Shown here piece by piece: positions 1 through 64,000 of a stretch of 64,000 nt of DNA. Numbering within the stretch: position 1 is the stretch's first letter; every line of letters starts with the position of its first letter. Both the position numbers and the translations under genes were made by a program. This DNA comes from Microbacterium sp. T32 (GTDB lineage: Bacteria > Actinomycetota > Actinomycetes > Actinomycetales > Microbacteriaceae). Under the pieces are notes generated by a model. That model did not search any database, was not told the DNA's origin, and was given only the letters and a program-made list of their open reading frames with translations. The stretch covers positions 1 to 64,000 of the forward strand of contig NZ_LQQP01000007.1 in the NCBI RefSeq assembly GCF_001619615.1, read 5' to 3'.

Positions 1-275
1 GACGGCAGATCGAGGCCGGGTTTCATCAAGACCACGACGTCCGCCGTATCGAGGTCTTCGCTGGTGACTGCACGGGGCACCCGGTCGGTGATGTCCATAC
101 CGAGTTCAGCAACCGTCGCAGCTACGGCGGGGTTCACTTCGCCCGCGGGCGACAGTCCCGCCGATGTCGCGGTGAACCGGTCGCCGGCCAGGTGCTCCAA
201 GAGCGCGGCGCCAAGCTGGGAGCGGCCGGCGTTGTGCTGGCAGATGAACAGGACGGTCGGGGTGGTGTCAGTCAC
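1..275 (-). CDS. arsC: Arsenate reductase, low-molecular-weight phosphatase family (3' end outside window)
   Basis: The first 91 codons are visible, starting at a GTG at 275 and running off the left edge. The N-terminus carries the CX5R phosphatase loop (Cys12 to Arg18, CQHNAGRS) that follows the first beta strand in LMW-PTP-type arsenate reductases. The family reduces arsenate to arsenite in the cytosol through this cysteine with thioredoxin- or mycothiol-linked recycling. It lies 20 bp behind the ArsR-phosphatase fusion gene on the same strand, so the two are probably co-transcribed. Because the C-terminus is missing, the recycling cysteines that would separate the thioredoxin from the mycothiol subtype cannot be seen. 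Confidence 0.85.
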   Translation of the reverse strand, partial: MTDTTPTVLFICQHNAGRSQLGAALLEHLAGDRFTATSAGLSPAGEVNPAVAATVAELGMDITDRVPRAVTSEDLDTADVVVLMKPGLDLP

Positions 276-295
276 GGGTTCTCTTTCTGGGAGGG

Positions 296-970
296 TCAGA
301 TGGCAGCGAGCCGGGGAGCGAGTTCTTTGATGCGGCGTTCCAGCTCGTCGTAGGCGGTGTCGAAGGCGTCGTCGGTGCCGACGCGGACCGGGTCCGGGAT
401 CGACCAGTGCAGATGCCCGGTCACGCCGAGTTCTTCGTGCGCGTTGTCGCACACGGTGACCACGAAGTCCGAACCGGTCAGCACCGTCTTCAGCGCTCGC
501 GGCGCTTTATCGGGAAGGTCGAGCGCGTGACGGTCCGCCGCGGCGATCGCGGCGGGATCGATCCGGTCTGCGGGGTGTGTGCCGCCAGACGCGGCAGGGA
601 TGCTGCTGCGAGTCGACCACAGCGCCGCTGCTAACTGCGATCTGGCCGAGTTCGCCGTGCACACGAACACCACCCGGCTCGCCCGCTCCACGCGACCGGG
701 AGTGAGGCCCTGCAACGCGGTGTCAGTCAGATGGACGTAGCTGCGTCGTTTGTCCGCTTCCGACCGGGACCGGGCCACCATGCCCGCCGCATCCAGCACG
801 TTCAGGTGATGCGCCACCAGGTTTCCCGGCATGCCCAGAGCGGTCTGAATCTCCGATGGCGACAGATCACCGAGCGTCAGGAGGTCAACAATCCGCAGGC
901 GTGACGGGTCGCCCAACGCCGCGTGCCGAGCGGCCCGCGCCTCCACCGTGTCGATTCGTTCAGTGTTCAT
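296..970 (-). CDS. ArsR-type regulator fused to an arsenate reductase/LMW-PTP domain
   Basis: A 224-residue protein with two domains. Residues about 10-85 form an ArsR-family winged helix (LGDPSRLRIVDLL, then a recognition helix near 46-58). Residues about 98-224 form a LMW phosphatase fold with the CX5R loop at Cys104-Arg110 and the late IPDP motif containing the general-acid Asp193. The fusion suggests one polypeptide both represses the ars genes and reduces arsenate, or uses the phosphatase-like domain as the ligand sensor. It is transcribed away from the aquaporin gene, and its ATG lies 7 bases after a -10-like element, so the mRNA is probably leaderless. ArsR-ArsC fusions are known in actinobacteria. 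Which activity dominates cannot be read from sequence. Confidence 0.85.
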   Translation of the reverse strand: MNTERIDTVEARAARHAALGDPSRLRIVDLLTLGDLSPSEIQTALGMPGNLVAHHLNVLDAAGMVARSRSEADKRRSYVHLTDTALQGLTPGRVERASRVVFVCTANSARSQLAAALWSTRSSIPAASGGTHPADRIDPAAIAAADRHALDLPDKAPRALKTVLTGSDFVVTVCDNAHEELGVTGHLHWSIPDPVRVGTDDAFDTAYDELERRIKELAPRLAAI

Positions 971-1018
971 TGATTCAATCTTGACTGATTCACCTTGCTC
1001 GGGTCAAGATGAGCCGAC
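971..1018. promoter_or_regulatory. Overlapping divergent ars promoters and candidate ArsR operator
   Basis: A perfect 8-bp inverted repeat (ATCTTGAC at 978-985 and GTCAAGAT at 1003-1010) supplies both promoters. On the plus strand TTGACT (981-986) and CAAGAT (1005-1010) are 18 bp apart and the aquaporin ATG follows 8 bases later. On the minus strand the same bases read TTGACC, an 18-bp spacer, then CAAGAT, with the regulator ATG 7 bases later. A direct repeat TGATTCA (971-977, 986-992) may be the repressor contact. Both genes would have leaderless mRNAs. This is inferred from sequence only. Confidence 0.6.
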
Positions 1019-1780
1019 ATGAAAACCACCACCCGCTCTCACCCGTCTGCGACTCGGCCGAACGTGCTGCGCCGTGCCGCTGCCGAGTTCGTCGGAACTG
1101 GGCTGCTCGTCGCTGTCGTCGTCGGATCGGGGATCGCCGCGCAGCGGCTCTCCCCGGACGATGTGGGGTTGCAGCTGCTCGAGAACAGCCTGACCACAGC
1201 CCTCGGCCTGACGGTTCTGATCCTGATGCTCGGGCCGGTGTCGGGAGCGCACTTCAACCCCGTGGTGTCGCTTGCGGACTGGCTGCTCGGGCGCCGCGAG
1301 AGAACTGGTCTGCCGCTGCGCGACCTCACCCCGTACCTGGCCGCACAGGTTCTCGGCGGCACCGCCGGAACCCTCCTCGCCGGGGTGATGTTCGACACCG
1401 CGCCCGCGCTCTCCAGCAACGACCGCGCGACCGGCGGGCACCTGGTCGGGGAAGTGGTCGCCACCGCCGGGCTCGTGCTGCTGATCTTCGCCCTCGCCCG
1501 CACCGGGAAAGGCTCGGTGACCGCGGCCGCGGTCGGGGCCTACATCGGAGCCGCGTACTGGTTCACCAGCTCCACATCGTTCGCCAACCCCGCCGTGACC
1601 ATCGCCCGCATGTTCACCGACACGTTCGCCGGCATCGCGCCCGCTGCCGTGGCACCGTTCATCCTCGCCCAGCTCGTCGGCGCCGCTCTCGGGCTCGCGC
1701 TGCTGCTCGTCTTCTACCCGACCGCCGCCCACACCGCAGGCGACGTCGTGGTGCCCACGCAACCCGAAACCACGTCCTGA
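1019..1780 (+). CDS. MIP/aquaglyceroporin family channel of the ars operon
   Basis: A 253-residue integral membrane protein with the two half-pore loops of the aquaporin family: NPV at 80-82 (altered first box) and NPA at 190-192. Several hydrophobic helices surround them. Aquaglyceroporins in ars loci (AqpS type) let arsenite leave the cell down its gradient after arsenate reduction. The gene is divergent from the ArsR-phosphatase fusion and 10 bp upstream of the flavoprotein gene, so these form one arsenic-inducible unit. No ArsB or Acr3 pump is present in the visible part, so this channel may be the arsenite exit here, although a pump gene could lie left of the window. Confidence 0.85.
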   Translation: MKTTTRSHPSATRPNVLRRAAAEFVGTGLLVAVVVGSGIAAQRLSPDDVGLQLLENSLTTALGLTVLILMLGPVSGAHFNPVVSLADWLLGRRERTGLPLRDLTPYLAAQVLGGTAGTLLAGVMFDTAPALSSNDRATGGHLVGEVVATAGLVLLIFALARTGKGSVTAAAVGAYIGAAYWFTSSTSFANPAVTIARMFTDTFAGIAPAAVAPFILAQLVGAALGLALLLVFYPTAAHTAGDVVVPTQPETTS

Positions 1781-1790
1781 AAGGCACACC

Positions 1791-3170
1791 ATGCACCTCG
1801 TAGCGATCGGCGGAAGCGACGCCGGAATCTCCACCGCCCTGCGTGCCCGCGAGCTCGACCCCTCCGTCGACGTCACCGTCGTCGTGGCCGACGCCTACCC
1901 GAACTTCTCCATCTGCGGCATCCCGTACTACTTCTCCCGCGACGTGCAGCCCTGGCAATCCCTCGCCCACCGCACACACGCCGACCTCGAAGCAACCGGC
2001 ATGAACCTGCGCCTGGACACCCTCGCCACCAGCATCGACGTCGGCGGCCACAGACTCACCGTCCGCGACGCCGCCGGTACTGAATCCACGATTGCCTACG
2101 ACGCCCTGATGGTCGGCACCGGAGCATCCCCGTCCACTGCTGGCATCGCCGGGCTCGACCAGGTCGGCCCGGACGACGGCGTGCACCTGCTGCACTCGAT
2201 GGGCGACACCTTCGCGCTGGAGCGCTACCTCGACGAGCACCAGCCTGAAACCGCGATCATCGTCGGCGCAGGCTACGTCGGCCTGGAGATGGCCGAAGCT
2301 CTCACCGTCCGCGGCCTTCACGTCACGCAGCTCCAACGGGGGCCCGAGGTGCTCTCCACCCTCGACCCTGAACTCGGCTCCCTCGTCCGCGACGAACTCA
2401 CCCGCCACGGCGTGGACGTGCTCACCGGAACCCGCATCGAAGCCGTCACCCGCGACGCGGGCCAGCTCACCGTGACCGGCACCCGCGACGGTGACGCTTT
2501 CTCCCGCAGCGCCGACGTCGTGCTCGTGGTCGTGGGTGTGCGCCCCAACACCAGCCTCCTCACCGCGGCCGGCGCAACCACGGGGGCCGGTGGCGCGGTC
2601 GTCGTCGACGAGCACATGCGCACCGGCCTGCCGAACGTGTGGGCAGCCGGAGACGGCGTCGTCACCCACCACCGCCTCCTCGGCGTCACCTACCTGCCCC
2701 TCGGCACCACCTCACACAAGCAAGGCCGGGTCGCCGGAGAGAACGCGATCGGCGGCGACGCCCGATTCGCCGGGAGCCTTGGTACCCAGGTGGTGAAAGT
2801 CTTCGACGTCGTAGCCGCCCGCACCGGCCTCCGTGACCACGAAGCCGCCGCCGCGGACTACGCCCCGCACAGCTACAGCGCCGTTGCGGACGACCACAAG
2901 CGCTACTACCCCGGAGCCACCCCTATCAGCATCCGCATCACCGGAGACACCCGCGACGGCCGCCTCCTCGGCGCGCAGCTCGTCGGCACCCGCGGAGCCG
3001 AAATCTCCAAGCGCGTCGACACCTACGCCACCGCCCTGCACCACCGCATGACCGTCGCCGGAATGAGCGACCTCGACCTCTCGTACACCCCGCCGCTGGG
3101 CTCGCCGTGGGACGCCGTGCAAATGGCGACACAGGCGTGGGAGCGGGAGGTTCGGTCGGTCGTCGTCTAG
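1791..3170 (+). CDS. FAD-dependent pyridine nucleotide-disulfide oxidoreductase, CoA-disulfide reductase-like
   Basis: A 459-residue flavoprotein. The FAD-binding Rossmann fold is at residues 2-20, the NAD(P)-binding fold has GAGYVG at 159-164, a second FAD motif (WAAGDGV) lies around residue 285, and a dimerisation domain covers about 335-450. The single cysteine of SICGIPYY (Cys42) matches the redox-active cysteine of the CoA-disulfide reductase/NADH oxidase group. Related flavoproteins (ArsO/ArsT-like) recur in ars operons, where they may maintain thiol pools or oxidise arsenicals. The substrate is not determined by the sequence. The stop codon overlaps the restored end of the convergent DsbA-like pseudogene. 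Confidence 0.8.
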   Translation: MHLVAIGGSDAGISTALRARELDPSVDVTVVVADAYPNFSICGIPYYFSRDVQPWQSLAHRTHADLEATGMNLRLDTLATSIDVGGHRLTVRDAAGTESTIAYDALMVGTGASPSTAGIAGLDQVGPDDGVHLLHSMGDTFALERYLDEHQPETAIIVGAGYVGLEMAEALTVRGLHVTQLQRGPEVLSTLDPELGSLVRDELTRHGVDVLTGTRIEAVTRDAGQLTVTGTRDGDAFSRSADVVLVVVGVRPNTSLLTAAGATTGAGGAVVVDEHMRTGLPNVWAAGDGVVTHHRLLGVTYLPLGTTSHKQGRVAGENAIGGDARFAGSLGTQVVKVFDVVAARTGLRDHEAAAADYAPHSYSAVADDHKRYYPGATPISIRITGDTRDGRLLGAQLVGTRGAEISKRVDTYATALHHRMTVAGMSDLDLSYTPPLGSPWDAVQMATQAWEREVRSVVV

Positions 3171-3810
3171 CCGCGCAGAGCCGACCCGATCGCTGTATCC
3201 AGGTCGTTCCACCGCTCAATCACGAGCGGTTCGCCATCGACGAAAAAGGTCGGGGTGCTGCCGACCCCCAACGTGCGCCCTTCTCAAAGTCGGAGCGCAC
3301 TCTCTCTTCGGTCATCGGGTCGCTGACCGCTGCGTCGTACGCGGACATGTTGAGCCCGAGCTGCTCGGCGTAGTCCCGGAACACGGCGGCGCGAGATTCC
3401 TGGGCTTCGCCCCACGCTTCTTGTGTCTCGAACAGTCGGTGATACATGTCCTCGAAGCGGCCTTGCCGGGCGGCGGCTTCGGCGGCGACCGCAGCATGGG
3501 TGGCGTTGAAGTGCCCCGGGAGCGGGAAATACCGCACCGCATAGGTGATGCGACCGGCGTACTTCTCGCGCAGCTCCTCGACAACCGGATAGTACGCGCC
3601 GCACGCCTCGCACTCGAAGTCCAGGAACTCCACGACGGTCACGGCATCGGCGCCGCCGTCGTCGAGTACGTGCGAGTCCGATCGGACGACGCTGGCCGAT
3701 GCGGGATCGGGTGCCTGTGCGCGATTGATGAGGAAGTAGACCAGGCCAGCGAGAACGACAACGACCAGAACGGTAGCCGCTGCAATCAGCGGCTTGGCGT
3801 TAGCCCTCAC
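3167..3810 (-). pseudogene. DsbA-family thiol oxidoreductase with a C-terminal frameshift
   Basis: The open frame (3810 to 3220, 196 aa) begins with one membrane anchor (residues 8-28) followed by a thioredoxin fold with a CEAC active site (Cys67, Cys70), as in DsbA proteins acting outside the membrane. The frame derails near 3272-3276. In the frame one base away the expected cis-proline segment (STPTFF) and helical end continue to a TAG at 3167-3169. One missing base therefore removes the cis-Pro loop needed for function. It could be a real lesion or a sequencing error. It sits 3 bp downstream of the CDF gene on the same strand, so it would belong to the metal-resistance operon. Confidence 0.8.
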
Positions 3811-3813
3811 GGC

Positions 3814-4488
3814 TCAATGCTCGTGGTGGACGTGCTCGTGCTCATCCTCCAAAAGCATTCCGACCGAGGTGGCGCAGGCGTCGCCTCTCCACGCCTCGAC
3901 ACCCTCGCGGATCGCGAAGGCGGCGATGATCAGGCCAGCGATCGCGTCGGCCCACCACCAGTCGAACAGGCTGTTGACGACGAGGCCGACGAGCACCGCG
4001 GCGGACAGGTACGTGCAGATGAGGGTCTGCTTGGAGTCGGCAACGGCGGTTGCCGATCCCAGCTCGCGGCCTGCTCGGCGTTCGGCCAGAGACAGGAACG
4101 GCATGATGACGACGCTCAGCGCGGTGAGCACGATGCCGACCGTGGAGTGCTGCACGTCGACCTGACCCATCAGGGCCAGCACCGACGTTGCGGTGACGTA
4201 GGTGGCGAGGGCGAAGAAGGCCACGGCGATGACACGCAACGTGCCTTTCTCCCACCGTTCGGGATCGCGGCGGGTGAACTGCCAGGCGACAGCCGCCGCG
4301 GAAAGAACCTCGATCGTGGAGTCCAGCCCGAAACCGATCAGTGCAGCCGAGGAGGCGACGGTGCCGGCGGTGATTGCGACGACGGCCTCAACGAGGTTGT
4401 AGGCGATCGTTGCGGTGACGATCCACTTGATGCGCTGTTGGAGAGCGTGCCGGCGGTCGTCTGTGGGGCGAGGGCTGGTGGTGGTCAT
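3814..4488 (-). CDS. Cation diffusion facilitator-type heavy-metal exporter
   Basis: A 224-residue membrane protein with about six hydrophobic helices. It has polar motifs typical of the CDF pore: a GLDST segment near 53-57, ADSKQT after the third helix pair, and ADAIAGL in the last helices. The C-terminus is histidine-rich (EHEHVHHEH), a likely metal-binding tail in place of the usual long cytoplasmic domain. CDF transporters export divalent metals using the proton gradient. The start overlaps the upstream ArsR/CmtR-type regulator by 4 bases, so regulator and pump are coupled. The cysteine pattern of the regulator makes Cd/Pb (or Zn) the likely substrate, which is inference. Confidence 0.8.
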   Translation of the reverse strand: MTTTSPRPTDDRRHALQQRIKWIVTATIAYNLVEAVVAITAGTVASSAALIGFGLDSTIEVLSAAAVAWQFTRRDPERWEKGTLRVIAVAFFALATYVTATSVLALMGQVDVQHSTVGIVLTALSVVIMPFLSLAERRAGRELGSATAVADSKQTLICTYLSAAVLVGLVVNSLFDWWWADAIAGLIIAAFAIREGVEAWRGDACATSVGMLLEDEHEHVHHEH

Positions 4489-4829
4489 GCGCAGGTGCAG
4501 CTTTCTCCGGCGCAGCAGCCCGGTTCGACATAGAGCACGACGCGCAGCAGCTCATCGAGGGCGGGAGTGAGGTGCGAGTCAGCGAGGCGGTACCAGGTGC
4601 GTCGACCGTCCGGTACGGCCTCCACGAGCCCGCACCCTCGAAGGCACGCCAACTGGTTCGACATAACCTGTCGTGAGACCCCGAGGGCGTCGGCCAGATC
4701 TGAGGGGTACGCCGGGGCCTCTCGCAGTGCGAGCAGCACGCCAGCTCGCGTCGGGTCGGAGAGAGCGTGGCCGAGGCGGGCGAGCGCAGCGGTGTGCGTC
4801 ACCGAGGCCGTGAGAGTCGCGGAAGGCAT
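4485..4829 (-). CDS. ArsR/SmtB-family metal sensor, CmtR-like
   Basis: A 114-residue winged-helix repressor. The DNA-recognition segment is about residues 42-68 and contains Cys62 and Cys66 (ACLRGCG). This matches the Cys57/Cys61 pair of mycobacterial CmtR, which together with a C-terminal cysteine binds Cd(II) or Pb(II). The tail here is cysteine-rich (Cys105, 106, 111, 113) and would supply the third ligand. It is the first gene of the regulator-CDF pair. A TAATAT -10-like element (4836-4841, minus strand) ends 6 bases before the ATG, so the transcript may be leaderless. Confidence 0.85.
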   Translation of the reverse strand: MPSATLTASVTHTAALARLGHALSDPTRAGVLLALREAPAYPSDLADALGVSRQVMSNQLACLRGCGLVEAVPDGRRTWYRLADSHLTPALDELLRVVLYVEPGCCAGESCTCA

Positions 4830-4835
4830 GCGGCG

Positions 4836-4878
4836 ATATTACACGTTTCCCTGAATTAAGAATCCTGTGTACTCAGGG
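4836..4878 (-). promoter_or_regulatory. Candidate promoter/operator of the CmtR-like regulator
   Basis: On the minus strand TAATAT (4841 to 4836) resembles a -10 box, with no clear -35. A separated inverted repeat CCCTGA (4849-4854) / TCAGGG (4873-4878) lies just upstream and could be the repressor site. Support is weak and purely from sequence pattern. Confidence 0.35.
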
Positions 4879-4967
4879 TTGTGCGAGCCGATCGGTTTTG
4901 GCCCGGTCGCGGCGCCGCGGTGGGCTCGCACCAACCCACTTGTACATTTGCCTCCTCGGGCCGCAGG

Positions 4968-5390
4968 TCAAGGTTCACCTCTCCCGACGAGGTGGCTTCC
5001 ATCTTTGTAACTGCCGCCACGTGGGCGTAGCTGAACCCCTACCTTGATCAGCCGCTGCCGGACGTTGTTGTAGCTGGTGTCGAGACGGGTTGCGATGGCG
5101 GCGATCGGGTGGCCGTGCTCGTACAGCGTTCGTGCGACCTCGACCTGATTGTCCGTGAGTGGCTGGCGGCGCAGTGCCACCCCCTCGTCTCGGAGTAGTC
5201 GGAGGATGCCTGTCTTAGAGAGTCCGTAGGTGTCGCAGAGACTCGGTGTCGTCGCACCCGATTCGTACTCGGCGGCGATTTGCTTGACCAGGGTCGGTTC
5301 GAGACGCCGACGAAGCGATCGACTCACCTGCTCGACCAGTGCAGAGGTGGCGAAATTCGGCGTCAGATCAGCCAATTTCTGCAGTTCCAC
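4968..5390 (-). CDS. Helix-turn-helix protein, intact copy of a duplicated gene
   Basis: A 140-residue protein with two predicted HTH segments: residues about 35-70 (ATTPSLCDTYGLSKTGILRLL) and about 78-112 (LTDNQVEVARTLYEHGH, then the NNVRQRL helix). Such tandem HTH units resemble the DNA-binding parts of serine recombinases and transposases, but no catalytic domain is present. A second copy at 8250-8663 carries a stop codon, and the two lie in 465-bp direct repeats that flank the Rhs fragment. Its role is unknown. Association with mobility or with toxin-cassette exchange is inferred from position. Confidence 0.6.
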   Translation of the reverse strand: MELQKLADLTPNFATSALVEQVSRSLRRRLEPTLVKQIAAEYESGATTPSLCDTYGLSKTGILRLLRDEGVALRRQPLTDNQVEVARTLYEHGHPIAAIATRLDTSYNNVRQRLIKVGVQLRPRGGSYKDGSHLVGRGEP

Positions 5391-5477
5391 CAGGGGCGGC
5401 GGCAGCAGGACCGATTTATTCGAGTAGCGGTGTACCGGCTCTACTTCTGGGACGGGTTAGCTGTCTTACTCGAACAA
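5013..5477. repeat. Long direct repeat, left copy (helix-turn-helix gene and its upstream region)
   Basis: This segment is clearly homologous to 8263-8729 over its full length, including about 90 bp of non-coding DNA upstream of the HTH gene (shared TTTATTCGAGTAG and AGCTGTCTT blocks). The repeats are in the same orientation about 3.25 kb apart and enclose the orphan Rhs tip, the small membrane protein and the LRR-like gene. They have diverged visibly, so the duplication is not recent. Confidence 0.8.
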
Positions 5478-5633
5478 TTCCCATACCGTTGCACGGGTTT
5501 GGGCAGGGCCCCGCAGCTCGCCGAGTCCACCTGTGAATGGCCTTTTGGTCCGGCCGTGTGGCGCACTCCGGGATGGCTTGCTACAAGCTGGGCTCGCGCT
5601 GACGTGGAGCCGTCCGAGCCGCGTGGGGCGTGA
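5391..5633. other. Non-coding stretch between the HTH gene and the Rhs fragment
   Basis: About 240 bp. The first ~87 bp belong to the direct repeat. The rest shows no convincing gene. A TGA at 5631-5633 closes the Rhs reading frame immediately before its first possible start, so any longer rhs gene has been lost. Confidence 0.5.
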
Positions 5634-6443
5634 GTGCGACTTGATCTGCCTGCTGGTGAACCCGGAACACGTCACCTGTCTCGCTACGGGCGAAGGGCTG
5701 CGGTTTCTAAGTCGCGTCAGCCCCTCGCACCTGGGACCCTGGCCATCGGTACGGCCGACGCCGACGACTCAGGCTCGGTCAACGAGACGACCGGGTGGCA
5801 CGACTCCGCTCAGAAGCTCGCCGAAACAGCAGGAACGAGTCTTCTGATCGAAATGGGCGCGCGACTGTACGTACCCGCGCTCGGACGATTCCTGCAGGTG
5901 GACCCCGTCGAGGGCGGCGTCGACAACGACTATGTCTGGCCCACCGACCCCATCGGCCGGAACGACCTCAGCGGCCGTGCTTGGTGGGACGACGTGACCG
6001 CAGGCATTGGAAGCGCTATGGGCGTCGCTGCCAAGTGGGTCTGGGACAACAGGCTAATGCTGGCGCACACCGCTGTGGGTATTGCGGCAGGCGTGCTGAC
6101 CGTGGCGGCGACAGTCGCTGTCTGTGCTGGGACTGTCGCCGTAGGATGCGTGTTCGCCGCCGGAGCTGCATTCGGGCTCTTGACGAATGTGGTACCCCAC
6201 TTCGTCCTGGACCGCGCCATGGGCCACCGGACTACAGCAAGGGAAGCGATTAGCTATGTCGTGGCGGCGCCGATTCGCGGAGCAACTGGCGTGCCGTTGC
6301 GGGAGATCCAACGAAAGGCTCTGAGCGCTGCTATAGATGCGGTGAGGTCAGTCCTTGGGTCGCTTACCGGCGCCGTCAAGTCCGGCGCCAGCGCTGCGTA
6401 CCGCGCGGTACGATCTCTCAAAGGAGGGTGGCGTGCATTTTGA
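5634..6443 (+). CDS. Orphan Rhs C-terminal tip with a hydrophobic toxin-like domain
   Basis: The 269-residue frame opens at a GTG directly after an in-frame stop. Residues about 54-114 match the end of the Rhs core: [13 protein letters not shown] (74-86), then QVDPVEGG and [10 protein letters not shown], which in full proteins precedes a variable toxin. The remaining ~155 residues contain a long glycine/alanine-rich hydrophobic stretch (about 130-190) and an amphipathic basic end, suggesting a membrane-active toxin. The large YD-repeat barrel is absent, so this is a displaced tip rather than a working Rhs protein. The next gene, a small membrane protein, overlaps its stop. The start codon is uncertain and native translation is not assured. 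Confidence 0.65.
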
Positions 6444-6676
6444 GTGACGACTACAAGAAATTCTTCGCGGGTTTCTCCAGGAGACGCGCTCTGTTCTGGT
6501 ACTTCTGCCTAGGCGTGTCTTCGGTCCTACTCACGTTCTACTACTTGGCCGGCAATTACTATTGGATCTGGATCCTTTCGGTACCGCTCATTATGATCCT
6601 TGCAAACGGTGAGTTGATCCGGTTCATGCGCTCGAAGGCCGCCAAACGGGCAGGTGGTCTCGAAGGGCGAGACTGA
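6440..6676 (+). CDS. Small two-helix membrane protein, candidate immunity protein
   Basis: A protein of about 78 residues with two hydrophobic helices (around [21 protein letters not shown] and [16 protein letters not shown]) and a basic C-terminus. A strong Shine-Dalgarno AAGGAGG (6421-6427) sits 12 bases before a TTG at 6440 that overlaps the Rhs-tip stop codon. A GTG at 6428 is in frame but too close to that site, so TTG is preferred. Coupling to the toxin-like tip and the membrane location fit an immunity protein for a pore-forming toxin, which is inference. The gene is visibly less GC-rich than its neighbours, consistent with horizontal origin. Confidence 0.6.
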
Positions 6677-6980
6677 GTCAGCCGAGGCCAATCGGTTTCG
6701 TGTCTACCTGCGCCTAACCACGAGTGCCCGGGCGACAGGGCCGGACTTCCGCACACCTATCCGTGTCCAGATACCTCCCAGGTGGAAGAATTAGCTCGGA
6801 AAGCGCCACTGTCAGCGAAACTGTTTCGGGGGTTCGGGCCACAAGGCTAACCCCTTGCGGCCCACTGGGCCAACCCGGGTCGACAGTTGGCGGATGCCCA
6901 GTATTTCATTTGCTGGGGGCCCTCATGCGAGGAGGCATATTGCCGGGAGGTGGCTTCGGGATGCTCGAGATGATGCTGCG
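6677..6980 (+). other. Gap with a possible toxin-end remnant
   Basis: About 300 bp without a recognisable gene. A plus-strand frame (6724-6984, 86 codons) ends with TGA overlapping the ATG of the next gene (ATGA). Its end (GGILPGGGFGMLEM) could be the tail of a former toxin or spacer peptide. No domain is recognised and codon use is unconvincing, so it is described rather than called. Confidence 0.3.
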
Positions 6981-8195
6981 ATGAGCACGCCTACCGACGG
7001 TGAAATGATCTCGCTTGAGTCCCTGGTCTTGAGGCTGCGTGGACTTCCGGAGAGCGTCATCGAACTCCTCTGGGATCCGTTTGAGATTCCCAGTCAGGAT
7101 TTTGGTGGAATCGTGATGCGCCTCCCAGACGGGTGGACCCCCGAAGGTTCTCCCTCACTCAACGAGGTGCGGCTCGCGGCGCGAATGGGCGTAGGGGTCG
7201 CGTGGGGCTCCTACTTCGATCTCGAGTGGCTCTCTTCTGATATCCGCTACATCACCGCGCTCATGTGCTCTCCGACGGCTGAACAGACGGGCCACCTCGA
7301 ACGAATTGAGGAGGCCTCGTCGCTGAGGTGCCTCATGACACCGTTCGTCGGTGTTGAAGGTGTAATCAATATCTCCCACTTGACCGAGCTCAGAAAGCTC
7401 GTCACCGGTCAGGACGCCTTCCTCAGCGGATTTGGGCTGCCGCACCTGAAGGATCTGCACTACATGGGGGAGAGTTTGCCTGACGGCATTCGCACGGGGC
7501 CCGCCCTGACATACGCCGTCCTCGATATCGCCCGGTTTGACGCGAAAGCACTGGAGAACTCCAAAGGGCTGCGACGACTCCAGATCGAGCGGGCTCGCCA
7601 CGTCGATCTGAACGATCTGGTGGGATTTACGGACCTGCAGAACGTGAGCTTGCGGATGTGCAAGCGCGTCTCGGGTGTCGAAGCGCTCCGACACCTCCCC
7701 TCCTTGGAGGAGGTGCAGATGGCTTTCGTCACGCAGCTCGAGGAGCCGGAGCGACTGCTGGACTTCTCGCACGGTCGCGTGAACGCGGTGGGGACTCCCG
7801 GGCTCACCCTCGAACTGGTTCAGGAGGCGAAGGCGCTCGGGCGATCGTGGTCGGTGAGCCCGGTGGCGTCCACGCCGACGGAGATCGTCCGGGTCTCAAA
7901 GAGGTGGGAAGGGGACGGCTACGAAGTCACCTTCAACGAGTGGAACCACCTGGCCGCGGCCCTCGGCCCGGACGAGGATGATCTCCCCGCTACCGAGGAT
8001 GTCGAGCGTGTTCTTCGTCGCGCGGTCGACGTGCACGGCTCTCGCGCCCTGCGTCAGTCGGTGCTGTACGACTCCGAAGCCGACGCGGTCATCGCCCTTC
8101 TGCCGAACCGTCGCAACGCGAATCGGGTGCGGGACATCTGGTTGCAGGAGCTGAACGACCCGGACATCCTGCAGCAGATGCGCCCGAAGAACTGA
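6981..8195 (+). CDS. Leucine-rich-repeat-like protein, possible immunity or effector-associated protein
   Basis: A 404-residue soluble protein from the ATG at 6981. The frame is open further upstream, but without a ribosome site and with poor codon use. Residues about 110-275 show irregular ~20-24 residue units with leucine/isoleucine spacing (LTELRKLV, LKDLHYMG, LRRLQIERA, LQNVSLRMC, LEEVQMAF), as in LRR solenoids. The C-terminal ~110 residues are mixed alpha/beta. There is no signal peptide or membrane helix. It lies between the direct repeats next to the Rhs tip. Immunity proteins in polymorphic-toxin loci are sometimes repeat proteins, so this is a candidate, but no direct evidence ties it to a toxin. 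Confidence 0.6.
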   Translation: MSTPTDGEMISLESLVLRLRGLPESVIELLWDPFEIPSQDFGGIVMRLPDGWTPEGSPSLNEVRLAARMGVGVAWGSYFDLEWLSSDIRYITALMCSPTAEQTGHLERIEEASSLRCLMTPFVGVEGVINISHLTELRKLVTGQDAFLSGFGLPHLKDLHYMGESLPDGIRTGPALTYAVLDIARFDAKALENSKGLRRLQIERARHVDLNDLVGFTDLQNVSLRMCKRVSGVEALRHLPSLEEVQMAFVTQLEEPERLLDFSHGRVNAVGTPGLTLELVQEAKALGRSWSVSPVASTPTEIVRVSKRWEGDGYEVTFNEWNHLAAALGPDEDDLPATEDVERVLRRAVDVHGSRALRQSVLYDSEADAVIALLPNRRNANRVRDIWLQELNDPDILQQMRPKN

Positions 8196-8249
8196 CGATG
8201 CAGGTTTCGCATCCATCCCGGGCGAACGCTGGACGTCGTGGTGTGCAGT

Positions 8250-8663
8250 TCACCGGTAGCGACCGCCGCGTGCGCGTAGCTGGACTCCGTCTTTGATGAG
8301 TCGTTGCCGGACGTTGTTGTAGCTGGTGTCGAGGCGGGTTGCGATGGCGGCGATCGGATGGCCGTACTCGTACAGTCTTTGTGCGACCTTGACCTGGTCG
8401 TGGGTGAGTGGCTGGCGTCATAGCGCGATTCCCTCGTCTCGGAGCAAGCGCATGATGCCGGTCTTAGAGAGTCCGTAGGTCTCACAGAGACTCGGTGTCG
8501 TTGCGCCCGCTTCGTATTCGGTGACGATCTGTTTGACCAGGGCCGGTTCGAGACGCCGACGAATCGGTCGGCTCACCTGCTCGACTGGCGAAGCAAAGGC
8601 GACAAAATTTGGACTCAGATCAGCCAGTTTCTGCAGTTCGAACAGGGGTGGCGCCAAGAGCAC
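8250..8663 (-). pseudogene. Second copy of the helix-turn-helix gene, broken by a TGA
   Basis: The reading frame starts around 8663 and matches the intact copy at 4968-5390 (LEPALVKQIVTEYEAGATT and SLCETYGLSKTGIMRLL). An in-frame TGA replaces the codon after GIAL at about 8418-8420. The same frame continues after the stop with RQPLTHDQV and the second HTH (NNVRQRLIKDGVQLR), ending at TGA 8250-8252. It is therefore a nonsense pseudogene. Confidence 0.85.
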
Positions 8664-8729
8664 CGGTTTATTCGAGTAGTGGCGTACTGGCTCTACATCT
8701 CAGACAGGTGAGCTGTCTTCCTCGAACAA
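8263..8729. repeat. Long direct repeat, right copy
   Basis: Homologous to 5013-5477 in the same orientation, with matching blocks from GCGTAGCTG through CTCGAACAA. It marks the right edge of the toxin-debris segment. Between it and the next gene (8730-8803) I see nothing recognisable. Confidence 0.8.
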
Positions 8730-8803
8730 GAGACCTCTCCGGAGGCAGCCCCTGCCTGGCTGCGCCTCGGAAGATCGCCCCTAATTCGTCCCCGTGAGCG
8801 CGA

Positions 8804-9304
8804 TCATCTTTCGGGCGCGCCGCCGCCTTTCGCCCGGGCCACGCTGAGAACCTTCTCGTCGCGAAGGACAGAGAGGACAGCGTTTCCCGCCGAGAGAACC
8901 ACGGCCGTGCCCACGAAGATCCATGTCGTGAACTCGGGCCAGTGCGCGATCTCGACGAACTCCCACGTTTCTTTGACAGCGATGAGGGATGCGCCGCCCG
9001 CGACGAGGAGCCAGCCCACGGCGGTACTGGAGAAGGCGAGCATCTTCCGGACGTCTTCCTCTGGGAGTTCCACGACCATCGCCCGCCGCAGACGCTCCCT
9101 CTGTGCCCGGTGGAGGATGTACGCGACGGGAGGAAGCAGCCACCACCATCCCGAGATGGGGGACGGCGGCGGAACGTCCGGCGGAAGGGAGCCGCGCCCC
9201 GACCGGCCCTGCTCGGTCAGTTCCTTGCTGGCCTGGTGGAGTGGCCCGGCGACGAGGAGCCACGCTCCGAGTGCGCCGAGTGCAGCAATGACGGCGTTAT
9301 CCAT
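8804..9304 (-). CDS. Membrane protein of unknown function
   Basis: A 166-residue protein from the ATG at 9304, chosen because the upstream extension has poor codon use and this start overlaps the preceding gene's stop by 8 bases. Hydrophobic helices are seen near residues 5-22, 50-65, 92-110 and 120-140, with a charged segment between (RERLRRAMVVELPEEDVRK). It is the last gene of the operon running from the TetX-like monooxygenase. I recognise no family. Confidence 0.6.
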   Translation of the reverse strand: MDNAVIAALGALGAWLLVAGPLHQASKELTEQGRSGRGSLPPDVPPPSPISGWWWLLPPVAYILHRAQRERLRRAMVVELPEEDVRKMLAFSSTAVGWLLVAGGASLIAVKETWEFVEIAHWPEFTTWIFVGTAVVLSAGNAVLSVLRDEKVLSVARAKGGGAPER

Positions 9305-9878
9305 CGGGCCGGTCCGACTTCCGCAGCCCGCGTAGGGCGCCGGACCACGACACCACGGCATCCAGAGTCGTGGTCAGCGCCTTCGCGCTCTGGGGCCGCG
9401 GGGTGAACGGGCCGCGGAATCCGTCCCAGTCCGCCACGGAACTCAAGGCGACCTGGGGGCCGACCGCGGCGAGCCGGAGCGAGCCCGCGACGACGCGGAG
9501 CGCCTCGACCGCGCGGACGCCGCCGTCGAAGCCGTACGAGACGAATCCCACGGCTTTATCGTTCCACTCCGCCCACACCCGGTCGAGGGCGTTCTTCACC
9601 GAGCCGGGGAACGAACGGTTGTACTCCGGCGTGACGATCACGAACCCGTCGTAGCGTCCGACGACCTCCGCCCACGCGACGGTGTGCGGCTGGGTGTAGC
9701 GCCCGGCCGCCGGCGGGATCGGTTCGTCCATGTCCGGGAGGTGGTGATCGGCGAGGTCGACGAGCTCGTACTCGGCGTCGCCTCGTTCGCGTGCTGACTC
9801 GAGCACCCACTGCGCGACGGCCTCACCGTTCCGGCCGGGGCGGGTGCTGCCGAGGATGATGGCGATCTTCAGGGTCAT
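9297..9878 (-). CDS. NADPH-dependent FMN reductase
   Basis: A 193-residue flavodoxin-like protein. The phosphate-binding loop GSTRPGRNG (residues 10-18) and the flavin-contact motif PEYNRSFPG (84-92) are those of NAD(P)H:FMN/quinone reductases of the SsuE/chromate reductase group. These cytosolic enzymes supply reduced flavin or reduce quinones. It lies 13 bp downstream of the alpha/beta hydrolase and 8 bp into the next gene, within a TetR-adjacent operon that also has a TetX-like monooxygenase. The physiological acceptor is not known. Confidence 0.85.
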   Translation of the reverse strand: MTLKIAIILGSTRPGRNGEAVAQWVLESARERGDAEYELVDLADHHLPDMDEPIPPAAGRYTQPHTVAWAEVVGRYDGFVIVTPEYNRSFPGSVKNALDRVWAEWNDKAVGFVSYGFDGGVRAVEALRVVAGSLRLAAVGPQVALSSVADWDGFRGPFTPRPQSAKALTTTLDAVVSWSGALRGLRKSDRPDG

Positions 9879-9891
9879 GAGGGTCCTCAGT

Positions 9892-10611
9892 TCAATCGGG
9901 TCGGTCGGTGTGGAGAACGGATGCCAGAAAGCTGTCGATCGCGGCGAACGTGGCGCCCGGCTGTTCCCGGAAGGGGACGTGCCCGGCGTCCGGGATGACG
10001 ACGAAGTCCGCCCCCGGGATCGCCGCAGCGTAGCGTTCCCCGAACGCGAGATCGGCGACGCGATCGTCTGCGCCCCACACCACCCGAGTCGGGATGGAGA
10101 TCCGAGGCAGTCGCGCAAGGAGGCTCTCGTCGTGCAGGCTGTCACCCCCGTAGGCGTGTAGCGCGTCGAAGACGGATGCCGCGGGTCCGCGTCCGGTCTG
10201 GGAAGCGTCGGCAGGGCGAGCGGGTGCGCTGACGGGCGCGATGCCGACCCCGTCCACGAGAACGAGCGCCGAGATGCGTCGGCCACGGTCACGGAGGGCC
10301 ATCTCGCTCGCGAGCCAGCCGCCGATCGAGCTGCCGACGAGCACGACGTCGTCCGCCCCGTCGTCGTCGAGCAACTCCAGATACATCTCCGCAAGCCGGC
10401 CGATTCCGGTGAACCATGCCGGCCGCGCGCTGTCTCCCCATCCGGGGTGCGTGGGGACGAAGACCCGGTGCCGCGTGGACAGATGCCGAGCGAGAGCGTC
10501 GACGCTGTCGGGTCCGGCGCCGCCGTGCAGCACCAGAACCGTCGGGCCACTGCCCTGTTCCGACAGTGCGTAGGAGACTCCGGGGTACGGAGCGACGATG
10601 CGCGACGTCAT
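9892..10611 (-). CDS. Alpha/beta-fold hydrolase
   Basis: A 239-residue hydrolase with the oxyanion HGGAGP motif near 29-34, nucleophile elbow GSSIGG around residue 92-97, an acid in WGADDR and the catalytic histidine in PDAGHVPF. These features match small-molecule alpha/beta hydrolases such as esterases or C-C hydrolases. The start codon overlaps the stop of the FAD monooxygenase by 4 bases. The pair could oxidise and then cleave or open a ring of a foreign compound, which is inference from context. Confidence 0.8.
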   Translation of the reverse strand: MTSRIVAPYPGVSYALSEQGSGPTVLVLHGGAGPDSVDALARHLSTRHRVFVPTHPGWGDSARPAWFTGIGRLAEMYLELLDDDGADDVVLVGSSIGGWLASEMALRDRGRRISALVLVDGVGIAPVSAPARPADASQTGRGPAASVFDALHAYGGDSLHDESLLARLPRISIPTRVVWGADDRVADLAFGERYAAAIPGADFVVIPDAGHVPFREQPGATFAAIDSFLASVLHTDRPD

Positions 10612-11780
10612 CGCTGCTCCGCAGACCCCGACGCGATCTGTTCCTGGATCTGCTCGAACATCTCGACAAGGCCGGCGGGGGAGTCGGGGCGGAACATCAT
10701 CTCCAGGCTCTCGGCCGAGTCCCGCGCGGACTCTTCCGACCGCGGGAAGAGCTCGGCTTCATAGGAGCTCAGAGCGACTTCGGTGTCGCCGACGTTGCCG
10801 GCGAGTGCGAGCGCGAGTTGCGCGCCGTCGTACATCGCGAGATTCGCGCCCTCGCCGGCGAACGGGCTCATGACGTGAGCAGCGTCGCCGAGCAGCGTGA
10901 CGCCGGGCACGCGGTCCCAGCGAATGCCGACCGGAAGCGCGTTGATCCGACGGGGGGTGAGCGCGGTGTCGGCGTTCGCGACGAGCCCGCGCAGGCCCTG
11001 GCCCCATCCGTCCAGCAGTGCCAGCACGTCGTGCTTCGCCGCCGCGTCGTCGTCCCAATCGATCGTGTCGACCCACGTCTCGGGAACACGGAAGCCCAGG
11101 TAGACGTGGAGCGAGCCGTCGCTCTCCTTGTGGCCCAGGACCCCGGTGTTGCCCTGGAAAGCGAACAGCATCCCCTGTCCCATCACGTCCGCCTCGACCG
11201 GGTGAGCCGCATCGGCGTTGAAGAGGTCTGCCTCGACGAACGAGATACCGGTGTAGGCCGGCCATGCATCGGTCAGAAGTGGCCGTACCTTCGACCACGC
11301 GCCGTCCGCTCCGATCAGCAGATCGGTGGTGATCTTCTCGCCGTTGGCGAACTCGATCGCGTGCCGACCGGGTCGATCGTCGACGGGGCGGATGTCGATC
11401 GCCTTGTGCCCCCACCGCACAGTGCCTTCCGGAAGCGAGTCGATGAGCAGGTCGCGAAGCTGTCCGCGTTCGACCTCGGGACGGCTCAGCTGACCCTCGT
11501 CGAAGTCTTCATAGAGCACGGCGCCGGTGTGGTCGAGAATGCGCATCGCCTCCCCGCCCGGGTGGATGATGCGCGTGAACTCCTCCCAGAGCTGGGCGGA
11601 GCGCACCGCGAGCTGCCCGTTGTGTTCGTGGATGTCGAGCATTCCGCCCTGGACCCGGGCGTGCCGATCGACTTCGAGGTCGAAAACGGATGCTTCGATT
11701 CCGTGGACGTGGAGCACGCGTGCGGCGGTCAGGCCGCCGAGGCCCGCGCCGAGGATCGCGATGGGGTAGTGGTTCGTCAT
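10608..11780 (-). CDS. FAD-dependent monooxygenase, TetX-like
   Basis: A 390-residue class A flavoprotein monooxygenase. The dinucleotide motif GAGLGG is at residues 11-16. The second FAD motif GDAAHVMSPFAGEGAN (about 302-317) is very close in style to the tetracycline-inactivating TetX group. The family hydroxylates aromatic compounds or antibiotics using NADPH and O2. It is the first structural gene after the TetR regulator on this strand, 63 bp away, and is coupled to the hydrolase. With a 14-TM exporter divergently encoded, the locus looks like a detoxification unit. The substrate is unknown. Confidence 0.8.
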   Translation of the reverse strand: MTNHYPIAILGAGLGGLTAARVLHVHGIEASVFDLEVDRHARVQGGMLDIHEHNGQLAVRSAQLWEEFTRIIHPGGEAMRILDHTGAVLYEDFDEGQLSRPEVERGQLRDLLIDSLPEGTVRWGHKAIDIRPVDDRPGRHAIEFANGEKITTDLLIGADGAWSKVRPLLTDAWPAYTGISFVEADLFNADAAHPVEADVMGQGMLFAFQGNTGVLGHKESDGSLHVYLGFRVPETWVDTIDWDDDAAAKHDVLALLDGWGQGLRGLVANADTALTPRRINALPVGIRWDRVPGVTLLGDAAHVMSPFAGEGANLAMYDGAQLALALAGNVGDTEVALSSYEAELFPRSEESARDSAESLEMMFRPDSPAGLVEMFEQIQEQIASGSAEQR

Positions 11781-11843
11781 GATGTTTCTCCCTCTGCGGA
11801 AAGACCGCTGTTGCTGGCGGTCGAATCGGGTGTGGTTCAGGAA

Positions 11844-12539
11844 TCAGTCGGCGGCCGGCGGGATCGGCGTCGCGGCGATGCCGGCGACGAGGGCGGAGAC
11901 GGCCCAGGCCTGTCGCGCGCCGGGCGTCCCCCCGAGGATCGCGTCGGCGTGCGCGGCGACGTGCGGCGTCGCGTCGGGGTCGGCGGAGCGCACGGCGTGC
12001 GCGAGGGCGCCGAACTCCGCCTCGCGGTCGACGGGGGAGTCGACGTCACCGGGGCTCGGCATCCCGTGTTCGGCGGCCGACGCCGTGATGTGCTGGATGA
12101 GGATGTCTGCACCCCACGACGCCCGGTCGGCGGGGATGCCGCCTTCGAGGAGGAGCCCGAGGACCCGATCGAACAGCGCAATGGTGTTCGGTCCCGTCGG
12201 CCGGAGCGTCAATGCGGAGCGCGCCAAGCCCGGGTAGGCGAGCAGGACTTCGCCGTAGTCGTGGAGCACGGTCTGGAGCCGCGTCATCCAGGGTCCGTCC
12301 GCGTCGGCCAGGAGTGAGCCCAGGAGCTCGTCGAGGACGGCGGCGCGTAGTTCGGCGGTGTTCGCGACGTACACGTAGAGCGAGGCCGGCCCCGTGTCCA
12401 GCGCCTGGGCGACACGACGCATCGTGGCTTTCTCCAGGCCCTCGGTGCGGACGATCTCGATCGTCTGGGAAATGATCCACTCGCGGGAGAGCGCGGGCTT
12501 CGCTGGACGTTCACGTCGGCTGCGGGTCGTCTCGGTCAT
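11844..12539 (-). CDS. TetR/AcrR-family repressor
   Basis: A 231-residue regulator with the TetR HTH at about residues 18-64 (EKATMRRVAQAL, then the recognition helix and SLYVYV). A longer C-terminal ligand domain follows, of the type often annotated TetR_C_33. Three near-identical palindromes in the intergenic DNA to its right are the obvious binding sites. It should repress itself, the downstream monooxygenase operon and the divergent MFS exporter, and be released by a drug-like ligand. Confidence 0.85.
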   Translation of the reverse strand: MTETTRSRRERPAKPALSREWIISQTIEIVRTEGLEKATMRRVAQALDTGPASLYVYVANTAELRAAVLDELLGSLLADADGPWMTRLQTVLHDYGEVLLAYPGLARSALTLRPTGPNTIALFDRVLGLLLEGGIPADRASWGADILIQHITASAAEHGMPSPGDVDSPVDREAEFGALAHAVRSADPDATPHVAAHADAILGGTPGARQAWAVSALVAGIAATPIPPAAD

Positions 12540-12550
12540 GTCTCCACAAT

Positions 12551-12607
12551 AACGAACATGTTCGTTACGAACAAGTTCGTGTTACCGTTTCGACGAACAT
12601 GTTCGTC
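12551..12607. promoter_or_regulatory. Three tandem TetR operator palindromes
   Basis: Two perfect 16-bp palindromes are AACGAACATGTTCGTT at 12551-12566 and GACGAACATGTTCGTC at 12592-12607. A third, ACGAACAAGTTCGT at 12567-12580, is palindromic except at its centre. All share the half-site ACGAACA. Centres are 15 and 26 bp apart, so dimers could bind adjacent or on different faces. They lie between the divergent TetR and MFS genes. Confidence 0.8.
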
Positions 12608-12653
12608 ACTGTGCCGGTCGGTGCAGGACGGGCCACGGACGAGAGGACCGCTC

Positions 12654-14072
12654 ATGACTACTTCCGCACGCGCCGCCGCGCAGGAGACGCGGCACGTCGG
12701 CGTCGCCATCCTGGGGGTGATGTTCGGGCTGCTGCTCTCCATGCTCGACAACTTCATCGTCGGCACGGCGATGCCCACGATCGTGGGAGACCTCGGACGC
12801 CACGATCTGCTGTCGTGGGTGGTGACGGTCTACGCCTTGACGACGGCGATCACGACGCCGATCTGGGGAAAACTGGGCGATCTCTTCGGCCGCAAGCGGG
12901 TGTTCCACGTCGCCGTGCTGCTCTTCATCGTCGGCAGTGTGCTGGCTGCGGCGTCGCCGACGATGGAGCTCCTGATTGCCGCGCGTGCGTTCCAGGGCAT
13001 CGGCGCCGGAGGGCTCGCCGTCAGCGCTTTCGCGGTGATCGGCGACCTCGTGCCCCCGCGGGAGCGCGGGCGATACCAAGGCATGACGGCCATCGTCGTG
13101 GCCGTGGGAACGATCGGAGGACCGCTGGTGGGAGGATTCATCACCGATGGTCTCGGCTGGCGGTGGGCGTTCTTCATCAACCTCCCGCTGGGCATCCTCA
13201 CCATCGCGTGGACGGCGATCTTCCTCCGGCTGCCCAAGGTCACTCGCCGTGTTCGCATCGACTGGGTCGGCGCGGTGTTGATCGGGACTGCGGTGTCTGC
13301 GATCGTCCTGCTCACGACCTGGGGTGGATCGACGTTCGACTGGGTCTCGTGGCAGACGTTGCTTCTCGCCTCCGTCGCGGTGATCAGTGGCATCACGTTC
13401 ACCTGGTGGGAAGGCCGTTCTCCCGAGCCCCTCATTCCGCTCCGTGTGTTCGGATCGCGCAACTTCACGATGGCGACGATCCTCGGACTGGTCTCGGGTG
13501 TCGTGATGTTCGCGGCCGTCCTCTACCTCCCGCTCTTCCAGCAATCCGTCCAGGGAGCCTCGGCCAGCGCTTCTGGCTTGCTGCTCCTGCCCATGATGAT
13601 TCCCGTCGTGATCGTCTCTCAAGTCGCCGGTCGAGTCATGACGGCTACCGGCAAGTACAAGATCTTTCCGGTCATCGGGGCGGCGTCGATGGTCGTCGGA
13701 GGTCTTCTCCTCGCGACGATGACCGCTGACACGACGGCCCTCGTGACCAGTGCCTTCATGGTGTTCATCGGAATCGGATCCGGCCTCACGCAGCAGATGA
13801 CCACGACCATCGCTCAGAACAGTGTCGAGCCGCGTGACATCGGTGCGGCATCGGGGGTCGTGACGCTGCTGCGGACGCTCGGCGGTTCCATCGGCGTGGC
13901 GGTGTTCGGGACGATATACACCGCGAACACGGACGGGCTGACGGGGACGGTGCTGAATGAAGGGGTTGCCGCGAGCATCCGGACGATCTTCGTCATCGTC
14001 GCCGTGGCCGCCGCTCTCAGCCTGGTTGCGGCCAGCGTGATCAAGGAGGTGCCGCTCCGGGGTCGCGCGTGA
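12654..14072 (+). CDS. MFS drug exporter, DHA2/EmrB type with 14 helices
   Basis: A 472-residue transporter. The ATG at 12654 follows a GAGAGG ribosome site; the frame extends upstream through the operators and is unlikely to be translated. The sequence has motif D in helix 1 (LDNFIVGTAMPTI), motif A between helices 2 and 3 (GKLGDLFGRKR), motif B/C elements in helices 4-5 (GIGAGG, GPLVGG) and about 14 hydrophobic helices. DHA2 proteins expel drugs and dyes by proton antiport. It is divergent from, and probably repressed by, the TetR at 11844-12539. Confidence 0.85.
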   Translation: MTTSARAAAQETRHVGVAILGVMFGLLLSMLDNFIVGTAMPTIVGDLGRHDLLSWVVTVYALTTAITTPIWGKLGDLFGRKRVFHVAVLLFIVGSVLAAASPTMELLIAARAFQGIGAGGLAVSAFAVIGDLVPPRERGRYQGMTAIVVAVGTIGGPLVGGFITDGLGWRWAFFINLPLGILTIAWTAIFLRLPKVTRRVRIDWVGAVLIGTAVSAIVLLTTWGGSTFDWVSWQTLLLASVAVISGITFTWWEGRSPEPLIPLRVFGSRNFTMATILGLVSGVVMFAAVLYLPLFQQSVQGASASASGLLLLPMMIPVVIVSQVAGRVMTATGKYKIFPVIGAASMVVGGLLLATMTADTTALVTSAFMVFIGIGSGLTQQMTTTIAQNSVEPRDIGAASGVVTLLRTLGGSIGVAVFGTIYTANTDGLTGTVLNEGVAASIRTIFVIVAVAAALSLVAASVIKEVPLRGRA

Positions 14073-14124
14073 CGCTCGAGCCGGCCCCGGCCGGACGTCC
14101 ATCCATCGCCGGAGGGCGCGAGCG

Positions 14125-14832
14125 CTAGCGCGTCACTGTTGCTGAGGTGGAGCCCGTCGCCGGGGGGATGCGGTGACGGGCCAGCCACTCTGCCGTTTCG
14201 GTCCTCACCTCGTCGATGGGTGTCCCCGACCATCTCGAGATGGCGTCGTCGACGTGGGCGCAGACGAGGCCCTCGAGATCGACGCGGGGGTCGAGGATCC
14301 ACTGCAGCTCGATCCCGTCCATCACCGCGATGAGGAGGCGTGCATCCCGCTCCATCTGCTCTTCGGGCATCGGCGGAATCTCGCCCGCTGCGACGGCGTG
14401 TCGGAGGTTGGTCACCATCCCGCGGAAGGTGGTCTCCTGCCGCTCCAGGATGGAGGGACGCGCCGGATGATCCTCGCGCGAGGACTCGACCGACATGGTG
14501 AGGAACAGCTCGATGAGGCCTCGCCGGGTGAGGTGATAGTGCATCAGCGCGATGTGCGAGCGGAAGAAGTCCAGGCCGTGGTAGACCGCCGTCTCCGGTG
14601 ACGACTCGCGGCGCCAGTAGTCGAGGACGGCGATGAGGAGCCCCTCCTTGCTGCCGAAGTAGGAGACGAGCGTCGCCTTGGTCGTGCCGACCAGATCGGC
14701 GATCGCTTGGAGCGAGGCACCGTGGTAGCCGTACTGGCCGAAGAGCTCGGCGGCGGCCGCCACGATCTTCTTCCGGCGCTCGACACCGTTCTTGTACGGC
14801 CCGCGCACCATTGCCGCCTCGAGGTCTGTCAT
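14125..14832 (-). CDS. TetR-family regulator of the glycoside operon
   Basis: A 235-residue protein with an HTH at about 25-65 (YGYHGASLQAIADLVGTTKATLVSYF) and an all-helical ligand domain. It is divergent from a long carbohydrate-uptake operon that begins 116 bp away. LacI-type regulators are more usual for such operons, so a TetR here is notable. A duplicated motif in the intergenic region is the likely operator. Confidence 0.75.
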   Translation of the reverse strand: MTDLEAAMVRGPYKNGVERRKKIVAAAAELFGQYGYHGASLQAIADLVGTTKATLVSYFGSKEGLLIAVLDYWRRESSPETAVYHGLDFFRSHIALMHYHLTRRGLIELFLTMSVESSREDHPARPSILERQETTFRGMVTNLRHAVAAGEIPPMPEEQMERDARLLIAVMDGIELQWILDPRVDLEGLVCAHVDDAISRWSGTPIDEVRTETAEWLARHRIPPATGSTSATVTR

Positions 14833-14861
14833 CGCCGGATCGCCTCCCGGACATCATCATA

Positions 14862-14914
14862 GGTCAGTCTTGCGCGAAACCTGTCCATGTGGTTATGCTT
14901 CACGAAACCTGACC
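14862..14914. promoter_or_regulatory. Candidate TetR operator, duplicated CGAAACCTG motif
   Basis: CGAAACCTG occurs at 14875-14883 and 14903-14911, each preceded 11-12 bases earlier by GGT (14862 and about 14891), giving two GGT-N-CGAAACC units in tandem. The region lies between the divergent TetR gene and the first oxidoreductase. The assignment rests on repetition and position only. Confidence 0.4.
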
Positions 14915-14948
14915 GAGCGTACAGATTTCGAACTCAATGAGGAGTGCC

Positions 14949-16013
14949 ATGACCCCGGCCGACGCCACGACGCGCGAGCGTCCCCTGCGAGTGGGCATCC
15001 TCGGCGCGGGACCCGTGACGCAGGCGATCCACCTCCCGACGCTCTCGCGCATGACCGACGAGTTCCGGGTGCACACGATCATGGACGTCAATCCCGCCGT
15101 GGCCGAGTCCGTCGCCGGACGAGTCGGGGCTCGCGCCACCACGAGGATCGACGACCTCCTCGACGGCGACGAGATCGATGTGGTTGCCATCTGCAGCCCG
15201 TCCGCGTTCCACGCCGAGCAGGTCATCGCGGCGTGCCGCAGCGGTGTTCGCGCCGTCCTGTGCGAGAAGCCGTTCGCCGTGACGAGCGACGAGGCCACCG
15301 CCATCGCGGACGTCTCCGCCGAGACGGGTGTCCCCATCGTGGTCGGGGCCATGCACACGTTCGATCCCGGCTGGTTGGCGTCGGAGGTCTCCTGGATGCC
15401 GCTGATCGACGAGGCGCACACGATCCGCTCCTCGATCGTCCTGCCGCTCAACGAGCGGTTCGAGGACGTCGCCACCGAGGTCGTCGAACGCCTCGCCCCC
15501 GCCGCGCGCGGCGAGCTCGACGCGGAGTCGGCCGCCCGGTCGCTGGAGGGATGGCTCATGGGGCTCGCGATCCACGATCTGCCCCTCGTCCGCCAGTTCC
15601 TCCCCGCCTTCGACGACCTCCGCGTCTCCCGAGCCGAGCTCCTGCCCGGTGGGTACGCCGTGTCCGGCAGTGCGGGCGGGCGGATCTTCGATCTCCAGGC
15701 GGCGATGACCTCCACGTGGGAACCCGACTGGACGCTGGAGGTCATCGGCGCGTCGACGGCGCTGACGCTGACCTTCACGCCCTCGTACGTCCACGGCGGA
15801 TCCGCCACGGCGGAGATCCGTACCGAGGACGGTTCGCGGACCTACGGGCCGTTTCTCTCGAACGGCTACGAGGGGGAGTGGGAGTACGTCGGCAGACTCG
15901 CCCGTCGAGAAGCGGTACCGATCGACCCGCGCCATCTCATCGACGATCTCCGATTCGCCCTCGCCATCGCGGGTGACGCGGCCGACCTCGTGCGACGGGA
16001 GTACACGTCATGA
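14949..16013 (+). CDS. Gfo/Idh/MocA-family NAD(P)-dependent oxidoreductase
   Basis: A 354-residue protein from the ATG at 14949, chosen over 14937 because GAGGAG (14939-14944) then acts as ribosome site. The Rossmann start LRVGILGAGPVTQAIH and the family motif CEKPF with its substrate-contact lysine are present, followed by the alpha/beta C-terminal domain. No signal peptide is seen, so it acts in the cytosol. The family oxidises or reduces sugar and polyol hydroxyls. It opens the glycoside operon and overlaps the next gene by 4 bases. Confidence 0.8.
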   Translation: MTPADATTRERPLRVGILGAGPVTQAIHLPTLSRMTDEFRVHTIMDVNPAVAESVAGRVGARATTRIDDLLDGDEIDVVAICSPSAFHAEQVIAACRSGVRAVLCEKPFAVTSDEATAIADVSAETGVPIVVGAMHTFDPGWLASEVSWMPLIDEAHTIRSSIVLPLNERFEDVATEVVERLAPAARGELDAESAARSLEGWLMGLAIHDLPLVRQFLPAFDDLRVSRAELLPGGYAVSGSAGGRIFDLQAAMTSTWEPDWTLEVIGASTALTLTFTPSYVHGGSATAEIRTEDGSRTYGPFLSNGYEGEWEYVGRLARREAVPIDPRHLIDDLRFALAIAGDAADLVRREYTS

Positions 16014-16810
16014 CCTCTCCTCTCACCGTCCGCGCCGAGCCGAAGGCATCCGCTCGGGGAGCGGTCGCCTGGTCGGTCGCCGCGCTGCCGGTGTCGCTCG
16101 CCCTTGCACCCCACGGGCGCGACGCCGATCTTCACGCGATCGACGGCGCGGAGGGATGGCCGCAGCGCGTTGCGGAAGCCGCAGAGCGCGGGGCTCGCGG
16201 GGTCCTCGTCGTCGCACCCGTCGCGGAATCCGCGGACGAGTCGGTGCTCGCGGTCGCCCGTGGGGTACCCGTGGTCCTGGATCACGGCTGGGCGTCGAGT
16301 CCCGCCATCCTCGGCGCTCGGGCGGCCCTCTCCGAGACGTCCGCACCGGTCCTCGTCGACGTCGCAGCCGCCGTGGAGCGATCGGCGGATCTCGCCGAAG
16401 GCCTTCTTTGCCAGCTGGTCGTCGCGCGGGCGCTGTTCGGACCGATCCCGAAGCCGAACCTGGTCGAGCAGGGGCCGAACGCGATCCTCGCCGTCGGACG
16501 CACGGCCTCGTCCCCCCTCACGTTCAGCGTGAACGTCGCGCCGGCGGGAGCCGCGGCAGCGACGGTCAAGGTCGTGACATCGGGCGGAGGCCTCCGTCTG
16601 CACCTGCCATCCTCGGCCAGTGCCCGGCCGGCTCTCGTGACGACGGTGGATGCCTCCGGCGCGACGCTGCAGCCGACCGTGTGGGAGTCCCCGCACCGCG
16701 CCTCGTGGCGGCGGCTCGCCCGAGCCGTCCGGGCCCGCGAGGTCACCGACGACCTCGCCGACTTCTCCGAGGTCGTCGCCCTCCTGGGCGAACCGTCCTA
16801 CAACCGGTGA
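16010..16810 (+). CDS. Unknown protein, possibly a degenerate Gfo/Idh-like partner
   Basis: A 266-residue protein coupled to the preceding oxidoreductase by ATGA. The N-terminal half has alternating strands and helices (GVLVVAPVAES, VPVVLDHGW, APVLVDVAA) resembling the layout of a Gfo/Idh Rossmann fold. It lacks both a GxGxxG nucleotide motif and the EKP motif; the Lys position is replaced by DHGW. The C-terminal half is strand-rich. It may be a non-catalytic subunit of the upstream enzyme. I do not recognise a named family. Confidence 0.55.
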   Translation: MTSPLTVRAEPKASARGAVAWSVAALPVSLALAPHGRDADLHAIDGAEGWPQRVAEAAERGARGVLVVAPVAESADESVLAVARGVPVVLDHGWASSPAILGARAALSETSAPVLVDVAAAVERSADLAEGLLCQLVVARALFGPIPKPNLVEQGPNAILAVGRTASSPLTFSVNVAPAGAAAATVKVVTSGGGLRLHLPSSASARPALVTTVDASGATLQPTVWESPHRASWRRLARAVRAREVTDDLADFSEVVALLGEPSYNR

Positions 16811-16861
16811 TCACCCGATCGCCGATCTTCCACACCACCCGACAGATCAAGGAGTCCAAAG

Positions 16862-18172
16862 ATGAACACCTCCACTTCCGCAACGCTCACACGGCGCGGT
16901 TTCCTCGGCCTCGCCGGGGTCGCCGCGGCTGTCCCGATTCTCGCCGCGTGTGCTCCGGGCGCAGCGGGCGGCGGCGGTGCCGCCGGGGGAGCACTGAAGT
17001 TCTGGGACATGCAATGGGGACCCGCGGCCTACGGTGACGCAGCGAAGAAGCTGACCGAGTCGTACGCCGCCAAGAACGGGCTGCCCGCCGCAACCTACCA
17101 GTCGCTCCCGTGGAACAACTTCTACCAGACCTTCTCTTCCGCGATCGCATCCAAGACGGGCCCCGCCGTCAGCAGCGGATCCGGCTTCCAGGCGTTCCAG
17201 TTCGCCGACCAGGGCGCGATCGCCTATGCGGACAATCTCATCGACAAGCTCCGCAGCAGTGGGAAGCTCGATGACTTCCTTCCCGGGACGGTCGAGTCCA
17301 TGAAGACCGCGAAGGGATACGCAGCCGTGCCGTGGCAGTCCGACATCCGGGTGCTCTGGTACCGCAAGTCGCTGCTCGATCAGGCGGGCGTGGACGTTCC
17401 TACCGACTGGAAGTCCTACCTGGAGGCGGCCAAGGCCCTGGCCAAGATCGGCGTGGTGGGCCTCGGTACCGGCGCCGGTGCGGGGAACAACCTCGGCAAC
17501 CACCTGATGGCCTCGCTCATGATCAACAACGGCGGCGGCATCTTCAACGCCGAGGGGAAGCCCGATCTCGTCACCGATGCGAACATCGAGGCGATGGAGT
17601 TCGTGCTCGAGCTGTCCGCGGCGGGGGCCATCGACCCGGCTGCGCTCACCTACACCTCGGACAACCTGCAGTCGCAGTGGGCCGACAAGCGCATCGGTCT
17701 GGGATGGAACTCCGCGGGACTGCAGAACACCCTCAACGGTGATGAGGATCTCTTCGTCGCCTCGCCGGTCAGCTCGTACTCCGGCAACAAGGGCACGCTC
17801 GCGTTCGTCAACAACCTCATGATGTACACGAACACCCCGAGCCAGGAGGGCTCCGAGGCGTTCCTCGAGGCCTATCTCGACGGCATCCACGTGTTCTGGG
17901 ATCAGGGCCTGATCAACGCCCTGCCGGTCCTGAAGTCCATCGTCGCCAGTGAGGCGTTCCAGGCGAACACCCAGTGGGTGAAGATCATCGACGAGTGGCA
18001 GCCCGTGAGCAAGCCCTACGCCACGCTCTCCGACACGCTCTTCGCGGGTCTCGCCGTCGTCGACGGCGGCCAATCGATCACGCAGTTCACGCAGACGATG
18101 CTCGCAGGCAAGACCGACGCCAAGAGCGCCCTGCAGACGTTCCAGTCCGCGCTGGAAAAGGAACTCGCTTAA
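16862..18172 (+). CDS. ABC sugar-binding lipoprotein with a twin-arginine signal
   Basis: A 436-residue family-1 solute-binding protein. The N-terminus has a twin-arginine motif TRRGFLGLAG (residues 10-19), a hydrophobic core and a lipobox LAAC with the acylated Cys near residue 35. This means Tat export and then anchoring to the outer face of the membrane. The mature part resembles maltose/oligosaccharide-binding proteins (LKFWDMQWG, later WYRKSLLDQAGV). It is followed by two permeases, and a TatA-TatC-TatB set lies in the same operon. No ATPase gene is present, so a shared MsiK-like ATPase probably energises the transporter. Confidence 0.9.
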   Translation: MNTSTSATLTRRGFLGLAGVAAAVPILAACAPGAAGGGGAAGGALKFWDMQWGPAAYGDAAKKLTESYAAKNGLPAATYQSLPWNNFYQTFSSAIASKTGPAVSSGSGFQAFQFADQGAIAYADNLIDKLRSSGKLDDFLPGTVESMKTAKGYAAVPWQSDIRVLWYRKSLLDQAGVDVPTDWKSYLEAAKALAKIGVVGLGTGAGAGNNLGNHLMASLMINNGGGIFNAEGKPDLVTDANIEAMEFVLELSAAGAIDPAALTYTSDNLQSQWADKRIGLGWNSAGLQNTLNGDEDLFVASPVSSYSGNKGTLAFVNNLMMYTNTPSQEGSEAFLEAYLDGIHVFWDQGLINALPVLKSIVASEAFQANTQWVKIIDEWQPVSKPYATLSDTLFAGLAVVDGGQSITQFTQTMLAGKTDAKSALQTFQSALEKELA

Positions 18173-18193
18173 CCACATCGGGGAGCAACAGCG

Positions 18194-19159
18194 ATGGAGA
18201 CCATACAGAAGCGCCCGACACCGGTGCAGCGCGCGCGAGAAGGCGTCGCATCTTCCGGAAGCGGGGCCGGCCGACGGCGGCGCAAGAGCACGATCGAGGC
18301 GCAGACGCGACGCACCTACGCGGGGCTCATCCTGCCGTCGGTGCTGCTCCTCGTGCTCATCAACGCCTATCCGTTGGTGATCGGCGCACAGCAATCCGTC
18401 AACGACGGCTCACTGATTGCGTCCGGAAACTTCGTGGGTTTCCAGAACTACACGGACGCGCTCACCTCGCCCGCCTTCTGGAAAGCGACAGGGTTCACCC
18501 TGGTGTTCACGATCGCGGGGGTGTTCGGTTCGTGGGCCGTCGGGCTCGGGCTGGCGCTCTTGTTGCGCACGCGCATTCCGGCGCGGGGAACCTTCAAGGT
18601 CCTGCTGTTGCTCCCCTGGGTGGTGCCCGTCGTCGTGTCGGCGACATCGTGGAACTGGCTCGTGGCGACGCCCCAGAGCCCGCTGCCGACCCTGGCGCGC
18701 GCGATCGGGTTCGGTGACGTGTACTTCCTGGCCGATCCCGTCCTCGCTCAGGTGACCGTCTGCCTCTTCAAGATCTGGGTGAGCTTCCCGTTCATGATGA
18801 TGATGAGCAGCGCAGCGCTGGCGGCCGTCGACACGACCGTGTACGAGGCGTCCGGGATGGATGGCGCCAACAAGTGGCAGCAATTCACGCAGATCACGCT
18901 GCCCCTGATCGCCAGGTCCACCTACATCAGCTGGATCCTCATGACCATCTTCTGCGTCAATGACTTCCCCACCATCTATCTCTTGACGGCGGGTGGTCCC
19001 GTGGACGCGACCACCACGTTGACGGTGCTGGCCTACCGCACCGTCTTCCAGAACTTCGACACCGGATCCGGTGTGGCCATCTCGTTCATGATGACGTTCG
19101 TCCTGGTGGTCGTCTCCGTGCTCCTGTACCGCCAGATCAGAAAGTCGAGCGTCGAATGA
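18194..19159 (+). CDS. ABC sugar permease, MalF-like
   Basis: A 321-residue inner-membrane permease with a charged ~40-residue N-terminus and six predicted helices. The EAA loop reads EASGMDGANKWQQFTQITLPLI, which docks to the cytoplasmic ATPase. It lies 21 bp downstream of the binding protein and overlaps the second permease by 4 bases. Confidence 0.9.
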   Translation: METIQKRPTPVQRAREGVASSGSGAGRRRRKSTIEAQTRRTYAGLILPSVLLLVLINAYPLVIGAQQSVNDGSLIASGNFVGFQNYTDALTSPAFWKATGFTLVFTIAGVFGSWAVGLGLALLLRTRIPARGTFKVLLLLPWVVPVVVSATSWNWLVATPQSPLPTLARAIGFGDVYFLADPVLAQVTVCLFKIWVSFPFMMMMSSAALAAVDTTVYEASGMDGANKWQQFTQITLPLIARSTYISWILMTIFCVNDFPTIYLLTAGGPVDATTTLTVLAYRTVFQNFDTGSGVAISFMMTFVLVVVSVLLYRQIRKSSVE

Positions 19160-20073
19160 GCAATCTTGCGCAGGTTCCGCTGTCGTCTCCGCCCACGTCC
19201 GACGCAGCGACCACACGGACGATCCTGCTGCGACGTCGAGCCGCGTCCATCCCGCCCCAGGAGGCGGAGCTGCGGGGCCAATGGTGGCGCTTCGCCGCGG
19301 TCCTCGTCGTCACCGCCGTCGTTCTCGTCCCCATCCTCGTCGTGATCGGCCTCTCCCTGACCCCGGGCGGTGCCGTGACGGGTCAGAGCGGCTTCACTCT
19401 CGACAATTTCGCTCGCATCCTCTCCACATCGCTGACCCCGACGTGGCTGATGAACAGCTTGTTGGTCTCTCTGGGAACCGTCGTCGTCGCGGTCGCCGTG
19501 GCCGCACCGGCCGGTTACGTCCTCTCCCGGGGACGCGGCAGGCTCGTGTCGGGGTACTCCCTGCTGCTGTTCGTGATCCAGTCGCTTCCGGTCATCACGG
19601 CCGTGATCCCCCTGTTCGTGCTCTTCGCCAACCTTGGACTGGCGGACAGCTTGCTCGGCGTGATGATCATCTTCGTCGGCATGAGCATGTCCGTCGCCAC
19701 CTGGATGATGGCGTCGTACTTCGACTCGATCCCGATCAGCCTCGAGGAGGCCGCGTGGATCGATGGCGCCTCCGTCTTCGGCAGCTTTGCTCGGATCGTT
19801 CTTCGGAACAGCCTGCCCGGCATCCTGTCCACGGCGATCTTCACGTTCCTGCTCTCGTGGAACGACTACCTCGTCGCGGTGGTGTTCCTCCGATCCGAGG
19901 GCAACTTCACCCTCCCCATCGGCATCCAGACGTTCTTTCAACAGAACGCGACCGACTGGGGATCGGTGATGGCCATCGCGGTCGTCATGATGCTTCCACC
20001 CGTCGTCGTCTTCGCCGCGCTGAACCGGTTCTTCAGTGTCGGAGGAATCGGCGGTTCGCTCGCCGGGCGATGA
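19156..20073 (+). CDS. ABC sugar permease, MalG-like
   Basis: A 305-residue permease with six predicted helices and an EAA loop (EEAAWIDGASVFGSFARIVL). Its C-terminal WNDYLVAVVFL segment is typical of MalG-type subunits. It pairs with the preceding MalF-like protein to form the channel of the importer. TatA begins 40 bp downstream. Confidence 0.9.
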   Translation: MSNLAQVPLSSPPTSDAATTRTILLRRRAASIPPQEAELRGQWWRFAAVLVVTAVVLVPILVVIGLSLTPGGAVTGQSGFTLDNFARILSTSLTPTWLMNSLLVSLGTVVVAVAVAAPAGYVLSRGRGRLVSGYSLLLFVIQSLPVITAVIPLFVLFANLGLADSLLGVMIIFVGMSMSVATWMMASYFDSIPISLEEAAWIDGASVFGSFARIVLRNSLPGILSTAIFTFLLSWNDYLVAVVFLRSEGNFTLPIGIQTFFQQNATDWGSVMAIAVVMMLPPVVVFAALNRFFSVGGIGGSLAGR

Positions 20074-20113
20074 CCTCGCACCGCCCACACATCTCGTACA
20101 AAGGAGTCGAATC

Positions 20114-20365
20114 ATGTTCGCGAATATGTCCGGTTGGCACCTGCTGATCATCTTGGCCGTCATCCTGCTGCTCTTCGGAGCGACCCGACTGCCCGCGCTG
20201 TCCCGCAGCCTCGGCCAATCCGTCCGGATCTTCAAGTCGGAGACGAAGGACCTTCGCTCCGGTGGTCCGGATGCCGACGAGGCACCGGCGACCCTCGCGG
20301 AGGCGCCTTCGTCTCCCGCTCCCGAATCCCGCGCGACGTCGCGTCCGGGCAGCGCCGAGGTCTGA
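20114..20365 (+). CDS. tatA: Twin-arginine translocase subunit TatA
   Basis: An 83-residue protein from the ATG at 20114, which has an AAGGAG ribosome site 7 bases upstream; the longer frame is not supported. It shows one N-terminal helix (WHLLIILAVILLLFGA), the FG hinge, the amphipathic helix (RLPALSRSLGQSVRIFKSE) and an acidic Pro/Ala tail, the hallmarks of TatA. TatA oligomers form the passage for folded Tat substrates. Its position between the sugar permeases and TatC is unusual. Confidence 0.9.
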   Translation: MFANMSGWHLLIILAVILLLFGATRLPALSRSLGQSVRIFKSETKDLRSGGPDADEAPATLAEAPSSPAPESRATSRPGSAEV

Positions 20366-20370
20366 GGGCG

Positions 20371-21174
20371 GTGTTCGGGACGACGCGCAACCGCGCGGAG
20401 GCGGACGGGCGGATGAGTCTGGGCGCCCACCTCGCCGAGCTCCGCAAGCGGCTGACCATCGCGGCGTTAGCGCTCATCGCCGGCATGGTCGCCGGCTTCG
20501 TCCTCTCGGACACCATTCTCGCGTCGGTCCAGGCCCTTCTCGCGGCGACGGACCAGCGGAGGCTCGCCACACTGAACTTCGGCGAGATCACCTCCGCGTT
20601 CGACCTCCGTCTCCAGATCGCCTTCACCGTCGGAGTGATCCTCTCCTCTCCGGTCTGGCTCTATCAGCTGTGGGCTTTCATCGTCCCCGCGTTGAATCGT
20701 CGCGAGAAGATGTACGCCCTCGGCTTCGTCGGAGCGGCGGTGCCGTTGTTCCTGGCGGGGTGCGTGGCGGGGTGGCTCGTCCTGCCCCACATGATCGCCT
20801 TGCTGATCGGATTCGCGCCGGCCGATTCCAGCTCCATCCTCAATGCGCGCAGCTACGTCGACTTCATCCTCAGATTGACGCTGATCGTCGGGGTCGCCTT
20901 CGTTCTCCCTCTCCTGCTCGTGCTGCTGAACATGGTGGGAGTGATGAGCGCCGGCGCGATCATCCGCTCGTGGCGCTACGTCATCCTGGCGATCACGTGC
21001 TTCACGGCGCTTGCCACGCCGGCCGCCGACGTTCTGTCGATGCTGTTGCTGGCCGCCCCGATGGTGCTGTTGTATCTCGTTGCCGCGGGCGTGGCGGGAC
21101 TCAACGACAAGCGGCGCGCTCGGGTTCTCTCGCCAACGGTCATGCTGCCTGAGCTGATCCAGGGGGGTGCGTGA
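20371..21174 (+). CDS. tatC: Twin-arginine translocase subunit TatC
   Basis: The protein is 267 residues from a GTG at 20371, six bases after the tatA stop. An ATG at 20413 (MSLGAHLAELRKRL) is the alternative start and equally family-like. It has six helices, the N-terminal SLGAHLAELRKRL signature, FGEITSAF in the first periplasmic region and SPVWLYQLWAFIVPAL. TatC recognises the twin-arginine signal. It overlaps tatB at its end. Confidence 0.9.
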   Translation: MFGTTRNRAEADGRMSLGAHLAELRKRLTIAALALIAGMVAGFVLSDTILASVQALLAATDQRRLATLNFGEITSAFDLRLQIAFTVGVILSSPVWLYQLWAFIVPALNRREKMYALGFVGAAVPLFLAGCVAGWLVLPHMIALLIGFAPADSSSILNARSYVDFILRLTLIVGVAFVLPLLLVLLNMVGVMSAGAIIRSWRYVILAITCFTALATPAADVLSMLLLAAPMVLLYLVAAGVAGLNDKRRARVLSPTVMLPELIQGGA

Positions 21175-21587
21175 TGTTCGGTGTCGACGGCACCAAGCTC
21201 TTCGTCTTGCTGATCCTCGCGGCATTTCTCCTCGGCCCCACGCGGCTGACGGCAGCCTCGGCGTGGTTGGGACGGACCGTGCGGCAGCTGCGGGACTTCA
21301 CGGATCGAGCGAAAGACCGAGCGCGGGGTGAACTCGGCACGGACTTCGACGACTGGAAGTCCCTGGACCCCCGACAGTACGACCCGCGACGGATCATCGC
21401 TGAAGCGCTTCTCGCTCCGCCCGAGATCGTGTCCACACCGCGGACTCGATTGGAGGCGGAGCACCCGTCCGTGACGGACTCCCCGCCAGAGAAGGACGAG
21501 CGGTCCGTCTCCGCCCCGAGCGCGCCTCCGGTCGCCGGCGCCGCCCGCGTCGCGGACCCCGGCCACCACGAACAAAGGACGTCATGA
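21174..21587 (+). CDS. tatB: Twin-arginine translocase subunit TatB-like
   Basis: A 137-residue protein. The start may be ATG 21174 or GTG 21171; both overlap the tatC stop. It has an N-terminal helix (KLFVLLILAAFLLG), the GPTRL hinge, an amphipathic helix and a long polar tail with a proline-rich end, which is TatB rather than TatA architecture. TatB partners TatC in signal-peptide binding. It completes a TatA-TatC-TatB set inside the sugar operon and overlaps the next small ORF by 4 bases. Confidence 0.85.
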   Translation: MFGVDGTKLFVLLILAAFLLGPTRLTAASAWLGRTVRQLRDFTDRAKDRARGELGTDFDDWKSLDPRQYDPRRIIAEALLAPPEIVSTPRTRLEAEHPSVTDSPPEKDERSVSAPSAPPVAGAARVADPGHHEQRTS

Positions 21588-21709
21588 CACCTCCACTCTC
21601 CTTCTTCCCCGAAGCGATGCGGTCCGCTCACGGGCAACGGCAGGGCGGGGATTCGGCCGGCATGCCGATACCGCACGATCGGACCGACCGGCCTGGAGTC
21701 GGCGAATGA
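21584..21709 (+). CDS. 41-residue micro-ORF bridging tatB and an oxidoreductase gene
   Basis: The frame opens with ATG at 21584 inside the tatB stop (ATGA) and closes with TGA 21707-21709 overlapping the ATG of the next gene (ATGA again). An AAAGGA ribosome site (21574-21579) precedes it. The peptide is hydrophilic, begins MTPPLSFFPEAM, and has no recognised domain. Coupling at both ends argues it is translated. It may be a genuine small protein, a relay for translational coupling, or the shrunken remnant of a lost enzyme gene. Confidence 0.5.
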   Translation: MTPPLSFFPEAMRSAHGQRQGGDSAGMPIPHDRTDRPGVGE

Positions 21710-22830
21710 GCGCCGTCGGCGTCGGGGTCATCGGATGCGGTGTGATCAGCGACACCTACCTGAGCAATCTCGCCTCCTACCCGGACATCGACGTGGTGAT
21801 CGTCGGTGACCGAACCGTCGAACGAGCGCAGGTCAAGGCGGAGGCCCACGGAATCTCGCAGTGGGGCAACCCAGAAGATGTCCTTGCTCACCCCGATGTC
21901 GCGATCGTAGTGAACCTCACGGTGCCCGCCGCACACATCGAGATCTCATCCCGAGCGATCGCCGCGGGAAAACACGTCTGGAGTGAAAAACCCATCGGAC
22001 TCAACAGGCGGAGCGTCGACGAACTGCTCCACGCAGCCGATGACGCGGGCGTGCGGGTGGGCTGCGCCCCCGACACCGTGCTCGGCCCCGGGTTCCGGGC
22101 AGCTCGACGCGCCATCGACCAGGGCGTGATCGGAACTCCTCTCTTCGCCGGTGCGACCTTTCAGACGCAAGGCCCGGACGTCTGGCATCCCAGCCCGGAG
22201 TTCTTGTTCGCCCGGGGCGGTGGCCCGTTGCTGGATATGGGGCCCTACTACTTCAGCGCCCTCGTCGGGATCCTCGGGCCGGTGGATCGGGTCGCGGCCG
22301 CGGGGATGATCGCGCGAGAGGAGAGAGTCGTCCGCAGTGGATCGCGCGCCGGGGCCACCTTCGCCGTGGAGGTACCGACGACGTTCCACGTGTTGAGCGT
22401 CTTCGAGTCGGGCGCGCACGGCCAAAGCCTGTTCAGCTTCGACTCCGCACTCGAGAGGCGCGGCGTCGTCGAGATCCACGGAACCGACGGCTCGATCCGG
22501 TTACCCGACCCGAACACGTTCGACGGGTCGTCGGCGTACCTGAAGCCGTTGAAGAGCTTTCGCGACGGCGACACCTTCGACCAGCACTGGATGGAGATCC
22601 CCGCGATCGGTACGCCCGCCGGACGCGGAGTAGGTCTTGTCGACATGGCGCGGGCGATCGTCGAGGGTCGGCCCCATATCGCGTCCGGTGAGGTCGCCCG
22701 GCACGTCCTCGACATCCTGCTCAGCGCCGAAGAATCTGCGCGAACCGGTGCTTTCGTGAGCCTCGAGAGCCGGATGCCACGGGTACCCACCGTCTCTCTT
22801 GATTTCGATCCCTTCGCCCGCACGATCTGA
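21706..22830 (+). CDS. Gfo/Idh/MocA-family NAD(P)-dependent oxidoreductase
   Basis: A 374-residue enzyme. The N-terminal Rossmann fold begins GVGVIGCGVISDTYL, the EKP motif appears as WSEKPIGL (Lys about residue 94), and GGGPLLDMGPYY is the conserved catalytic segment of the C-terminal domain with the histidine replaced by tyrosine. It is cytosolic. It probably works with the GH1 enzyme and the first oxidoreductase on imported glycosides. It is distinct in sequence from the 14949-16013 protein, so the operon encodes two such enzymes. Confidence 0.85.
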   Translation: MSAVGVGVIGCGVISDTYLSNLASYPDIDVVIVGDRTVERAQVKAEAHGISQWGNPEDVLAHPDVAIVVNLTVPAAHIEISSRAIAAGKHVWSEKPIGLNRRSVDELLHAADDAGVRVGCAPDTVLGPGFRAARRAIDQGVIGTPLFAGATFQTQGPDVWHPSPEFLFARGGGPLLDMGPYYFSALVGILGPVDRVAAAGMIAREERVVRSGSRAGATFAVEVPTTFHVLSVFESGAHGQSLFSFDSALERRGVVEIHGTDGSIRLPDPNTFDGSSAYLKPLKSFRDGDTFDQHWMEIPAIGTPAGRGVGLVDMARAIVEGRPHIASGEVARHVLDILLSAEESARTGAFVSLESRMPRVPTVSLDFDPFARTI

Positions 22831-22848
22831 CTCTCGAGGCACACACGC

Positions 22849-24099
22849 ATGACCGACCAGCAGCTCTTTCCGTCTTCCTTCCTGTGGGGTGTGTCGACCT
22901 CCGGGCATCAGACGGAGGGGGACAACGTCGACAGCGACGTCTGGTTCCTCGAGAATCTCGTTCCCACCGTGTTCGCAGAGCGCTCCGGCAAGGCCACCAA
23001 CGCGTGGGAGCTCTGGGAGACCGACCTCGATCTGGTCGCGGGGATGAACCTGAACGCGTATCGATTCTCGGTCGAGTGGGCGAGGGTCGAGCCCCGCGAG
23101 GGAATCTTCCGAGATCGGGTTCTCGACCATTACGAGGCGATCATCGACGGATGCGTCGCTCGCGGACTGACTCCCATCGTGACGTTCAATCACTTCACTC
23201 TGCCGCACTGGTTTGCCGCGAAAGGCGGGTGGTGCTCACCGGATGCCGCCCGTTCCTTCGCTCGGTACTGCGCCGCTCTGATGGAGCGCTTCGGCGACCG
23301 CATCGGGTACGCCGTGACGTTCAACGAGCCGAATCTCGGAGAGATGCTGGAGTGGGCGGAACTGCCTCCCCAGTGGGAGGAAGCCAAGCAGGCGACGCTC
23401 GCTGCGGCGGCCGCTCTCGCCGGGGTGCCCGCCTACAGGGCAGGCAACGTCGTCCTCCGGGAGGATTTCTCGGATGTGCGCGCAGGAATCACCCACGCAC
23501 ACGAAGCGGCCGTCGCGGCGATCAAGGCCCGGCGCCCCGATCTGCCGGTGGGGCTCTCGCTTGCGATGTGCGATGACGTTGCCGAAGCGGGGGGCGAGGC
23601 GCTCCGCGATCGCAAGCGGGCCGAGGTGTACGACTATTGGCTCCGCCTCGCGCGGTCGGATGATTTCGTCGGCGTGCAGAACTATGAGCGTCTCGTCTAC
23701 GGACCGAACGGTCTCGTCCCGCCGCTGCCGGGTGCGGTGCGAAACGGCGGCGGGACTGCGGTCGAGCCGGACTCGCTCCGCGAGGCAGTCGCGTGGGCCC
23801 ACGAGGTCAGTGGCGTTCCCGTACTCGTGACGGAACACGGGATCAGCACACCGGACGACCGTATTCGTGTCGGCTTCCTCCGATCATCCCTCGAGTCGTT
23901 GGCGACGTCCGTGGCCGGCGGCCTGCCCGTCCTCGGCTACTGTCACTGGACGCTGTTGGATGGGTACGAGTGGATCTTCGGGTACGAGCCGAAGCTGGGG
24001 CTCTACTCCGTGGATCGCGAAACCTTCACGCGAACACCCAAAGCGAGTGCTTGGGTCTATCGCGAACTCGTGCACAGATTTCGGGCGGCATCGGAGTAG
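22849..24099 (+). CDS. Glycoside hydrolase family 1 beta-glycosidase
   Basis: A 416-residue (beta/alpha)8 enzyme. It shows the N-terminal family signature FLWGVSTSGHQTEG (residues 11-24), the acid/base glutamate in TFNEPN (Glu160) and the nucleophile in VTEHG (Glu329), where most relatives have TENG. The length is normal for bacterial GH1 and no signal peptide is present, so it splits imported beta-glycosides in the cytosol. It ends the operon. Confidence 0.9.
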   Translation: MTDQQLFPSSFLWGVSTSGHQTEGDNVDSDVWFLENLVPTVFAERSGKATNAWELWETDLDLVAGMNLNAYRFSVEWARVEPREGIFRDRVLDHYEAIIDGCVARGLTPIVTFNHFTLPHWFAAKGGWCSPDAARSFARYCAALMERFGDRIGYAVTFNEPNLGEMLEWAELPPQWEEAKQATLAAAAALAGVPAYRAGNVVLREDFSDVRAGITHAHEAAVAAIKARRPDLPVGLSLAMCDDVAEAGGEALRDRKRAEVYDYWLRLARSDDFVGVQNYERLVYGPNGLVPPLPGAVRNGGGTAVEPDSLREAVAWAHEVSGVPVLVTEHGISTPDDRIRVGFLRSSLESLATSVAGGLPVLGYCHWTLLDGYEWIFGYEPKLGLYSVDRETFTRTPKASAWVYRELVHRFRAASE

Positions 24100-24212
24100 C
24101 TGCGCGCAGGGCACTTCTGCTTCGTGGGCGAAGTGGGGCGCGGTGGATGCCTCCTACGCGCGTCGACGCTACGGGCTCGCATCGACGAACGGCAGCGCTG
24201 ACGCGGCGACCG

Positions 24213-24230
24213 TCTTAGAGCCGTCTGAGA
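24213..24230 (+). promoter_or_regulatory. Candidate response-regulator site (11-bp-spaced repeats)
   Basis: TCTTAGA at 24213-24219 is followed exactly 11 bp later by TCTGAGA at 24224-24230, just upstream of the DUF347 gene. OmpR/PhoB-type regulators bind such head-to-tail repeats with one helical turn spacing. A single TCTTAGAGCCG also occurs at 25053-25063 before the response-regulator gene, suggesting both promoters belong to this two-component system. Confidence 0.5.
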
Positions 24231-24252
24231 ACCACTCCGCGATCATCCCGAC

Positions 24253-25035
24253 ATGACCTCGAGCACCCGACCCTCCCGCGTCCCGGACCCCACGCCGCTG
24301 TTCTGGATCGCCAAGGCCGCCTCCACCGCGCTGGGCGAGGCGGTGTCTGACTTCTCGATCCGGGCGCTCGATCCGGTCGTGGCCGTGCTGCTCGGGTTCG
24401 TACTGTTCGTCGTCGCACTGGCGTGGCAGCTGACACGCCGCCGCTACGTCCCGGTCGCCTACTGGCTGGCGGTCGCGGCGGTCGGCGTCTTCGGGACGAT
24501 GGCGGCCGACGTCGCGCACGTCGTGATCGGCCTGCCGTACCTCGCGTCGGCGGCGCTGTACGCGGTCGTCCTCGCGGCGGTCTTCGTGTTCTGGCGGCGA
24601 AGCGAGGGCACGCTGTCCATGCACGACGTCACCACGACCCGACGCGAGCTCTACTACTGGGCGGCCGTGGTGGCGACGTTCGCCCTCGGAACGGCCGTGG
24701 GGGACCTGACGGCCGTGACGTTCGACCTCGGGTACTTCCCCTCGATCATCGTGTTCGCGGTGCTCATCGTTATCCCGGTGATCGGATGGCGGATGGCCTG
24801 GTGGACCGGCGTGTTCGGGTTCTGGTTCGCCTACGTGCTCACACGACCGCTGGGCGCGTCGGTGGCGGACTGGCTCGGCAAGCCCGCCACCGAGGGCGGT
24901 GTCGGGGTCGGAACCGGGTGGGTGTCGCTCGCCCTGACGGCGGTGATGATCGTGCTCGTCGCGATCATGCAGGCGGCTCCGCGTGCGGCGCGCCGCACGG
25001 ATCACGCGGACGGGATGCCGTTGCCCCTGGCCTGA
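24253..25035 (+). CDS. DUF347-type repeat membrane protein
   Basis: A 260-residue integral membrane protein with about eight helices. Two related units are visible, KAASTALGEAVSDFS near residue 18 and VVATFALGTAVGDLTA near residue 140, matching the repeat of unknown function found in COG4705 membrane-anchored proteins. Such genes often accompany a two-component system, as here. The function is unknown; transport or stress sensing has been assumed but not shown. Confidence 0.7.
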   Translation: MTSSTRPSRVPDPTPLFWIAKAASTALGEAVSDFSIRALDPVVAVLLGFVLFVVALAWQLTRRRYVPVAYWLAVAAVGVFGTMAADVAHVVIGLPYLASAALYAVVLAAVFVFWRRSEGTLSMHDVTTTRRELYYWAAVVATFALGTAVGDLTAVTFDLGYFPSIIVFAVLIVIPVIGWRMAWWTGVFGFWFAYVLTRPLGASVADWLGKPATEGGVGVGTGWVSLALTAVMIVLVAIMQAAPRAARRTDHADGMPLPLA

Positions 25036-25144
25036 GGCGCAGATCAGTGCTTTCTTAGAGCCGCGGGCGCATGCTCGTGGCATCCGGATCGACTCCGGGT
25101 GACGCGAGCCGTCGTCGCCCGTCCGACCGGGGAGAGCAGAGGAC

Positions 25145-25819
25145 ATGAGCACACCCGCCGCCGGCCGCCCCCGGCTGCTGCTGATCGAGGACGATGAGCA
25201 GCTCGGACCCGTGATGGCGACGGTCCTCGACGAGGTGTACGACGTGACTCTCGTCGCGGACGGCGGCGAGGCGCTCGATCTCGCCGATTCCCGGACGTTC
25301 GACGTGGTGGTCGTGGACCGCCGTCTGCCCACCGTCGACGGGCTCACGATCGTGGAGACCCTGCGCCGGGCCGGATCCCGCGTCCCGATGCTGATCCTCA
25401 CGGCGCTCGGCACCGTGCAGGACAAGGTGCGGGGATTGGATACCGGGGCGAACGACTACCTCGTCAAACCGTTCGAGTTCGACGAACTCTTCGCGCGGCT
25501 GCGGGCGATCCGCCGGGTCAGCAACGGCGAGGGGCCGTTCGTGCGCGTGGGGGAGTGGGAGTTCTACCCCGAGTCTCGCGCGGTGTACTCGCCGTACGAC
25601 GGCCGCATCATCCTCACGGAGCGCGAGAACGCTCTGCTGCGGCTCCTGGCCGTCCACCTCGAGCGGACCTTCTCGCGCGAGGACATCCTGCGCGAGGTCT
25701 TCTCGCCCGACGACACCCCCGGCGCGGTCGACACGTACGTCCACTACCTGCGCAAGAAGACCGACCCCGCGATCGTGCAGACGGTCCGCGGACGCGGCTA
25801 CCGGTTGGGGCTGCTGTGA
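25145..25819 (+). CDS. OmpR/PhoB-family response regulator
   Basis: A 224-residue protein. The receiver domain (about 9-122) has the acidic pair Glu15/Asp16, phosphoacceptor Asp58 in VVVDRRLP, a conserved Thr87 and Lys108 in VKPFEF. A winged-helix output domain covers about 130-222 and ends RGRGYRLG. The stop overlaps the start of the histidine kinase gene. The likely targets are this operon and the upstream membrane-protein gene. Confidence 0.9.
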   Translation: MSTPAAGRPRLLLIEDDEQLGPVMATVLDEVYDVTLVADGGEALDLADSRTFDVVVVDRRLPTVDGLTIVETLRRAGSRVPMLILTALGTVQDKVRGLDTGANDYLVKPFEFDELFARLRAIRRVSNGEGPFVRVGEWEFYPESRAVYSPYDGRIILTERENALLRLLAVHLERTFSREDILREVFSPDDTPGAVDTYVHYLRKKTDPAIVQTVRGRGYRLGLL

Positions 25820-26829
25820 TCCGTACCGCCGACGCCGATGCACGTCTCGTCCGCACGGCCGCCCGGCGCGTGGCGCTCACGATCACGGTGGCCGTCTCGG
25901 TGCTGGTGCTGGCGGTGATCGTGGCGGCGTTCTCCGTGGTGTTGACCCAGGTTCGCCTGACGGATCTGCTGCACCCGGGTCGGCACACCACCCTCGTCGA
26001 TGTCGACGGCATCGACATCCTGCTCGGCGCCGTCGCAATCGGCGCGTGTGCGATCGCGTCCGCGGGGATCCTCGGGTGGCTCGTCACCCGCAGGGCCGTG
26101 CGACCGCTCGTCGACGCCCTCCGGCGCCAGCGAGAGTTCGTCGCGGATGCCTCCCACGAGCTGCGGACCCCTCTCGCGATCCTGGATGCCAGACTCCAAC
26201 TGCTCGAGCGCTCCCTCGGCCCCGCGGACCCCAACGCGGAGGTGGTCGGCCGGCTCCGCGCGGATTCCCGCACGCTGATCGGTGTCGTGGGGGATCTCCT
26301 GGAATCGGTCGAGATCCCCACCGGCACGGCGTTCGAACCCGCGGCGGTCGTCGAGGTCGTCGAATCCGCGGTGTCGACCATGGTCATCCTGGCGCGTCAT
26401 CGCGGGGTGGATCTGGTCAGCGGACCCCACGATCACGACCTCTTCGCGGCCATGCCCGCGGCGAGTCTGCAGCGCGCGGTGATCGCTCTGATCGACAACG
26501 CGGTGAAGCATTCACCCCCGGGCGGGATGGTGCTCGTGGCCGTTCGGCGGGAGGGCCGTGACGTGCGCATCGACGTCGCCGACGAGGGTCCCGGCATTCA
26601 GGGAATCGCCCCGGATCGGGTGTTCGAGCGCTTCGCGCGTTCGGCGAACGTGGTCGACGGCGGAGGGTCCTCCCGCAGCGGCTTCGGCATCGGGTTGTCT
26701 CTCGTGCAGGATGCGGTGGCGCGGTACGGCGGCTCCGCCCGCGTCGCCACGACGTCCGACAGGGGAACGACGATGACGCTGCGCCTTCCCACTGCGGGTT
26801 TCCGTGGAGTATTCGCACGGCGCCGGTAA
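25816..26829 (+). CDS. Sensor histidine kinase
   Basis: A 337-residue kinase from the GTG at 25816, which overlaps the regulator's TGA. Two transmembrane helices (about 18-42 and 68-92) enclose a short extracytoplasmic loop of about 25 residues. The H box SHELRTPL has the phosphorylated His114, and the N box IDNAVKHSP and G boxes DEGPGI and GFGIGL of the ATPase domain follow. The very small outer loop implies sensing within the membrane or through a partner, possibly the DUF347 protein. Confidence 0.9.
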   Translation: MIRTADADARLVRTAARRVALTITVAVSVLVLAVIVAAFSVVLTQVRLTDLLHPGRHTTLVDVDGIDILLGAVAIGACAIASAGILGWLVTRRAVRPLVDALRRQREFVADASHELRTPLAILDARLQLLERSLGPADPNAEVVGRLRADSRTLIGVVGDLLESVEIPTGTAFEPAAVVEVVESAVSTMVILARHRGVDLVSGPHDHDLFAAMPAASLQRAVIALIDNAVKHSPPGGMVLVAVRREGRDVRIDVADEGPGIQGIAPDRVFERFARSANVVDGGGSSRSGFGIGLSLVQDAVARYGGSARVATTSDRGTTMTLRLPTAGFRGVFARRR

Positions 26830-26892
26830 AGCAATTTCCTTCGCGAGATTAACTTCTTGGCCGAGATTCTTTTTGGGGCAGAATAATTTGTT

Positions 26893-27081
26893 TCAGTACG
26901 GCGGAAGCGGCTGGTAGAGCGAGAACTCTCGGGAGTTCAAAAGACCCCGCTTGGCCATCACCATCGTGTATCCGTGGGATCGCAGCTCTGCGGCGGCCTC
27001 GGGCGTCAGGGGACGCCGGTCGATCTTTTCCCACCCGGTTGCGAGACGGTATCCGTGCGTGATGGTTCGTGCGCGTGCCAT
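26893..27081 (-). CDS. Small conserved-looking protein of unknown function
   Basis: A 62-residue basic protein. Its ATG is preceded by a strong GAAGGAGG ribosome site (minus strand), which is the main reason to accept it. The sequence (GWEKIDRRPLTPEAAAELRSHG) is predicted helical with no membrane segment. A short AT-richer region of 60 bp separates it from the convergent kinase gene. No family is recognised. Confidence 0.6.
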   Translation of the reverse strand: MARARTITHGYRLATGWEKIDRRPLTPEAAAELRSHGYTMVMAKRGLLNSREFSLYQPLPPY

Positions 27082-27213
27082 TCATTTCCTCCTTCGCCCA
27101 TCGTGGCATCAATGGGAGTCCGGCGCGAAATGAACGGTGGCGGAAACATGAACAAATGTACTGAATGAACTATCAATCGGCCGGAAACGAAATTTTCCGA
27201 TTCTTTGCGCAGT
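27082..27213. other. AT-richer intergenic region
   Basis: This is the promoter region of the small gene at 26893-27081 and is clearly lower in GC than its surroundings. I see no defined promoter boxes or hairpin that I would call with confidence. Confidence 0.3.
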
Positions 27214-27504
27214 TCATTCCAGCGCTCGACGGCCATTCCCGGTGAGTTCTCCCCAGTCCGCTGCGGGTCCGCCGCCGGGACGCAGCGACGACAGGAACGC
27301 CATGTGCACCTTGAAGCACGCGAGTCGCAACGTCGTCGCCCACCCGATGACCTCGTCGCCGTGCACGGCCTTGTACACGACCCGGTCGCCGGGCGGGACG
27401 CGCCGGATCTCGACGCGTCCGTACTCGTGCCCGTGCGGGTCGACCATGCGCCACGTACCGGTGGGGCCCTCGACGGCGGCGAGGATCGGATGCCACTGCG
27501 TCAC
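27214..27504 (-). CDS. Small hypothetical protein
   Basis: A 96-residue protein from a GTG at 27504. The sequence is strand-rich with a repeated pattern of short beta segments (GTWRMVDPHGHEYGRVEIRRV, then RVVYKAVHGDEVIGWATTL), like a small beta-sheet fold. Codon use matches the host. I recognise no domain or function. Confidence 0.6.
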   Translation of the reverse strand: MTQWHPILAAVEGPTGTWRMVDPHGHEYGRVEIRRVPPGDRVVYKAVHGDEVIGWATTLRLACFKVHMAFLSSLRPGGGPAADWGELTGNGRRALE

Positions 27505-27585
27505 GGTGTGCCGGAACCTTCCTCCGGCCGAGTGGGATCACCGTACGCTCAGCCCCCGACATCGCGCCAGGGGTGCGGTACCGCG

Positions 27586-28428
27586 TCAGCGGTGGTCGCG
27601 CCAGGAGTGCTGCGGCTCGTACCCGAGCAGGCGCCGCGCCTTCTCGATCGAGAGCAGGGTCTCGGTGCCGCTCAGGTCGCCTCGCGTCTCGACGTCGGGG
27701 AAGACCTCGGCGACCAACTCTGCGTCAGGCCGCGTCATCACGGTGTCGGCGGCGGCGATGATGAAGCGGTCGAAGCCGGCCGGGGCGTTCTCGAGCGCCC
27801 GCTGCACCGCCTGCGCGCCGTCGCGTGCGTCGATGTACCCCCACAGGTTCCACTTGCGGGTCCGGGCGTCGGCGTCGAAGGGGAACTCGGCGTAGTCCTC
27901 GGGGACCATCACGTTCGAGAATCGCAGCGCGGTGATCGACAGCTCGGGATGCCAGCGCACGAGCTCGGTGGCGAGGTGCTCCTCGAGCACCTTCACCAGC
28001 GAGTACACCGACTCGGGGCGGGGCGCGTACTCCTCGTCCACGGGGATGTACGGCGGGTCGATGTCGAACGGCAGGCCCAGCACCGTCTCGCTGGAGGCGT
28101 AGACGATGCGGTGGATGCCGAGCCGGACGGCGGCCCAGAACACGTTGAACGTGCTGACCATGTTGTTGTGGAAGGTCGCGACATCGGAGCGGAGGCCCGG
28201 TGCCGGGATCGCGCCGAGGTGCACGAGCGCGTCGACGCCGTCGTGCTGGTCGTTGACGCCCGCGAGCGCGTCGATGACCTGTCCGTAGTCGGTGAGTTCG
28301 ACCTGCACGAACCCCGGGCCGCGCTCGCCGCGGACGTCGAGGCCGATGACCTCGTGTCCGGCCGCGCGCAGTTCGCGCGCCACGACGGTGCCGAGTTTGC
28401 CGGATGATCCGGTGAGGGCGATGCGCAT
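27586..28428 (-). CDS. NAD-dependent epimerase/dehydratase (extended SDR)
   Basis: A 280-residue short-chain dehydrogenase. The cofactor loop TGSSGKLG is at residues 6-13, the catalytic pair is in VYSLVK (Tyr and Lys of YxxxK) around residues 142-146, and a serine lies in YASSE upstream. The family modifies nucleotide sugars or uronates. Gene neighbours give no pathway. The stop lies 81 bp beyond the small protein at 27214-27504. Confidence 0.8.
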   Translation of the reverse strand: MRIALTGSSGKLGTVVARELRAAGHEVIGLDVRGERGPGFVQVELTDYGQVIDALAGVNDQHDGVDALVHLGAIPAPGLRSDVATFHNNMVSTFNVFWAAVRLGIHRIVYASSETVLGLPFDIDPPYIPVDEEYAPRPESVYSLVKVLEEHLATELVRWHPELSITALRFSNVMVPEDYAEFPFDADARTRKWNLWGYIDARDGAQAVQRALENAPAGFDRFIIAAADTVMTRPDAELVAEVFPDVETRGDLSGTETLLSIEKARRLLGYEPQHSWRDHR

Positions 28429-28655
28429 GGGCGTCCTTCGGTCGGGGGTGTGCGCTCGACGTTACCGGCGCTCGGTAGCGGCGGGGCGGTTCGGGGGTGA
28501 AAGTCTGCCGGCTCGCGTCGGTCGGGGATCTAGCCGTGAGAAGGTCATTCCGTCAAGCGCCGGTTCGCGCACGAGTCGGGGTGCTTCGCTTTGGGGACGA
28601 GCCGGGTTCGTGAACCGTCACGATCTCGCCCCGGCTGATGCTGACAGGAACTGGC

Positions 28656-29198
28656 ATGACCTCTTTGTCCTCCGCGACCGACGCGTTCCTCGCGTCGCGC
28701 GCGGCTGACGGTGATCAGATCGCCTTCGGCATCCTCGTCCGGCGGCACGCCCCGTTCCTGGTCGCGTTCGCCACGAAGTTGACCGGTTCGCGCGCGGATG
28801 CCGACGACTGCGTGCAGGAGGCCCTGATCACGGCGTGGCGGCGGCTTCCGGACCTCGCCGATCCCGAGAAGGTCCGCAGCTGGCTCACCACGATCGTGTC
28901 CCGCAAGGTGACCGATCGGATGCGGTCGCGCAAGATCTCGGAGCAGATCGACGAGGAGATGGTCTCGGTCGGGGATGACCCCGAGCGCTCGGTTGTGGCA
29001 TCGTCGCAGATGGACGCGTTGAAGAAGGTCTTGGCCGATCTCCCCGAAGAACTGCGCGTCGTGTGGGTGCTCCGCGAGGTCGGCGGCCACAGCTACGACG
29101 AGATCGCGACCGAGGTCGGCGAGACCGCGGCCACGGTCCGCGGCCGCCTCGCCCGGGCGCGCAAGACCGTGTTGGAACGTATGCAGGAGTGGAGGTGA
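28656..29198 (+). CDS. ECF-type RNA polymerase sigma factor
   Basis: A 180-residue sigma factor from the ATG at 28656, which has AGGAA 6-10 bases upstream; an in-frame ATG at 28638 has no ribosome site. Sigma region 2 covers about 20-85 (DADDCVQEALITAWRRL) and region 4 covers about 120-175 (LPEELRVVWVLREVGGHSYDEIA). There is no separate anti-sigma gene. The Asp23-type gene follows 4 bp later, suggesting an envelope-stress regulon. Confidence 0.85.
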   Translation: MTSLSSATDAFLASRAADGDQIAFGILVRRHAPFLVAFATKLTGSRADADDCVQEALITAWRRLPDLADPEKVRSWLTTIVSRKVTDRMRSRKISEQIDEEMVSVGDDPERSVVASSQMDALKKVLADLPEELRVVWVLREVGGHSYDEIATEVGETAATVRGRLARARKTVLERMQEWR

Positions 29199-29202
29199 TC
29201 GC

Positions 29203-29781
29203 ATGAGTGAGGACGTCGACCAGACCGACGACGTGGGCGGTTCGGGATACTCGCTCGAGGATCTCTCCGCCTATCTCCATCGAGGGCGCACCCCCCGGAT
29301 CCCCGCGATCGAGCGCAATGCCGAGTGCCAGGCCCTGATGGCATCCATGGAGCGAATGGGACGACTGTCCCGCGAGATCGTCGACGCGCAGGCCGCGGAA
29401 CCGCTCGCGGAGTCCTGGTACGACGAGATCATGCGCGAGGTGATGCGCGAGTTCCGCGCCGGCCGCGACATTCCGCTCGCCCGGACCGAGGACGGAACGC
29501 AGCTGGTCGTGACGGAGGGCGCGCTCTACGAGCTCATCCGCACCGTCGGTGACGAGGTCGAGGGGGTCCTCGTCGGGCGCGTGCGCATCGACCAGCCCGA
29601 GCCCACGGCCCCGCTCGACGTGCGGGTGACCGTGAGCGTGCTGTTCGGCTACCCGATGCAGGACGCCGTGGACCGCATGCGGGACGGCATCCGCGCCGCG
29701 GTCGAACGGCATGGAGACCTGAGGGTCGGCCGCGTAGACGTCACCGTGGGCGACGTGCACATCGATCGGGAGGACGAGTGA
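29203..29781 (+). CDS. Asp23/Gls24-family envelope stress protein
   Basis: A 192-residue protein. The C-terminal half (about 95-190) has the Asp23 pattern of alternating strands (VEGVLVGRVRIDQ, PLDVRVTVSVLFGYP) and helices (DAVDRMRDGIRAAVERH). The N-terminal half is helical and acidic. Asp23 proteins are alkaline/envelope-stress proteins near the membrane. It is co-transcribed with the ECF sigma factor and the following small gene. Confidence 0.75.
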   Translation: MSEDVDQTDDVGGSGYSLEDLSAYLHRGRTPRIPAIERNAECQALMASMERMGRLSREIVDAQAAEPLAESWYDEIMREVMREFRAGRDIPLARTEDGTQLVVTEGALYELIRTVGDEVEGVLVGRVRIDQPEPTAPLDVRVTVSVLFGYPMQDAVDRMRDGIRAAVERHGDLRVGRVDVTVGDVHIDREDE

Positions 29782-30098
29782 TGACCGAGACCGCTGCCGA
29801 ACTGGCCCCGCGCATCGATCTGGCCGTGACGGCGGTCGCCGGTGTCCGCGAGTCGTACTCCGCGCGCCCGGTCGTGGCGCGCGCCTACGAGCGCATGGCG
29901 GAGGTCGAGGGATCGCTCGCGGCTGTCGACGAGAAGGCGGGGGCGCGCGACGTCACCGTCTGCATCGGCGTCTCGAGCGACGACGACAGTGCCGCCGTGG
30001 CATCCGCCGTCGCCGAGGCGGTGCGTCAGGCGGGAGCGGGCGCCCCGACGGACACCGTGCGGGTCCGGGTCGCCCGGCTGGTCGCTCCGCGATCCTGA
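29781..30098 (+). CDS. Small Asp23-operon protein
   Basis: A 105-residue protein starting at ATG 29781, overlapping the previous stop (TGATG). It contains a VTAVAGVRESYSARP segment and strands VTVCIGVSS and TVRVRVARL, reminiscent of a shortened Asp23-like fold. It probably acts with the preceding protein. No firm family assignment is made. Confidence 0.65.
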   Translation: MTETAAELAPRIDLAVTAVAGVRESYSARPVVARAYERMAEVEGSLAAVDEKAGARDVTVCIGVSSDDDSAAVASAVAEAVRQAGAGAPTDTVRVRVARLVAPRS

Positions 30099-30169
30099 GC
30101 GTTCTCGCGGCCGCCCCGGGCCGGGGCGCAATACGCTGAGAGGACCGACTCTCGCCCCTCGGAGGATGC

Positions 30170-31018
30170 ATGACCGCGCAGCCCGTGATCGCCGTGACCG
30201 GTTCCACCGGTGCCGTGGGAGGGCGTGTGGCGCGTGACCTCGCCGCGCGCGGCATTCCGCAGCGCCTCCTCGTGCGGGACGCGTCTCGCGCCCCCGAGCT
30301 CGAGGGGGCCGAGGTCCACGTCGCCGGGTATTCGGACGCGGATGCCGCGGTCGCCGCGCTCACGGGGGTCGAGACGCTCTTCATGGTCTCGGCGTCCGAG
30401 TCCGCCGATCGAGTGGACCACCATCGGACGTTCGTGGATGCCGCCGCGCGCGCGGGCGTGCGCTCGATCGTCTACACGTCGTTCTTCGGTGCTGCGCCCG
30501 ACGCGGTGTTCACGCTCGGTCGCGACCACGCCGTGACCGAGGAGGTCATCCGCGCCTCGGGGATGTCGTGGACGTTCCTGCGCGACAACTTCTACATGGA
30601 CATGATGGAGCTCTTCGCCGGCGACGACGGCGTCATCCGCGGCCCCGCGGGCGACGGACGCTGCTCGCTGGTGTCGCGGTCCGACGTGGCGGCCACCGCG
30701 GTCGCGGTGCTCCTCGACCCCGCCGCCCACGCCGACCGGACGTACGACCTCACCGGACCCGAGGCCCTGTCGATGGAGGAGGTGGCGCAGAAGATCTCGG
30801 CGGTGCGCGGGCACCCGGTCCGCTACGTCGACGAGACGCTCGACGACGCCTACGCCTCGCGTGCGGTCTACGGCGCCCCGCCCTGGCAGGTGGAGGCGTG
30901 GGTGACCACGTACACCGCGATCGCGAGCGGCGCCATGGCCGTCGTCTCGGGCGACGTCGAGGCCGTCACCGGGCGTCCGGCGCAGAGCTTCGACGAGTTC
31001 CTCGGCGCCGTCGCGTGA
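30170..31018 (+). CDS. NmrA-like NAD(P)-binding oxidoreductase
   Basis: A 282-residue atypical SDR. The cofactor loop TGSTGAVGG lies at about residues 10-18, RLLVRDASRAPEL follows the second strand (NADP preference), and YTSFFGAAPD takes the place of the classic catalytic tetrad, as in NmrA/QOR2-type quinone reductases. It is cytosolic and monocistronic. The substrate is not indicated. Confidence 0.8.
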   Translation: MTAQPVIAVTGSTGAVGGRVARDLAARGIPQRLLVRDASRAPELEGAEVHVAGYSDADAAVAALTGVETLFMVSASESADRVDHHRTFVDAAARAGVRSIVYTSFFGAAPDAVFTLGRDHAVTEEVIRASGMSWTFLRDNFYMDMMELFAGDDGVIRGPAGDGRCSLVSRSDVAATAVAVLLDPAAHADRTYDLTGPEALSMEEVAQKISAVRGHPVRYVDETLDDAYASRAVYGAPPWQVEAWVTTYTAIASGAMAVVSGDVEAVTGRPAQSFDEFLGAVA

Positions 31019-31050
31019 CCCCCGGGTCCGCGGGCGTTCGGATCGTCGGG

Positions 31051-31160
31051 TATGCTGACCGCGTGCTGACCTGTCGCTGTTGTCGCTGAACGCCCCCGCG
31101 TTCTTCTTCGACGACCCCGTCAGCCGCGCCCTCGGGCGCATCGACCCCCAGGACTCCAAC
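31051..31160 (+). promoter_or_regulatory. Promoter and leader of the transsulfuration operon, cysteine attenuator candidate
   Basis: A -10-like TATGCT (31051-31056) ends 6 bases before the GTG of a Cys-rich leader ORF (31063-31089), so the transcript probably starts on that codon. Between the leader stop and the CBS start lie 71 bases, including a small GC hairpin (GCGCCC-TC-GGGCGC) that could respond to ribosome position. No canonical -35 is seen. Confidence 0.5.
31063..31089 (+). CDS. Cys-rich leader peptide (8 codons)
   Basis: The frame reads GTG CTG ACC TGT CGC TGT TGT CGC TGA, giving a peptide with three cysteines in eight residues (VLTCRCCR). It sits immediately after a -10 element and upstream of cystathionine beta-synthase and gamma-synthase. 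Poly-cysteine leader peptides upstream of cysteine-biosynthesis genes are known in mycobacteria, where ribosome stalling or termination senses cysteine. The same logic is inferred here. Confidence 0.65.
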   Translation: MLTCRCCR

Positions 31161-32168
31161 GTGCGTTACGCCCAGAGCGTCGCCGACCTCGTCGGCAACA
31201 CCCCCCTCGTCCGTCTGAACCGCGTGACCGACGGCATCGCCGCCACGGTCCTCGCGAAGATCGAGTACTTCAACCCCGGCGGCTCCGCCAAGGACCGCAT
31301 CGCGGCCAACATCATCGACGCCGCCGAGCGCGACGGCTCGCTCCGCCCGGGCGGCACGATCGTCGAGCCGACCAGCGGCAACACCGGCGTCGGCCTCGCG
31401 CTCGTCGCGCAGCAGCGCGGGTACCGCTGCGTCTTCGTCGTGCCCGACAAGGTCGCGGAGGACAAGCGCGCGGTTCTCCGCGCCTACGGCGCCGAGGTCG
31501 TCGTCACCCCGACGAACGTCGAGCCCGACGATCCGAACTCGTACTACAGCGTCTCCGATCGTCTCGTGCGGGAGATCCCGGGCGCGTTCAAGCCCAACCA
31601 GTACGCCAATCCCAACGGTCCGCGCAGCCACTACGAGACCACGGGTCCCGAAATCTGGCGCGACACCGAGGGCGCCCTCACGCACTTCGTCACCGGCGTC
31701 GGCACGGGCGGCACGATCAGCGGCACCGGACGCTACCTGCGCGAGGTCGCCGGCACGTCGGTGCGCATCGTCGGCGTCGACCCGGTGGGCTCCATCTACT
31801 CGGGCGACGACATCCACGGCTACGACGTCGAGGGCGTCGGCGAGGACTTCTGGCCGCCGGCCTTCGACCCCACCGTGGTCGACGCGTACGAGCGCGTGTC
31901 GGATGCCGAGTCCTTCGCGATGACGCGCCGTCTCGCCCGCGAGGAGGGGCTGCTCGTCGGCGGCTCGAGCGGCATGGCCGTCGTCGGGGCGCTGCGCGTC
32001 GCGCGTGACCTCCCCGCCGACGCCGTCGTCGTCGTCCTGCTCCCCGACCACGGCCGCGGCTACCTCAGCAAGATCTTCGACGACCAGTGGATGACGGCGC
32101 GCGGCTACGCCGTCGAGCCGGTGGCATCCGTTCTTCCCGTTTCGAACCCCCAGGAGCACTCCGCATGA
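31161..32168 (+). CDS. Cystathionine beta-synthase / cysteine synthase-type PLP enzyme
   Basis: A 335-residue type-II PLP enzyme. The GTG at 31161 gives the expected start (RYAQSVADLVGNTPLVRL); the frame is open further upstream through the leader, which is unlikely to be coding. PLP binds Lys44 (NPGGSAKDR), and the substrate loop EPTSGNTGVG and phosphate loop GTGGTISG are intact. The closest family style is mycobacterial CBS, but the C-terminal CBS-domain pair is absent, so regulation by S-adenosylmethionine through those domains is not expected. It condenses serine (or an activated serine) with homocysteine or sulfide. It overlaps the next gene by 4 bases. Confidence 0.85.
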   Translation: MRYAQSVADLVGNTPLVRLNRVTDGIAATVLAKIEYFNPGGSAKDRIAANIIDAAERDGSLRPGGTIVEPTSGNTGVGLALVAQQRGYRCVFVVPDKVAEDKRAVLRAYGAEVVVTPTNVEPDDPNSYYSVSDRLVREIPGAFKPNQYANPNGPRSHYETTGPEIWRDTEGALTHFVTGVGTGGTISGTGRYLREVAGTSVRIVGVDPVGSIYSGDDIHGYDVEGVGEDFWPPAFDPTVVDAYERVSDAESFAMTRRLAREEGLLVGGSSGMAVVGALRVARDLPADAVVVVLLPDHGRGYLSKIFDDQWMTARGYAVEPVASVLPVSNPQEHSA

Positions 32169-33325
32169 GCACCCACGACGCCGCCCGCGGCTTCGACAGC
32201 CTCGCCGTTCACGCCGGGCAGGCCTTCGACCCGACGACCGGCGCGGTGATTCCGCCCGTGCACCTCTCCACGACCTACGCGCAGGACGGCATCGGCGGCC
32301 TCCGCGGCGGGTACGAGTACGGCCGCAGCGGCAACCCCACGCGTACGGCGCTCGAGACGCAGATCGCCGCGCTCGAGGGCGGCGCCCGCGCGCTCTCGTT
32401 CGCGTCCGGCCTCGCCGCGGAGGACGCGCTGCTGCGCGCGGCGCTCGTGCCCGGCGACGAGGTGCTGCTCGGCAACGACGTGTACGGCGGCACCTACCGC
32501 CTGCTCGCGCGGGTCCTCGGGCCGTGGGGCGTGAAGCTCCGCGTGGTCGACATGAGCGACCTGGATGCCGTGGCATCCGCGATCCAGGACCGCGCGCCGC
32601 GCATGGTCTGGGTCGAGACGCCCAGCAACCCGATGCTGCGGATCACCGACATCGCGGGTCTCGCGCGCCTCGGCCACGCGGCCGGCGCGATCGTCGTCGT
32701 GGACAACACGTTCGCCTCCCCGGCGCTGCAGCGCCCGATCTCCCTCGGTGCCGACGTCGTCGTGCACTCGGCCACGAAGTACCTCGGCGGTCACTCCGAC
32801 GTCGTCGGCGGGGCGCTCGCATTCGCCGACGCCGACCTCGCGGAGAAGACGCAGTTCCTGCAGTTCGCGGCCGGCGCCGTCTCGGGGCCGTTCGACGCGT
32901 ACCTCACCACCCGCGGCATCAAGACGCTCGGCATCCGCATGCAGCGCCACAGCTTCAACGCGCAGGCCGTCGCCGAGCACCTGCTCACCCACGACCGCGT
33001 CGCGAAGGTGTACTACCCGGGACTCCCGTCCCACCCGGGCCACGCGCTCGCGGCAGCCCAGATGAGCGCGTTCGGCGGCATCGTGTCGCTCGAGCTCGCC
33101 GACGGCGCCGCCGCGCGCCGCTTCGCGGAATCGACGCGGCTGTTCACGCTCGCCGAGTCGCTCGGCGGCGTCGAGTCCCTCGTCAACTACCCGGATGCCA
33201 TGACCCACGCGTCCGTCCGCGGCACCGAGCTCGCGGTTCCCGACACGATCGTGCGCCTGTCGGTGGGCATCGAGTCGGCCGACGACCTCGTGGCCGACGT
33301 CGACCAGGCGCTCGCCGCCCTCTGA
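32165..33325 (+). CDS. metB: Cystathionine gamma-synthase/lyase
   Basis: A 386-residue Cys/Met-metabolism PLP enzyme. It has YGRSGNPTR near residue 53, LSFASGLAAEDALL, VDNTFASP and the PLP lysine Lys205 in HSATKYLGGHSD. The length is normal. With CBS upstream it can run transsulfuration between homocysteine and cysteine. Whether it works as synthase (MetB) or lyase cannot be decided from motifs alone. A strong hairpin terminator lies 12 bp after the stop. Confidence 0.85.
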   Translation: MSTHDAARGFDSLAVHAGQAFDPTTGAVIPPVHLSTTYAQDGIGGLRGGYEYGRSGNPTRTALETQIAALEGGARALSFASGLAAEDALLRAALVPGDEVLLGNDVYGGTYRLLARVLGPWGVKLRVVDMSDLDAVASAIQDRAPRMVWVETPSNPMLRITDIAGLARLGHAAGAIVVVDNTFASPALQRPISLGADVVVHSATKYLGGHSDVVGGALAFADADLAEKTQFLQFAAGAVSGPFDAYLTTRGIKTLGIRMQRHSFNAQAVAEHLLTHDRVAKVYYPGLPSHPGHALAAAQMSAFGGIVSLELADGAAARRFAESTRLFTLAESLGGVESLVNYPDAMTHASVRGTELAVPDTIVRLSVGIESADDLVADVDQALAAL

Positions 33326-33336
33326 CGCGGAACGAC

Positions 33337-33372
33337 AAGAGCCCGACCCCGTCGTCACGGGGCCGGGCTCTT
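33337..33372. terminator. Bidirectional terminator between converging genes
   Basis: A 16-bp stem with one mismatch (33337-33352 with 33357-33372) and a CGTC loop; arms read AAGAGCCC...GGGCTCTT. The A-rich left edge and T-rich right edge make it usable from both strands, serving metB and the convergent reductase gene. Confidence 0.85.
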
Positions 33373-33381
33373 CTGCGCGGG

Positions 33382-34017
33382 TCAGCGCTGGGCGGCGGCG
33401 AGGTTCTGCTCGAGCTCCTCGCGGTTCTGGCGGATGCCGTATCCGGGGGTGTCGCGCTCGATGCGCCAGCTGTCGGCCAGCGGTCCGATGGTGACGGTGT
33501 CGAAGCCGAACGCGTCGTAGATGCCGGTGATGAGCGCGATGCCTTCGTCGGAGTCGCTCGCCGTCGCGAGGGCGCGACGGTTCGGCGTGCCGGCCGGGGA
33601 CCCCGTCGTGAGGATCTCGGCCGCACCGATGTGGTTGAACGCCTTCACGACGGTGCTCTCCGGCAGGTGCTCCTGCAGCATCTGCGCGGTGGTCGTGCGC
33701 TTCTCGTCGAGTTCGGCGATGTGCCCGTCGCGCTCCCAGTAGTAGTTGTTGGTGTCCAGGACGGTCTTGCCGCGGAGCGCGTCGACCGGGACGTCGCGGT
33801 ACGCCTTGAGCGGCACGGTGACGACCGCGATGTCGCCGGCCTCGGCCGCCTCCTGCGCGGTCGCCGCACGGGCATGGTCGCCGAGCTCCGCGACGAAGTC
33901 CGCGAGCGTCTCGGGACCTCGGGAATTCGCGATCACGACGTCGTATCCGTGCTTCACGAAGCCCCGCGCGAGCGCCTGGCCGATGTTTCCTGCTCCGATG
34001 ATTCCCACAGTGGTCAT
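33382..34017 (-). CDS. F420-dependent NADP reductase-like protein
   Basis: A 211-residue dehydrogenase with the Rossmann start VGIIGAGNIGQALARGF, the second-strand NSRGPETL, and VVKAFNHIGAAE in the middle, as in the NADPH:F420 reductase (FNO)/YqeB-like family. Members transfer hydride between NADP and F420 or act on other small substrates. It has its own good promoter (TTGACA, 17 bp, TAACTA at 34107 to 34079). Confidence 0.8.
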   Translation of the reverse strand: MTTVGIIGAGNIGQALARGFVKHGYDVVIANSRGPETLADFVAELGDHARAATAQEAAEAGDIAVVTVPLKAYRDVPVDALRGKTVLDTNNYYWERDGHIAELDEKRTTTAQMLQEHLPESTVVKAFNHIGAAEILTTGSPAGTPNRRALATASDSDEGIALITGIYDAFGFDTVTIGPLADSWRIERDTPGYGIRQNREELEQNLAAAQR

Positions 34018-34078
34018 GCTGGATCGAACGGCGAGGGCCTGGCCGGCATTCCTCCGAAAATAGGAAAAGTCAGTTAGT

Positions 34079-34107
34079 TAGTTAGCATCCCTAGATATTC
34101 GTGTCAA
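34079..34107 (-). promoter_or_regulatory. Sigma-70-type promoter of the F420-type reductase gene
   Basis: Reading the minus strand, TTGACA (34107-34102), a 17-bp spacer and TAACTA (34084-34079) form a near-consensus promoter. The predicted start is about 55 bases upstream of the ATG. The -10 falls within a short GTTAGTTAGTTAG tandem tract (34073-34085 region). Confidence 0.7.
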
Positions 34108-34127
34108 CCGGCAGCTACGGTGGGGAC

Positions 34128-34211
34128 ATGGGGGATAACTTCTCTCCTGTCGCACCCTCGCGATCGTGGTCGCAGACCGGTGTTCGGGTCACCGTTCCGC
34201 TTGACCTGTGA
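34128..34211 (+). CDS. Small ORF of 27 codons before a terminator, possible leader peptide
   Basis: ATG at 34128 follows a GGTGGGG purine tract, and the frame ends TGA 34209-34211. The peptide is serine/valine-rich (begins MGDNFSPVAPSRSW). A perfect 12-bp terminator stem starts 8 bases after its stop, and the TauE-type exporter gene starts 150 bases downstream. This is the layout of a leader-peptide attenuator, although a free small mRNA is also possible. Confidence 0.4.
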   Translation: MGDNFSPVAPSRSWSQTGVRVTVPLDL

Positions 34212-34218
34212 GGGCGAC

Positions 34219-34255
34219 GGCCCCCGGTGGACGCGGCTTCGGACCACCGGGGGCC
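34219..34255 (+). terminator. Strong intrinsic terminator or attenuator upstream of the TauE gene
   Basis: A perfect 12-bp GC-rich stem (34219-34230 with 34244-34255), a 13-base loop, then GCTTTCTTCT. No long plus-strand gene ends just before it, so it either terminates the short ORF transcript or attenuates the exporter gene. Confidence 0.8.
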
Positions 34256-34361
34256 GCTTTCTTCTCCGGTCAGCCGTGACGTCCCGGCCTCCGCCGAGGT
34301 GGAAGACTGGTCCGTCGGCGGGCGCCGGCCCGCCCGCCCCCGTCGCAAGGACCCCCGCCCC

Positions 34362-35159
34362 GTGATCGAACGCACCCGCACGCCCCGCTCGTTCCGCTTC
34401 TCCGCCGTCTGCGTCGGCGTGGGGCTCCTCGCGGGCCTCATGTCCGGTCTGTTCGGGGTCGGCGGCGGCACGGTGATCGTGCCGCTGCTGGTGCTGCTGC
34501 TCGGATTCGACCAGCGGTTCGCGGCCGGGACCTCGCTCGCGGCGATCGTGCCCACGGCATCCGTCGGTGTCATCACCTACGCGATCGACGGTCACGTCGC
34601 GTGGATTCCCGCACTGATCCTCGCCGCGGGCGCCGTCGGCGGCGCGCAGATCGGCACGTGGCTGCTCCCGAAGCTCTCGCAGACCGCGCTGCGCTGGGCG
34701 TTCGTCGCGTTCCTCGTCGCGGTGATCGTCAGCCTGTACTTCGTCATCCCCTCCCGGGATGCCGAGCTCGCCCTGACCTGGGTCACGGGGCCGAGCCTCC
34801 TCGCGCTGGGTGTGGTCACCGGCATCCTCGCGGGTCTGCTGGGCGTCGGCGGCGGGATCATCGTCGTGCCGGCGCTGCTGCTGCTCTTCGGGACGAGCGA
34901 CCTCGTCGCCCGCGGAACCTCGCTGCTGATGATGATCCCCACTGCCATCTCGGGGACCGTGGGAAACCTCCGTCGCTCCAACGTCGACCTTCTCGCTGCC
35001 GCGTGCGTCGGCATCGCGGCGTGCACCACCACCGCGCTGGGCGCCTCGCTCGCGAAGCTCGTCGACCCGTTCGTCGGCAACGTCCTCTTCTCGATCTTCC
35101 TCGTCTTCATCGCCACGCAGATGGCCGTGAAGGCCGTCCGCGGTCGCCACCAGCGCTGA
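34362..35159 (+). CDS. TauE/SafE-family sulfite/sulfonate exporter-like permease
   Basis: A 265-residue membrane protein from a GTG at 34362 (AAGGA about 10 bases upstream). It has two homologous halves each starting with the family motif: GLMSGLFGVGGGTVIVPLL near residue 25 and GILAGLLGVGGGIIVVPAL near residue 165. About eight helices are predicted. The family moves sulfite, sulfoacetate or related anions. Its long leader contains a short ORF and terminator, so expression may be attenuated. Confidence 0.85.
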   Translation: MIERTRTPRSFRFSAVCVGVGLLAGLMSGLFGVGGGTVIVPLLVLLLGFDQRFAAGTSLAAIVPTASVGVITYAIDGHVAWIPALILAAGAVGGAQIGTWLLPKLSQTALRWAFVAFLVAVIVSLYFVIPSRDAELALTWVTGPSLLALGVVTGILAGLLGVGGGIIVVPALLLLFGTSDLVARGTSLLMMIPTAISGTVGNLRRSNVDLLAAACVGIAACTTTALGASLAKLVDPFVGNVLFSIFLVFIATQMAVKAVRGRHQR

Positions 35160-35191
35160 GGCGGCGGGGGAGCGCTCGGTAGACTGGCCGG

Positions 35192-35641
35192 GTGCCCGTG
35201 AACCCCGAACTGGTCGGACGTGTCTTCCCGTCGACCCCGCCGTATCTCGTCGGCCGAGAGAAGGTGCGCGAGTTCGCCCGCGCCGTCTTCGCCGACGCCC
35301 CGCAGCACTCCGACCCCGAGGCGGCCCGCGCGCTCGGCTACGCCGACGTCGTCGCGCCGCCGACGTTCGCGATGGTCGTACAGGACCTCACGTTCCAGCA
35401 GCTGCTCGGCGACCCCGAGTCGGGCATCGAGCTCTCGCGGCTCGTCCACGCCGAGCAGCGCTTCCGGTACTCCCGGCCGATCGTGGCCGGCGACGAACTC
35501 ACCGCGACGCTGTCCGTGACCGGCATCCGGACCCTCGGTGCCAACGCGATGATCGCGAGCGAGGCGGAGATCGTGGATGCCGACGGCGCCCACGTCGTGA
35601 CGACGACCAGCGTGCTGCTGGCCGGGGAGGCCGACGCATGA
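35192..35641 (+). CDS. FAS1-like/MaoC N-terminal dehydratase subunit (HadA-like)
   Basis: A 149-residue hot-dog fold protein from a GTG at 35192. It begins NPELVGRVFPSTPPYLVGREKVREFARAV and contains the buried helix APPTFAMVVQDLTF typical of the non-catalytic partner of (3R)-hydroxyacyl dehydratases. It overlaps the catalytic MaoC gene by 4 bases. In actinobacteria this HadA-HadB-type pair often precedes murB, as here. Confidence 0.8.
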   Translation: MPVNPELVGRVFPSTPPYLVGREKVREFARAVFADAPQHSDPEAARALGYADVVAPPTFAMVVQDLTFQQLLGDPESGIELSRLVHAEQRFRYSRPIVAGDELTATLSVTGIRTLGANAMIASEAEIVDADGAHVVTTTSVLLAGEADA

Positions 35642-36042
35642 CCGCGTTCACCGTCGGAGACGTCGTCGCCGAACGTTCCGTGCACCTCACGCGCGAGTCG
35701 CTCGTGCGGTACGCCGGTGCCTCGGGCGACTTCAACCCCATTCACTACCGCGACGACGTCGCCGCCGAGGTGGGGCTCCCGGGCGTCCTCGCCCACGGCA
35801 TGCTCACGATGGGTATTGCGGTCGGGACGCTCGCCGAGGCGCTCGGCGACACCGGCCGCATCCTCGAGTACGGCGTGCGCTTCACGCGCCCCGTGGTCGT
35901 CGACCCCGTCGAGGGAGCCGACCTGCACGTCAGCGCCAAGGTGGGCGCGGTCGACGACGAGGCCGCCCGCATCGATCTCACCGTGACGCACGCGGGGACC
36001 ACGGTCCTCGGCAAGGCGCAGGTGCGCGTGCGGCTGGCCTGA
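35638..36042 (+). CDS. MaoC-family (R)-hydroxyacyl dehydratase catalytic subunit (HadB-like)
   Basis: A 134-residue hot-dog protein with the hydratase 2 motif ASGDFNPIHYRDD (catalytic Asp and His) and the LAHGMLTMG helix. It pairs with the preceding subunit to dehydrate acyl-ACP/CoA intermediates in lipid synthesis. The stop shares a base with the murB start (TGATG). Confidence 0.85.
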   Translation: MTAFTVGDVVAERSVHLTRESLVRYAGASGDFNPIHYRDDVAAEVGLPGVLAHGMLTMGIAVGTLAEALGDTGRILEYGVRFTRPVVVDPVEGADLHVSAKVGAVDDEAARIDLTVTHAGTTVLGKAQVRVRLA

Positions 36043-37178
36043 TGCCCGACATCACCCCCGTCCCGCTCTCCGAGCTGACGACCCTCCGCACCGGCGGTCT
36101 GCCCGAGCGGACCATCGAGGCCCGCACACCGGACGAGCTGGTGTCGGTGCTCCGCGACCTGTGGGGCGCGGGCGAGCCGTGGCTCGTCGTCGGCGGCGGC
36201 TCGAACCTCTTCGTCGGTGACGAGCCGTTCGAGGGCACGGTGGTGCTCGTGCGCACGTCCGGCATCGAGGAGCTGCCCGGTTCCCGCCCCGACACCGTTC
36301 GGCTTCGGGTGCAGGCCGGCCATGACTGGGACGCGCTCGTCGCCGAGACGGTGGCCCGCGGCCTCGCCGGCATCGAGGCGATGTCCGGCATTCCGGGGAC
36401 GGTCGGCGCCGCCCCGGTGCAGAACATCGGCGCGTACGGCCAGGAGGTCGTGCAGACGCTGGTCGAGGTGGAGCTCCTCGACGAGTCCACGGGTGAGGTC
36501 TCGACCGTCCCGGCATCCGATCTGGGGCTCGGCTTCCGCACCTCCGTGCTGAAGCAGCACTACGGCTCGGTCCCCGAACGCCCGGCCGTGATCCTGTCGG
36601 TCACCCTCGAACTCCAGCGCGTCGGTGACGGCGACCGTCCGATCGGGGGCGGCCAGCTGCGCGGAGCCCTGGGACTGGATGCCGACACGGCGGTGTCGCT
36701 GCGCTGGATCCGCGAGCACGTGCTGGCGACCCGCGCGAGCAAGGGCATGGTGCTCGACCCCGAGGACCCCGACACCTGGAGCGCCGGGTCGTTCTTCCAG
36801 AACGCGATCGTCTCGGAGGCGTTCGCGCGCACGCTTCCCGCCGAGTGCCCGCGGTGGCCGCTGGGGCCCGCGATCGACCCGGTGACCGTGATCCCGCTCG
36901 CCGCCTTCGACGGCGTCGTGCCGACACCGGTGACGGAACGCCGCGAGGTGAAGGTCAGCGCGGCGTGGCTCATCGAGCACGCGGGACTGTCGCGCGGCTT
37001 CCGGTTCCCGCGATCGCGCGCCGGCCTCTCCACCAAGCACACGCTCGCGCTCACCAACCGCGGCCGCGCGACGGCGGGTGAGATCGCCGAGCTCGCCCGT
37101 TTCGTGCAGAATCGCGTCCAGTCCGAGTTCGGCCTGCTGCTGCAGCCCGAGCCGGTACTGGTGAACGTCGAGCTCTAG
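36042..37178 (+). CDS. murB: UDP-N-acetylmuramate dehydrogenase
   Basis: A 378-residue FAD enzyme of type I. The FAD-binding part has LTTLRTGGLPE, VVGGGSNLFVGD and GIEAMSGIPGTVGAAPVQNIGAYGQE spread over residues 8-135. The proton-donor serine lies in WSAGSFFQN and the C-terminal glutamate in LLQPEPVLV. It makes UDP-MurNAc for peptidoglycan by reducing the enolpyruvyl group with NADPH. It is translationally coupled to the MaoC pair and ends 3 bp before a long inverted repeat. Confidence 0.92.
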   Translation: MPDITPVPLSELTTLRTGGLPERTIEARTPDELVSVLRDLWGAGEPWLVVGGGSNLFVGDEPFEGTVVLVRTSGIEELPGSRPDTVRLRVQAGHDWDALVAETVARGLAGIEAMSGIPGTVGAAPVQNIGAYGQEVVQTLVEVELLDESTGEVSTVPASDLGLGFRTSVLKQHYGSVPERPAVILSVTLELQRVGDGDRPIGGGQLRGALGLDADTAVSLRWIREHVLATRASKGMVLDPEDPDTWSAGSFFQNAIVSEAFARTLPAECPRWPLGPAIDPVTVIPLAAFDGVVPTPVTERREVKVSAAWLIEHAGLSRGFRFPRSRAGLSTKHTLALTNRGRATAGEIAELARFVQNRVQSEFGLLLQPEPVLVNVEL

Positions 37179-37181
37179 CCA

Positions 37182-37244
37182 GCGTGAGGGGTCAATCTCT
37201 GTCGCTTGGAGCGCCTTGAAGCGACAGAAATTGACCCCTCACGC
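37182..37244. repeat. 26-bp near-perfect inverted repeat between murB and aspartate aminotransferase
   Basis: Arms 37182-37207 and 37219-37244 match at 25 of 26 positions, with an 11-base loop. The arms are GCGTGAGGGGTCAAT... and its complement. It lies between converging genes, so it can serve as a bidirectional terminator. It lacks a U-tract and is only moderately GC-rich, more like a dispersed palindromic element. Confidence 0.8.
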
Positions 37245-37255
37245 GAGAGGGAACC

Positions 37256-38455
37256 CTAGGAGAACAGGCGCTGGAGGCGCTGGACGCCCTCCAGGAGCTC
37301 GGCGTCGCCGAGGGCGTACGACAGGCGGAGGTAGCCGCTCGGGCCGAAGGCCTCGCCGGGGACGACCGCGACCTCGGTCTTCTCGAGGATCAGGTCGGCG
37401 AGCTCGAGCGAGGTGGTGGGGGTGACGCCGTCCCACTCGCGGTTCAGCAGGCCGCGGACGTCGGGGTACACGTAGAACGCGCCCAGCGGGTTCGGCACCT
37501 CGACGCCGTCGATCTTCGCCAGCTCCGACACGATCAGGCGGCGGCGCCGGTCGAACGCCTCGCGGAACTGCTCGGCCTCGTCCTGCGGTCCGTTCAGCGC
37601 CGCGGCCGCGGCGATCTGCGCGATGTTGTTGACGTTGCTGGACAGGTGCGACTGCAGGTTGCCGGCGAGCTTGATGGCATCCGCCGGTCCGATCATCCAG
37701 CCGACCCGCCATCCGGTCATGGCGTACGTCTTCGCCACACCGTTGACGAGGATCGTCTGCCCGGCGAGCTCGGGCACGGCCTCGACGATCGACACCGCGC
37801 GGGCGCCCTCGTAGGTGAGGTTCTGGTAGATCTCGTCGGTGATGACCCAGATCCCGTGCTCGAGGGCCCAGCGGCCGATTTCCGCCGTCTCCTCGGGCGT
37901 GTAGACCGAGCCGGTGGGGTTCGAGGGGGAGACGAACACCAGGACGGTGGTCTTGTCGGTGCGGGCGGCCTCGAGCTGCGCGACGGTGACCTTGTAGTCC
38001 TGGTCGGCGCCCGCGAACACCTCGACGGGCACGCCGTCGGCGAGGGCGATGGCCTCGGGGTAGGTCGTCCAGTACGGGGCGGGGAGCAGCACCTCGTCGC
38101 CGGGGTTCACCACCGTCTGGAACGCCTGGTAGACGGCCTGCTTGCCGCCGTTGGTCACGATGATCTGCGACGGCGCGACCTCGAGGCCCGAGTCCCGCAG
38201 CGTCTTCGCGGCGATGGCCTCGCGCAGCACCGGGAGTCCGGCGGCGGGGGTGTAGCGGAAGTTCGCGGGGTTGTGCAGCGCTTCGGCCGCGGCATCCACG
38301 ACGAACTGCGGGGTCGCGAAGTCGGGCTCACCGGCGGCGTAGGAGATGACGGGGCGGCCGGCGGCCTTGAGGGCCTTGGCCTTGGCGTCGACCTTCAGGG
38401 TCGCGGATTCGGCGATGGCGGAGAGCTTGCGGGAGAGCGGAGCGCGGTCGGTCAC
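37256..38455 (-). CDS. Pyridoxal-phosphate aminotransferase, aspartate aminotransferase type
   Basis: A 399-residue fold-type I aminotransferase from a GTG at 38455; the longer frame is not supported. It has [13 protein letters not shown] at the substrate loop, [17 protein letters not shown] and the PLP lysine Lys242 in [16 protein letters not shown]. This is the subgroup Ib aspartate/prephenate aminotransferase style of gram-positives and actinobacteria, acting in the cytosol with 2-oxoglutarate. Confidence 0.9.
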
Positions 38456-38529
38456 GGCACCGAGCCTACTCGGCGCGCCCGGGATGCCGGAGGCCCCGGG
38501 GCGTCTCACGGGGTGCGGGAGGCGCCGGG

Positions 38530-38853
38530 TCAGACCGCCGTGGAGAACAGCACCCAGAGCACGGGCAGGACCAGAAGGATGCCGAGGGCCGCGCCGATGA
38601 TCGAGAGGGTGGGCCGGCGGCCCGCCCGGACACGGAGGACGATGCCGATCGTCCCCACGATCACGATGACCAGCCCGAGGAACGCCATGATCGGGAGCAG
38701 CACGATGCCGAGCCACCAGATCGCGTTCATGCCCGGGGCGAGCCCGATGAGGAAGATCATCAGCGCGGGCAGCAGGATGAACGCCGCGAGGATGATCGAG
38801 ACGATGCCGAAGCCGTCGCTCGCGCGACGACCCGCCGGGGAGACAGAGGCCAT
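38530..38853 (-). CDS. Small membrane protein
   Basis: A 107-residue protein with three or four hydrophobic helices ([55 protein letters not shown]). It has short polar termini. It resembles the uncharacterised small membrane proteins common in Microbacteriaceae. It is in the same orientation as the aminotransferase, 74 bp upstream of it. Function unknown. Confidence 0.65.
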
Positions 38854-38908
38854 GCGGTCACGGTAGCGCGTGGCGGGCGGGCTGTCGCCGGTGCGTTAGC
38901 GTGGCGTC

Positions 38909-40204
38909 GTGACAGCAGGGGCCCCGGACCGGACGCGCGTGCATCGTCGGGGGCTCGGCATCCTGCTCCGGATCGGGCTCGCCACCGCGATCGTCGGGGT
39001 GAGCACCGGCCTGGCCGTGCTGCTGCTCGTCTGGATCGTGCACACGATCGAGCACCTCGTCTGGGGACACGACGAAGGCCCGTTCCTCGACGGTCTGGCG
39101 TACCCGTCGGTGTGGTGGCTGCCGATCGCGACCGTGGGCGGCGCGGGTGTCGTCGCGGCGCTCGGCTGGTACCTGCTGCGCCGTTTCGGTCGCAGGATCG
39201 CGACGGTCGAGCAGGGCGTCGCGGGCGCGCACATGCCCTGGTGGGAGACGCTCGCCGACACCGTGATCCAGGTCACCTCCGTCGCCCTCGGCGCCTCGAT
39301 CGGCAAGGAGGTCGCCCCGCGCGAACTCTCCGCGATGGCCGGATCGAAGATCGTGCGGTGGTTCCGCCTCGACGCGCGCTGGGGACGCATCCTCATCGCC
39401 GCCGCCGCGGGCGCGGGTCTCGCCGCGGTGTACAACGTGCCGCTGGGCGGCGCGCTCTTCGCGATCGAGATCCTCCTCGCGCAGTTCAGCGTCGGCGCCG
39501 CGGTCGTCGCGCTCGCCGTGAGCGCCATCGCGACCCTCGTCGCGCGGCCGCTGGTCGGCGACGACTCGCTGTACCACGTGGCATCCCTCGACGTGAACGC
39601 GTCGCTCATCGTGGCGGCGATCCTCATCGGACCGCTGATGGGGTGGGGCGCGACGAGCTTCGGGGCCGTGACGTCGCTCCTGGCGAAGGTCCGCCCGACG
39701 GGGTGGAAGCTCCTCGTCGCGCTGCCGTTGACCTTCGCCGCGGTCGGTGCGCTCGGCACCGTGTTCCCGTTGATCCTCGGCAACGGCCGGGCACTTGCGA
39801 CGGCCGGCTTCGACCTCAGCCAGCCTGCGCTGCTGCTGCTCGCCCTCGCCGCGCTGAAGTACGCCGCGACGGTGGTGTCGCTCGGTTCCGGCGCGGTCGG
39901 CGGCACGCTGCAGCCGTCCGTCGCGATCGGCGCGAGCCTGGGCGCGGCGGCCGCCGCGGGCTGGGCGTTCGTGTGGCCGGGAGCGGATGCCACGGGCCTC
40001 GCGATCGTGGCCGCGGCGGCGTTCCTCGCCTCGAACATGCGCGCGCCGTTCACCGCGATCGTGCTCGTGATCGAGTTCACCGGCACGGGCTTCGACCTGT
40101 TGCTGCCGATCTTCCTCGCCGTCGCCGGGTCGCTCGCCGCGGCGCGACTGACCTCGCGCGCGAGCCTCCGGCGGTTCGCCCCGCGCGACCCGGGCAGGGA
40201 GTGA
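38909..40204 (+). CDS. ClC-family chloride channel/transporter
   Basis: A 431-residue membrane protein from a GTG at 38909. It has the ClC layout: VALGASIGKEVAPRE in place of the usual GxxGREGP, GLAAVYNVPLGGALFAIEI (matching GxFxPxL-region helices), SLGSGAVGGTLQPSVAIGAS (GxFxP motif altered to GTLQP), and NMRAPFTAIVLVIEFTG. Two selectivity motifs are therefore non-canonical, which may alter ion choice or coupling. Confidence 0.8.
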   Translation: MTAGAPDRTRVHRRGLGILLRIGLATAIVGVSTGLAVLLLVWIVHTIEHLVWGHDEGPFLDGLAYPSVWWLPIATVGGAGVVAALGWYLLRRFGRRIATVEQGVAGAHMPWWETLADTVIQVTSVALGASIGKEVAPRELSAMAGSKIVRWFRLDARWGRILIAAAAGAGLAAVYNVPLGGALFAIEILLAQFSVGAAVVALAVSAIATLVARPLVGDDSLYHVASLDVNASLIVAAILIGPLMGWGATSFGAVTSLLAKVRPTGWKLLVALPLTFAAVGALGTVFPLILGNGRALATAGFDLSQPALLLLALAALKYAATVVSLGSGAVGGTLQPSVAIGASLGAAAAAGWAFVWPGADATGLAIVAAAAFLASNMRAPFTAIVLVIEFTGTGFDLLLPIFLAVAGSLAAARLTSRASLRRFAPRDPGRE

Positions 40205-40242
40205 GGCGCCGGACGTCGACGGCGTCCACGTAGGCTCGACGG

Positions 40243-40851
40243 GTGATCGAGTGGATCCTGACCGAATGGATGCAGATCCTCGGGTTCGCGACGGGGGCCG
40301 CGTGCGTGCTCCTCGCCGCCCGACGAAATGTCTGGACCTACCCCATCGGCATCGCCAACAACGCCGTCTTCCTCGTCGTGTTCGTGCCGGCGGGACTGTA
40401 CGCGTCGGCGGGACTGCAGCTCGTCTACCTCGCGCTCGGCGTCCACGGCTGGATCCGGTGGACGCGCGGGGTCGAGCACGACCGCGACTACGTCGCCCGG
40501 ACGCCCCGGCGGGCCGTCCCGTGGCTGATCGTCGCGGGAGTCGTCGGGATGGCCGTCCTGACGTGGCTCCTGGCGACGTTCACCGACTCGCAGGTCGCGC
40601 TCGCCGACGCCGGCACGACGGCGGCGAGCCTGGTCGCGCAGTACATGCTGAACCGCAAGTGGATCGAGAACTGGGCGGTGTGGATCGCCGTCGACATCGC
40701 CTTCGTGGCCCTGTCGATCGCGACCGGACTGTGGATCATCGCCGCCCTCTACGCCCTGTTCGTCGTGCTGTGCATCGGCGGGTGGCGCGGCTGGCATCGC
40801 GTGCTGCGCGAGGGGACGGCGACCGCGGCGCCCGCGGATGCACGTGTCTGA
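40243..40851 (+). CDS. pnuC: Nicotinamide riboside/mononucleotide transporter PnuC
   Basis: A 202-residue membrane protein with about seven helices. It contains the PnuC features WTYPIGIANNAVFLVVF, the GWIRWTRG loop and QYMLNRKWIENWAVWIAVD. PnuC moves nicotinamide riboside by facilitated diffusion, driven by phosphorylation inside. The nadR-type gene overlaps its 3' end by 14 bases, making a salvage pair. Confidence 0.9.
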   Translation: MIEWILTEWMQILGFATGAACVLLAARRNVWTYPIGIANNAVFLVVFVPAGLYASAGLQLVYLALGVHGWIRWTRGVEHDRDYVARTPRRAVPWLIVAGVVGMAVLTWLLATFTDSQVALADAGTTAASLVAQYMLNRKWIENWAVWIAVDIAFVALSIATGLWIIAALYALFVVLCIGGWRGWHRVLREGTATAAPADARV

Positions 40852-41914
40852 GCGGCGGTTCCGCCACGGGGTGGTGGTGGGGAAGTTCTACCCACTGCAC
40901 GCCGGGCACGCTCACCTGATCCGCTCCGCCGTGCGGGCGTGCGAGCGTGTCACGGTCGAGGTCATCGCGGCATCCGTCGAATCCATTCCACTCGAACGAC
41001 GCGCCGCGTGGATCCGCGAGGGGCACCCGACCGTGCGCGTGGTCGATCTCGTCGACGACACCCCCGTCGATTTCGGTTCCGAGACCGCGTGGGACGCGCA
41101 CACCGCGACGATCCGCGGTCTTCTCGACGAACCCGTCGACGCGGTGTTCACCTCCGACGACTACGGCGCGGAACTCGCCCGGAGGCTTCATGCCGAGTGG
41201 GTGCAGATCGACCCGGGTCGGGTCGTGAACCCGGTGTCGGGCACCGCGATCCGTGGCGATCTCGCCGGTCACTGGTCGGAGCTGTCGCCCGCGACACGGG
41301 CGGACCTCGCCGCGCGCATCGTCGTGCTCGGCGCGGAGTCGACCGGCTCGACGACGCTGGCGGAGGCGCTCGCCGCCGAGCTCGGAACGCTGTGGGTGCC
41401 GGAGTACGGCCGCGAGATCAGCGTGACGCGCGAGGGCGGTCTCGACGCGCCGTGGCGGAGCGACGAGTTCGACCTCATCGTCGATCGGCAGATCGAGTGG
41501 GAGCGCGACGCGCTGCGGCGGGTGCCCGTCCCGGTGCTCGTGTGCGACACGGACGTGCTGGCCACGGCGCTGTGGCACGAGCGGTACGTGGGCACGGTCG
41601 CCGACCGCATCCACGCGCGCGCGGCCGTGCACCGCCCGGCCCTGTATGTGCTGACCGGTGACGAGATCCCCTTCGTGCAGGACGGCATGCGCGACGGTGA
41701 GCACATCCGCGCCGACATGCAGGAGCGCTTCCGCGCGGTGCTCGCGGCGCAGCCCGTGCCGTGGCTCGAGGTGCGCGGGTCGGTGGCGGAGAGGCTCGCC
41801 GCCGCGCTGCCCGAGGTGCGTGCGGCCGTCGCCCGGTGGACCGCGTTCGAGGCTCCCCTAGAGGGTCGGCCCCTGGCCGAGCAAGAGGCTCTGCGGCGCC
41901 GGGCCGCGGGTTAG
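40838..41914 (+). CDS. nadR: NadR-type NMN adenylyltransferase / ribosylnicotinamide kinase
   Basis: A 358-residue bifunctional protein. The N-terminal nucleotidyltransferase has GKFYPLHAGH (residues 15-24, catalytic His pair) and SGTAIRGD. The C-terminal P-loop kinase begins VVLGAESTGSTTLAEAL at about 162-178. The Walker A lysine is replaced (GAESTGSTT rather than GAESTGKTT), so kinase activity needs checking. No DNA-binding domain is present, unlike enterobacterial NadR. It overlaps pnuC. Confidence 0.85.
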   Translation: MHVSERRFRHGVVVGKFYPLHAGHAHLIRSAVRACERVTVEVIAASVESIPLERRAAWIREGHPTVRVVDLVDDTPVDFGSETAWDAHTATIRGLLDEPVDAVFTSDDYGAELARRLHAEWVQIDPGRVVNPVSGTAIRGDLAGHWSELSPATRADLAARIVVLGAESTGSTTLAEALAAELGTLWVPEYGREISVTREGGLDAPWRSDEFDLIVDRQIEWERDALRRVPVPVLVCDTDVLATALWHERYVGTVADRIHARAAVHRPALYVLTGDEIPFVQDGMRDGEHIRADMQERFRAVLAAQPVPWLEVRGSVAERLAAALPEVRAAVARWTAFEAPLEGRPLAEQEALRRRAAG

Positions 41915-41923
41915 GCTGGCGCG

Positions 41924-43495
41924 ATGTCGGACCGCTGGCACAAGCTCTCGGAAGCCCCCACCACGCCGCATCCGGAGGACGGGGTCGCCCCGCTCACCGC
42001 GGACGACCTGTTCCGGGCCGAGACCGACGACTCCGCGGTCCCTCTCGACGAGAAGCTGCGTCAGACGTACTACTGGATCGTCAACCGGGCCGTCATCTCG
42101 CCCTACTACGACGTCGAGTTCTCCTCCGGCCCGGCGCTGTCGTTCACACTGGGGGATGCCGGGGCCGAGCTGACGCTGCCGAGTGAGCCGTCGTACTCGT
42201 CGAACGTGCTGCTGCCGCTGCTGACCTTCGCCGTCGGCGGCAAGTGCCTCCTCATCGGCGGACCGGGACGCGGGAAGACCACCGTCGCCGTCCTCATGGG
42301 GGTGCTCGCGGGCTCGAGCCCCGACGAGGTGCGCCGCGGTGTGCAGCAGGGCCAGCCGCAGCTCACGATCAGCGACCTCGTCGGCATCCCGCTCCCGCGC
42401 GACCTCATGAGCGCCGAGCGGCTCTCGGACATCGGCATCGCGTGGCGCGAGTGGCTCACGCGGCCGGTGAAGATCGTCGACGAATACAACCGGATCCCGA
42501 CGAAGACGCAGTCGGCGCTGCTGACCATGGTCGCGGAGGGGTACGTCGAGAGCCACGACCAGATGCGCCGCACCGCACCCGCGAGCGGTGTCGAGAGCTG
42601 GTTCTTCACCGCGAACGACGACGCGGGCGGCGGCACGTTCCCCGTGATCCAGGCGCTGCGCGACCGCATGGACGTCACGGTGCCGGCCGCCGGCTTCAAC
42701 AGCCGCTTCTTCGACGAGCTGGTCGCCCGCGTGGAGGCGGGCGAGAAGCCCGAGGAGCACGTCCCGTCCGAGCTCGTGTTCGCGGCCGAGGAGCAGACCG
42801 CGATGCGCGCGGCGATCCGCGCGGTCCCCGTTCCTGCCGACGTACGGCGGCGCCTGGAGTTCTTCCTCAGCCACTTCGAGTTCGTGCAGGGCGGCGGTCG
42901 CCGGTTCGAGTACCGCACGAAGGACACCGTGACCACGGGCGGCGGCAGGGTCGCCGAGGCCATCGAGGCGAACTCCGGTGCCGACCTCATGAGCGACCCC
43001 GGCGCGCAGACGCTCAACGGTCTGTCGGTGCGGGCGCTGCAGACCCTCGTCGTCTATGCCAAGGCGATCGCGTGGTTCCGCGGCCGGGAAGCGGTGTCGG
43101 TCGCCGACGTCGCCGCCGTCCTGCCCTTCGTCCTGCGCGGGAAACTGCTGCCCAACCCGACGCACCCGCGCTTCGACGTGGGGGCCGAGCGCGAGTTGAG
43201 CACGGACGTGCTGAGCTGGCTCACCGACCTGTTCGCCGAGTCGTGCCGACAGTACGACGCGCTCGGGCGCGGGAAGGACGACCCGGTCGGGGCGCTCCTC
43301 GCGCAGGCGGATGCCGGACTCGACGGCGTGACCGCGCTCGAGGCGGGGCGTCGCATCACGGCCATCGAGTCGCTGCTGCGCACGATGGCGGGCACCGGCA
43401 AGCTGTACGGGCGCGACTTCGACGACCTCATGGCGCTGAAGTACCTGCACCAGCGCTACACCGCGTACGTCCGGTGGGTCGAGCGGCGGCCATGA
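41924..43495 (+). CDS. MoxR-type AAA ATPase
   Basis: A 523-residue AAA+ protein. The N-terminal 90 residues are specific to this group. Walker A is GGPGRGKTT (112-120), Walker B is KIVDEYNR (Asp186/Glu187), sensor 1 lies in WFFTANDD, and arginine-rich helices RMDVTVPA follow. The C-terminal lid is extended. MoxR ATPases act as chaperones with VWA-domain partners, and such a partner is encoded two genes downstream. The next gene overlaps its stop by 4 bases. Confidence 0.85.
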   Translation: MSDRWHKLSEAPTTPHPEDGVAPLTADDLFRAETDDSAVPLDEKLRQTYYWIVNRAVISPYYDVEFSSGPALSFTLGDAGAELTLPSEPSYSSNVLLPLLTFAVGGKCLLIGGPGRGKTTVAVLMGVLAGSSPDEVRRGVQQGQPQLTISDLVGIPLPRDLMSAERLSDIGIAWREWLTRPVKIVDEYNRIPTKTQSALLTMVAEGYVESHDQMRRTAPASGVESWFFTANDDAGGGTFPVIQALRDRMDVTVPAAGFNSRFFDELVARVEAGEKPEEHVPSELVFAAEEQTAMRAAIRAVPVPADVRRRLEFFLSHFEFVQGGGRRFEYRTKDTVTTGGGRVAEAIEANSGADLMSDPGAQTLNGLSVRALQTLVVYAKAIAWFRGREAVSVADVAAVLPFVLRGKLLPNPTHPRFDVGAERELSTDVLSWLTDLFAESCRQYDALGRGKDDPVGALLAQADAGLDGVTALEAGRRITAIESLLRTMAGTGKLYGRDFDDLMALKYLHQRYTAYVRWVERRP

Positions 43496-44142
43496 TCCGT
43501 CGGCCCGGACACCTCGCGGACCGCACGGTCCCGGTCGGATCACCGGAGCCCGTGGACGGCCTCGACCTCGGGCTCGCCGCCCGGAACGTCGCCGCCGCCG
43601 GGGGCTCCGCCGACCGGTTCCGCGCCGAGTTCGGCGCGGGGCAGGCGGCAGCCGGCTCGAGCGCCCTCGATCCGAAGCATCTCGCGGGCATCGCCGGGTG
43701 GCGCGCGGGGGTCCTGGGCCTGCGCGAGGACGCGCTGTCGCGGATCGCCGCGGCGATGCCCGCGGCCGCGGACGCGATCGCCGCCACCCTCGGGATGGAT
43801 GCCACGGACGTGGAGCCCTTCCTCGAGCATCAGCGCACCGACCGGTTCTGGTGGCCGGGCCGCGCCGAGCAGCGCGGGTACGTCTGCGCGGTGGGCGGCT
43901 TCGCGGGTCTCGGTGGAGCCTGGACGCAGCCCCCGACGGACGGCCGTCCCCTCGGCCCGGCCGGTGCCTTCGCGGTGCGCACGGGCGAGCGGTGGTGGCG
44001 GATCGACGCCGACGTGTGGGGGTCGCGGTTGACCCCGCTCCGCGCGGTCGACGAGCCCGAGGAGGGCCTCGGGGGACCGGCATCCCTCGTCACCTTCCCG
44101 GACTCCTACCTCGCCTGGATCCACGTGGCGGACGCGGCATGA
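43492..44142 (+). CDS. Unknown protein of the MoxR/VWA operon, first
   Basis: A 216-residue soluble protein coupled to the MoxR gene and to the VWA gene by ATGA overlaps. The N-terminal half is alanine-rich helical (FRAEFGAGQAAAG, WRAGVLGLREDALSRIAAAMPAAAD). The C-terminal half has aromatic strands (RFWWPGRAEQRGYVCAVGGF, RWWRIDADVWG). I recognise no family. Position suggests an adaptor between the ATPase and the metallopeptidase/VWA protein. Confidence 0.6.
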   Translation: MIRRPGHLADRTVPVGSPEPVDGLDLGLAARNVAAAGGSADRFRAEFGAGQAAAGSSALDPKHLAGIAGWRAGVLGLREDALSRIAAAMPAAADAIAATLGMDATDVEPFLEHQRTDRFWWPGRAEQRGYVCAVGGFAGLGGAWTQPPTDGRPLGPAGAFAVRTGERWWRIDADVWGSRLTPLRAVDEPEEGLGGPASLVTFPDSYLAWIHVADAA

Positions 44143-45935
44143 GCGCGATGACGTCGCTCGAGCGGGCCGCGTGGGAGTCCGCGCAGGAGCTGTGGGGCGT
44201 GCGTATGCACGACGCCGTCCTCGACCCCGGCGCGGGATCGGTGCAGGGGGCGCCGGCGTGGTTCAGCTTCCCGCCGTCGATCACCGTGGACCCCGACATG
44301 GTCACGGCCTTCGGCGGTGCCGACGAGTGGGAGAGCGTGTTCGCGCACGAGCTCGGCCACCACGTCCTCGCGCCGAGCACGCGCCTGGATGCGCTGAAGA
44401 TCCGTCATCAGCTCGCCCGGGCGCTGCACGCCGCGGGCGCGTACGCGATCCGCGATGCGGATCTGTCGCTGCTGTCGAACCTGTGGACCGATCTCCTCGT
44501 GAACTCCCGGGTCGCGGTCCTGCAGCGCCGTCGCGACGGACCCGGCGAGCCCGGGATCGTACGCCTGTCCCGCGCGCTGTATCGCGCGTCCCGCGACTCG
44601 CCGAGCCGGCTGTGGTGGGTCTACCTCCGCACGTACGAGCTGCTGTGGAACCTCGCCGCGGGCACGCTCTGCGATCCGCAGCCGCCGCCGCTGGCCGCGC
44701 CCCCCGCGCCCGAGCCCGAGATCCCGATCGAGCAGACCCCGGAGAGGCACCGCGAGGCCGAACGGAAGCTGCGCGAGCGGCGTCGCGACGCACAGCGGGT
44801 GGCCGACGAACTGGCGGCCGCGACCCTCACGCGCCCGGCCCTGGATGCCGACTCGCTCGCCGCGCTCGTGCGGACCTTCGCGGGGGATGCCGTGTCCGGG
44901 GCGCTGCGGTTCGGCGTCATCGTCGCGCCGTATCTCGTCGATCCCCGCGCCGACGACGAGATGACGGGCGTCCCGATCGCGTGCGCCGCCGACACCGCCC
45001 CGGCGTCCGCGGGGGAGCTGGGTCGCGTGTTCGCCGACCGGCGGCTGAAGGAGGCCCTGCCGTCGCGCCCGGGCGATGCCGGTGGTCCGAGCGATGGCCG
45101 CGGACAGACCCTCGGCATCTCGCGCACGCTCGAGCTGTACCGGGACGCGAATCCGGACGAGGTCCTGGCCGCGTGGTACCGCGCCGAGGCCAGCCGGTGG
45201 GTCCGTCCGTTCACGCAGCGGGCGCCGAAACCGACCGTCCCCGATCTCCCCGGCCCCCTCGAGACGTGGGAGGTCGGCGACGACCTCGCCGACGTCGACT
45301 GGCCCGCGAGCCTCCAGGCGGCGGGGGTGGTCGTGCCGGGCGTGACGACGCGGCGCCGCTCGTTCCTCGTCGACGACCCGCCACCGGTGCGCACGGGCCT
45401 CGCGGTCGACCTGTACATCGACAGCTCCGGATCGATGCCGTATCCGCGTTCGGGCTCACCGGCCGTGCTCGCGGGCACGATCCTCGCGCTGTCGGTGCTC
45501 CGCGGGGGAGGGCGTGTGCGGGTGACGAGCTTCTCCGGTCCCGGGCAGGTCGCCGGGGCCGAGGACTTCACCCGCGACCCCGCGCGCGTGGTCACCGAGC
45601 TGGCCTATTTCTACAGCGGCGGGACGACCTTCCCCCTCGACCTCCTGGAGCGCCGCTACGCGGGGCTGTCGACCCCGGATGCCGCCGACCGCCGCCACCT
45701 CGTCGTGCTCTCGGACGACGGGCTCACGTCTCTGTTCGGCGACGGCGATCCCGAGCGCGCCGACGTCGCGGCGCGCGTGCGCGGGACCCTCACGACGGCG
45801 ACGCTCGTCGTGCTCGACGGGCAGCACCGGGTCGCGGAGCTCGCCGACGCGGCCGGCTACGACGTGCTCTACATCGAACACATGGACGATGCCCCGGCCG
45901 TCTGCGCGCGACTGGCGGAGGTGCTGGGTGGCTGA
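44139..45935 (+). CDS. Putative metallopeptidase-VWA fusion protein
   Basis: A 598-residue protein with two recognisable parts. Residues about 40-180 hold an HExxH zinc motif (FAHELGHHVLAPS; His70, Glu71, His74) as in the putative metallopeptidase part of DUF2201-like proteins. Residues about 420-598 form a VWA-like domain with the MIDAS motif D428-S430-S432 (YIDSSGSM), a downstream GGTTFPL threonine and VVLSDDGLTSL. The middle is charged and helical. MoxR-VWA pairs remodel or insert cofactors into targets; the peptidase motif implies processing. No signal peptide. Confidence 0.75.
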   Translation: MSAMTSLERAAWESAQELWGVRMHDAVLDPGAGSVQGAPAWFSFPPSITVDPDMVTAFGGADEWESVFAHELGHHVLAPSTRLDALKIRHQLARALHAAGAYAIRDADLSLLSNLWTDLLVNSRVAVLQRRRDGPGEPGIVRLSRALYRASRDSPSRLWWVYLRTYELLWNLAAGTLCDPQPPPLAAPPAPEPEIPIEQTPERHREAERKLRERRRDAQRVADELAAATLTRPALDADSLAALVRTFAGDAVSGALRFGVIVAPYLVDPRADDEMTGVPIACAADTAPASAGELGRVFADRRLKEALPSRPGDAGGPSDGRGQTLGISRTLELYRDANPDEVLAAWYRAEASRWVRPFTQRAPKPTVPDLPGPLETWEVGDDLADVDWPASLQAAGVVVPGVTTRRRSFLVDDPPPVRTGLAVDLYIDSSGSMPYPRSGSPAVLAGTILALSVLRGGGRVRVTSFSGPGQVAGAEDFTRDPARVVTELAYFYSGGTTFPLDLLERRYAGLSTPDAADRRHLVVLSDDGLTSLFGDGDPERADVAARVRGTLTTATLVVLDGQHRVAELADAAGYDVLYIEHMDDAPAVCARLAEVLGG

Positions 45936-46536
45936 GTCGGACGACCTGCTGCGGGCCTGGGCGGCGCTCGCCCCGACCGAGGACGCCGCGTGGGCGGCCG
46001 CGCGCCCCGGCCCGTCGGTCGACGAGATCGGCGCCCGGCTGTCGAGCGTGCCGCGGCCGTTCCTCGACGAGGGCGTGTCGATCGCCGCGCTCGCGGGAGA
46101 CATCGCCGGGCGCGCTCCGGCCGCGGTCGCCCACGCCGAGGATCCGCGCGTGCGTCTCGCCGCGGCCATCGGGCTGTGGGTGCTCGCGAGCGAGGACCTC
46201 GTCGCCCCGTTCGACCCGCCCCTGTCCACGGGCATCGCCCTCCGTGCCGTCGATGCGCTCGCCCTTCGCCTCGCCGCGGTCACCGACCCGCTCGACTGGC
46301 TCTCGGACGCCGAACGTCGCGAGGAAGCGGCCCGCACCTTCCTCCTCTGGGCGGGGTTCCTCCCCGCCGGGGAGGACGCCGACACCGCGCGCGCCCTCCT
46401 CGACGCGCGTGACTCCCTCCGCCGGAGCGCCGCGCTCGCCGAGGCGTACGCCGCCCACCGGCACCGCGAGGAGATCGCGCGCCGTCTCGCCGAGGCGCGG
46501 TCGCGCGAGGCGTCGGCGAGGTACTCCAGTGAGTGA
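45928..46536 (+). CDS. Unknown helical protein of the MoxR/VWA operon, second
   Basis: A 202-residue, alanine/arginine-rich, predicted all-helical protein from a GTG at 45928. It overlaps the preceding gene by 8 bases and the following by 8. The C-terminal 40 residues look like a coiled coil (HREEIARRLAEARSREA). No family recognised. Conserved coupling argues for a structural role with its neighbours. Confidence 0.55.
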   Translation: MAESDDLLRAWAALAPTEDAAWAAARPGPSVDEIGARLSSVPRPFLDEGVSIAALAGDIAGRAPAAVAHAEDPRVRLAAAIGLWVLASEDLVAPFDPPLSTGIALRAVDALALRLAAVTDPLDWLSDAERREEAARTFLLWAGFLPAGEDADTARALLDARDSLRRSAALAEAYAAHRHREEIARRLAEARSREASARYSSE

Positions 46537-47878
46537 CCCGGACGACCCGCTCGCGCTCGGCGAGTACGCACCCGGGTCGTCGGCGGTCCTCACCGACGCG
46601 GAACGCTGGCCGACCCTGGATGCCGACGGCGCACGGCGTCTCGAGCGGTGGCGTACGCACCCCGCCGCCCCGCGGTGGGTCCACGCGACGGGCGACCGGC
46701 TCGACGCCGCCGCCGTGGCCCGCACGCGCGACCCGCTCCCGCTCGACGGCTGGCTCGAGGCGCACCTCGACATCGCGCGTCGACTGCCGTTCTACCGCGG
46801 CCGGGGGAGGCTGGCATCCCTGTCCGACTTCCCGACCGTCTCGCGCGCCGATCTCGTCGCCGATGTCTCGGCCTTCGTGCCTCTGGATGCCGACCTGGAT
46901 CGGATGCTGCACGGCACGAGCTCGGGGTCGACCGGGGCGGCACTGGTGATCCCGGACGATGTCGAGGAGGTCGCGCGGGGCTTTCATCTGCTGGTCCGGC
47001 TCGCGCGCGAGGCCGGGGCCGACTGGCATCCGGACGGCGAACGGCTCGCGCTCCTGTGGGTCCTGCAGCAGCGGCAGGCGTTCACATACGTCTCGATCGT
47101 GAGCGGCTTCGCGCAGCGCGCGATGGCCCGCGTGAACCTGGATGCCGGGGCGTGGCGGGAGGCGTCCCACCGGCGGAGGTTCCTGCGCGACGCCGATCCG
47201 CAGGTGATCACGGGGAATCCGACGAGCCTCGCCGAGCTGCTCGACGGCGACCTGCGGGATGTCGTCCGGCCGCTCGCGCTCTTCTCCGGCGCGATGGAGC
47301 TGTCGGCTCCCCTCCGCGCCGCGCTGGAGGCCGCGTTCGCGTGCCCGGTGATCGACGTGTACGGCCTGCACGAGACGCGTCCGATCGCCGCGCGCACCGA
47401 CGACGGTCCCTTCCGCGTGCTCGATCGGCGCGTCCTCGTCGAGGTGCTCGACCCCTCCGGGCGGCCGGTGCCGGAGGGGGAGCGCGGCGAGATCACCGTC
47501 ACCGCGGGCGAGAACCCGCTGCTTCCTCTCGTCCGTTACCGGACCGGCGACGTCGGGCGCCTCGTCACGCTGCCGGACGGCGGGGTCGGGATCGCCGACC
47601 TCGAGGGGCGCGAGCACGTCGACTTCGTCACGGCGGCCGGCACGCGCGTGCCCTCGGTCGACCTGACGCAGCAGCTGCAGAGCCACGGGGCCCTCGGCTG
47701 GACGGTCGAACAGCGCGCGGACGGGAGCGTCGCGGTGCGCATCGCGGGAGGGGATGCCGAGGCGATCGCCCGTGCGCTCACGGCGACGCTCGGTCAGCCC
47801 CTGGAGATCGAGCGCGTCGAGCGTCTCGTCGAGCTGGGGGAGGGGAAGCCGCGCCGCTTCCGGTCCGCGGCGTCCTGA
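46529..47878 (+). CDS. PaaK-like adenylate-forming enzyme
   Basis: A 449-residue ANL-superfamily protein from a GTG at 46529. It has the P-loop-like TSSGSTG near residue 131, YGLHETRPIA around 279, the ribose-binding LVRYRTGD and a C-terminal GEGKPRRF with the likely catalytic lysine. The nearest groups are phenylacetate-CoA ligase/coenzyme F390 synthetase. It activates a carboxylate as acyl-AMP, then to CoA or another acceptor. Its presence in a MoxR/VWA operon is unexpected. Confidence 0.75.
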   Translation: MSDPDDPLALGEYAPGSSAVLTDAERWPTLDADGARRLERWRTHPAAPRWVHATGDRLDAAAVARTRDPLPLDGWLEAHLDIARRLPFYRGRGRLASLSDFPTVSRADLVADVSAFVPLDADLDRMLHGTSSGSTGAALVIPDDVEEVARGFHLLVRLAREAGADWHPDGERLALLWVLQQRQAFTYVSIVSGFAQRAMARVNLDAGAWREASHRRRFLRDADPQVITGNPTSLAELLDGDLRDVVRPLALFSGAMELSAPLRAALEAAFACPVIDVYGLHETRPIAARTDDGPFRVLDRRVLVEVLDPSGRPVPEGERGEITVTAGENPLLPLVRYRTGDVGRLVTLPDGGVGIADLEGREHVDFVTAAGTRVPSVDLTQQLQSHGALGWTVEQRADGSVAVRIAGGDAEAIARALTATLGQPLEIERVERLVELGEGKPRRFRSAAS

Positions 47879-47887
47879 CGCGCACGA

Positions 47888-47915
47888 AGGGCCGGGGCGA
47901 CACGGCCCCGGCCCT
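47888..47915. terminator. Bidirectional terminator between the PaaK-like gene and malate synthase
   Basis: A perfect 11-bp GC-rich stem (47888-47898 with 47905-47915) with loop GACACG. It sits between the convergent stops at 47878 and 47926. There is no U-run, as is usual in actinobacterial terminators. Confidence 0.75.
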
Positions 47916-47925
47916 CCGCACCCCG

Positions 47926-49584
47926 TCAGTCGAGGTACTTCGCGTACGCCGGCAGCGTGAGGAACGCGGGGAACTCCTCGCGCAGCGCCACCTCGCGGAA
48001 CACCTCGGCGGCGTCGTCGAAACGGTCGCCCTCGACGCGGGGCGTCTCGGCGAGCACGTCGCCGAGCAGCCCCTCGACGTACTCGCGCGTGATGCGCGTG
48101 CCGTCGGCGGTGGAACGGTCCTGATGGATCCACTGCCAGATCTGCGAGCGCGAGATCTCGGCGGTCGCGGCGTCCTCCATGAGGTCGTCGATCGCGACGG
48201 CCCCCAGGCCCCGCAGCCAGGCCTCGATGTAGCGGATCGCCACCGAAACGTTCCCGCGCACCCCGCCCGCGGTGATCGGCAGGCCGATCCGCAGGTCGAG
48301 CAGCTGCGCGGGGCGCACCTCGACGTCCTCGCGCAGTCGCTCGATCTGGTTCTCGCGGTCGCCGAGCACGGCGTCGAACTCCGCGCGGGCCACCGGGATC
48401 AGGTCGGGGTGGGCCACCCACGTGCCGTCGAAGCCGTCGCCGGCCTCGCGCCGCTTGTCGGCGGCGACCTTCTCGAACGCGGCCTCGGTCACCTCGGGCT
48501 TGCGGCGGTTGGGGATGAACGCGCTCATGCCGCCGATCGCGTACGCGCCGCGCTTGTGGCACGTGCGCACGAGCAGTTCGGTGTACGCCCGCATGAACGG
48601 CACCGTCATGGTGACCTCGCTCCGGTCGGGGAGCACGAACCGCGCCCCGCGCCCGCGGTAGGTCTTGATGATCGAGAAGATGTAATCCCAGCGGCCGGCG
48701 TTGAGACCCGCGCAGTGGTCGCGGAGGGCGAAGAGGATCTCCTCCATCTCGAACGCCGCCGGGAGCGTCTCGATGAGCACCGTCGCGCGGATCGTGCCGT
48801 GGGCGAGACCCAGGCGCTCCTCGGTGAACGAGAAGACGTCGTCCCAGAGCCGCGCCTCGTCGGCGGACTCGATCTTCGGCAGGTAGAAGTACGGTCCGCG
48901 CCCCGCCGCGATGAGCGCGTGCGCGTTGTGGAAGACGTACAGCCCGTAATCCACGAGGGAACCGGATGCCGGCAGCTCGCGGCCCGCGCGATCGATCACG
49001 GTGATGTGCTTCTCGGGCAGGTGCCAGCCGCGCGGGCGCATCACGATGGTGGGCGTGCGCTCGGCGGTGACGCGGTATTCCTTCCCCTCGGGGCTGGTGT
49101 AGCTCAGCTGCCCGCGGATCGCGTCGAACAGCGAGAGCTGGCCGCCGATGACGTTGCGCCACGTCGGGGAGGTGGCATCCTCCTGGTCGGCCAGCCAGAC
49201 CCGCGCGCCGGAGTTCAGCGCGTTGATCGTCATCTTCGGGTCGGTCGGACCCGTGATCTCGACGCGGCGGTCCTCGAGGCCGGGACCGGCGCCGGCGACG
49301 CGCCACGACGGGTCTTCGCGGATGTGCGCCGTCTCGGACCGGAAGTGCGGGTCGTCGCCGTTGCCGATCTCGAAGCGGCGGCGTTCCCGCGCGGCGAGCC
49401 GGTCGTGACGCCGACGACCGAAGCGGTCGTGCAGCTCGGTGAGGAAGGCGAGCGCGGCGGGCGTGAGGATCTCCCGGTCGCGGCCCTCGAGCGGGCGCTC
49501 GATCCGCAGGTGCGGAGCGGGGGTGGATGCCGCGGCCTCGGGGCCGCGTCGGTCGGTGGTGGGTGGGGGTTCGATGAGGGTCAT
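47926..49584 (-). CDS. aceB: Malate synthase A
   Basis: A 552-residue enzyme from the ATG at 49584. Signatures include DPKMTINALNSGA, DQEDATSPTW, the catalytic arginine segment MRPRGWHLPEKH, and KTYRGRGARFVLPDRS. It condenses glyoxylate with acetyl-CoA in the cytosol, the second step of the glyoxylate bypass. The gene lies 58 bp downstream of aceA on the same strand. Length matches type A enzymes (about 530-550). Confidence 0.92.
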   Translation of the reverse strand: MTLIEPPPTTDRRGPEAAASTPAPHLRIERPLEGRDREILTPAALAFLTELHDRFGRRRHDRLAARERRRFEIGNGDDPHFRSETAHIREDPSWRVAGAGPGLEDRRVEITGPTDPKMTINALNSGARVWLADQEDATSPTWRNVIGGQLSLFDAIRGQLSYTSPEGKEYRVTAERTPTIVMRPRGWHLPEKHITVIDRAGRELPASGSLVDYGLYVFHNAHALIAAGRGPYFYLPKIESADEARLWDDVFSFTEERLGLAHGTIRATVLIETLPAAFEMEEILFALRDHCAGLNAGRWDYIFSIIKTYRGRGARFVLPDRSEVTMTVPFMRAYTELLVRTCHKRGAYAIGGMSAFIPNRRKPEVTEAAFEKVAADKRREAGDGFDGTWVAHPDLIPVARAEFDAVLGDRENQIERLREDVEVRPAQLLDLRIGLPITAGGVRGNVSVAIRYIEAWLRGLGAVAIDDLMEDAATAEISRSQIWQWIHQDRSTADGTRITREYVEGLLGDVLAETPRVEGDRFDDAAEVFREVALREEFPAFLTLPAYAKYLD

Positions 49585-49642
49585 GATCGTGGCTTTCGTG
49601 TGAGCCTCGGTGTCTTGGACACTCGAGAGGCGAAGAGGGGTG

Positions 49643-50959
49643 TCAGTGGAACTGCGCGGTCTCGGTGGAGCCGGCGAGGGCGAGCGTGGCGCTGTCGGGG
49701 TTGAGCGCGGTCGAGACGACGTCGAAGTAGCCGGTGCCCGCCTCACGCTGGTGGCGCGTGGCGGTGTACCCGTTGGCTTCGGCGGCGAACTCGGCCTCCT
49801 GCAGCTCGACGTACGCGCTCATGGCGCGTTCGGCGTAGCCGCGGGCGAGGTCGAACATCGAGTGGTTCACGGCGTGGAAGCCCGCGAGGGTGATGAACTG
49901 GAACGCGTATCCCATCGCGGCCAGGTCGGCCTGGAACGTGGCGATCTGCGCGTCGTCGAGGTGACGCTTCCAGTTGAAGCTCGGCGAGCAGTTGTAGGCG
50001 AGCAGCTTGCCCGGGTAACGGGCGTGGATCGCCTCGGCGAAAGCACGGGCGAGCTCGATGTCGGGCTCACCCGTCTCGACCCAGAGCAGGTCGGCGTACG
50101 GGGCGAACGCGAGACCGCGCGAGATGACGGCATCCAGTCCCGGACGCACCCGGTAGAAGCCCTCGCTGGTGCGCTCGCCGGTGAGGAACTCCGCGTCGCG
50201 CGGGTCGACGTCGCTCGTGAGCAGGTCGGCGGCCAACGCGTCGGTGCGCGCGATGATCACGGTCGGCACGCCCGCGACGTCGGCGGCGAGCCGGGCGGCG
50301 TTGAGCGTCCGGATGTGCTGCTGCGTCGGCACGAGCACCTTGCCGCCGAGGTGGCCGCACTTCTTCTCGCTCGCGAGCTGGTCCTCCCAGTGGATGCCGG
50401 CGGCCCCCGCCTGAATCAGCGACTGCGCCAGTTCGTAGGCGTTGAGCGGGCCGCCGAAGCCGGCCTCGGCGTCGGCGACGATCGGCGCGAGCCAGTCCTG
50501 GGTGATGTCTCCCTCGGCGCGCTCGATCTGGTCCTGCCGGAGCAGCGCGTTGTTGATGCGACGGACCACCGCCGGCACCGAGTTGGCGGGGTAGAGGCTC
50601 TGGTCGGGGTAGGTCTGACCCGCGAGGTTGCCGTCCGCGGCGACCTGCCAGCCCGAGAGGTAGATGGCCTTCAGACCCGCGCGCACCTGCTGGACGGCCT
50701 GACCGCCGGTGTAGGCGCCGAGGGCCCGGATGTACTCCTCGGTGTGGAGGAGGTTCCAGAGGTTCTCCGCACCACGGCGGGCGAGCGTGGACTCCTCGCG
50801 GACGCTGCCGCGGAGTCGGACGACGTCCTCGGCCGTGTACGTGCGCTCGATGCCGTCCCACCGCGGGTCGTTCTCCCACGCGGCGCGGATCTCATCGGCG
50901 GTCTCGGTCTGGTCGCCGGGGCGCAGGGGCGGCTGGGCGGGGGTGGCCTGGATCGTCAT
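49643..50959 (-). CDS. aceA: Isocitrate lyase
   Basis: A 438-residue enzyme. ATG 50959 is chosen because AAGGAGG lies 6 bases upstream. The active-site loop [17 protein letters not shown] holds the catalytic cysteine. HWEDQLASE and [15 protein letters not shown] are metal/substrate segments. It cleaves isocitrate to glyoxylate and succinate. The divergent RamB-like regulator and the shared 127-bp region suggest carbon-source control. Confidence 0.93.
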
Positions 50960-51045
50960 GTCGTCCTCCTTCGGGTGCCGGGCATCGGTGCCCGTGGAGA
51001 CCACTGTCCGCGAAGAATCACCACCCGAACCGAGAAACCTGCTGT

Positions 51046-51060
51046 GAAGTTTTGCCGTTC
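51046..51060. promoter_or_regulatory. Possible RamB-type operator
   Basis: GAAGTTTTGCCGTTC lies between aceA and the divergent regulator and loosely resembles the corynebacterial RamB consensus (AACTTTGCAAA-like). The match is partial, so this is a low-confidence suggestion based on position. Confidence 0.25.
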
Positions 51061-51086
51061 TTCCGTTTCGGTGAGATCATCCCGAC

Positions 51087-52562
51087 ATGGACACCGGAGT
51101 CTCCCTCACCGCCCCCGCCGCGGCATCCGACGATGAGGGCGTGGACACGCTCACGATCGGCAAACGCATCCGGCAGTTGCGGACGGCGCGCGGGATGACG
51201 CTCGACGAACTCGCCGCCGCGGTCGGCCGCGCGCCCAGCCAGATGTCGATGATCGAGACCGGCCGGCGCGAGGCGAAGCTCACGCTCCTGCAGGCGATCG
51301 CCCGCGCGCTCGGCACGGGTCTGGACGCTCTCCTGGATGCCGAGCCCCTCGACGCGCGCGCCTCCCTCGAGGTCGCCGTCGAGCGCGCCATGCGCGGGTC
51401 GACGTTCCAGGCCCTCGGCATCACGCCGTTCCGCGTCGGAAAGACCGTGCCCGATGAGGCGCTCGCCGCGATGCTCGCGCTGCAGGCCGAGATCGAGCGC
51501 CTCCGCGACGAGCGGTCCGCCACCCCCGAGGAGGCGCGCCGGGCGAACGTCGCGCTCCGCCGCCTCATGCGCACGCAGGACAACCACTTCCCGGAGCTCG
51601 AGCGCACGGCATCCGAGATCCGCGCCGCCGTCGACCACCCCGACGGTCCGCTCACGCAGCGCGCCGCGAGCGACATCGCCGCGTACCTGGGCTTCTCGCT
51701 GCACTACGTGCCCGACCTGCCGCAGACCACGCGCAGCATCGCCGACGTGAAGAACGGTCGGCTCTACCTGTCGACGCGGGTGGCGAAGGGCGACCCGCGG
51801 GCGTCGGTGCTCCAGGCGCTGTCGAGCCGCATGCTCGGGCACACCGAGCCGAAGAGCTACGGCGAATTCCTCCGCCAGCGCGTCGAGACGAACTACCTCA
51901 CCGGTGCCCTCCTCATCCCCGAAGCGCACGCGGTAGCCGCGCTCACCGAGGCCAAGGCCCGCCGCGTCCTCAGCATCGAGGACCTCCGCGACACGTACTC
52001 GGTGTCGTACGAGACGGCCGCGCACCGTTTCACGAATCTCGCGACGGTGCACCTCGGCATCCCGGTGCACTTCTTGAAGGTGCACGAATCGGGGACGATC
52101 ACGAAGGCGTACGAGAACGACGACGTGAACTTCCCGACGGATCGGCTGGGGTCGATCGAGGGGCAGATGTGCTGCCGCCGCTGGACGAGCCGCGTCGTCT
52201 TCGACGAGGACGACCGCTTCAACCCGTACTACCAGTACACCGACACCGGCAACGGCACGTACTGGTGCACCGCCCGTGTGGAGCAGTCGAGCGAGGGCGC
52301 GCACTCGGTGAGTGTGGGCGTGCGGTTCGACGACACCAAGTGGTTCCGCGGGCGCGACACCCCCCACCGCGGAGTCTCGCGGCACGCGGTCGAGGTGTGC
52401 TGCCGCCGTCCGCCCGCGGACCTCGAGGCGTCGTGGCGCGACAACGCCTGGCCCAACGTCCGCACGCCCCGGACCCTGCTCGCGACGCTGCCGACGGGGG
52501 CGTTCCCCGGCGTCGACACGACCGAGGTGTACGAGTTCCTGGAGGCCCACGCCCCGAAGTGA
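51087..52562 (+). CDS. RamB-like regulator of the glyoxylate bypass (XRE HTH + short-chain fatty acyl regulator)
   Basis: A 491-residue protein with an XRE-type HTH at about 22-80 (IGKRIRQLRTARGMTLDELAA), an ImmA/IrrE-like degenerate peptidase region (about 200-330) and the C-terminal ScfR-type domain (MCCRRWTSRVVFDEDDRFN, then EVCCRRPP). Corynebacterial RamB of this architecture represses acetate and glyoxylate genes. It is divergent from aceA, 127 bp away, fitting that role. CC pairs could sense a ligand or redox state. Confidence 0.85.
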   Translation: MDTGVSLTAPAAASDDEGVDTLTIGKRIRQLRTARGMTLDELAAAVGRAPSQMSMIETGRREAKLTLLQAIARALGTGLDALLDAEPLDARASLEVAVERAMRGSTFQALGITPFRVGKTVPDEALAAMLALQAEIERLRDERSATPEEARRANVALRRLMRTQDNHFPELERTASEIRAAVDHPDGPLTQRAASDIAAYLGFSLHYVPDLPQTTRSIADVKNGRLYLSTRVAKGDPRASVLQALSSRMLGHTEPKSYGEFLRQRVETNYLTGALLIPEAHAVAALTEAKARRVLSIEDLRDTYSVSYETAAHRFTNLATVHLGIPVHFLKVHESGTITKAYENDDVNFPTDRLGSIEGQMCCRRWTSRVVFDEDDRFNPYYQYTDTGNGTYWCTARVEQSSEGAHSVSVGVRFDDTKWFRGRDTPHRGVSRHAVEVCCRRPPADLEASWRDNAWPNVRTPRTLLATLPTGAFPGVDTTEVYEFLEAHAPK

Positions 52563-52668
52563 CGCGCGTGTGGGGGCGTTCGCTCCGCGATCCGCACGAC
52601 CTCATCGGCATCCGCTCCGATCCGGCTGACGCTGCGCTGATCACTGAGGTTGTGCCGGATGCCAGGAC

Positions 52669-54183
52669 TCAGGCCGGCTGCACCCGCAACGCGGCCCACA
52701 GCTCGGCGCGCGTGGCGAACGACGACAGGTCGCGGTCGAGCAGACGTTCGGCGAGGGCCAGGCGCGTGCGCACGGTGTGCCGATGCACGCCGAGCGCTTG
52801 CGCGGTGAGCTCGTGCGAGCAGTCGTGGTCGAGCCACGCGCGGAGCGTCTCGACGAGGCGCGACCCCTCGGCCGCGTCGTGGGAGGTGAGGGGGGCGAGT
52901 TCGGCGGCCGCGAGCGTCGGGGCGTCGGGCCCGAGCGCGGACAGGACTCCGGATGCCGCGACCTCGCCGAACGTCGTCACGGCATCGCGCCCGCGATCCC
53001 GGGCGACGCGGGCCTGCTCCACCGCGGCGGCGAAGCGGTCGTACCCGGTGGGTTCGGACACCCCGATCCGGGCGCCGAAGCGCTCCGCCGCTTCCTGGAT
53101 CGCCTGCCGCTCGTCGGCCGGCACCACGATCACGACGCCGTCGTCCGCGCGGCCGAAGAACACCGCGCCGCGGCGCTCCTCCGCGCGCAGCTCGAGGAGT
53201 TCCGCGAGGCCCCCGCTGCGCGTGGCCGCGGCGTCGGTGAGGGCGACCACGACGGGCGCCGTCGGCAGCGGTCCCCACGCGTCGCGCGCGATGCGGCGCG
53301 CGAGCGTCGGATCGTCGGTGAGGAGCGACTGCAGGAGCCCCGCCCGCAACGCGCCGCGGGCCCGGCTGAGTCCCTGGTGCTGCTCGAACGCGAGGCCGGC
53401 CATCGCGATGACGGCGGTGACGACGCCCCGACCCTCCTGGTCGAGTTCACCGGCCGCGATCGCGATGACGCCGCGCAGGTGTCCGCCGCGGCCCAGCGTC
53501 TGCAGCGTGAACGGGCGGTCGGCGATGCGCAGCGCCGAGGCCGCCCGTGCGCCCCGGCGCAGGACCGTGGCCACCTCGGTGCCGAGCGACGCCGAGGTCG
53601 CGGCATCCAGGTCGCCGCTGGGATGCTCGCGGGTGAGTTCACCGGCCGCGTCGTACAGTCCCACCCACGTGCCGAGCTGTCGCGCGAGTTCCGCGAGCGT
53701 CGCGCCGAGCCCGTCGGGGCGCAGCGCCGCGAGGGCGATCGCGCGCTGCGCCGACAGCGCCCACGTGCGGCGGGCGTACGCCTCGGCGGCGATCGCCTCG
53801 GCGTTGGCGCGGGCGACCGCGATGAACGGCGTGCGGTACGGCACCTCGAACAGCGGGAGACCGGCGTCGCGGCAGGCGGTGGCGAGTTCGGGAGGGATGC
53901 CGTCGCGCACCACCTCCGTGCCGAACCCGAGGCCCGCGACGCCCCGCGCAGTGAGTCGCTGGACGTAGTCGACGGCGGACGTCGCCCCCCGCCCCTGGAA
54001 CTGCGTGCCCGTGGTCAGGAGCACCTGCCCCTCGGAGAGGAACGGCGTGGGGTCGGCGAGGTCGCTGCTGTGCACCCACCGCACCGGCCGCGCGAGGTCG
54101 TCGGGCGCGCCGTTCTCGAGGCGCAGGTGCAGGTCGGGGCGACGCAGTAGCGCGCCGAGGGTGGGGGTGTCGGTGGCATCCAT
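52669..54183 (-). CDS. PucR-family transcriptional regulator
   Basis: A 504-residue protein from the ATG at 54183. The N-terminal PucR domain (about 10-125) includes GRPVRWVHSSDL-type sequence and LLTTGTQF. A GGDEF-like degenerate middle follows, and a C-terminal HTH_30 ends LTAQALGVHRHTVRTRLALAERLL near residue 470. PucR proteins control purine, polyamine and GABA genes. It is divergent from gabT and a palindrome lies between them. Confidence 0.85.
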   Translation of the reverse strand: MDATDTPTLGALLRRPDLHLRLENGAPDDLARPVRWVHSSDLADPTPFLSEGQVLLTTGTQFQGRGATSAVDYVQRLTARGVAGLGFGTEVVRDGIPPELATACRDAGLPLFEVPYRTPFIAVARANAEAIAAEAYARRTWALSAQRAIALAALRPDGLGATLAELARQLGTWVGLYDAAGELTREHPSGDLDAATSASLGTEVATVLRRGARAASALRIADRPFTLQTLGRGGHLRGVIAIAAGELDQEGRGVVTAVIAMAGLAFEQHQGLSRARGALRAGLLQSLLTDDPTLARRIARDAWGPLPTAPVVVALTDAAATRSGGLAELLELRAEERRGAVFFGRADDGVVIVVPADERQAIQEAAERFGARIGVSEPTGYDRFAAAVEQARVARDRGRDAVTTFGEVAASGVLSALGPDAPTLAAAELAPLTSHDAAEGSRLVETLRAWLDHDCSHELTAQALGVHRHTVRTRLALAERLLDRDLSSFATRAELWAALRVQPA

Positions 54184-54202
54184 GGGGCTCCCGCGGAATC
54201 CG

Positions 54203-54240
54203 CTGTACGTTTTGTACAGCCGGGTAGGGGAAATGTACAG
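54203..54240. promoter_or_regulatory. Candidate PucR operator (CTGTAC palindrome)
   Basis: CTGTAC-GTTTT-GTACAG at 54203-54219 is a perfect 6-bp-arm palindrome, and an extra half-site TGTACAG occurs at 54234-54240. Both lie in the 102-bp region between the regulator and gabT starts. Confidence 0.65.
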
Positions 54241-54285
54241 CACGGAGGGTATCGGGCCGCGGCCGCCTTCCCTACGCTCGCGGAC

Positions 54286-55644
54286 ATGACCGCACCGCAC
54301 ACCGTCACCGCGCCCCCCGTCGGCGGACCCTCGCTCCCGCAGGAGCGCCGCCTGGTCACGAGCATCCCCGGCCCCCGCTCGCAGGAGCTCCTCGACCGCA
54401 AGGCCGCCGCGGTCTCGGCTGGTGTCGGGCACACCGTCCCCATCCACGCCGTCGCGGCGGGCGGGGGAGTGGTCGTGGATGCCGACGGCAACTCGCTCAT
54501 CGACCTCGGTTCCGGCATCGCCGTGACCTCGGTCGGCAACTCTCACCCGGCCGTCGTCGCCGCCGTGCAGGAGCAGGTCGCCGCGTTCACCCACACGTGC
54601 TTCATGGTCTCGCCCTACGACTCGTACGTCTCGGTGGCGGAGGCCCTCAACCGCCTCACCCCCGGCGACCACGCGAAGAAGAGCGCGCTGTTCAACTCCG
54701 GCGCCGAAGCGGTCGAGAACGCGATCAAGATCGCCCGCAAGCACACCGGCCGTCACGCGGTCGTCGCGTTCGATCACGCCTACCACGGCCGCACCAACCT
54801 CACGATGGCGCTGACGGCGAAGCACATGCCGTACAAGAGCGGCTTCGGTCCGTTCGCCGCCGAGGTGTACCGCGCGCCGCTGTCCTACCCGTACCGTGAC
54901 GGCCTGTCCGGCCCCGAGGCGGCGGCCAAGGCCATCTCCGTCATGGAGAAGCAGGTCGGTGCCGAGAACCTCGCGGCGGTCATCATCGAACCCATCCAGG
55001 GTGAGGGCGGCTTCATCGTCCCCGCCGACGGCTTCCTCCCGGCGCTGGTCGAGTGGTGCCACGCGAACGGCGTCGTCTTCATCGCCGACGAGGTGCAGTC
55101 CGGCTTCGCCCGCACCGGTGCGATGTTCGCGTCCGAGATCTTCGGCATCGTCCCCGACCTCGTCACCACCGCGAAGGGCATCGCCGGCGGCCTTCCGCTC
55201 GCGGCCGTGACCGGCCGCGCCGAGATCATGGATGCCACCCACACCGGCGGCCTCGGTGGAACCTACGGCGGCAACCCGATCGCGTGCGCCGCAGCCCTGG
55301 CATCCATCGACGCGTTCGAGAACGACGGACTGATCGAGCGGGCGCGGGAGATCGGCGAGATCCTCCTGTCGCGCCTCACCGCCCTGCAGAAGAACGACCC
55401 GCGCATCGGCGACGTCCGCGGCCACGGCGCGATGATCGCCGCCGAGTTCGTCGACCCGGCGACGGGGGCTCCGGATGCCGCTCTGACTTCGGCCGTGGCC
55501 AAGGCCGCGATCGCCGAGGGCGTGATCGTGCTCACGTGCGGGACCTACGGGAACGTCATCCGGTTCCTCCCGCCGCTGTCCATCGGCGACGATCTGCTCC
55601 ACGAGGGCCTGGACGTCGTCGCCGGCGCGCTCGCGCGTCACTGA
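54286..55644 (+). CDS. gabT: 4-aminobutyrate--2-oxoglutarate transaminase
   Basis: A 452-residue class III aminotransferase. It has DLGSGIAVTSVGNSHP, NSGAEAVENAIKIAR, DEVQSGFARTG and the PLP lysine Lys297 in TTAKGIAGGLPLAAV. It converts GABA to succinate semialdehyde. It is the first gene of the putrescine/GABA operon, ahead of the amine oxidase, permease and aldehyde dehydrogenase. Confidence 0.92.
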   Translation: MTAPHTVTAPPVGGPSLPQERRLVTSIPGPRSQELLDRKAAAVSAGVGHTVPIHAVAAGGGVVVDADGNSLIDLGSGIAVTSVGNSHPAVVAAVQEQVAAFTHTCFMVSPYDSYVSVAEALNRLTPGDHAKKSALFNSGAEAVENAIKIARKHTGRHAVVAFDHAYHGRTNLTMALTAKHMPYKSGFGPFAAEVYRAPLSYPYRDGLSGPEAAAKAISVMEKQVGAENLAAVIIEPIQGEGGFIVPADGFLPALVEWCHANGVVFIADEVQSGFARTGAMFASEIFGIVPDLVTTAKGIAGGLPLAAVTGRAEIMDATHTGGLGGTYGGNPIACAAALASIDAFENDGLIERAREIGEILLSRLTALQKNDPRIGDVRGHGAMIAAEFVDPATGAPDAALTSAVAKAAIAEGVIVLTCGTYGNVIRFLPPLSIGDDLLHEGLDVVAGALARH

Positions 55645-55760
55645 GCAGCACGACTCGAGGGGGCGGCAGGCGACCCGAACGCTCCGCCCCCTCGTCCGCA
55701 CCATCCGGGTCGCCGACACCGGTCACCGAGGCAAGTCGCCGAGACAGAAGGAAAGATTCC

Positions 55761-57221
55761 ATGAGCGAGATCACGCGTGACGTCGTCGTCATCGGGGCCG
55801 GAGCCGCGGGACTGACCGCAGCGAACGACCTGCGCAAGGCCGGACTGTCGGTCGTCGTGCTCGAAGCGCGCGACCGCGTCGGCGGCCGGCTGTGGACCGA
55901 CGTGATCGACGGAGCCATGCTCGAGCTCGGCGGCCAGTGGGTGTCGCCGGATCAGCAGGCGCTCATCGACACCGTCGCCGACCTCGGCCTGTCGACCTAC
56001 AGCCGCTACCGCGAGGGCGACAGCGTCTACGTCGGACCGGACGGGGTCGCGAAGCGCTTCACGGGGGAGATGTTCCCGGTCGCGCCCGAGACCGAGCGCC
56101 TCATCGACGAGATCACCGCGCGCCTGGATGCCATGGTCGCCGAGATCGACCCGGACAAGCCGTGGGAGCACCCGAACGCCGCCGAGTGGGACAAGATCTC
56201 GTGGGACGCGTGGCTCCGCCAGCAGACCGACGACGACGAGGCCGTCCGCAACCTCGCCTTCGCCACCGGCTCGGCGATGCTCACCAAGCCCGCGCACACG
56301 TTCTCGCTCCTGCAGTCGCTGTTGATGGCGGCATCCGCGGGATCGTATTCCCACCTCGTCGACGCCGACTTCATCCTCGACAAGCGCGTCGTCGGCGGAC
56401 TGCAGCAGGTGCCCGAACTGCTCGCCGAGCGGCTCGGCGACGACGTCCTGCTGAACCAGCCGGTGCGCCGCATCATCTGGGGCCCCGACGCCGTGGCGGT
56501 GGACCGGCCCGCGGATTCCGCGACGGGCAGCCGGGTCGACGACCTGCGTGCGCTCACGGCGCGGGTCGAGGCCGCGAAGTCCTCCGCCTCGGGCGTCACC
56601 GTCATCACCGACGACGTGACGGTCCGCGCCCGCTTCGCGATCCTGGCCCTGGCCCCGGTGCTGTACCCGCGGATTTCGTTCGAGCCGCCGCTGCCGCGCA
56701 AGCAGCACCAGATGCACCAGCACATCTCGATGGGGTTCGTCATCAAGGTGCACGCCGTCTACGACCGTCCGTTCTGGCGCGAGCAGGGGCTCTCGGGCAC
56801 CGCGTTCAGCCCGTACGAGCTGTCGCACGAGGCGTACGACAACACCAACCACGGCGATGAGCGCGGCACGCTCGTCGGGTTCGTGTCCGACCAGAACGCC
56901 GACGACCTGTTCCGGCTGAGCGCCGAGGAGCGCAAGGAGCGCATCCTCGAGTCGCTGTCGCACTACTACGGGCCCGAGGCCAAGAATCCGATCGTCTACT
57001 ACGAGAGCGACTGGGGCACGGAGGAGTGGACGCGCGGCGCCTACGCCGCGAGCTTCGACCTCGGCGGCCTCCAGCGCTACGGCGCCGACCTGCGCGAGCC
57101 GGTCGGCCCGATCCACCTCGCGTGCAGCGACATGGCCGGTGCCGGGTACCAGCACGTCGACGGCGCGATCCGCCAGGGTCACCGCGCGGCCGACGAGATC
57201 CTCGATCGCGCACGCGGATGA
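55761..57221 (+). CDS. puo: Flavin-containing amine oxidase, putrescine oxidase-like
   Basis: A 486-residue enzyme with the FAD fold VVVIGAGAAGLTAAN (GxGxxG at 12-17), GGRLWTD, LELGGQWVSPDQ and a C-terminal GYQHVDGAIRQGHRAADEIL, as in actinobacterial putrescine oxidases and monoamine oxidases. It would oxidise putrescine to 4-aminobutanal with H2O2 production. AGAAGGAAAG precedes the ATG at 55761. It overlaps the Usp gene by 4 bases. Substrate assignment is by context. Confidence 0.85.
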   Translation: MSEITRDVVVIGAGAAGLTAANDLRKAGLSVVVLEARDRVGGRLWTDVIDGAMLELGGQWVSPDQQALIDTVADLGLSTYSRYREGDSVYVGPDGVAKRFTGEMFPVAPETERLIDEITARLDAMVAEIDPDKPWEHPNAAEWDKISWDAWLRQQTDDDEAVRNLAFATGSAMLTKPAHTFSLLQSLLMAASAGSYSHLVDADFILDKRVVGGLQQVPELLAERLGDDVLLNQPVRRIIWGPDAVAVDRPADSATGSRVDDLRALTARVEAAKSSASGVTVITDDVTVRARFAILALAPVLYPRISFEPPLPRKQHQMHQHISMGFVIKVHAVYDRPFWREQGLSGTAFSPYELSHEAYDNTNHGDERGTLVGFVSDQNADDLFRLSAEERKERILESLSHYYGPEAKNPIVYYESDWGTEEWTRGAYAASFDLGGLQRYGADLREPVGPIHLACSDMAGAGYQHVDGAIRQGHRAADEILDRARG

Positions 57222-58117
57222 GCGCCCCGGTGGTCGTGGGCTACACCGCGACCGACGCCGGAGCCGACGCGCTCGCGCTCGGCATCCGGCTGGCTCGGGC
57301 GATCCAGGCACCCCTCGAGGTGGTCCTCGTCCTGCCCGACGACGCCCGGAGCGTCATCACGCCCCCGGATGCCGCCTACGCCCGGCTCGTGCGCGAGCAG
57401 GCCGAGCAGTGGCTCCGTGAGGCGGCGACCACGATCCGGGATGCCGTGACCCACCGCGAACGGATCCGCCACGCCGATTCGTTCGCGGAGGGTCTCGTGG
57501 CCTTCGCCGACGAGATCGGCGCCGGATACATCGTCGTGGGTGCCGCCAACGGCGGCCTGCGCGGTCGCCATCGCCTGGGCTCGGTCGCCTCCGAACTGCT
57601 GCACTCCTCCGACGTGCCCGTCGTCCTCGCCCCCGAGGGGTCCCGGCGCGTCGATCCCGCCGTGGGGATCAGCCGGGTCACGACCGCGATCGGCAGCAGG
57701 CCGGGAGCCGACGTGCTGCGGGAGGAGAGCATCGCGCTCGCCGCCGCCGCATCCGTGCCCCTGCGTCTGCTCTCGCTCGTCACCGTCGACCTGCCCCCGG
57801 GACTCGCCACCGGCGCCATCCGCATCGCGGGCGCCGCCCATGCCGAGGAGATGCTCTCCCAGGCGCGCACCGAACTGCCCACCGACGTCGCCGCCGAGGT
57901 CGTCGTCGCCGACGGCGACAGCATCGAAGAGGCCGTCCGCGATCTCGCATGGGATCCCGCCGAGCTCGTCATGGTCGGCAGCAGCCGCCTCGCGCAGCCC
58001 CGCCGCCTGTTCCTCGGTTCGACCGCGGCGAAGATGCTGCACGAACTCCCCGTCCCCCTCGTCGTCGTGCCACGCAGCCGTGCCGACGCCTCCGCCCCGG
58101 AAGGATCGCGGCCATGA
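57218..58117 (+). CDS. Tandem universal stress protein
   Basis: A 299-residue protein with two UspA-type folds, residues 1-145 and 150-290. The ATP-binding pattern is GAANGGLRGRHRLGSVASELLHSS in the first and VGSSRLAQPRRLFLGSTAAKMLHELP in the second. Its position between the amine oxidase and permease, with ATGA overlaps on both sides, suggests it modulates the transporter, as Usp proteins do for some APC permeases. Confidence 0.8.
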   Translation: MSAPVVVGYTATDAGADALALGIRLARAIQAPLEVVLVLPDDARSVITPPDAAYARLVREQAEQWLREAATTIRDAVTHRERIRHADSFAEGLVAFADEIGAGYIVVGAANGGLRGRHRLGSVASELLHSSDVPVVLAPEGSRRVDPAVGISRVTTAIGSRPGADVLREESIALAAAASVPLRLLSLVTVDLPPGLATGAIRIAGAAHAEEMLSQARTELPTDVAAEVVVADGDSIEEAVRDLAWDPAELVMVGSSRLAQPRRLFLGSTAAKMLHELPVPLVVVPRSRADASAPEGSRP

Positions 58118-59664
58118 CCGCCCCCGCACCCGCCACCGGCAGCGACGCCGGCGGTCTGTCGAAGAAGGGGTTGAGCGCCGGCACGATCGGCCTGCTCGGC
58201 GCCGTCGTCATCGGCATCTCCTGCATCGCCCCCGCATATACCTTCACCGCCGCGATCGGCCCCACCGTGGGGGCCGTGGGCGTGCAGGTGCCCGCCATCA
58301 TCCTCGTCGGGTTCATCCCGATGCTCCTCGTCGCCTTCGGCTACCGCGAGCTCAACAACCGCATGCCCGACTCGGGCACGTCTTTCACCTGGGCCGCGCG
58401 CGCCTTCGGGCCGTGGATCGGCTGGATGGCCGGGTGGGGGCTCATCGCCGCGACCGTCATCGTGCTGTCCAACCTCGCCGGCATCGCGGTGGACTTCCTC
58501 TTCCTGCTGATCTCGCAGCTCACGGGCCAGCCGGACATCGCCGACCTGGCATCCAATCTCCCGATCAACATCGTCGTGTGCCTCCTGTTCGTGCTCGGAG
58601 CGACGGTGGTGTCGTACCGCGACATGCAGACGACGCAGAAGCTGCAGTACGTTCTCGTGGGCTTCCAGGTGATCGTGCTCGTCGCGTTCGCCGTCGTCGC
58701 CGTCGTGCACGTCCTCCGAGGGGATGCCTACGACCCGACGCCCTTCGACTGGTCGTGGTTCAACCCGTTCGCGGTGTCGTCCTTCAGCGCGTTCGCGGCG
58801 GGGGTGTCGCTGTCGATCTTCATCTTCTGGGGGTGGGACGTCACCCTGACGATGAACGAGGAGACGAAGGACCCCGAGAGGACGCCCGGGCGCGCGGCGA
58901 CCATCACGGTCGTGACCATCGTGTCGCTGTACCTGCTGCTCGCGGTCTCCATGATCATGTTCGCCGGCATCGGCGACGGCGAGTACGGTCTCGGCAACCC
59001 CGAGATCCAGGACAACGCCTTCTTCGCGCTCGCCGGACCCATCCTCGGACCCTTCGCCGCGTTCGTCTCGCTCGCGGTGCTCACCAGCTCGGCATCCTCG
59101 CTGCAGTCGACGTTCGTCGGGCCGGCCCGCACACTGCTCGCGATGGGCCACTACGGCGCGCTGCCGCCGAAGTTCGCGACGGTCAGCCCGCGGTTCTTCA
59201 CGCCGGGGTACGCCACGATCGTCTCCGCGATCGTCGCCGCCGGGTTCTACGCGGTGATGCGCGTCGTCAGCGTCAACGTTCTCTCGGACACGATCCTCAC
59301 GCTCGGCATCATGATCTGCTTCTACTACGGGCTGACCGCGTTCGCGTGCGTCTGGTACTTCCGGAAGCAGTGGTTCGACTCCGCGCGCAACGTGTTCTTC
59401 ACCCTGCTGTTCCCGCTCGTGGGCGGCGTCATCCTCGCGGTGATCTTCGTCACGACGCTGATCGACAGCATGAACCCCGAGTACGGCAGCGGATCCGAGG
59501 TCGGCGGCGTCGGTCTCGTGTTCGTCCTCGGCGTCACCATCATCGTCCTCGGGGCGGTCATCATGGTGGTGCAGTACTTCCGCAGGCCCGCGTTCTTCCG
59601 CGGTGAGACGCTCGCGATCGACGCCCCGGCCAGCGCGCGTCGGGGCCGCCGCCTCGCCCGATGA
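58114..59664 (+). CDS. APC-superfamily amino acid/polyamine permease
   Basis: A 516-residue membrane protein with about 12-14 helices. It has GISCIAPAYTFTAAIGPT in the first unwound helix, FGYRELNNRMPDSGTSFTWAARAFGPW and WGWDVTLTMNEETKDPERTPGRA, all typical of APC permeases. In this cluster it probably imports putrescine or GABA. It is coupled to the Usp gene and followed 39 bp later by the dehydrogenase. Confidence 0.85.
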   Translation: MTAPAPATGSDAGGLSKKGLSAGTIGLLGAVVIGISCIAPAYTFTAAIGPTVGAVGVQVPAIILVGFIPMLLVAFGYRELNNRMPDSGTSFTWAARAFGPWIGWMAGWGLIAATVIVLSNLAGIAVDFLFLLISQLTGQPDIADLASNLPINIVVCLLFVLGATVVSYRDMQTTQKLQYVLVGFQVIVLVAFAVVAVVHVLRGDAYDPTPFDWSWFNPFAVSSFSAFAAGVSLSIFIFWGWDVTLTMNEETKDPERTPGRAATITVVTIVSLYLLLAVSMIMFAGIGDGEYGLGNPEIQDNAFFALAGPILGPFAAFVSLAVLTSSASSLQSTFVGPARTLLAMGHYGALPPKFATVSPRFFTPGYATIVSAIVAAGFYAVMRVVSVNVLSDTILTLGIMICFYYGLTAFACVWYFRKQWFDSARNVFFTLLFPLVGGVILAVIFVTTLIDSMNPEYGSGSEVGGVGLVFVLGVTIIVLGAVIMVVQYFRRPAFFRGETLAIDAPASARRGRRLAR

Positions 59665-59703
59665 CCTCGACATCCACCACGACCACGAAAACGGGAGCCC
59701 CAC

Positions 59704-61065
59704 ATGAGTGACTACGCCGTCGTCAACCCCGCCACGGGGGAGACCCTCGCCGAGTACGACACCCTGTCCGACGCCGGCGTCGAGGCCGCCCTCGCCGCCG
59801 CGCACGACGGCTTCCGCGTCTGGTCGCGGACCGCCCCTGCTCAGCGCGCCGAGGCCCTGCGCCGCGTGGCCCAGCTGCACCGCGAGCGCCGCGACGACCT
59901 CGCCGCGATCATCGTGCGCGAGATGGGCAAGCCGCTCGAAGCGGCGCTCGGCGAAGTCGACTTCGCCGCCGACATCACCGAGTACTACGCCGACAACATC
60001 GACAAGATCACGGGCGACACCCCCATCGACATCCTCGGCGAGGGCACCGCGGTCATCCGGCGCTCCGCCCTCGGCCCGCTGCTGGGCATCATGCCGTGGA
60101 ACTTCCCGTACTACCAGGTCGCCCGCTTCGCCGCGCCGAACCTCGCGGTGGGCAACAGCATCCTCCTCAAGCACGCGCCGCAGTGCCCCGAGTCCGCGGA
60201 GGCCCTGCAGCTCATCTACCGCGACGCCGGGCTCCCCGAGGGGGCGTACGTCAACATCCGCGTCACCAACGACCAGGCCGCCGCGATCATCGCCGACCCG
60301 CGCGTGCAGGGCGTCTCGGTGACCGGCTCGGAGCGCGCCGGTGCCGCCGTCGCCGAGGTCGCCGGCCGCAACCTGAAGAAGGTCGCACTGGAGCTCGGCG
60401 GCTCCGACCCGTTCATCCTCCTGTCCACCGACGACCTCGACGCGGCCGTGCAGGCGGCGGTCGATGCGCGCCTCGACAACAACGGTCAGTCCTGCAACGG
60501 CGCCAAGCGCTTCCTCGTGGTCGACGACCTGTACGACGCGTTCCTCGCGAAGTTCACCGCCGCCCTCGGCGAGGCCAAGGTCGGTGACCCGTTCGCCGAG
60601 GACACCGTGCTCGGCCCGCTGTCGTCCCTCGCCGCGGCCGAGCGCCTCGATCAGCAGGTGCAGCGCGCCGTCGCGCAGGGTGCCACGCTCGAGGTCGGCG
60701 GGACGCGCGACGGCGCCTTCTACCCCGGCACGGTCCTCACGGGCGTGACGCGCGACATGGATGCGTACGGCGAGGAGTTCTTCGGCCCCGTCGCGACGGT
60801 CTACCGCGTGTCGGGAGAGGACGAGGCCGTGGCGATCGCGAACGACACCGGCTTCGGCCTCGGGTCGTACGTCTTCACGACGGATGCCGCTCAGGCGGAG
60901 CGCATCGCGGAGCGGATCGAGGCCGGGATGGTCTACGTGAACCTCGTGCTCGCCGACTCGCCGGAGCTGCCGTTCGGCGGCGTGAAGCGCAGCGGCACGG
61001 CGCGTGAGATGGGGCTTCTCGCGGCCGACGAGTTCGTGAACAAGAAGCTGATCCGCATGGCCTGA
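59704..61065 (+). CDS. NAD(P)-dependent aldehyde dehydrogenase (succinate-semialdehyde/aminobutanal)
   Basis: A 453-residue enzyme with [21 protein letters not shown], the general base Glu230 in LELGGSDP and the nucleophile Cys264 in [12 protein letters not shown]. It is close in style to short succinate semialdehyde dehydrogenases. It completes the cluster. Putrescine breakdown needs oxidation of both 4-aminobutanal and succinate semialdehyde, but only one such enzyme is encoded here. Specificity is undecided. Confidence 0.88.
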
Positions 61066-61237
61066 GTCGTGCCCGTCCCCCGGCGCGGTTCGCCACGTCG
61101 GGGGACATGGCATAGACTGGGGAGTGCAGTCGAAATCTGCATTCTTTCGCCGTGCCCCGCGCACAGGCGGCATCCCTCCCCGAGAGATTCCTGGCGAAAG
61201 TGTGTCGGTTTCGCATCCCGGGCCCTCCGCGGGCCTT

Positions 61238-61310
<73 letters not shown>

Positions 61311-61353
61311 CGCACAGCGCACGCTGGCAACGAGAAACGACCTAGGTGGTTCG

Positions 61354-61629
61354 ATGACGCAGGACGAGGCGAGGGGCGAGATCGTCGCAGAACGCGGCGC
61401 GCCCCGCGAGAAGAAGCTCAACTTCTTCGCGCGGATCGCTCTTTTCATCCGTCAGGTCATCGCGGAACTGCGCAAGGTCGTCACGCCCACGCGGCAGGAA
61501 CTGGTCAAGTTCACGGCCGTGGTCCTCGGGTTCGTCGTCGTGATGATGGCTCTCGTGTACGGCCTCGACGTGCTGTTCGTGTGGCTGACTACCGCCGTGT
61601 TCGGCATCCCCGGCGCCGCCGGCGCCTGA
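61354..61629 (+). CDS. secE: Preprotein translocase subunit SecE
   Basis: A 91-residue protein with the short actinobacterial form. A conserved cytoplasmic amphipathic segment ([20 protein letters not shown]) precedes a single membrane helix ([21 protein letters not shown]). It stabilises SecY. It sits between tRNA-Trp and nusG. Confidence 0.95.
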
Positions 61630-61690
61630 CCGGCGCTTCGGCGGACGCGCGGCCCCACGAGCGGCCGCCCCAGAACGGAAGAGATCACCA

Positions 61691-62809
61691 GTGTCTGAAA
61701 GATATGTCGACGACGCCGATTGGGCGCCCACGGCCGAGCAGTCCAGCGAGGACGACGAGGCCCAGGAGGGCGACGTCCTGGCGTCCCAGGAGCACGCGTC
61801 CGACGCGGCCGAGCACAGCGCCATCCACATCGTCGACGACGAGGACGATGACGACGACGAGCTCGACGACATCGACATCACCGACCCGGAGGCCGACGCC
61901 ATCGTGAACGACGCACTCGAGATCGACGAGGCCAGCGAGGCCGAGGCCGCCGCCGAGGTGCTCAACGACTCCCTCGCCGAGGAAGCCGCCGAAGAGGCTG
62001 CGGAGCTCGCCGATGAGGTCACTCCCTACGACGGCCCCGACATCAACGGCGAGCCCGACGCGCCCGTTCTCGACGAGGACTTCGTCGAGGAGGTCTCCGC
62101 CGCCGCCGGTGTGGTCGACGAGGTCGAGGCATCCGTTTTCCCCGCCGACGCGGCGGAAGACGAGGACGCCGTCGACGACGAAGACCTCGACCCGTACGAG
62201 GCGTTCCGCGCCGAGCTCCGGTCGCTCCCCGGCAAGTGGTACGTCATCCACTCCTACGCCGGCTTCGAACGCAAGGTGAAGGCCAACATCGAGCAGCGCA
62301 AGTCGACGCTTGAGGTCGAGGACGACATCTACCAGGTCGAGGTCCCGATGGAGGACGTCGTCGAGATCAAGAACGGCCAGCGCAAGATGGTCACGCGCGT
62401 GCGCATCCCGGGCTACGTGCTCGTGCGCATGGACCTCAACGAAGACACCTGGTCGGTCGTGCGTCACACGCCCGGCGTCACCGGCTTCGTGGGCAACGCC
62501 CACAACCCCACGCCGTTGCGCTTCGACGAGGCGTTCAACATGCTGAAGAGCCTCGTCGAGGTCAAGGAGTCCGCTCCGGCCAAGGGCGGCGCCGCGAAGG
62601 GGGCTCCCGTCGCGCAGCGCGTCATCCCCGCCGAGGTCGACTTCGAGACCGGCGAGACCATCACGATCAAGGAAGGCTCGTTCGCGGGCCTGCCCGGCAC
62701 GATCAGCGAGATCAAGCCCGAGAGCGGCAAGCTCACGGTGCTCGTGTCGCTCTTCGAGCGCGAGACCCCGGTCGAGCTGTCGTTCGACCAGGTCACCAAG
62801 ATGCTCTGA
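61691..62809 (+). CDS. nusG: Transcription termination/antitermination factor NusG
   Basis: A 372-residue protein from a GTG at 61691. The NGN domain starts near residue 181 ([20 protein letters not shown]) and the KOW domain covers about 310-370 ([21 protein letters not shown]). The first ~180 residues are a very acidic, disordered extension (runs of Asp/Glu) typical of Microbacteriaceae NusG and longer than in E. coli, where the whole protein is 181 residues. It binds RNA polymerase. A hairpin follows the stop. Confidence 0.94.
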
Positions 62810-62825
62810 CGCGCTCCGCGCTGTC

Positions 62826-62864
62826 GCGAACGCCCCGCCCGGCTCCCGCCGGCGGGGCGTTCGC
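62826..62864 (+). terminator. Terminator after nusG
   Basis: A perfect 14-bp stem (62826-62839 with 62851-62864; arms GCGAACGCCCCGCC and complement), 11-base loop. It would end the secE-nusG transcript. The 160 bp from here to the next gene show nothing else clear. Confidence 0.75.
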
Positions 62865-63023
62865 CGTTGGCGTGCCGGGGGCTGGTGCTCGTTGCGCTGG
62901 AGGTGGCGCCGAGGCGCGCCCCGTAGCCATAAACGCGATCGGCGGGAAGAAACGCCCCGCCGCGCCGTTTCGTGCGGTGGATGCCGTTTGTCGCAGCGGT
63001 TTTGCGGGCGAGGGGTCCGCGGC

Positions 63024-63977
63024 TCAGCGCGAGCGCGGGTTGCGCCCGATGTGGAGCAGATTCGCCGTGTCCGCGACGCCGGTGGCCGGGAGGCCGGCGG
63101 AGTGCAGCGCCTCGTACACGCCGTCGCCGCGGAGCGCGCCGGCATAGTCCCAGCGGGCGATGCGCCACCCGGCTCGACGGAGAGCGTCCTCACGGCGTTT
63201 CTCGTCACGCACGGCCGCGGCGGCCTCCGTGGGATCGTCGGGGCTGTACTTCACCCACCCGTCGACCTCGCCTAGCACGCGGAACTCGGGCCAGCAGAAG
63301 TCCGATCGATAGACGCGACCGGCGACCCGGTGCTCGGCCTGCAGCAACGGGGCAGGGAATCCGTACCAGTGCGCGACCGCGCGGCTGACTGACTCCGCGA
63401 CGGACTCCGCCTCGCCGGTTGCCTGCTCGCAGATCCACTCGACGCGCCGACGGCCGCGGAGGGAACGTTGCGCGGCGGCGGTGTCGCGGACGTGCTGGGG
63501 GAAGACGTCGAGGCGGCGGATGGCCGCATCCGCGACCGCGAGGCCGAACGCCGGCGGCAGCGCGCGTGCGAGATCCGTCACGGTGTCGACGGCCGACGTG
63601 ATGCGGAGTCCATGCGACGTCGTGGGCCGACGTGAGTCGGCGCTCGTGTGCGCCACCACATCGCCGTGCACGAGGGAGCGAGAGCGCCGACCGTCGAAGA
63701 TGTGCACTCGATGGGGATGCCCGAAGAGGGGGAGCCCGAGGAGCGCCGCGGCCGACTCGTGCGAGAACACGGCGTCCGGACGGACGAGCGCGTACGCGTG
63801 CACTCGAACCAGGTATCGGTCCCATTCGGCGAGGGCATCCCACTGCTGCCGCACCGTGTAGACGCCCGGTCGCACGCGGTGGAGGCTCGCGTCGTTGTGC
63901 GGGTAGCGGCCGGCGCGTTCGGCATCCGCCGTTCGGAAGAGCGGAGCCGGAGAGGGGCGGAGCGGGAGCGGGTGCAT
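63024..63977 (-). CDS. DUF559/AbiEi-like protein, putative nuclease-fold C-terminus
   Basis: A 317-residue protein. The N-terminal ~100 residues resemble the winged-helix start of AbiEi-type proteins (RYPHNDASLHRVRPGVYTV, VFSHESAAALLGL). The C-terminal ~90 residues have a DUF559-like layout: SDFCWPEFRVLGEVDGWVKY and RRAGWRIARWDY, with acidic residues in PD-(D/E)xK-like spacing. Such proteins are common, multi-copy and uncharacterised in Microbacterium-like genomes. It lies opposite to nusG; rplK, the usual nusG neighbour, is not in the window. Confidence 0.65.
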   Translation of the reverse strand: MHPLPLRPSPAPLFRTADAERAGRYPHNDASLHRVRPGVYTVRQQWDALAEWDRYLVRVHAYALVRPDAVFSHESAAALLGLPLFGHPHRVHIFDGRRSRSLVHGDVVAHTSADSRRPTTSHGLRITSAVDTVTDLARALPPAFGLAVADAAIRRLDVFPQHVRDTAAAQRSLRGRRRVEWICEQATGEAESVAESVSRAVAHWYGFPAPLLQAEHRVAGRVYRSDFCWPEFRVLGEVDGWVKYSPDDPTEAAAAVRDEKRREDALRRAGWRIARWDYAGALRGDGVYEALHSAGLPATGVADTANLLHIGRNPRSR

Positions 63978-64000
63978 GCGCCGAGGATGCCAGGAGCGCT

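Follow-up and report, generated by a model that had tools for sequence, protein, structure and literature searches.

MoxR-type ATPases paired with VWA-domain proteins are widespread, and few of these pairs have known targets. In the window analysed here (the whole stretch of 64,000 nucleotides at the start of contig NZ_LQQP01000007.1 of Microbacterium sp. T32), such a pair is locked to three more proteins, two of them without a known family, and has a genomic partner pathway, nicotinamide riboside (NR) uptake and NAD synthesis. For this orphan machine the link to pnuC and nadR, absent from the first-pass annotation of the locus, changes the question into a direct one, namely what is done to, or with, NAD, and gives it a first testable purpose. 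The five-gene operon that had been described (g1 to g5) was placed exactly at 41924-47878, and the overlaps at its junctions (4 bases for g1/g2 and g2/g3, 8 bases for g3/g4 and g4/g5) match the sequence ( Table 1 ). Also, pnuC and nadR, which overlap each other by 8 bases, lie directly upstream of g1, with the nadR stop 9 bases before it, so that the run consists of seven genes. An ATG occurs 6 bases upstream of the GTG start of nadR. A scan for T-run terminators found none at the hairpin located 3' of g5.

Table 1. Positions of the genes and motifs of the seven-gene run within the window.
Feature	Position	Strand	Description
pnuC	40243..40851	+	Nicotinamide riboside/NMN transporter family, PF04973 E 2.9e-49
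nadR	40844..41914	+	GTG start; NMN adenylyltransferase and riboside-kinase-type domain, PF13521 E 1.7e-29
g1	41924..43495	+	523 aa; MoxR-type AAA+ ATPase, conserved N-terminal extension
g1 Walker A GGPGRGKT, residues 112-119	42257..42280	+	
g2	43492..44142	+	216 aa; helical domain and beta domain with GGFxGxGG motif
g3	44139..45935	+	598 aa; N-terminal HExGHH zincin-like region, C-terminal VWA domain
g3 HExGHH motif, residues 70-75 (Glu71)	44346..44363	+	
g3 MIDAS DSSGS (DxSxS), residues 428-432	45420..45434	+	
g4	45928..46536	+	GTG start, 202 aa; conserved charged C-terminal tail
g4 C-terminal tail, last nine residues	46507..46533	+	
g5	46529..47878	+	GTG start, 449 aa; PaaK-like adenylate-forming (ANL) enzyme
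g5 SSGSTG nucleotide-binding loop	46919..46936	+	
GC-rich hairpin	47888..47915	+	Between g5 and convergent gene; fold -35.7 kcal/mol, z -5.06

All five genes are complete, in order and on one strand in 66 of the 80 best loci among 421 relatives in GTDB genomes; in the remaining 14, eight loci are interrupted by contig ends and three are genuine exceptions. The relatives span Actinomycetota, Planctomycetota, Verrucomicrobiota, Gemmatimonadota, Desulfobacterota, Myxococcota and Obscuribacterales. The order is thus kept far beyond this strain and in several phyla, in agreement with the earlier view of the genes as one unit, and the possibility that the neighbourhood is private to the strain clearly fails. 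The genes are under purifying selection, with dN/dS values of 0.13 to 0.53 across 15 gene comparisons, and the pairwise protein distances of all five are correlated (Spearman 0.83-0.93), both analyses having been performed without L027-L029 and six incomplete or rearranged loci. Together, the intact loci, the dN/dS values and the correlated distances indicate that the run of five genes is not a product of chance.

Occurrence of the unit is patchy. g3 was found in 4 of 120 genomes of the family, in 1 of 296 of the class and, at any match strength, in 10 of 199 Planctomycetota, where three intermediate relatives (G905, G916 and G936) were counted separately and those of G822 and G850 are weak. 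The core is also looser in the Planctomycetota sample: within the stretches fetched, L174 is devoid of g5 and carries extra genes between g2 and g3, and L176 has neither g4 nor g5. In a g1 tree, built without L027-L029 and 22 near-identical, incomplete or repeated rows, Mycolicibacterium and Nocardioides are nested within Microbacteriaceae, and therefore the unit appears to have been exchanged among lineages, likely by horizontal transfer. The relatives of types f22 and f28 were set aside as MoxR and VWA pairs rather than operon members, no g2, g4 or g5 having been found nearby; HExxH is missing in the three that were examined.

Patchiness, likely transfer and a loosened core would all suit a conflict (anti-phage or stress) module, in which the MoxR-VWA ring would act as the threshold-setting part, invader or host proteins would be targeted by the peptidase-like protein and the ligase, and PnuC-NadR would replenish the NAD that the response consumes. 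MoxR-vWA conflict systems have already been described (PMC7159879, available part), and two loci carry further genes of this flavour. The operon of L108 is collinear with genes for NrtR, a microbial PARG and KptA and with three ADP-ribosylglycohydrolase genes, a neighbourhood that also counts towards the NAD tie discussed below, and its ADP-ribose removal genes resemble those predicted to counter viral ADP-ribosylation (PMC9503650, available part). In L092, g1 and g2 are separated by a gene whose match to nucleoside deoxyribosyltransferase (E 2.4e-4) is sub-threshold. However, the five-gene core is near-constant, shows no variable effector in the 80 loci and is kept by purifying selection, and the flanking genes, judged by eye and mostly unscanned, look like housekeeping genes. 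Also, the only PADLOC matches to a known defence system were to GajB, at chance level (E 0.016 and 0.044, for g1, around the P-loop), and no g1 relative was detected on plasmids (E≤1e-30), in phages (E≤1e-10) or, by pattern scan, in viral contigs. On balance, a conflict role is considered unlikely.

The catalytic signatures of the unit are intact, as counted over rows that include the window, L005-L007 and L026 and leave out short ones. The assignment of g1 as a MoxR ATPase in the first-pass annotation is borne out, since its sequence has both the AAA+ core motifs and the MoxR-type lid: AAA_lid_2 scores 36.6 bits (cut-off 22.7), AAA_3 is slightly under its cut-off (26.5 versus 27 bits), and the Walker A/B, sensor Asn and Arg residues (K118, T119, D186, E187, N231 and R248) are kept in 85 of 85 proteins. 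The fusion of an HExxH motif to a VWA domain in g3 was likewise recovered. In the AF2 model (pLDDT 92.2) the C-terminal domain folds as a VWA, for which the best Foldseek match is the VWA of NorD (E 6.2e-6) and the best VIA-align match is MDN1-MIDAS (Z 15.2, rmsd 4.0, 196 residues). Its MIDAS residues D428, S430, S432 and D526 are kept in all 82 operon rows and T496 in 78 of them, and HExGHH and N-D-N are likewise present in 82/82. By its HExxH motif the N-terminal region is zincin-like and a putative metallopeptidase with a predicted zincin fold, the rows of the structure comparison covering residues 334-598 only. A single-sequence Pfam search of g3 gave only sub-threshold matches (M48, E 0.031), and M48 was reached by 10 of 35 g3 members at E≤0.1 (best 2.5e-4), with the window protein below the cut-off.

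The likeness to NorD, which belongs to the NorQD metal-insertion machine (PMC13036017, available part), is also what would be expected of cofactor or metalloenzyme maturation, with the MoxR-VWA pair inserting a metal or cofactor that g5, and a radical SAM protein in some lineages, makes or attaches. A radical SAM gene (by Pfam) is located between g3 and g4 in L108 and nearby in L173 and L178, in the last of which, a diverged relative, an Asn-synthase-like protein, a glycosyltransferase and a PIG-L protein follow. Gene calls in the g3-g4 gap of L103 and in L114 start with the same motif as the radical SAM gene, as read without a Pfam scan. Yet the Glu of HExGHH is invariant, suggesting hydrolysis, and radical SAM genes do not appear, by eye, among the flanking clusters common to at least four genus-level labels. 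Furthermore, two L107 gene calls taken for radical SAM pieces have no Pfam match, and maturation leaves NadR unexplained, so that this reading too has a low probability.

Sequence evidence places g5 in the PaaK-like part of the ANL adenylate-forming superfamily, and the earlier call of an adenylating enzyme of this kind stands. PF00501 (AMP-binding) is matched at 38.3 bits (cut-off 29.9), NF045666 at E 1.4e-19, which is under its cut-off, and a g5 profile retrieves PaaK structures (E 2.8e-22). Residues G133, E282, Y337, R338, T339, D341 and R361 occur in 77/77 proteins and Gly136 in 76/77, while the serines of the nucleotide-binding loop vary to Thr. The usual C-terminal Lys of ANL enzymes occupies the expected column in 68 of 77 rows, with Arg there in 4 and another residue or a gap in 5, and therefore adenylation may not be universal; among the nine rows without it, L101 is cut by a contig end and L112 has a Lys one residue away. 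Membership of the PaaK-like part could also point to a catabolic aryl-CoA ligase with unrelated neighbours. However, g5 is far under the PaaK cut-offs (45 bits versus 646), is co-inherited with the other four genes, and the families that most often flank the operon are PnuC and NadR, leaving the idea of an unrelated catabolic route unsupported and highly improbable.

The two proteins called unknowns in the first pass, g2 and g4, match no family of Pfam, NCBIfam or PADLOC at E≤1. In a PHROGs search at E≤0.1 there was no match for g2 and one weak, partial match for g4 (E 0.0061). The AF2 model of g2 (pLDDT 94.3, pTM 0.90) retrieved nothing from the PDB at E≤0.001 with Foldseek, and Pfam searches over 49 g2 members gave scattered matches only (best E 0.0071, in two members). 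Its C-terminal half weakly resembles WD40 blades (Z 6.8 over 77 residues, below the trust level of the tool), and g2 may be a bpX-like beta-propeller. A DUF4158 match was obtained for 3 of 23 g4 members (best E 8.4e-5), the window protein not being among them. The final residue of g4 over 79 loci is E in 58, V in 12, Y in 8 and D in 1. A strict cofactor or RiPP precursor role for the g4 tail was dropped, given that the end residues vary and that the near-end Tyr is not universal.

No other families flank the operon as often as PnuC and NadR, with a homologue of each in 48 of the 80 loci and of both in 47. The window NadR scores above the cut-off for PF13521, reaches 21.1 bits versus 21 for CTP_transf_like and retains the NMN adenylyltransferase motif GKFYPLHAGH; its P-loop Lys is a Ser. 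Replacement of this Lys by Ser or Thr is seen in operon-linked actinobacterial NadR proteins. A change specific to the operon was rejected, because Ser or Thr also occurs in 15 of 16 NadR from g3-negative genomes (Lys in one), and it is therefore a trait of the actinobacterial NadR family. In one arrangement pnuC and nadR lie upstream on the same strand. They are upstream and divergent in L109 and L118 (pnuC only in the latter), and downstream in the planctomycete L175, where pnuC alone begins at the very next base beyond the stop codon of g5. The Oerskovia loci L104 and L106 have the pair 3.4-4.5 kb from the operon, and nadR is not adjacent in Agreia, Schumannella, Mycolicibacterium, Pseudonocardiales and most non-actinobacterial loci. 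Linkage changes at least six times on the g1 tree, where L104, with its distance of 3.4 kb, and loci having only one of the pair were also scored as linked, and three short contigs were given no state.

The statistical tie does not depend on adjacency. NadR is present in 17 of 19 operon genomes, which were hand-picked for diversity, half of them from outside the class used as background. Among the 16 in which neither gene was seen adjacent (upstream sequence being too short to judge in L092 and L119, both among the 19), NadR occurs in 14, versus 23 of 295 other class genomes (Fisher 9e-13, shared ancestry ignored). In the family sample (n=120) g3 was found in 4 genomes, NadR in 8 and both in 4 (Fisher 8.5e-6, shared ancestry ignored); in the Planctomycetota sample (n=199) NadR was found in 15, strong g3 matches in 5 and both in 4 (Fisher 1e-4, shared ancestry ignored). 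The PnuC family occurs in 18 of 23 operon genomes versus 6 of 35 others (Fisher 6e-6, shared ancestry ignored), the latter being a non-random set made of the first genomes from earlier searches plus G106, G134 and G175. No NadR match was obtained in operon genomes G522 and G523 (of the 19) and G931, assemblies that may be incomplete, and the match in G518 spans the kinase half only.

These figures could in principle reflect genome size or lifestyle, pnuC and nadR being passengers of five genes unrelated to NAD. Many loci do have the five genes without pnuC-nadR, NadR alone does not imply the operon (it occurs without a g3 match in the 23 other class genomes), and the non-operon set of the PnuC comparison contains small genomes of 0.9-1.6 Mb. 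However, co-occurrence persists when the genes are unlinked and in two phyla sampled separately, linkage is found in three arrangements (upstream same strand, upstream divergent and downstream), and a control family, PF13203, shows no enrichment (1 of 23 operon genomes versus 7 of 80 in the background). Mere passengers are thus quite improbable, and the operon is very probably tied functionally to NR/NAD salvage.

As to what the unit does, an undescribed MoxR-VWA remodelling machine, combining a zincin-like site with an adenylating enzyme and working with NR-derived NAD, is a tentative reading with a little under an even chance of being right. Judging from their families, PnuC would import NR and NadR would convert it to NMN and NAD. 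g1 would form an ATP-driven ring onto which g3 docks, the VWA/MIDAS site of g3 gripping an acidic peptide that its HExGHH metal site may hold or cut. g2 may act as an adaptor or scaffold, and g4, via its conserved C-terminal tail, would be the best candidate for an internal ligand of g3. g5 would convert a carboxylate to an activated AMP ester, ready to be ligated or transferred, and as a result some target in the NAD economy would be matured, modified or clipped with ATP as the driving force. The analysis establishes the gene set, its retention as one unit, undamaged catalytic motifs and a statistical association with NadR/PnuC; we infer all contacts between the proteins, which way causation runs, and the chemistry, and the detailed mechanism is doubtful. 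The first-pass suggestion that an acyl group is attached to or removed from a protein target is likewise conjectural. More speculative still is a new class of NAD-coupled AAA+ machine, in which NR-derived pyridine nucleotide from the same operon would be passed to a complex of MoxR, VWA, protease and ligase whose task is the modification or maturation of proteins; the g4 tail, for instance, could have its carboxylate activated by g5 and be gripped or cut by g3. If true, it would be a conserved, undescribed physiological system of several bacterial phyla.

The first-pass annotation could match the combination to no described pathway, and neither the family libraries searched nor the open-access papers listed for it yielded a description of the operon. 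Its parts do have known counterparts. The PnuC-NadR salvage pair is upstream in the same gene run here; the 16 stretches fetched around NadR of g3-negative genomes contained no homologue of g1-g5. PaaK and the DVU_1553 family AMP-dependent CoA ligase share the ANL superfamily with g5, but g5 scores only 70 bits against the latter (cut-off 300), and its C-terminal Lys is not universal. DUF2201 (PF13203) resembles g3 in its metallopeptidase-like N-terminus, VWA-like C-terminus and motif spacing. As an identity for g3 it was dropped: hhalign, with a profile of five sequences only, gave a probability of 11% over 25 aligned VWA columns, and the PF13203 model found no match on g3.

The MoxR-vWA ternary conflict systems resemble the operon in joining MoxR and vWA to further proteins and in being patchy (PMC7159879, available part). 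Each of their four types has its own defining component, namely VMAP, iSTAND, FtsH or a beta-propeller that is fused to the vWA protein. In g3 the VWA domain is the last one, and therefore no propeller follows it, and none of the corresponding Pfam families is matched by g2, g4 or g5 in a comparison based on Pfam models, but the C-terminal half of g2 has the weak WD40 likeness given above, so that g2 may still be such a component. PaaK, CoA ligase, AMP-synthetase and DUF2201 are absent from the main text of that paper, and NadR and PnuC from the available part of its account of these systems. NorD and MDN1-MIDAS, the likest to the g3 VWA, are both partners of MoxR-clade AAA+ rings, and NorQ-NorD, which inserts iron into nitric oxide reductase, likewise consists of a MoxR ring protein and a VWA partner. 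In contrast to NorQ-NorD, the operon described here has an HExGHH region ahead of the VWA domain, three further conserved genes and a tie to NadR.

Five reading frames (g1 to g5) lie where the first-pass annotation had placed them, and the overlaps of 4, 4, 8 and 8 bases at their junctions were read from the sequence. As pnuC and nadR, genes of nicotinamide riboside (NR) uptake and NAD synthesis, are contiguous with them, the run comprises seven genes, 3' of which lies a strong GC hairpin. Pfam assigns g1 to the MoxR-type AAA+ proteins and g5 to the AMP-binding family, while the HExxH site and VWA domain of g3 were recognised by motif and structural model; g2 and g4 gave no family match in Pfam and related profile searches of the window proteins.

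Coordinates of the gene run and of features at related loci (L-numbers)
Locus	Positions	Feature
Window	40243-40851	pnuC; 8-base overlap with nadR
Window	40844-41914	nadR; 9-base gap to g1
Window	41330-41353	P-loop of nadR
Window	41924-47878	g1 to g5
L027	7209-10356	MoxR and VWA pair
L028	7803-11760	MoxR and VWA pair, adjoined by a further 281-aa gene of similar sequence
L029	7313-11239	MoxR and VWA pair, adjoined by a further 281-aa gene of similar sequence
L070 (Mycolicibacterium houstonense)	5932-14374	Rearranged operon; additional g3 copy 5' of g1
L092 (Planctomycetales MAG)	1723-2832	369-aa gene between g1 and g2; sub-threshold nucleoside deoxyribosyltransferase match
L107	4930-6584	Gene call sharing a CVEELRPASRG stretch with L173; no Pfam match
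L108	3474-8970	NrtR, microbial PARG, cyclic-phosphate receiver-ADP-ribosylglycohydrolase fusion, KptA and two more ADP-ribosylglycohydrolases, collinear into the operon
L129 (G519:C59)	604-7380	Opposite-strand genes downstream of the Limisphaerales operon
L173 (planctomycete)	7232-9999	Radical SAM protein, then 569-aa protein without Pfam family, near the operon
L178	11626-17574	Diverged operon relative, then radical SAM, Asn-synthase-like, glycosyltransferase and PIG-L genes

GTDB genomes were pattern-scanned with the g1 alignment, and locus counts refer to the best 80 of 421 relatives. The five-gene order is kept beyond the Microbacterium strain: all five genes are complete, ordered and on one strand in 66 of these 80 loci, and in 62 of the 66 no gap exceeds 70 bases. 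Among the remaining 14 loci, contig ends truncate eight (L056, L062, L086, L092, L099, L101, L117, L119), and in L093, L115, L099 and L101 the g2 profile overlooked a gene whose motif is plain between the neighbouring genes; among the frames listed for a similarly sized gap in L094, the longest is without the g2 motif. Real exceptions are L107, with g4-g5 divergent, L114, whose locus has neither g4 nor g5, and the rearranged L070, where duplicated g4 and g5 stretches also lie behind a shortened g3. Pairwise protein distances of g1 to g5 correlate (0.83-0.93), and comparison of the window with three relatives gives dN/dS values of 0.13-0.53. The five genes are thus a conserved unit.

By their record titles, actinobacterial carriers belong to Microbacteriaceae, Mycolicibacterium, Nocardioides, Cellulomonas and genera of Pseudonocardiales; the others, mostly MAGs, are planctomycetes, Limisphaerales, Verrucomicrobiaceae, Gemmatimonas, Desulfosudis, Obscuribacterales and Myxococcales. 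Because Nocardioides and Mycolicibacterium fall inside Microbacteriaceae on the g1 tree, horizontal transfer of the operon is suggested. The surroundings of the operon are very similar in L097, titled Rhodococcus rhodnii NRRL B-16535, and L098 (Kibdelosporangium aridum); the former record may be mislabelled. The core is looser in the wider Planctomycetota sample, as the wide surroundings of four strong g3 loci show: L175 keeps the full set, g5 being preceded by an insertion, L173 has g2 to g5 on a stretch beginning at a contig end, L174 has additional genes between g2 and g3 and no g5 in the fetched stretch, and that of L176 contains neither g4 nor g5.

Catalytic residues are strongly conserved. 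Across 85 rows of g1 there is no variation in Walker A, Walker B, the sensor or Arg248, and the same holds, over 82 rows of g3, for the HExGHH motif, N114, D118 and N122 together with D428, S430, S432 and D526 of the MIDAS, whose T496 is kept in 78. In g5, G133, E282, Y337, R338, T339, D341 and R361 are invariant (77 rows), the C-terminal Lys being at its column in 68 rows only. The g3 model (pLDDT 92) best matches the NorD VWA domain in Foldseek and MDN1-MIDAS in VIA-align, its N-terminal half being hardly covered there, and the g2 model (pLDDT 94) had no clear match in PDB structure searches. The g4 proteins carry a conserved charged C-terminal tail ending in E in 58 of 79.

MoxR rings paired with VWA proteins are described in PMC7159879 and PMC13036017 as seizing a peptide through the MIDAS for ATP-driven remodelling. 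By analogy, g1 and g3 would act likewise, the charged tail of g4 being a candidate MIDAS ligand; the HExGHH site could add proteolysis or metal handling, and g5 would activate a carboxylate. The f22/f28 relatives examined, MoxR and VWA pairs, have lost HExxH, and no g4 or g5 was found near them, which suggests that the metal site belongs to the five-gene system's own chemistry.

The pairs of L027-L029, from two other families of the phylum, retain the g3 architecture with HExxH replaced (YQLLHY-type). By their sequence, the L129 genes look like another MoxR accompanied by VWA-like, SWIM-like and DUF5682-like genes, and those following the L178 relative resemble a biosynthetic cluster.

Flanking genes (912, from the best 80 of 421 relatives and seven further loci) were clustered. 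PnuC occurs in 21 genus-level labels and NadR in 20; an ABC ATPase at scattered distances follows with 14, and all remaining clusters reach at most six. Each of PnuC and NadR is found in 48 of the best 80 loci, and both in 47. The nadR end is mostly within 25 bases of g1 in linked loci; it lies 3.4 kb off in L104 and L106 and is divergent in L109. On the g1 tree this linkage switches six times or more. In L175 pnuC begins at the base directly after the g5 stop codon, with an NAD synthase gene about 1.2 kb further on the opposite strand, and in L108 pnuC-nadR lies about 14 kb downstream of the operon.

Of 16 genomes in which the operon has neither neighbour in view, 14 encode NadR elsewhere. 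Overall, 17 of 19 operon genomes have NadR, compared with 23 among 295 other members of the class, a background mismatched to non-actinobacterial carriers. Among 120 genomes sampled from the family, g3 occurs in four, NadR in eight and both in four; among 199 Planctomycetota, NadR occurs in 15, strong g3 matches in five and both in four (NadR in five of eight with three intermediate g3 matches added). The PnuC family, PF04973, which may take in other vitamin transporters, is found in 18 of 23 operon genomes versus 6 of 35 others, and the control family PF13203 in 1 of 23 versus 7 of 80 phylum genomes. Against a tie to NAD, NadR is often carried by genomes that lack the operon, and its search gave no match in three operon genomes (two of the 19 and one of Planctomycetota); none of the tests on these counts takes ancestry into account.

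Ser or Thr replaces the P-loop lysine (GAESTG[ST]TT) in the majority of actinobacterial NadR copies seen, whether or not the genome carries the operon; the kinase half may be modified or rely on a different residue.

The first-pass observation of the operon is confirmed, and its interpretation finds partial support. No description of this combination was found in the open-access literature searched, and the candidate function, for which the first-pass annotation had suggested attaching or removing an acyl group on a protein target or a conflict or stress module, is narrowed toward NR/NAD physiology. The locus encodes a probable MoxR-VWA machine, a new variant within an established class.
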